DNA from: Rhodococcus sp. IITR03
Lineage (GTDB): Bacteria > Actinomycetota > Actinomycetes > Mycobacteriales > Mycobacteriaceae
Direction: 5' to 3'
NCBI GenBank assembly: GCA_001017865.1
Contig: LATQ01000001.1
Location: 987,976 to 1,008,331, forward strand
Length of the DNA stretch: 20,356 nucleotides
Positions within the stretch are counted from its first letter, which is position 1, and each line of letters opens with the position of its first letter. Positions 1 to 20,356 of this stretch are shown in pieces. A program made the position numbers and the translations under genes. The notes beneath the pieces are model-generated. The model had not been told where the DNA came from. It saw only the letters and a program-made list of their open reading frames with translations, and ran no database searches.

Positions 1-75
1 TTCGGCGCGGCCCAGGCCGGCCCCGGCGCCGGTCACGACCGCCGCGCGCCCGGCCAGACTTACGGATTCACCCAT
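1..75 (-). CDS. SDR-family 3-hydroxyacyl-CoA dehydrogenase, N-terminus only (Hsd4A/ChsB1-like)
   Basis: Only the first 25 codons are inside the window; the gene continues beyond base 1. The minus-strand ATG at 75-73 opens MGESVSLAGRAAVVTGAGAG followed by LGRAE. TGAGAGLG is the glycine-rich nucleotide-binding turn (TGxxxGxG) of short-chain dehydrogenases. The following RAE is typical of the MFE-2/17-beta-HSD4 type, such as mycobacterial Hsd4A/ChsB1, which oxidises the 3-hydroxyacyl-CoA of steroid side chains. It is divergent from the TetR regulator and shares its 202-bp control region. With the thiolase, dehydrogenase and hydratase on the other side it would supply the third step of a beta-oxidation turn. 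SDR membership is clear; the substrate is inferred from context and from only 25 residues. Confidence 0.75.
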   Translation of the reverse strand, partial: MGESVSLAGRAAVVTGAGAGLGRAE

Positions 76-126
76 GGAACGTCTCCTGTTCGATTGCGGC
101 GGTTCGTCAGTGCACCGCGCCGGAAT

Positions 127-140
127 TAGTATTCATTCTA
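127..140. promoter_or_regulatory. Putative TetR/KstR-like operator 1 in the divergent promoter region
   Basis: TAGTAT-TC-ATTCTA is an imperfect inverted repeat (6-bp arms, 2-bp spacer, one mismatch) in the otherwise GC-rich 202-bp gap between the minus-strand SDR and the regulator. Read on minus it is TAGAAT-GA-ATACTA, and an extended CTAGAATnAATnnnAAT pattern recurs before the thiolase. The layout resembles the KstR-type operator (TnnAAC-nn-GTTnnA) with T in place of C. Its position suits autoregulation plus control of the divergent SDR. Binding is an inference. Confidence 0.5.
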
Positions 141-277
141 GTCTGGAGCCGTACGCGATCCGGGGACGCCGACGGTCTCGGTGGCCGGGATCGAGCGGAC
201 CGCCGACCGGCTTGCCTGGAACGTTCGTCGGCGACGGTGGTTCGAGATCACGGCGGACGAGGGAGGGAGGGCCGGGC

Positions 278-895
278 ATGCCCAGGGTTGCGGAGGTGCG
301 CGATGCCGCCGAACCGAATTCGGCGGAACAACACGCGCGATACGACAGGATCCTCGACGCGGCAGCACAATTGGGGGCAGCGAAAGAGCTCGAACGGGTC
401 CGGATGCAGGAGGTCGCCGAACTCGCCGGTGTCGCCATCGGAACCCTCTACCGCTACTTCCCGTCGAAGACGCATCTCTTCGTGGCGGTCATGGTCGACC
501 GGATCGACCGAATGGGAATTCGGTTGTCCAGTCGGCCACGGGCAGGCGGTTCCCCGGCCGCCTCCGTCTACGACGTGTTGCTGCAGGCCACCCGGGCGTT
601 GGTGCGCGCACCGTTGTTGGCGAACGCGATGATCCAGTCCGCGGCCTCGTCGAACGCCGCCTCTGTTCCGGACGCGGCGAAGATCGATCGGCACTTCGAC
701 GGACTGCTCTTGGCCGCGGCCGGCATCGCCGAGCCGACGGTCCGGGACGCGACCGTCGTGCGTCTCCTGGTGGCCTTGTGGTTCGGGCTGGTCCGGTCGG
801 CCCTCAACGGGCGGATGTCGATTCCGGAGGTCGAATCCGACCTGCGTGTTGCGTGCGATCTGCTGTTGGTGGATCTTTCCGTCGCCGGGAACTGA
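278..895 (+). CDS. TetR-family transcriptional regulator, KstR-like
   Basis: This 205-residue protein has an N-terminal TetR helix-turn-helix at about residues 25-70 (RILDAAAQL ... MQEVAELAGVAIGTLYRYFPSK). The recognition-helix segment VAIGTLYRYFPSK is almost the same as in KstR, the repressor of cholesterol catabolism in mycobacteria and rhodococci. The helical C-terminal half, which would bind an acyl-CoA-like ligand, is also KstR-like (RAPLLANAMIQSAASSNAAS). I chose the ATG at 278 because a GGAGGGAGG ribosome site sits 8 bases upstream; the open frame extends to base 74 but that would overlap the operator. It lies between the divergent SDR and the thiolase operon and probably represses both. 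It is one of only three complete genes here without a frame lesion. The family is certain; the ligand (a steroid-CoA intermediate) is inferred. Confidence 0.88.
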   Translation: MPRVAEVRDAAEPNSAEQHARYDRILDAAAQLGAAKELERVRMQEVAELAGVAIGTLYRYFPSKTHLFVAVMVDRIDRMGIRLSSRPRAGGSPAASVYDVLLQATRALVRAPLLANAMIQSAASSNAASVPDAAKIDRHFDGLLLAAAGIAEPTVRDATVVRLLVALWFGLVRSALNGRMSIPEVESDLRVACDLLLVDLSVAGN

Positions 896-972
896 GCCGG
901 CGGGTTTCGCGGAGCTTCCACAAGGGTGGTCCCGGTCGGTGGGACGGCGCGGTAATCTGCGACCCTCGTCAC

Positions 973-2174
<1,202 letters not shown>

Positions 2175-2208
2175 CGCCGGACATTCTGCTATCCGAAGGG
2201 ACCCGATC

Positions 2209-4394
2209 ATGACTCTGGGATTGAGCGACGAGGACCGCGAGCTCCGCGATTCCGTACGCGGCTGGGCGGCACGGCACGCCACACCCGACGTGATCCGCAC
2301 GGCCGTCGAAGCGAAGACGGAAGCCCGCCCGACGTACTGGAGCTCGTTCGCCGAACTCGGCATGCTGGGATTGCACCTGCCCGAAGAGGTCGGAGGCGCC
2401 GGTTTCGGTTTGCTCGAAACAGCAATCGTCGCAGAGGAACTCGGACGGGCCATGGTGCCCGGCCCGTTCCTTCCGACCGTGATCGTGTCCGCCGTCCTCG
2501 ACGAGGCCGGCCGTCGCAGCGAACTCGATGGGCTCGCGGACGGTTCGCTGTTCGGTGCGGTCGCCCTGCAGCCGGGGGACCTGCGCGTGGAGCGCGACGG
2601 CGATTCCGTCACGCTCTCGGGAACCTCCGGTGTCGCCCTCGGCGGCCAGGTCGCGGATGTGTTCCTGCTCGCGGCCGACGACGGTGGTGAGCGGGTCTTC
2701 GTCGTCGTGACCCGTGACCGGGTCGAGGTCACGAACCTGCCAGCTACGACGTGATCCGCCGCAACGCCGAGATCACCGCGAGCGCCTGACGTTGTCCGAC
2801 GGGGACGTGCTGAGGTCGGACTCGCATCGGATCGTCGATATCGCCGCGACCTTGTTCGCCGCCGAGGCCGCCGGTCTCGCGGACTGGGCGACCACCACCG
2901 CTGCGGACTATGCGCGGGTCCGCAAGCAGTTCGGCCGCGTCATCGGACAGTTCCAGGGTGTCAAGCACACCGTCGCCCGGATGCTCTGTCTTACCGAACA
3001 GGCCCGGGTCGTGGCCTGGGACGCCGCGCGAGCGCAGGCAGAGGACGCGGCGGACGACGAGTCATCGCTCGCCGTGGCGGTCGCCGCGTCCATCGCCCCC
3101 GAGGCCGCCTTCCAGGTCACCAAGAACTGCATTCAGGTGCTCGGCGGCATCGGCTACACCTGGGAGCACGACGCGCACCTGTACATGCGGCGCGCCCAGT
3201 CGCTCCGGATCCTGCTCGGCTCCACGGCGTCGTGGCGGCGCCGGGTCGCCCACCTCACGCCTCGACGGTCCCGCCGCGTGCTGAGCGTCGATCTTCCGCC
3301 CGAGGCGGAACGGATCCGCGCCGACGTCCGTGCCGAACTCGAGCCGGCGAAGTCGCTGGAGAACGCAGCGCGGAAGGCGTATCTGGCGGAGAAGGGCTAC
3401 ACCGCTCCTCATCTGCCGAACCATGGGGCAAGGCCGCCGACGCCGTCACGCAACTCGTCGTCGCCGAGGAACTGCGCGCCGCCGAACTCGAACCGCACGA
3501 CATGATCATCGGCAACTGGGTGGTGCCGACCCTGATCGCGCACGGCAGTACCGAGCAGATCGAGCGATTCGTCCCGCAGTCGCTGCGCGGGGATCTCGTG
3601 TGGTGTCAGCTCTTCTCCGAACCCGGCGCCGGGTCCGATCTCGCGGGCCTGTCCACCAAGGCCGTCAAGGTGGACGGCGGATGGAGGCTCGACGGTCAGA
3701 AGGTGTGGACGTCGATGGCGCGGGTCGCGGACTGGGGCATCTGCCTCGCCCGCACCGACGCGGAAGCGCCCAAGCACAAAGGCCTGTCCTACTTCCTGAT
3801 CGACATCAGGAACACGGAAGGCCTCGACATCCGGCCGCTGCGGGAGATCACCGGCGAAGCCTGTTCAACGAGGTGTTCCTCGACGGTGTGTTCGTGCCGG
3901 ACGAGTGCCTCGTCGGCGAGCCCGGGGACGGATGGAAGCTCGCCCGTACGACCCTCGCGAACGAACGCGTCTCCCTCTCACACGATTCGACTTTCGGTGC
4001 CGGCTGCGAGACTCTCATGGCGCTCGCGAACGGCATGCCCGGCGGACCCGACGACGAACAGCTCACCGTTCTCGGCAAAGTGCTCGGCGATGCCGCGTCC
4101 GGTGGCCTCATGGGGCTGCGCACCGCTCTCCGCTCGCTGGCCGGTGCACAGCCGGGTGCCGAGTCCTCCGTCGCCAAACTCCTCGGCGTCGAGCACCTCC
4201 AGCAGGTCTGGGAGACCGCGATGGACTGGGCCGGTACTGCGTCGTTGCTCGACGACCAGGACCGAACTTCGGCCACCCACATGTTCCTCAACGTGCAGTG
4301 CATGTCCATCGCCGGTGGGACGACCAACGTCCAGCTGAACATCATCGGTGAGAGGCTTCTCGGCCTGCCCCGCGATCCCGAACCCGGAAAGTGA
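2209..4394 (+). CDS. fadE34: Two-domain acyl-CoA dehydrogenase (FadE34/ChsE3-like), four single-base lesions
   Basis: Restoring four single bases (near 2740, 2778, 3421 and 3860) joins three overlapping frames into about 729 residues, close to the size of mycobacterial FadE34 (about 710), a natural tandem fusion of two acyl-CoA dehydrogenase modules. FadE34-type enzymes introduce the 2,3 double bond in steroid side-chain CoAs using FAD. Module 1 (residues about 1-370) has ELGMLGLHLPEEVGGAG, RKQFGRVIGQFQGVKH and QVLGGIGYTWEHDAHLYMRR. Module 2 has QLFSEPGAGSDLAGL, GQKVWTS, APKHKGLSYFLIDI, GLDIRPLREITG and IAGGTTNVQLNIIGERLLG. Neither module has Glu at the C-terminal position used by medium-chain enzymes; ANERV in module 2 offers the alternative helix-G Glu used by isovaleryl- and long-chain-type enzymes. 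GAAGGG lies ahead of the ATG. The hydratase gene starts 5 bp after the stop, so the two are co-translated. Electron transfer to ETF is expected. Confidence 0.92.
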
Positions 4395-4399
4395 CGCCC

Positions 4400-5266
4400 A
4401 TGCCCATCGATACCGATGTCGCGCTCTCCGCTGCGCCCACCGTCCGCGACGCCTCGTGGACCGAACGCGATGTGATCCTCTACCACCTCGGTCTGGGTGC
4501 GGGTGCCGACTCGCTCGATCCCGCCGAACTGCGGTGGGTGTACGAGAAGGACCTGCGGGTCCTGCCGACCTTCGCGATGGTCGCCGGTCAGGGTGTCTCC
4601 GCCGGTGCGGTGACACCGGCCGGACTGAGCCTGCGGGAATCGACATCGACCTGCGCAGGATCCTGCACGGTGGCCAGTCCGTCACCGTGCACGCCCCGAT
4701 CCCGATCTCGGTTCGGCGACCGTCTCGTCTCGCATCTCCGATGTGTGGGACAAGGGCAAAGCCGCCGTGATCGTGCTCGAGCAGTCCGCAGTGGACGCCG
4801 ACGGAAACCCGTTGTGGACCAGTGCGATGCAGATCTGGCGCGCGGTGAGGGAGGTTTCGGCGGAGACGCCGGGCCCGATGTGTCGAACGCAGTGCCGGAA
4901 CGGGACGCCGACAAGACCCTGGTGTCACCTACGAGCACGCAACAGGCACTGGTGTACCGGCTCAGTGCCGACATGAACCCGCTGCACGCCGATCCCGAAT
5001 TCGCGAAGGCGGCCGGTTTCGATCGGCCGATCCTGCACGGACTCGCCTCGTACGGTGTCGTGTGCAAGGCCGTCGTCGACGGTGTGCTCGACGGAGACCC
5101 GACCCGGGTCCGGTCGTTCTCGGTCCGCTTCGCCGGCACGCTGTACCCCGGGGAGACGATCGAGACGGCGGTCTGGCGAGACGGCGACACCCTCACCCTG
5201 CTCGCCACATGTCCCGAGCGCGACGGGCAACCGGTGCTCACCCACGCCACGATGGAGATTCGATGA
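4400..5266 (+). CDS. chsH3: MaoC-type double-hotdog 2-enoyl-CoA hydratase (ChsH3/MFE-2 hydratase-like), three lesions
   Basis: The reconstructed 289 residues align throughout with what I recall of M. tuberculosis ChsH3 (Rv3538, about 286 residues): the start MPIDTDVAL, the stretches [49 protein letters not shown], and the C-terminal hotdog [33 protein letters not shown]. The last contains the hydratase-2 motif (D-x-N-P-L-H) with the catalytic Asp and His. The enzyme adds water to a 2-enoyl-CoA to give the 3-hydroxyacyl-CoA. Single bases are missing near 4634, 4710 and 4837. The three losses restore frame, so the window shows an open but scrambled middle. I chose ATG 4400 over GTG 4391 because it matches the family start. 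The last bases overlap the thioesterase start (ATGA at 5263), showing translational coupling. Confidence 0.9.
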   Translation: [288 protein letters not shown]

Positions 5267-5916
5267 GAGTCGACCCGGACACCCACCCCGTCGTCGGACA
5301 CGCGCCCGACGGTACGGTGCTGACCTCGGCACCGCAGGACACCGCCGTCGACCGCGCCACCGCCGCCGCGCGGCGCGTGGTGGACGCGTTGCTGCGCACC
5401 GACCGTGGCAACGCGAATCTCGAGCGGGTCGCCGAAGAACTCGACAATATCGCCGAGCACCTCGAGGAACACGCCCCCGAAGTGCGGGAGCGACTGATCG
5501 ACATGTGGCACGGGAGGGTGTCACCCGGCACGATCCGTCACCGGGCCGGAGAACGCGCTCGCTCCGCCGCTGGTGCTCGCCGGTCGCGAAGACGGATCGG
5601 TGGAAGGCGTCGTCGAACTGACCTTCCCGTACCAGGCCCGCCCGGGCACGTGCACGGCGGAGTCTCCGCCCTCCTGCTCGATCACACTCTGGGTGTGGCG
5701 AACGCCTGGGCCGGGCGCAGCGGCGCCACCGCACAGCTCAATGTGCGGTACCACCGCCCGACCCCGCTGTTCGAGCCGCTGACGATCACCGGTCGTCTGG
5801 TCGAGCAGGACGGCCGCAAGATCAACACGGTCGGCGAGATCAGGACCGCGGACGGCACGGTGTGCGTCTCCGTCGAGGCGCTGTTCATCGACAGGACGGT
5901 TCCCCGTCCGCGCTGA
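5263..5916 (+). CDS. PaaI-family hotdog acyl-CoA thioesterase, three lesions
   Basis: After restoring a G near 5512, 5537 and 5635 the protein is about 218 residues. A helical N-terminal part of about 85 residues (ERVAEELDNIAEHLEEH) precedes a hotdog domain with the PaaI/4HBT signature HGGVSALLLDHTLGVA. The HGG core, the following Asp and the strands LNVRYHRPTPLFEPLTITGR are typical of acyl-CoA thioesterases. It would release free acid and CoA from acyl-CoA, perhaps clearing stalled steroid or short acyl-CoAs. Its ATG overlaps the hydratase stop by four bases. Actinobacterial steroid regulons often hold such thioesterases, but their substrates are mostly unknown. Family assignment is firm, substrate unknown. 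Confidence 0.82.
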   Translation: MRVDPDTHPVVGHAPDGTVLTSAPQDTAVDRATAAARRVVDALLRTDRGNANLERVAEELDNIAEHLEEHAPEVRERLIDMWHGRVSPGTIRHRAGERARSAAGARRSRRRIGGRRRRTDLPVPGPPGHVHGGVSALLLDHTLGVANAWAGRSGATAQLNVRYHRPTPLFEPLTITGRLVEQDGRKINTVGEIRTADGTVCVSVEALFIDRTVPRPR

Positions 5917-5957
5917 CGGCCTGCACCGCACACGCCGTCGTATCGGAAAGGAACGGC

Positions 5958-6743
5958 ATGGGGAAATTGGACGGGCGGGTGGCGATCGTCACCGGCGCGG
6001 GATGGGAATCGGCCGCGGCGTTGCCGGCGCGCTGGCCCGTGAGGGGGCGAGCGTCGTCGTCGCCGAGGTCGACGAGGAAGCGGGGCGGCACCGCACGGTG
6101 GATCACCGAGAAGTGGGGGACGGCGGCACATTTCGTATCGACCGATGTCACCGACCGAGAACAGGTGCACAACGCGGTGGACACCGCCGCGCGGGAATTC
6201 GGGCGCCTCGACATCCTGGTCAACAACGCCTGGCGGTCACTGGGCTTCGCGCGTATGGAGAACACGCCCGAACACAGCATGCAGGCCGGGTTCGACATGG
6301 CGGTGATGGCCGCGTTCTGGGCGATGCAGCGCGCGTATCCGGAACTGGCCCGACACGGCACCGGTCGGGTCATCAACATGTGCAGTCTCAACGGCGTCAA
6401 TGCGCACATGTACTCGGTGTCGTACAACGCGGCGAAAGAGGCGCTGCGCAGCATGACTCGCACGGCGGCCCGAGAGTGGGCACCGAAGCAGGTGTGCTGC
6501 AACGTGATCTGTCCCGGCGCGCAGAGTGCGGCATATCAGCGGGTCGCGGAGGCGGACCCGCAGATGGCAGCGACGCAGGCCGCAGCGAACCCGATGGGCC
6601 GTATCGGCGACCCGCTCGAGGACATCGGTACCGTCGCAGCCTTTCTCGCGAGCGACGACTCCCGCTATCTCACAGGCAACACGCTGTTCGTCGACGGCGG
6701 TAGCCACATCAACGGCGTGCAGTGGGCGCCGAACGTGGACTGA
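5958..6743 (+). CDS. Short-chain dehydrogenase/reductase, about three lesions near the N-terminus
   Basis: The reconstructed protein (about 262 residues) is a classical SDR. It has TGAGMGIG for NAD(P) binding at residues about 12-19 once a G is restored at 5999-6001, the Ser of MCSLNG, and the Tyr/Lys pair SYNAAK, followed by NVICPG and LTGNTLFVDGG. About two more bases are missing between 6081 and 6098. The usual NNAG reads NNAW here, an atypical residue next to the active site. GAAAGGA lies ahead of the ATG at 5958. Its place after the beta-oxidation genes suggests a hydroxysteroid or hydroxyacyl-CoA oxidoreductase, distinct from the Hsd4A-like SDR at the left edge. Substrate and cofactor preference cannot be read from the sequence. 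Confidence 0.82.
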   Translation: MGKLDGRVAIVTGAGWESAAALPARWPVRGRASSSPRSTRKRGGTARWITEKWGTAAHFVSTDVTDREQVHNAVDTAAREFGRLDILVNNAWRSLGFARMENTPEHSMQAGFDMAVMAAFWAMQRAYPELARHGTGRVINMCSLNGVNAHMYSVSYNAAKEALRSMTRTAAREWAPKQVCCNVICPGAQSAAYQRVAEADPQMAATQAAANPMGRIGDPLEDIGTVAAFLASDDSRYLTGNTLFVDGGSHINGVQWAPNVD

Positions 6744-6761
6744 AATCCCAACGGAGGATTC

Positions 6762-7949
6762 ATGCTCTCTCGTACTTCCCGGCGCCTGGTGGCAGCACTC
6801 ACCGCAACGGCGATGCTCGGTATCACATCCTGCGCGGACTCCGGTGACGACACCGAGGAGACTTCCGGCGGGCCGGGCTCTCTCGTCACCGAACGTACCC
6901 TCACCGGTGCGGCGGCGATTCCCAGCGCATCGCGCACGCATCTGATCACCTATCTGTCCGAGGGGGGCCGACCGGCGCCCCCACGCTCGTGTCGTGTCGG
7001 GCACCGTCGCGATCCCCGACGGTGAGGCCCCCGACGGGGGCTGGCCCGTGATCAGCTGGGCACACGGCACCACCGGGTCGGTGACGCCTGCGCACCCTCC
7101 GCCGACACCCCCGGCGGTCCGGCCCATTCCTACGTCGGCAGGACCACCGCCATGCTCGACCGGTGGGTCGCCGACGGCTACGCCGTGGTCCAGACCGACT
7201 ACGAAGGCCTCGGAACACCGGGCGAACACCCGTACATGAACGGAGACAGCGCGGCTGCCGCTGTCGTCGACATCGTGCGTGCGGCTCGGCAACTCGATTC
7301 CGGCATCGGCACCCGATGGGTCGCGATGGGACACAGCCAGGGCGGACACGCCGCGCTGTATGTGGCGGCACACGGCGAGGAACGCGCACCCGAACTCGAA
7401 CTGCAGGGCGCGGTCTCCTTCGCCCCGGGTAGCCGCACCAGTGAGACCGCCGAGTACTACGCGACCGCCGGCCCTGAGATCGGTCCGGCGCTCGGGTTCC
7501 TGCCGGTGCTGCTGCTCGGCGCACAGGCGGCGGACCCGAGCATCGACGCCGACGCGATGCTCACCGATGCGTCGCGACCTCTGCTCGAGGCCGCGCGCAC
7601 CGGATGCATGGACGACGTTCGCGAGGTGGCGAGCACGGTCCCGGTGGATCAGGTGTTCGCCCCCGATGCGGACCTCGAGTCGCTCCGCGAGTACTACGCC
7701 GGCCAGGAGGTCGAACCGCTCATCCTCACGGTGCCGACGCTCGTCGTGCAGGGAACCGACGATGCACTGGTGTCGCGTCCGGTCACCGATCAGGTGACCG
7801 CTGCACTGTGCGACAACGGAGCCGACCTGACCTATCGGGTGTACGAGGGGGCCGACCACCGCGCGGTACTCGAGGAGTCCTTCGGCGACGTGCGGGCGTT
7901 CGTCGACGGAGTACGCGCGGGCGAGGCGCAGGACGGCACGTGCGATTGA
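6762..7949 (+). CDS. Predicted lipoprotein, secretory-lipase-type alpha/beta hydrolase, three lesions
   Basis: GGAGGA precedes the ATG at 6762. The first 24 residues form a lipoprotein signal: RTSRR, a hydrophobic stretch, then the lipobox ITSC with Cys24 as the likely lipidated residue, so the protein should be anchored outside the membrane. After restoring a G near 6962, 6993 and 7075 the mature part is an alpha/beta hydrolase of the secretory lipase (LIP) type, about 396 residues in all. It shows WAHGTTG (oxyanion region), nucleophile elbow GHSQGGH, LVVQGTDDALV for the acid and YEGADHRAV for the catalytic His. It ends the plus-strand gene series, 18 bp after the SDR. It could release fatty acids, or sterol or bile-acid esters, for uptake; that link is by context only. 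Confidence 0.83.
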
Positions 7950-7958
7950 TGCCGTCGA

Positions 7959-8788
7959 TCAGTCGGTCTTGATGCGTTCGGGGACGGTGTAGATGTTCAT
8001 CGTGTCGCCGCGGAGGAAGCCCACGAGGGTGAGGTCGGACTCCGCGGCGAGATCGACGGCCAGCGACGACGGCGCCGAGACCGCCGCGAGCACGGGGATC
8101 CCGGCCATGACCGCCTTCTGCACGAGTTCGAACGAGGCGCGTCCGCTCACCATGAGCACGCTGTGCGAGAGCGGAACCCGGTTGTCGGTCAGGGCCCAGC
8201 CGATCACCTTGTCGACGGCGTTGTGCCGGCCGACGTCCTCGCGCAGGGCCAGCAGCGCCCGTCGGGGGTGAACAGCGCGGCCGCGTGCAGACCGCCGGTC
8301 GACTCGAAGACCTGCTGGTGCCGACGCAGCGTGTCGGGCAGTTCGGTGAGGGTGTGCGTGCCGATCGAGGTGGTGCCGGCATCCTTCAACGGATAGCGGG
8401 TGCGCGTGCGCACCTCGTCGAGCGAGTTCTTCCCGCACACCCCGCACGCGGAGGTCGTCGTGAACGCGCGTCGCCCCGTCCCTTCGGGGACGGTGACGCC
8501 GGGGGCGAGGGCGACGTCGAGGACGTTGTAGGTGTTGGCGCCGCTCTCGTCCACGCCGTCGCAGTAGCGGACGGCGGCGATGTCCTCGCGACTGCCGATC
8601 ATCCCTTCGGCCAGCAGGAAGCCGTGGACGAGGTCGACGTCGTGCCCGGGGGTGCGCATCGTGATGGTGAGCGACTCACCGCCGACCCTGATCTCGAGCG
8701 GTTCCTCGACGGCGAGGGTGTCGGGACGTCGCGTCGCCCTGTCCGCAGTGATGCGCAGTACCGGACGACGTGTCGTGACCCGTCCCAT
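7959..8788 (-). CDS. fdhD: Formate dehydrogenase accessory sulfurtransferase FdhD, one lesion
   Basis: FdhD carries sulfur from a cysteine desulfurase to the molybdenum cofactor of formate dehydrogenase. The reconstructed 276 residues equal the usual length. Signatures are [30 protein letters not shown], the CxxC of [10 protein letters not shown] that handles sulfur, [35 protein letters not shown] and [15 protein letters not shown] is missing from the run at 8258-8260 on plus. GGGAGG sits 6 bases before the ATG at 8788. It converges on the lipase gene with a 9-bp gap and diverges from amt. No formate dehydrogenase gene lies in the window, so its client enzyme is elsewhere. Confidence 0.95.
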
Positions 8789-8842
8789 CGTCTACCTCCC
8801 AGATGCGTGCAGCGGTTCGAGCCGTCGTTCCCACGGAACCCC

Positions 8843-8918
8843 GGCAGGCAGGGATACCCCGGCGGTGCTGGTTGTGCACACCGGGGGACGCGGCGCCTCG
8901 TCCTCCATACTGCCTGCC
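8843..8918. repeat. 9-bp inverted repeat with 58-nt spacing in the fdhD-amt gap
   Basis: GGCAGGCAG at 8843-8851 is matched by CTGCCTGCC at 8910-8918 on the same strand, giving a perfect 9-bp inverted repeat around 58 nt. It lies just upstream of fdhD and before the GlnR-like site. It could be a pair of protein-binding sites for fdhD control or an ordinary coincidence in GC-rich DNA. No function is assigned. Confidence 0.3.
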
Positions 8919-8957
8919 CGCATGCAACGGCACCCCTGTCCTGAGAACTGCGGTGGC

Positions 8958-8995
8958 GTTACACGAAGTTCACCCGCACCTCGCAGGGACATTAC
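8958..8995 (+). promoter_or_regulatory. GlnR-type operator upstream of amt
   Basis: Four pentamers sit at exact 11-bp steps: GTTAC (8958), TTCAC (8969), CTCGC (8980), ATTAC (8991), each separated by 6 bases. Three of the four end in AC, giving the AC-n9-AC pattern described for mycobacterial GlnR and the GTnAC-n6-GAAAC pattern of streptomycetes. The last box ends 92 bp before the amt ATG, a normal distance for activation. amt is a classic GlnR target in actinobacteria. The match to the site at 18858-18895 strengthens the call. Confidence 0.7.
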
Positions 8996-9011
8996 AGAGT
9001 GGGTCCACTCT
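8996..9011. repeat. Perfect 7-bp palindrome abutting the GlnR-like site
   Basis: AGAGTGG-GT-CCACTCT is a perfect inverted repeat that begins at the base right after the fourth GlnR-like box and lies 77-92 bp before amt. It may be a second regulator's operator or part of the leader structure. A smaller repeat GGGGT-n5-ACCCC follows at 9050-9064. Function unknown. Confidence 0.4.
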
Positions 9012-9087
9012 CAGGGGACGGTGATGAATGCGGGTCACCGACTGACGTAGGGGTCGTGAACCCCGGGATCGAACAGGGTGGACTTAT

Positions 9088-10424
9088 ATGGAACAGGCAC
9101 TCGCGGCCGCCGATACCGCCTGGGTTTTGGCGGCGTTCACAGCAGTCGTACTGATGGTTCCGGGCCTGGCGCTGTTCTACAGCGGCATGCTCGGAGTCAA
9201 GAGCGCGCTCAACATGATCATGATGGTGTTCGGTGGATTCGCCGTCACCGCCGTCCTGTGGGTGCTGTTCGGTCCGGCCGCCGTGCTCGGTGACAGCGTC
9301 GGGGGCCTCGGCCTCATCGGCGATCCCTTCACCGACATCGGTCTCGGGTCGCTGCTCGAGGAGAACCCGGACGGAGGGATGCCCGCCGCCCTGACCGCCG
9401 CCTTCCACCTCCTCTTCGCGGGCATCACGGTGGCGATCATCGCCGGTGGAGTCGCGGACCGGATGAAGTTCTCGGCGTGGCTGGTGTTCTCGGGCATCTG
9501 GGTCGTCCTCGTCTATTTCCCGGTCGCGCACTGGGTCTTCGCCTTCGACGACGAGGAAGCGGGCACGAAGGGCGGATGGATCGCCAACACGCTCGCCGCC
9601 CACGACTTCGCCGGCGGCACCGCCGTGCACATGAACTCGGGTGTCGCGGCGCTGGCACTCGCCATCGCGCTCGGTCGTCGCCGCGGATTCCCGCACGTCG
9701 CCCGTCCCCACAACCTGCCCCTCGTCGTCCTCGGCGGCGGAATCCTGCTGTTCGGCTGGTTCGGATTCAACGGCGGTTCGGCGGGCGGCGCCAACCACAT
9801 GGCCGGTGTCGTCGTCCTCAACACGCTCGTCGCCGCGATGGCCGGCCTGCTCGGTTGGCTGCTCGTCGAACGCATCAAGGAGAAGCACGCGACGACGCTC
9901 GGTGCCATCTCGGGCGTGATCGCCGCACTCGTGGGCATCACGCCCGCCGCGAGCCTCGTGTCCCCGCTCGGTGCCCTGCTGATCGGCGTGGTCTCCGGTG
10001 CCGTCGGCTGCTTCGCCGTGAGCTGGAAATTCCGCATGGGCTACGACGACTCGCTCGACGTCGTCGCCATCCACCTCATGGGCGGCGTCGTGGGCACCAC
10101 CCTCATCGCCTTCGTCGCGACGGCCGCCGCGCCGGCCGGCGTCGACGGTCTGTTCTTCGGTGGTGGGATCGATTTCCTCGGACGCCAGATCGTCGCGATG
10201 GCTGCGGTGTTCGCCTACTCGTTCGCGGTGACCTTCCTGATCGCGAAGGCGCTCGACAAGATCATGGCATTCGGGTCGACACCGAGACGGAGATGCGGGG
10301 CATCGACGTCCCGGTCCACGGGGAGACGGCCTACGTGATGGACTCGTTCTCGCCGACCGGCCCGTCGACGCTGCGCCCCGAGGTGTTCGCCGAGGACCGC
10401 GACGTGATCGTGCCCAAGTCCTGA
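9088..10424 (+). CDS. amt: Ammonium transporter Amt, one lesion near the C-terminus
   Basis: This Amt/MEP/Rh-family membrane channel conducts NH3/NH4+ and often methylammonium. About 445 residues with some 11 hydrophobic segments start at PGLALFYSGMLGVKSALNM. The twin-histidine pore is visible as DFAGGTAVHMNSG and AIHLMGGVVGT, and the family stretch FGWFGFNGGSAGG is present. A C is missing near 10272; restoring it changes the apparent end into a cytoplasmic tail RVDTETEMRGIDVPVHGETA that continues to the stop at 10424, as usual for actinobacterial Amt. The ATG at 9088 follows a weak GGTGG site. A GlnR-like operator lies upstream. There is no glnK/glnD after it; instead it converges on the amine-nitrogen gene series. 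Confidence 0.96.
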
Positions 10425-10451
10425 CCGACGAGTTTCCCCGACCGAACGGCA

Positions 10452-10483
10452 GGAGCCCTCACCGCACCGCGCGGTGAGGCTCC
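10452..10483. terminator. Bidirectional hairpin terminator between amt and the XRE-cupin gene
   Basis: GGAGCC-C-TCACCGC pairs with GCGGTGA-GGCTCC around the loop ACCGC, giving a 13-bp stem with one bulged C. It lies 28 bp after the amt stop and 8 bp from the stop of the opposing regulator gene at 10491. No clear T-run follows, as is common in high-GC actinobacteria. It probably ends transcription from both sides. Confidence 0.75.
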
Positions 10484-10490
10484 GTCGTGT

Positions 10491-11137
10491 TCACGGCTGG
10501 TGGTTGTCGGGATACGCCGTCACGGCGAGGAACCGGATGGGCAGCTTCAGCAGCTCGTTCGGTCCGTGTAGTCCCTCACCGTCGAGGAGCAGGGCATCGC
10601 CCGGTTGCAGGTGGTACTCGGAATCGCCGTGGCCGTAGAGCATCTCGCCTTCGAGCATGTACAGCAGCTCGGTGCCGGGATGCTGGAAGAGGGGGAAGAC
10701 CTCGCTTGCGTCGGTGAGGGTCACGAGCACCGGTTCGAGCCGCTTGTGCTGCCCACGCAGTGCGCCGAGCAATTCGTAGTGGTGGCCGACCCGCGTACCG
10801 CGACCGACGATCTCGGCGCCGTGCCCGTTCTTGGTGAACACCGCGTCGCGGTGCGCGTCCGCGCCCCGGAAGAGCGAGGTGACGGGGACGTCGAGGCCGG
10901 CGGCGAGGCGCGCGAGAGTCGACAGGCTGCACGACGTCTGGGCGTTCTCGATCTTCGAGAGCATCGCCTTGGAGATCCCCACCTTGGCGGCCATGTCGCC
11001 GACGGACAGACCGCTGGCCAGCCGCAGCGACCTCACCTGGTGGGCGATCGCGCGCTCGAGATCCACACCCGTCGGGGTGCCGCGCGGGACTTCGCGTCCG
11101 GAATCGTCGTACAGGACGGGACGATCTGGCTGGCCAT
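10491..11137 (-). CDS. XRE-family regulator with C-terminal cupin domain, one lesion near the start
   Basis: An N-terminal helix-turn-helix (VRSLRLASGLSVGDMAAKVG, then ISKAMLSKIENAQTSCSLST) is joined to a cupin sensor domain (FQHPGTELLYMLEGEMLYG ... YHLQPGDALLLDGEGLHGP). Such XRE-cupin proteins bind small metabolites and regulate neighbouring amine or amino-acid catabolic genes, for example PuuR-like regulators. An in-frame GTG at 11066 would already give an intact 191-residue protein. Restoring a missing C near 11117 joins it to an ATG at 11137 and adds a sensible leader (MASQIV...LYDDSGREVPRGTP), giving 215 residues; I prefer this. It is the last gene of the minus-strand series, 125 bp after the FAD enzyme, and probably senses a substrate of the cluster. 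Confidence 0.87.
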
Positions 11138-11262
11138 ATCATCAGCGTAGCGTGTGTCCACCGGTGGTGAACGCCGCAATGCGGACACGGCGGTGCCCTC
11201 CACGATCCGGACGACAGGGATCCGGCCGGGTCCGTGGAGGCACGCGCGCTGGGAGGTCGGGA

Positions 11263-12450
11263 TCAGCGCATCTCGCCGGCGCCTCGTAGGGGTTGAGGCT
11301 CAGGAGCAGATCACCCTCCTCGAAGCGGGAGAAACGGAAGTCGTCCGGGTTCACATTCGGAAGGTCGGTCTTCCCGTCGATCAGCAGGTCGGCGACCAAC
11401 TTGCCCACCGCGGGGAGATCTTGAACCCGTGCCCGGAGAATCCGGTCGCCAGGAACAGGCCCTCGACCGGTGCCGGACCGATGACGGGGTTGTAGTCCTC
11501 GGTGACGTCGTAGGCACCGACGTACGAACTGGTGATCCGTGGGTCCGGCATGTCGGGAAGGCGGTTGCCGAGCTTCATGATGTTCTTCTCGATCGTCGAG
11601 TCGTCGGCGCGGTTGACGTACTTGTCCGGGTCGATGTACTCCGGCGCCTGGTGATCGGAATTGCCCACCAGCAGTTCACCGTTCGGCTCGCGGCAGATGT
11701 ACTGCAGGCCCGCCAGATCGGACAGCACGGGCACCTCCGGGGTCGGGACGCCTGGTCGACGAGAACCAACTGCGCGCGCTGCGCCCGGACGTCGATGTCG
11801 ACGCCGACACCGGCGACGAGTGCCGGAGTCCAGGGGCCTGCGGCGACGATGACCTGTTCGGCGTGCACTTCGGAGCCGTCGGCGAGGGTGACGCCGTAGA
11901 CGCGGCCGGCGGCGTTCTGCAGTAGCGACACCACCGGGGTGCTCTGCCGGATCTTCACGCCCATCCGGCGGGCTGTCGCTCCGAACGCCATGCCCGCCAT
12001 GTAGGCCTCGCCGCGACCACCGAGCGGTTCGTAGGCGAACAGGGCGAAGTCGTCGAGGTGCAGGCCCGGCCACAGTTCGGCCATCTTGTCGTGGGTAATG
12101 AGTTCGGTGGCGATACCCAGGCCCTGCATCATCTCGATGTTCGCTTCGAGCGGCTTGACGTTGTTCTCCGCCACACCGACGACGTAACCGCACTGGCGGA
12201 ACGCCATGTCGTCGCCGAAGATCTCGGTCGCCTTGGTGAAGATGTCGACGCCGTACCAGGACATCGCAGCCAACGACGGGGTGCCGTAGTGACAGCGCAC
12301 GACACCGCTGGACTTGCCGGTCATGCCGGAGCAGAGGGTGTCGCGCTCGAGGACGAGGACGTCGGTCTCGCCGCGGTCAGCGAGGGAGTAGGCGATGGCC
12401 AGGCCTTCGAGGCCGCCGCCGACGATCAGAAACTTGGTCGTGTCCGTCAC
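11263..12450 (-). CDS. FAD-dependent amino-acid oxidoreductase (sarcosine oxidase beta / DAO family), three lesions
   Basis: This DAO-fold flavoenzyme (about 396 residues) starts with a dinucleotide-binding loop FLIVGGGLEGLAIAYSLAD, followed by VLERD and SGMTGKSSGVVRCHYG. It ends with the second FAD contact NPVIGPAPVEGLFLATGFSG and GHGFKISPAVGKLVADLL. The family oxidises secondary or tertiary amino acids (sarcosine, dimethylglycine, N-methylglutamate) to release the N-alkyl group as aldehyde. Bases are missing near 11749, 11412 and 11282; with the last restored the protein ends EGAGEMR at the TGA at 11263, otherwise it would run an unlikely extra 40 residues to 11142. None of the alpha, gamma or delta subunits of heterotetrameric sarcosine oxidase or N-methylglutamate dehydrogenase is nearby, so it may act alone. 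Substrate unproven. Confidence 0.85.
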
Positions 12451-12508
12451 CTGAGGATCCTTTGTTCGGTCGGCCTCCGAATCGGGGAGGTCGGTGGGGG
12501 AGTCGATG

Positions 12509-13069
12509 TCAGAGGGAGGAAGTCGGTTCGATGCGGACCAGCAGTCCGGTGGCCGACGAGACTCGTAGCGTGATCGCCTCGTGGCGGATCAGGACGCAGT
12601 CCCCGGGTCCGGCCCGTTCCGTGCCGGCCTGTACGGAGCCCGATCGCACGTAGAGGGCAGTGACTCCGCCTGCGGCGGTGTCGAAGGCCGTGTCGAGCGT
12701 GAGATACCCGACGGCCGCAGTGGCGGCCCCACGCGCGGTTATGACATTGAATGCGCTGGTCGCGCCTCGGGGGATGCAGCGGGGTGCGTCCTCACCGGCG
12801 AACGGGTGCGGATGCCACGGATCCAGCGAACGAAGTCCGTGGCCCGAGTGGAGGTCGACACCGTGCTCACCGACGACGGTGAAGATGCGGTCCCTGCCGG
12901 GGAAGGCCGAGAACTCGCTGGGATCGGATCCCAGATCGGCCACGCTGATCCGCCACAGCGGGCGTCCGGCGGGGCCGTGAGGTCCGGTCGCTACCTCCTC
13001 CGTGGTCCCGGCGCCGTTGCGCCAGAGCGTCCGCCGTCGGTCGCCCGAGCGGATCACCTGCACGGCCAC
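12509..13069 (-). CDS. HutD/Ves-family cupin-like protein
   Basis: This intact 186-residue protein belongs to the HutD (DUF886) family. The signature near the N-terminus is the WRNGAGTTEEVATGP stretch (family: W-K-N-G-x-G-x-T-x-E), followed by WRISVADLGSDPSEFSAFPG and GRDRIFTVV. HutD proteins are double-cupin-like and often sit in histidine-utilisation loci, where a fine-tuning role has been proposed; no enzyme activity is established. The GTG start at 13069 directly abuts the TAG stop of the upstream hydrolase, so the two genes are translationally coupled. There are no other hut genes here, so its role is probably tied to the amine/amidohydrolase cluster. Confidence 0.85.
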   Translation of the reverse strand: MAVQVIRSGDRRRTLWRNGAGTTEEVATGPHGPAGRPLWRISVADLGSDPSEFSAFPGRDRIFTVVGEHGVDLHSGHGLRSLDPWHPHPFAGEDAPRCIPRGATSAFNVITARGAATAAVGYLTLDTAFDTAAGGVTALYVRSGSVQAGTERAGPGDCVLIRHEAITLRVSSATGLLVRIEPTSSL

Positions 13070-14298
13070 CTAACTGCCCGTCGTCCAGTCGGCCATGATG
13101 TCGGCCAGTGCCTGCGCTCCGATATTGCAGTCGTCGGCCTCGGCGAACTCGTGCGGTGAATGCGAGACGCCGGTGGGGTTGCGCACGAACAACATTGCGG
13201 TGGGCACTTTTTCCGAGAGGATGCCGGCGTCGTGCCCCGCCTGGGTGGGGAGTACCGGGATGTCACCGAGATGCGACAGCGCGCGGCGCAACCGTTCGCG
13301 CGGCCCGGCCGGGAACTCGACGATCGGGGTGATCGATTCGGCGAAGACATCGAGCCCGATCTCGTCGGGCAGGCAGTGCTTGAGGGCCTCGGCCTCGATG
13401 TCGGCGACCAGCATCGTCAGGGTTTCCTCGTCCGCGGCGCGGGCGTCGAGCCATGCCTTGATCTCGGATGGAATTGCGTTGGCCCCGTTGGGCAACACCT
13501 CGAGTTTGCCGAAGGTGGCGACCGCGCCGGCCGCCGCGGCACACGAGCGGGCGCTGTGCACCGACGAGGCGTAGGCGAGCATCGGATCGCGACGGTCCAC
13601 CAGGCGCGTAGCGCCGGCGTGGTTGGCCTCACCGGTGAAGGTGAACTGCCATCGTCCGTGCGGCCAGATCGACGACGCGACCGCGACCGGCGCGTCGACG
13701 AGGTCGAGTGCCCGGCCCTGTTCGACGTGCAGTTCGACGTACACCCCGACCCGGTCGACGAGTGTGGGATCGGCACCGATGTGTTCGGGTACGCGACCGG
13801 CACGGGTCATGGCCTCGGCCAGCGTGATCCCGTCGCGATCGCGCAGTCCGAGCGCGCGCTGGGGAGCCAGCGCCCCGGTGGTGAGCTGACTTCCCACACA
13901 TGCCACACCGAAGCGGGCGCCTTCCTCGTCGGAGAACGCGGTGATCGCGATCGGCACGGTCGGCACGATGCCGCGATCACGGACCAGATCGACTGCGGCG
14001 AACGCCGAGACCACACCGAGTGGGCCGTCGAACGCTCCGCCGTCGGGCACCGAGTCCAGGTGCGAACCGGTGACGAAGGCGCCGGTGGGATCACCCGCCC
14101 AGCCTTCGGGAAGCCACCAGGCCCACAGGTTGCCGTTGCGGTCCTCTTCGACGTCCATACCGCGTTCGGCGGCGCAGCCGCGGAACCATTCACGCAGAGT
14201 GAGATCGGCGTCGCTCCAGGCGAATCGGCGGTAGCCCCGGTCGTCGGATGCTGCCCGACGTCCAGGATCGATGCCCAGAGCGTGTCGAATGCGGTCAT
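13070..14298 (-). CDS. M20-family amidohydrolase (allantoate amidohydrolase / N-carbamoyl-L-amino-acid hydrolase type), one lesion
   Basis: A binuclear-metal hydrolase of the AllC/HyuC group, about 409 residues as usual for the family. Metal ligands and motifs are visible: TGSHLDSVPDGGAFDGPLGV (His and Asp), FSDEEGARFGVACVGSQ (Glu), ELHVEQG, FTGEANHAGAT, and the C-terminal SHSPHEFAEADD with its metal-binding His. These enzymes cleave C-N bonds of allantoate, ureidoglycine or N-carbamoyl amino acids and release ammonia and CO2. A C is missing from the run at 14235-14238; restoring it links the ATG at 14298 (MTAFDTLWASILDVG) to the body. It lies 46 bp after the FMN-domain gene and abuts hutD. 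No allantoinase or hydantoinase is nearby, so the exact substrate is open. Confidence 0.88.
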
Positions 14299-14344
14299 GT
14301 GGTGTGTCCTCTCGGGAAGTGCGGTGGCAGGCCTGTCGCCACGG

Positions 14345-15671
14345 TCAGAAGGTGCTGCGGCCGGGGATCCAATCGGTTCCGGCCAGGGGCACCCGCGCCA
14401 TCGCGGCGGCCTCCATCGTGACGGCGACGAGGTCCTGCGGTTCGAGATTGCGCAGGTGCGACTTGCCACACGCGCGGGCGATGGTCTGCGCCTCCATGGT
14501 GAGCACCCGTAGGTAGTTCGCCAGGCGGCGGCCACCCTCGACCGGATCGAAGCGGGCCTGCAGGTCGGGATCCTGCGTGGTGATACCGGCGGGGTCCTTG
14601 CCGTCCTGGAAGTCGTCGTAGAAGCCGGCGGCCGAGCCCAGCTTCTCGTATTCGGCCTGGTACTTCGGATCGTTGTCGCCGAGGGCGATCAGCGCGGCCG
14701 TGCCGATGGCGACGGCGTCGGCTCCGAGGGCCATCGCTTTGGCGACATCGGCGCCCGAGCGGATACCGCCCGAGACGATCAGCTGCACGCCACCGGACGT
14801 GCGGTGCACACCCATCTCCTGCAGGGCCTGCACGGCCTGGGGGAGCGCGGCGAGGGTCGGGATGCCCACGTGCTCGATGAAGACGTCCTGGGTGGCGGCG
14901 GTGCCACCCTGCATGCCGTCGACCACTACGACGTCGGCGCCGGACTTCACGGCGAGCTTGACGTCGTAGTAGGTACGGGTCGCACCGACCTTGACGTAGA
15001 TCGGCTTCTCCCAGCCGGTGATCTCGCGCAGTTCGAGGATCTTGATGGCGAGGTCGTCGGGGCCGGTCCAGTCCGGGTGCCGGCACGCGCTGCGCTGATC
15101 GATGCCCACCGGCAGGGTGCGCATCCCCGCGACCCGCTCGGTGATCTTCTGTCCGAGGAGCATGCCGCCGCCACCGGGCTTGGCGCCCTGGCCGAGCACG
15201 ACCTCGATGGCGTCGGCCTTGCGCAGGTCGTCGGGTTCATGCCGTATCGCGACGGAAGGTACTGGTAGACGAGGTGTTTGGACTGTCCGCGCTCCTCGGG
15301 GGTCATGCCGCCGTCACCGGTGGTGGTGGACGTGCCGACCTCGCTGGCACCACGTCCGAGAGCCTCCTTCGCACGGCCGGACAGCGCGCCGAAGCTCATT
15401 CCGGCGATCGTGACCGGGATGTCGAGGTGCAGCGGGTACTTCGCGTTGCGGTCGCCGAGGACGACGTCGGTCTCGCACTTCTCGCGGTAACCTCGAGCGG
15501 GTAACGCGACATCGACGCGCCGAGGAACAACAGGTCGTCGAAGTGGGGAACCTTGCGCTTGGCGCCCCAGCCGCGGATGTCGTAGATGCCGGTCGCGGCG
15601 GCACGCTGGATCTCGTGGATGACGTTGCGGTCGAATGTGGCCGACTCACGCAGTCCAGGCTGGAAGGTCAT
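14345..15671 (-). CDS. glxD: FMN-domain glutamate synthase-like subunit (GlxD / N-methylglutamate synthase MgsC family), two lesions
   Basis: The reconstructed 442 residues correspond to the FMN-binding synthase domain of glutamate synthase (GltB). Family stretches include VTIAGMSFGALSGRAKEALG, GTSTTTGDGGM, GQGAKPGGGGMLLG, YVKVGA, ADVVVVDGMQGGTAA, IVSGGIRSGADVAKAMALGA and LANYLRVLTMEAQTIARACG. Where GltB has the CxxxxxC-PVGIATQ ligands of its [3Fe-4S] cluster, this protein reads GFYDDFQDGKDPAGITTQDP with no cysteine, so it should be flavin-only. With GlxB and GlxC it would form a three-part aminotransferring synthase, glutamate from 2-oxoglutarate or N-methylglutamate from an amide donor. Bases are missing near 15232 and 15491. 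The ATG at 15671 follows glxC by 42 bp. Confidence 0.9.
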
Positions 15672-15713
15672 GGAATTCTCCTCGGGGTCGAGCGGCGGAA
15701 GAACGTCGGGGCG

Positions 15714-16411
15714 TCAGTACGCCGAAGCGTTGTCGACGCGGAAGTGGTAGAGCTGACGGGCCGAGCCGTAGCGGGTGAACTCGGCCGGGTCGGCGTCGAA
15801 ACCGGCCGCGTCGAGCAGTTCCTGCAGTTCGACGATGTGCTCGGGGCGCATCTCCTTCTCGACGCAGTCCGCGCCGAGCGAGGCGACGCTGCCCCGCACG
15901 TAGATCCGTGCCTCGTACAGCGAATCACCCAGGGCCTCACCGGCATCGCCCAGGACGACGAGTCGGCCGGCCTGTCCCATGAAGGCGCTCATGTGCCCGA
16001 TGTCGCCGCCGACGACGATGTCGACGCCCTTCATCGAGATGCCGCAGCGTGCGGCGGCGTTGCCTTCGATCACCAGCAACCCGCCGTGGGCGGTGGCACC
16101 GGCGGACTGCGAGGCGTCGCCGGTGACGCGCACGCTTCCCGACATCATGTTCTCGGCGACACCGACGCCGGCGTTGCCGTCGATGGTCACGTGGGCGTGC
16201 TGGTTCATACCGGCGGCGTAGTAGCGACGTGGCCGTCGATGCGGACGTCGATCGGCCGGTTCAGGCCGCAGGCGAGTGCGTGGGCGCCCTGCGGGTTCGC
16301 GACCTCGACCGAAGCCGGGGCCTCCGTCGCGTGCAGTGCCGCATTGAGTTCGCGGGTGGTGGTCGTCGCCAGATCGTAGGTGGCGGTCGGGAGCAGGGTG
16401 TCGGTGGTCAT
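15714..16411 (-). CDS. glxC: GXGXG-domain glutamate synthase-like subunit (GlxC / MgsB family), one lesion
   Basis: This 232-residue protein equals the C-terminal beta-helical GXGXG domain of GltB. Repeating glycine turns are visible: IDGNAGVGVAENMMSGSVRV, GDASQSAGATAHGGLLVIEG, GISMKGVDIVVGGDIGHMSA and GQAGRLVVLGDAGEALGDSL. The N-terminal part (TTRELNAALHA, ANPQGAHALACGLNRPIDVR) is typical of the stand-alone version. In glutamate synthase this domain is structural, holding amidotransferase and FMN domains in place. A C is missing near 16225; restoring it gives DGHVGYYAAGMN. The ATG at 16411 lies 53 bp after the amidotransferase stop. Same order (amidotransferase, GXGXG, FMN domain) is found in glx and mgs loci. 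Confidence 0.9.
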
Positions 16412-16464
16412 GATTGCCTCCGTGGAACGGGGTCGGACAGCGGAATCGGGGGTTGTGGCGACCT

Positions 16465-17351
16465 TCAGCGTTGCCACACGTAGACCCGGTCCGGTTCGGG
16501 TTCGAAGATGCGGCGTCGGCGATGCCGGGAAGTCCTGCCAGAGCGCGGAATTCCGAGGCCATGGCGACGTAGGCGTCGCACTCGGCGACGATCGCGGGCT
16601 TGCAGGCGATCGGATCGCGCACCACGGCGAAGGAATCGGATGTCGACACCAGCAGGGTGTAGAACCCGTCGAAACGTTCGCCGAGAAGGCGCAACGCCTT
16701 CTCGAGATCCGCGCCCTCCGCCAGGTGCTTGGCAACGAAGCGCGCGCCGACCTCGGTGTCGTTCTCGCTGTCGAACACCACCCCCTCGTCCTCGAGTTCG
16801 CGCTTGATCGACAGGTGGTTGGAGAACGAGCCGTTGTGGACGAGGCACTGGTCCGGTCCGACGGCGAAGGGATGTGATCCGGCTGCGGTGACGGCGGATT
16901 CGGTGGCCATGCGGGTGTGGCCCACACCCTGCCATCCGGATGCGGTCGGCAGGCCGAAGTTCTCGGCGAGAATGCGCGGATCGCCGGTTCCTTTGAGGAC
17001 GGTCACGTCGTCACCGAAGCCGATGACGGTCGCAGTGGGTGCCAGGGCGCGGACGGTGTCGGCGAGCAGAGTGGCGGGGACGGGGGCGTGCAGCACGGTG
17101 GTGGGTGCGAGATCGAGCGCACCGACGGTCACGCCCAGTGCGTCGCCGACGATCGTGGCGAGATCAGAGGGGGCATCGAGTACCGAGACCGACGACTCCC
17201 CGGCGGGGGAGAAGACCGGGTTGCCGTAGACGGCGACGCCCGCCGAATCCGGTCCGCGGTCCACCATCTGCCCGAGCATTCCGGTGAGCAGGCTGCCCAG
17301 TCGGGGTTCGAGCGAGGTATCCCGCAGATGAAGTCCGACGATTCCGCACAT
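16465..17351 (-). CDS. glxB: Class II glutamine amidotransferase (GlxB / MgsA family), one lesion
   Basis: MCGIVGLHL places the N-terminal-nucleophile Cys at residue 2, and MVDRGPDSAGVAVYG, GVGHTRMATESAV, GSHPFAVGPDQCLVHNGSFS and NDTEVGARF complete the class II amidotransferase (Ntn hydrolase) active site. About 295 residues. It would split glutamine, or gamma-glutamylmethylamide in the N-methylglutamate pathway, and pass ammonia or methylamine to the FMN partner. The start at 17351 is fixed by the Cys2 rule. A G is missing near 16512; restoring it gives the proper end RIFEPEPDRVYVWQR at the TGA at 16465. It lies 44 bp after the synthetase gene, which would make its amide substrate. Confidence 0.9.
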
Positions 17352-17395
17352 GGTCGTCTCTCCTGTTCGATGGGTAGGGAAGTAGCGAAGATTTC

Positions 17396-18773
17396 TCAGA
17401 AGGCGGTCAGGTAGCTGTCGATCTCCCACGGGGTCACGGTGTTGTGCCAGTGGAAGAACTCCTCGCGCTTGAGTGAGGCGAAGTAATCGGTGACACTCGC
17501 GCCCGCCGAATCGAGAGCGCCGGAGACGACCGGATCGGCCTGGAGGGCGTCCATCGCGTGCAGTAGCGTCATCGGCAGGGTCTCCGTGGAACCGCCGGTA
17601 CCGGGAGTCCCGGGGTCGAGGTTGCGTTCGATGCCGTCGAGGCCGGCAGCGACAGTCGCGGCGGTGGCGAGATAGGGGTTGGCGGAACCGTCACCGCCGC
17701 GCAGTTCGACGCGGTTGGAGTCGGGGACCCGCAGGTAGTGGGTGCGGTCGTTGCCACCGTAGGTCGCGTAGCGCGGCGACCAGGTGGCACCGGAGGACGT
17801 GCTGGTTGCACCGGTTCGCTTGTAGGAATTGACCGTCGGCGCGATGACGCCCTGCAGAGCGCAGGCGTGCTCGAGGATGCCGGCGATGAACGAGTAGGCG
17901 GTCTTCGACAGGCCCAGGCCGTGCGGGTCGGATGCGTCGGGGAAGGCAGAGACGCCGTCGCTCCACAGCGACAGGTGCATGTGCATGCCCGATCCCGTGC
18001 GGTCGGCGAACGGCTTGGGCATGAAGGTTGCGGTCATGCCGCGCTGCTCGGCGAGCACGGAGATCAGGTAGCGCAGGGTGACGACCCGGTCGGCGGTGGT
18101 CAGGGCATCGGCGTACTGGAAGTTCTGCTCGAACTGGCCGTTCCCGTCCTCGTGGTCGTTGGCGTAGTTGCCCCATCCGAGGATGTTCATCGCCGACGAG
18201 ATCGACGTCAGGTGCTCGTACATGCGGGTGACGTCGCGGGCGTCGTAGCAGGCTGGCGGGAGGTGTCGAGCGCGTCGGCCGTGCGCAGCGTTCCGTTCTC
18301 GTCCTTGTTGACGAGGAAGTACTCGATCTCGGCGCCCACGTTGACCTCGAGGCCCAGTGCGGCAGCCTGCGCGAGTACGGACTTGAGAATCACGCGCGGC
18401 GCGTACGGCCAGGGCTTGCCTTCGACGTGCGGGTCGCAGTGGACGAGAGCGAGGCCTTCGCGCACGAACGGGATGGGCGTGAACGACGCGGCATCGGGGA
18501 TGGCGACGAGGTCGGGATCCTTCGGGACCTGGCCCATCGACCGGCGGCGTAGCCGGCGAATCCGACGCCCTCGGTCTCGAGCTCCCCGACGGATTCGACG
18601 GGAACGAGCTTGGCGCAAGGCTTTCCGGACAGGGTGGTGAAGACGGCGAGGATGTAGCGGGTGCCGGCGGCGTGGGCGAGCTCGGTCAGGGAGGGGGATC
18701 CGGAGATCTCGGGGGACCGGTCGTTCGCGGACGGGAGGCGCAGCACGGACGTGTCGGTGGCTTCCAGCGTCAT
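17396..18773 (-). CDS. glnT: Glutamine synthetase-family ligase (GlnT / gamma-glutamylmethylamide synthetase-like), two lesions
   Basis: The reconstructed protein (about 459 residues) has the glutamine synthetase catalytic fold. Visible are GAEIEYFLV (metal Glu), ANDHEDGNGQFEQNF (glutamate/metal site), MPKPFADRTGSGMHMHLSLW (ATP and His), NSYKR and DSNRVELRG. It lacks the Tyr adenylylation loop region of GlnA-I in any form I can recognise and belongs to the GlnT/GMAS group, which ligates ammonia or methylamine to the gamma-carboxylate of glutamate. Bases are missing near 18251 and 18540. GAGGAG lies 6 bases before the ATG at 18773. It leads the minus-strand series with glxBCD, just as gmaS accompanies mgsABC in methylamine users. 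A GlnR-like site lies 85 bp upstream. Choice between ammonia and an alkylamine cannot be read from sequence. Confidence 0.88.
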
Positions 18774-18821
18774 AGGGGCTCCTCGGATTCGACTGGTCGG
18801 ATTCGACCGGGGTTTCACTTT

Positions 18822-18850
18822 ATGAATCGGTGTCGAATACAAGGAAACAA
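18822..18850 (-). promoter_or_regulatory. Possible sigma-70-type promoter for the synthetase operon
   Basis: On the minus strand TTGTTT (18850-18845) and ATTCAT (18827-18822) are 17 bp apart, downstream of the GlnR-like boxes and about 50 bp before the start codon. The -10 element is poor, so this is a weak call supported mainly by position in the only AT-rich patch of the region. Confidence 0.35.
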
Positions 18851-18857
18851 TGTACCC

Positions 18858-18895
18858 ATGACAGGAGTGTTACGCGAGGGTGAGATTGCCGTGAC
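18858..18895 (-). promoter_or_regulatory. GlnR-type operator upstream of the synthetase-glx operon
   Basis: Read on minus: GTCAC-n6-CTCAC-n6-GTAAC-n6-GTCAT, four pentamers at exact 11-bp steps (plus starts 18891, 18880, 18869, 18858). Three end in AC and the fourth in AT. This is a full a-b-a-b GlnR site as known from actinobacterial amtB and glnA promoters. It ends 84 bp before the glnT ATG. It shares spacing with the amt site at 8958-8995, placing both ends of the nitrogen region under the same control. Confidence 0.75.
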
Positions 18896-18930
18896 GGTTC
18901 GCCGGAAACAGCCTGCATGCGAACAGAAAA

Positions 18931-18966
18931 CAGCGGCGGGACGGTCTAAGGACCGTCCCGCCGCTG
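18931..18966 (-). terminator. Strong rho-independent terminator of the acyl-CoA dehydrogenase gene
   Basis: CAGCGGCGGGACGGTC and GACCGTCCCGCCGCTG form a perfect 16-bp stem with loop TAAG. On the minus strand it is followed by TTTTCTGTTC, a proper T-tract. It begins 22 bp after the stop of the minus-strand acyl-CoA dehydrogenase and insulates the synthetase promoter region from read-through. Confidence 0.93.
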
Positions 18967-18987
18967 CAGTGTGGTGGAGAGGGTGTT

Positions 18988-20136
18988 CTACCGAAGCCCG
19001 AACGAGTTCCCGATGATGTCCCGCTGGATCTCGTTGGTGCCGCCGTAGATGGTGGCGCCCAGTGCTGCACGCACGTGCTGGGCCATGTCGAACTCTGTGG
19101 AGTAGCCGTAGCCACCCATCATCTGCATGCCATCGAGGGCAGTGTTCTTCGCGACCTCGGTTGCCTTGAGCTTCGCCATCGACGACGCGCGAGCCAACCC
19201 CTGTGGGTCGTCGCCGGCATCCGCGCGGTGCGCGACGCTGTAGACCAGCAGGCGGGTGCACTCGATCTCCGTCGCGAGATCGGCGATGCGGTGCTTGATC
19301 GCCTGGTACGAGCCGACCCGGTTGCCGAACTGGGTGCGCTCGGAGACGAACGCCAGCACGTCGTCGAAGGCGCGTTCGGCGGTGCCGAGCATCTGCGCGG
19401 CGAGGATCAGCCGCTCGGTGGCCAGGCCGGGCATGAGCTGGGCCCAGCCCTGCCCGACCTCACCGACCACCGAGTCGGCGGGCAGCACGCAGTCGGCGAA
19501 GTAGAGGTCGTTGACCTCGGTTCCGTTGAGTGTGTCGATGCCCTTGATCGTCAGTCCCGGCGTGTCGGCCGGCACGTGGAACATGGTGAGCCCGTGGTGC
19601 TTCTTCTCGCCACGCTCGGTACGGGCGACCAGGAGGATGCTGTCCGCCTGATGGGCGTTGGTGATCCACGTCTTCTGACCGTTGATCATCCAGCCGTCCG
19701 CAGTGTGCTCGGCGCGGCAGGTCAGCGCCGCGACGTCGGAACCGGCTTCCGGTTCGGACATCGCGATCGCCAGCGCGGCACCCTCGGCGAGCCGGCCGAG
19801 CACCGATCGCTTGAGTTCCTCGCTCGCGAACTTGGTGTAGATCCCGGCGGTGATCAGGGTCGTGCCGTGCCACGGGACCGGGGCGAGACCGCGGTGAAGT
19901 TCCTCGAGCAGGACACACAGGTCGACATGGTTGCCGCCGGCCCCGCCGTACTCCTCGGGGACGTTGATGGCGGCCCATCCGAGTTCGGCGATCCGCCGGT
20001 TCAGCGCGAGGCTGTGCCCTTCGCGACCGCAGTCGGTGAGCTTGTCGCGCTGTTCACGCGTGCCCACCTCGCGGCGGCAGAATTCGCGGACTGCCGCCCC
20101 GAACTCGCGCTGCTCCTCGCTGAGCATCACAGTCAT
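18988..20136 (-). CDS. Acyl-CoA dehydrogenase (FadE type)
   Basis: This 382-residue flavoprotein is intact. It has the family stretches MSEPEAGSDVAALTCRAE, WMINGQKTWITNAHQAD, RTQFGNRVGSYQAIKHRIAD, MMGGYGYSTEFDMAQHVRA and IYGGTNEIQRDIIG. It oxidises an acyl-CoA to the 2-enoyl-CoA and passes electrons to ETF. At the position of the medium-chain catalytic Glu (YEGT) it has Gly365, while Glu241 in LATERLILAA sits at the helix-G position used by isovaleryl- and long-chain-type enzymes. So a branched or bulky acyl chain is plausible. AGGAGA precedes the ATG at 20136. It follows the membrane-protein gene by 32 bp and ends at the terminator at 18931-18966. It is not part of the nitrogen series. Confidence 0.93.
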   Translation of the reverse strand: MTVMLSEEQREFGAAVREFCRREVGTREQRDKLTDCGREGHSLALNRRIAELGWAAINVPEEYGGAGGNHVDLCVLLEELHRGLAPVPWHGTTLITAGIYTKFASEELKRSVLGRLAEGAALAIAMSEPEAGSDVAALTCRAEHTADGWMINGQKTWITNAHQADSILLVARTERGEKKHHGLTMFHVPADTPGLTIKGIDTLNGTEVNDLYFADCVLPADSVVGEVGQGWAQLMPGLATERLILAAQMLGTAERAFDDVLAFVSERTQFGNRVGSYQAIKHRIADLATEIECTRLLVYSVAHRADAGDDPQGLARASSMAKLKATEVAKNTALDGMQMMGGYGYSTEFDMAQHVRAALGATIYGGTNEIQRDIIGNSFGLR

Positions 20137-20168
20137 GAGAATCTCCTGGTCGTTCGGATGGGTGGTGC

Positions 20169-20356
20169 TCAGGCGGGGTCGCCGACGCGGACCCGCAGGT
20201 CGCGGGACTGGTCGTCACGATCGTCGCTCGCCGCCCCGGTGGTGAAATGGCTCCGCATGGAGGCCGCGGCGACGAACGAGACGACAGCGGTGCCGACGAG
20301 GATCGCGGCGAGCGGCCACCAGTGGCCGGAGCGTCGGTCGGCACGATAGCGGCGCC
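20169..20356 (-). CDS. C-terminal end of an unidentified membrane protein
   Basis: The gene enters from beyond base 20356 and stops at the TGA at 20169. The 61 visible codons give RRYRADRRSGHWWPLAAILV, then GTAVVSFVAAASM, and a hydrophilic tail ending RVRVGDPA. There is one clear transmembrane segment of about 21 residues with a basic flank before it (probably inside) and an acidic, Arg-rich tail after it (DDRDDQSRD). The family cannot be named from this fragment; the last helix of a transporter or a small anchored protein are both possible. It lies 32 bp upstream of the acyl-CoA dehydrogenase on the same strand, so they may be co-transcribed. Confidence 0.6.
   Translation of the reverse strand, partial: RRYRADRRSGHWWPLAAILVGTAVVSFVAAASMRSHFTTGAASDDRDDQSRDLRVRVGDPA

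Follow-up and report, generated by a model that had tools for sequence, protein, structure and literature searches.

A putative actinobacterial variant of the N-methylglutamate pathway with a single DAO-type flavoprotein and a histidine-operon-type M20 hydrolase

In the N-methylglutamate pathway, MgsABC transfers methylamine to 2-oxoglutarate, yielding N-methylglutamate. The whole protein set (GmaS, MgsABC and the heterotetrameric N-methylglutamate dehydrogenase MgdABCD) is described from Methyloversatilis, Ruegeria and SAR11, among others. Gma-MgsABC clusters near methylamine genes have also been described in Mycobacterium sp. 141 and 155; there the last step is assigned to MgdA-D encoded elsewhere in the genomes, and the relevant passages mention no M20, HutD or single DAO linked to the clusters (PMC5023230). 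The Rhodococcus locus analysed here resembles the known pathway in its GmaS-like ligase with the catalytic residues, its split glutamate synthase and the Amt transporter often found near, but MgdABCD is absent from the cluster, which has instead one DAO flavoprotein lacking the MgdA histidine, together with an M20 hydrolase and HutD. It also resembles the actinobacterial HutF-type histidine utilisation operons, which share the M20 family and, in one of them (L168), HutD, although it holds no hut genes other than these two.

The window (20,356 nucleotides from Rhodococcus sp. IITR03) contains seven co-directional minus-strand genes spanning exactly 11263–18773, which were assigned by Pfam and NCBIfam profiles (Gln-synt_C, TIGR03105, GATase, GXGXG, Glu_synthase, M20, HutD and DAO, with Amt nearby). 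The series begins with the GmaS-like ligase, of the type III glutamine synthetase family (17396..18773; TIGR03105), and continues with three separate glutamate-synthase-like subunits: a MgsA/GlxB-like class II glutamine amidotransferase that starts Met-Cys (16465..17351; GATase_6/7), a MgsB/GlxC-like protein (15714..16411; GXGXG in the window frame, with relatives at the same place) and a MgsC/GlxD-like glutamate-synthase domain protein (14345..15671; Glu_synthase, 293.6 bits). They are followed by the M20 amidohydrolase of hut-operon type (13070..14298; NF006770, 627.7 bits vs a cut-off of 372), the HutD bicupin (12509..13069), which matches PF05962 and has the HutD bicupin fold, and the single-subunit DAO flavoprotein, a predicted N-methylglutamate oxidase/dehydrogenase (11263..12450; PF01266, 209 bits). 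An XRE-cupin regulator (10491..11137, minus strand; HTH_31 and Cupin_2) extends the series beyond the DAO as its last member, and the Amt ammonium/methylammonium transporter is convergent to it (9088..10424, plus strand; TIGR00836, 402.5 bits). The gene set of the preliminary description, with the transporter nearby, was thus recovered in full.

Comparison with a close relative, G001 (98.9% identity over 11.4 kb), revealed 17 one-base deletions in the window between 8257 and 18540, each removing a G or C, almost always within a short G/C run; they affect nine of the ten compared genes (two of them fall in the ligase gene) and leave hutD alone intact. These look like sequencing errors. Since the frames are broken, direct reading of open reading frames from the window was abandoned and protein analyses were based on the intact copy in G001 (L001) and on other relatives; genome-wide searches for MgdC, HutU, M20 and HutD were run on G001 in place of the window's own genome.

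The gene grouping is not due to chance. Among 80 fetched related loci, 71 had the order ligase-GlxB-GlxC-GlxD, eight had GlxB-GlxC-GlxD-ligase and one had GlxD alone, so that gene order is kept between genera, as the preliminary description had required for its proposal. The XRE-cupin regulator was present in 49 and Amt in 33 of the 53 actinobacterial loci. Proteobacterial loci often carry a FolD gene (13/28) or a PurU-like gene (14/28), in contrast to none and one, respectively, of the 53 actinobacterial loci (each name taken from one member).

The ligase scored 623.6 bits against TIGR03105 (cut-off 469.6) and was closer to RhGmaS (7cql, 391.7 bits) than to Bacillus subtilis glutamine synthetase (4lnf/4lni, about 180). 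We compared it with RhGmaS at D177, E186, R312, W300, A48 and K30, whose roles are set out in PMC7948447, and at E179, N188 and Gln175. The first six were kept wherever the alignment row had a letter (50–52 of 52 actinobacterial and 27–28 of 28 proteobacterial rows), and E179 and N188 were kept as well. The marks of ammonia-specific glutamine synthetase, Asp50' and the flap Glu (PMC7948447), were absent from the ligase, with Ala and Trp at the aligned positions. The GmaS catalytic and pocket residues compared were thus all retained save Gln175 of the amine pocket, which is Ala in all 51 readable actinobacterial ligases and Gln in all 28 proteobacterial GmaS.

The DAO protein has the fold of the sarcosine oxidase/dimethylglycine dehydrogenase group, and is about 20–26% identical to monomeric sarcosine oxidase (MSOX), dimethylglycine dehydrogenase and the TSOX beta group. 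The His of the ARHDAV motif, the flavin-binding residue of the SoxB/MgdA beta subunit, was found in 19 of 21 proteobacterial rows and in none of 38 type I/II actinobacterial DAO rows; nor was the Cys that binds the flavin covalently in MSOX seen by eye in the window's DAO type. The preliminary description pointed to a single DAO in place of MgdABCD; the protein is indeed present, but this arrangement is usual in actinobacterial clusters (a DAO-cluster protein in 49/53 loci) and not special to the window. Among 394 genomes of the class, 36 encode a relative of the DAO (E ≤ 1e-60), and 32 of these 36 also encode a MgsC homologue, against a background of 44/394 (p = 9e-33, for genomes that are related to each other). 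A search of the G001 genome for full-length MgdC/SoxA gave partial matches only. Across 28 genomes with glx clusters, eight had SoxA/MgdC over the cut-off and two more had it near full length, leaving 18 without a near-full-length MgdC. The GmaS residues, the DAO-MgsC link, the missing MgdA histidine and the lack of full-length MgdC in G001 together support the earlier suggestion that the genes encode a variant of the N-methylglutamate-type pathway whose oxidase has a single subunit.

M20 and HutD, described earlier as foreign to the known pathway, proved to be a recurrent, variable part of these clusters that is correlated with the DAO subtype. They occur in 15 and 7, respectively, of the 53 actinobacterial clusters, so neither is needed in general. 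S. coelicolor breaks down histidine via N-formylglutamate, and HutD is presumed to bind this compound, although the title of its structure states only 'Formate condition'. Of ten hut regions, three had HutF with M20 and four a HutG cluster without M20. The closest fetched hut-operon M20 (L136) is 70% identical to ours and the others about 50–60%, and the M20 tree required three changes between hut and glx settings, each forced by well-supported branches. The classical deformylase PF05013 was rare (5/200 genomes); the idea that it and M20 exclude each other was dropped, as it was not significantly rarer with M20 (2/112 vs 3/88, p = 0.66). In Table 3 of PMC3223725, a Streptomyces avermitilis COG0624 protein predicted as an alternative N-formylglutamate deformylase is given as having no deformylase activity.

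A coupling between M20 and one DAO residue emerged at position 226. In new loci, M20 was present in 8/9 clusters with Ala or Ser at this position and in 0/22 with Glu. Exceptions to the rule are L273 (Ser) and L089 (Ala), both without M20, and several loci are cut short by contig ends. R. jostii (L019) and R. opacus (L015) share the DAO and M20 subtype of the window. Positions 87, 243 and 313, which also split the first locus set, failed in the new loci. On the DAO tree, the 4 available pairs, of which no more than 2 were informative, gave no evidence that HutD is associated with M20 (median p = 1). What is new here is that M20 belongs to a hut-type family, recurs in these clusters and is coupled to a DAO residue.

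Gene content indicates that the substrate is probably methylamine, since dimethylamine-monooxygenase-like genes lie near 14 of the 53 actinobacterial clusters, that of G001 among them. In relatives these comprise DmmA-family (NF041259, 113.5 vs a cut-off of 60, tested in L016), ferredoxin-reductase-like and HODM-type genes; in G001 they lie just past the ligase gene, and they are absent from the window, which departs from G001 at 18919. The preliminary description had considered other alkylamines or N-carbamoyl amino acids, which found no support, because the monooxygenase-like genes point to methylamines and the kinship of M20 points to hut operons. This kinship favours N-formylglutamate over N-carbamoyl compounds as the candidate M20 substrate; on other alkylamines as substrates of the pathway, the data speak neither for nor against.

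We propose, with a probability of roughly 60%, that the locus encodes an actinobacterial variant of the N-methylglutamate pathway in which DAO replaces MgdABCD and M20 and HutD work with DAO. The ligase would couple methylamine with glutamate, the MgsABC-like proteins would pass methylamine to 2-oxoglutarate to form N-methylglutamate, and the FAD-dependent DAO is predicted to oxidise the N-methyl group, regenerating glutamate. In the subtype found here, DAO may bring the N-methyl group via N-hydroxymethyl to the N-formyl level, HutD would bind the resulting N-formylglutamate and M20 would split it into glutamate and formate. This formyl step is our best guess and the weakest part of the proposal; we know of no precedent for a DAO-type family oxidising to the N-formyl level, and a literature search covering few subscription journals found no paper in which the spellings N-formylglutamate and N-methylglutamate occur together. 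Such a four-electron oxidation by Ala/Ser226 DAO, with a co-opted hut-type M20 and HutD releasing formate and glutamate, is put forward tentatively. If true, N-formylglutamate would be a C1 carrier requiring neither free formaldehyde nor tetrahydrofolate, parallel to S-formylglutathione in formaldehyde oxidation, and thus a new handling of a toxic C1 unit. For actinobacteria without MgdABCD, DAO would provide a specific gene to which the final step can be assigned, one that surveys based on mgd genes would overlook.

It is less likely that DAO simply yields glutamate and formaldehyde within the same pathway, M20 and HutD having a side job such as clearing accidental N-formylglutamate. Many clusters combine a Glu226-type DAO with the absence of M20, and 8 of the 14 clusters near monooxygenase-like genes lack M20; in these, formaldehyde release would suffice. 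However, M20 tracks the DAO subtype in several lineages, and in Gordonia an Ala/Ser226 DAO adjoins an M20 on a different contig from the glx cluster, so that a shared reaction fits better than general clean-up. It is rather unlikely that the Ala/Ser226 DAO and M20 instead process a larger amine, oxidising N-ethylglutamate or a similar N-alkylglutamate to an N-acylglutamate that M20 would cut. Replacement of Gln175 by Ala could admit other amines to the ligase and the change from Glu to Ala/Ser at DAO 226 takes away a large side chain, but the ligase replacement is also found in clusters without M20, and monooxygenase-like genes lie near both kinds.

In a ureide (allantoate) nitrogen operon, M20 would be a genuine allantoate amidohydrolase and HutD a bicupin of ureidoglycine type; we consider this reading very improbable. 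The M20 of the window bears the NCBIfam label 'allantoate amidohydrolase' (NF006770) and exceeds the cut-off of that family, but 28 of 29 fetched top-scoring family members adjoin hutF and nearly all fetched members sit in a hut or glx context, which suggests that the label is misleading, most of them being hut-operon genes. Least probable of all is that M20 and HutD are histidine-breakdown enzymes placed here by chance. Both families do occur in the hut operon L168, but the G001 genome has no match to HutU (urocanase), and of the 14 genomes with HutD among 200 examined in the order, three (including G001) have it in or beside a glx cluster and one beside an Amt. G001 encodes a single M20 above the cut-off and a single HutD, each in the operon under study.

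An FdhD formate dehydrogenase accessory protein (7959..8788, minus strand; NF001943, 399 bits) lies beyond Amt in the window. Its gene was found in 5 of the 53 actinobacterial loci, both with and without M20, so that it does not set the M20-type clusters apart; a 729-aa protein near FdhD, suspected to be a formate dehydrogenase, was assigned by Pfam as an acyl-CoA dehydrogenase. In L017, FdhD adjoins a molybdopterin oxidoreductase, and it represents a possible link to formate.

The operon on the minus strand is transcribed in the order GmaS-like ligase, GlxB, GlxC, GlxD, M20 amidohydrolase, HutD, DAO (a predicted single-subunit N-methylglutamate oxidase/dehydrogenase), these seven spanning 11263..18773, and XRE-cupin regulator, with intergenic gaps of at most ~130 bases (starts are predicted) and with Amt convergent to the series. 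On sequence grounds the window is Rhodococcus-like: its GlxD, over the best segment, was 95% identical to that of R. zopfii and 91% to that of Rhodococcus sp. CH91. The closest genome compared, G001, was 98.9% identical over 7503-18919 and 99.3% over 1-10566. Relative to G001, the window lacks a single base, always a G or C, at 17 sites from 8257 to 18540, probably through sequencing error rather than gene decay; since these deletions interrupt its frames, we read the genes from G001's own copy of the operon (L001). The two genomes part company at 18919 (region 18794-20356), where the window carries an acyl-CoA dehydrogenase gene (18988-20214) and G001 carries DmmA-, reductase- and HODM-like genes in the same place; this break may be a real rearrangement or an assembly join.

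The chain from ligase through the MgsABC-like glutamate synthase (GlxB, GlxC, GlxD) to DAO is, at the sequence level, well supported as the variant N-methylglutamate pathway suspected in the preliminary description. The ligase scored 391.7 bits to RhGmaS versus ~180 to B. subtilis GS, and it matches GmaS at all checked positions that PMC7948447 names as catalytic or as separating that enzyme from GS, Gln175 excepted. This amine-pocket position (residue 205 of the L001 ligase, whose 459-aa frame is 9910-11289) is Ala in 51/51 readable actinobacterial ligases and Gln in 28/28 proteobacterial ones. Mapping the best 80 of 590 GlxD matches together with L001 gave 28 proteobacterial and 53 actinobacterial loci. 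Within these best 80, the proteobacterial loci encoded MgdC in 19, FolD in 13 and a PurU-like gene in 14 (the FolD and PurU names rest on one tested member each); among the 53 actinobacterial loci of the same set, L001 included, MgdC and FolD were found in none, the PurU-like gene in 1, a DAO-cluster protein in 49, M20 in 15, HutD in 7, and a reductase of the kind adjoining DmmA-family and HODM-type genes in 14 (6 with M20, 8 without). In G001 all three of these genes sit just beyond the ligase gene. The dmm-like genes thus indicate methylamines, in a minority of loci. Directly beyond the HODM-type gene, G001 encodes an AlkZ-like DNA glycosylase (L010:16380-17486).

The presence of M20 followed one DAO subtype. 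In the first set, DAO residue 226 was A or S in 14/14 rows with M20 and E in 23/24 others; the exception, L089, is a Candidatus Mycobacterium methanotrophicum plasmid whose cluster locus encodes an A226 DAO but lacks M20. Of 32 newly fetched loci 31 were counted, since L300 and L023 are one contig; L292 was scored without M20, its M20 sitting in a hut operon ~11 kb away. Among the 31, M20 accompanied A/S226 in 8/9 (exception L273) and E226 in 0/22 (p 1e-6; rows are related and contig ends truncate some loci). In five of those eight, the fetched stretch held DAO paired with M20 but lacked any glx gene, and all five genomes encode an MgsC homologue elsewhere. As predicted, an M20 adjoined a Gordonia DAO of the window's subtype that lies on a contig apart from the glx cluster; the DAO of CH91 belongs to the other subtype and adjoined dmm-like genes without M20. 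At a Gordonia locus (L043:2216-2883), a Phd/YefM antitoxin and PIN-domain pair adjoins the DAO-M20-HutD genes.

HutD, rare overall (14/200 genomes), occurred in 6/14 M20 loci versus 0/38 others (p 1.5e-4; L001 left out, loci related). G001's sole HutD and its sole over-cut-off M20 both lie in the operon, and HutU had no match in G001. Elsewhere, HutD was in or beside a glx cluster in two genomes, beside Amt in one and in a hut operon with M20 in one; the other nine could be assigned to none of these settings.

The M20 family, NCBIfam NF006770, scored over cut-off in 112/200 genomes. hutF adjoined 28 of the 29 top-scoring members, fetched first (L130-L158); among 17 further chosen members (L219-L235), hutF was the neighbour of 13 and other hut genes of 2, and the remaining 2, including the exception already seen in the first group, had no hut gene next to them. 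The label 'allantoate amidohydrolase' may therefore mislead for a family that, among fetched members, is largely of hut-operon type. Ten hut regions had HutF with M20 in three, a HutG cluster without M20 in four and neither in three (HutF/HutG names tested for three members). Classical formylglutamate deformylase was over cut-off in 5/200 genomes, two of them also with M20, its frequency not differing significantly between genomes with and without M20 (n=200); with the classical enzyme so rare, the hut M20 is the best candidate for formylglutamate deformylation. A formyl step in the operon would be the simplest account of hut-type M20 and HutD travelling with one DAO subtype; against both proposals speaks a S. 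avermitilis COG0624 protein, for which Table 3 of PMC3223725 gives no deformylase activity.

The tree of 71 M20 rows has some long branches, and its bootstrap values had not fully settled; on it the glx-cluster M20s required three changes, each imposed by branches with good support. If the root is placed among hut M20s, three entries into glx clusters are the simplest reading, although the count alone cannot separate gains from losses. On the DAO tree (51 rows) M20 presence switches 3 to 4 times; the window's clade has M20 in 11/11, and these M20s are of two origins, as in the clade of L036, L023 and L077.

Around the clusters, FdhD (window 7959-8788) adjoins in five loci, and at L017:3153-5444 its neighbour is a molybdopterin oxidoreductase that may be a formate dehydrogenase. 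Left of the cluster (L009:6633-10350) are MaoC and thioesterase genes and a 729-aa protein matching acyl-CoA dehydrogenase N, middle and two C-terminal domains; broken-frame counterparts lie at window ~2074-5300.
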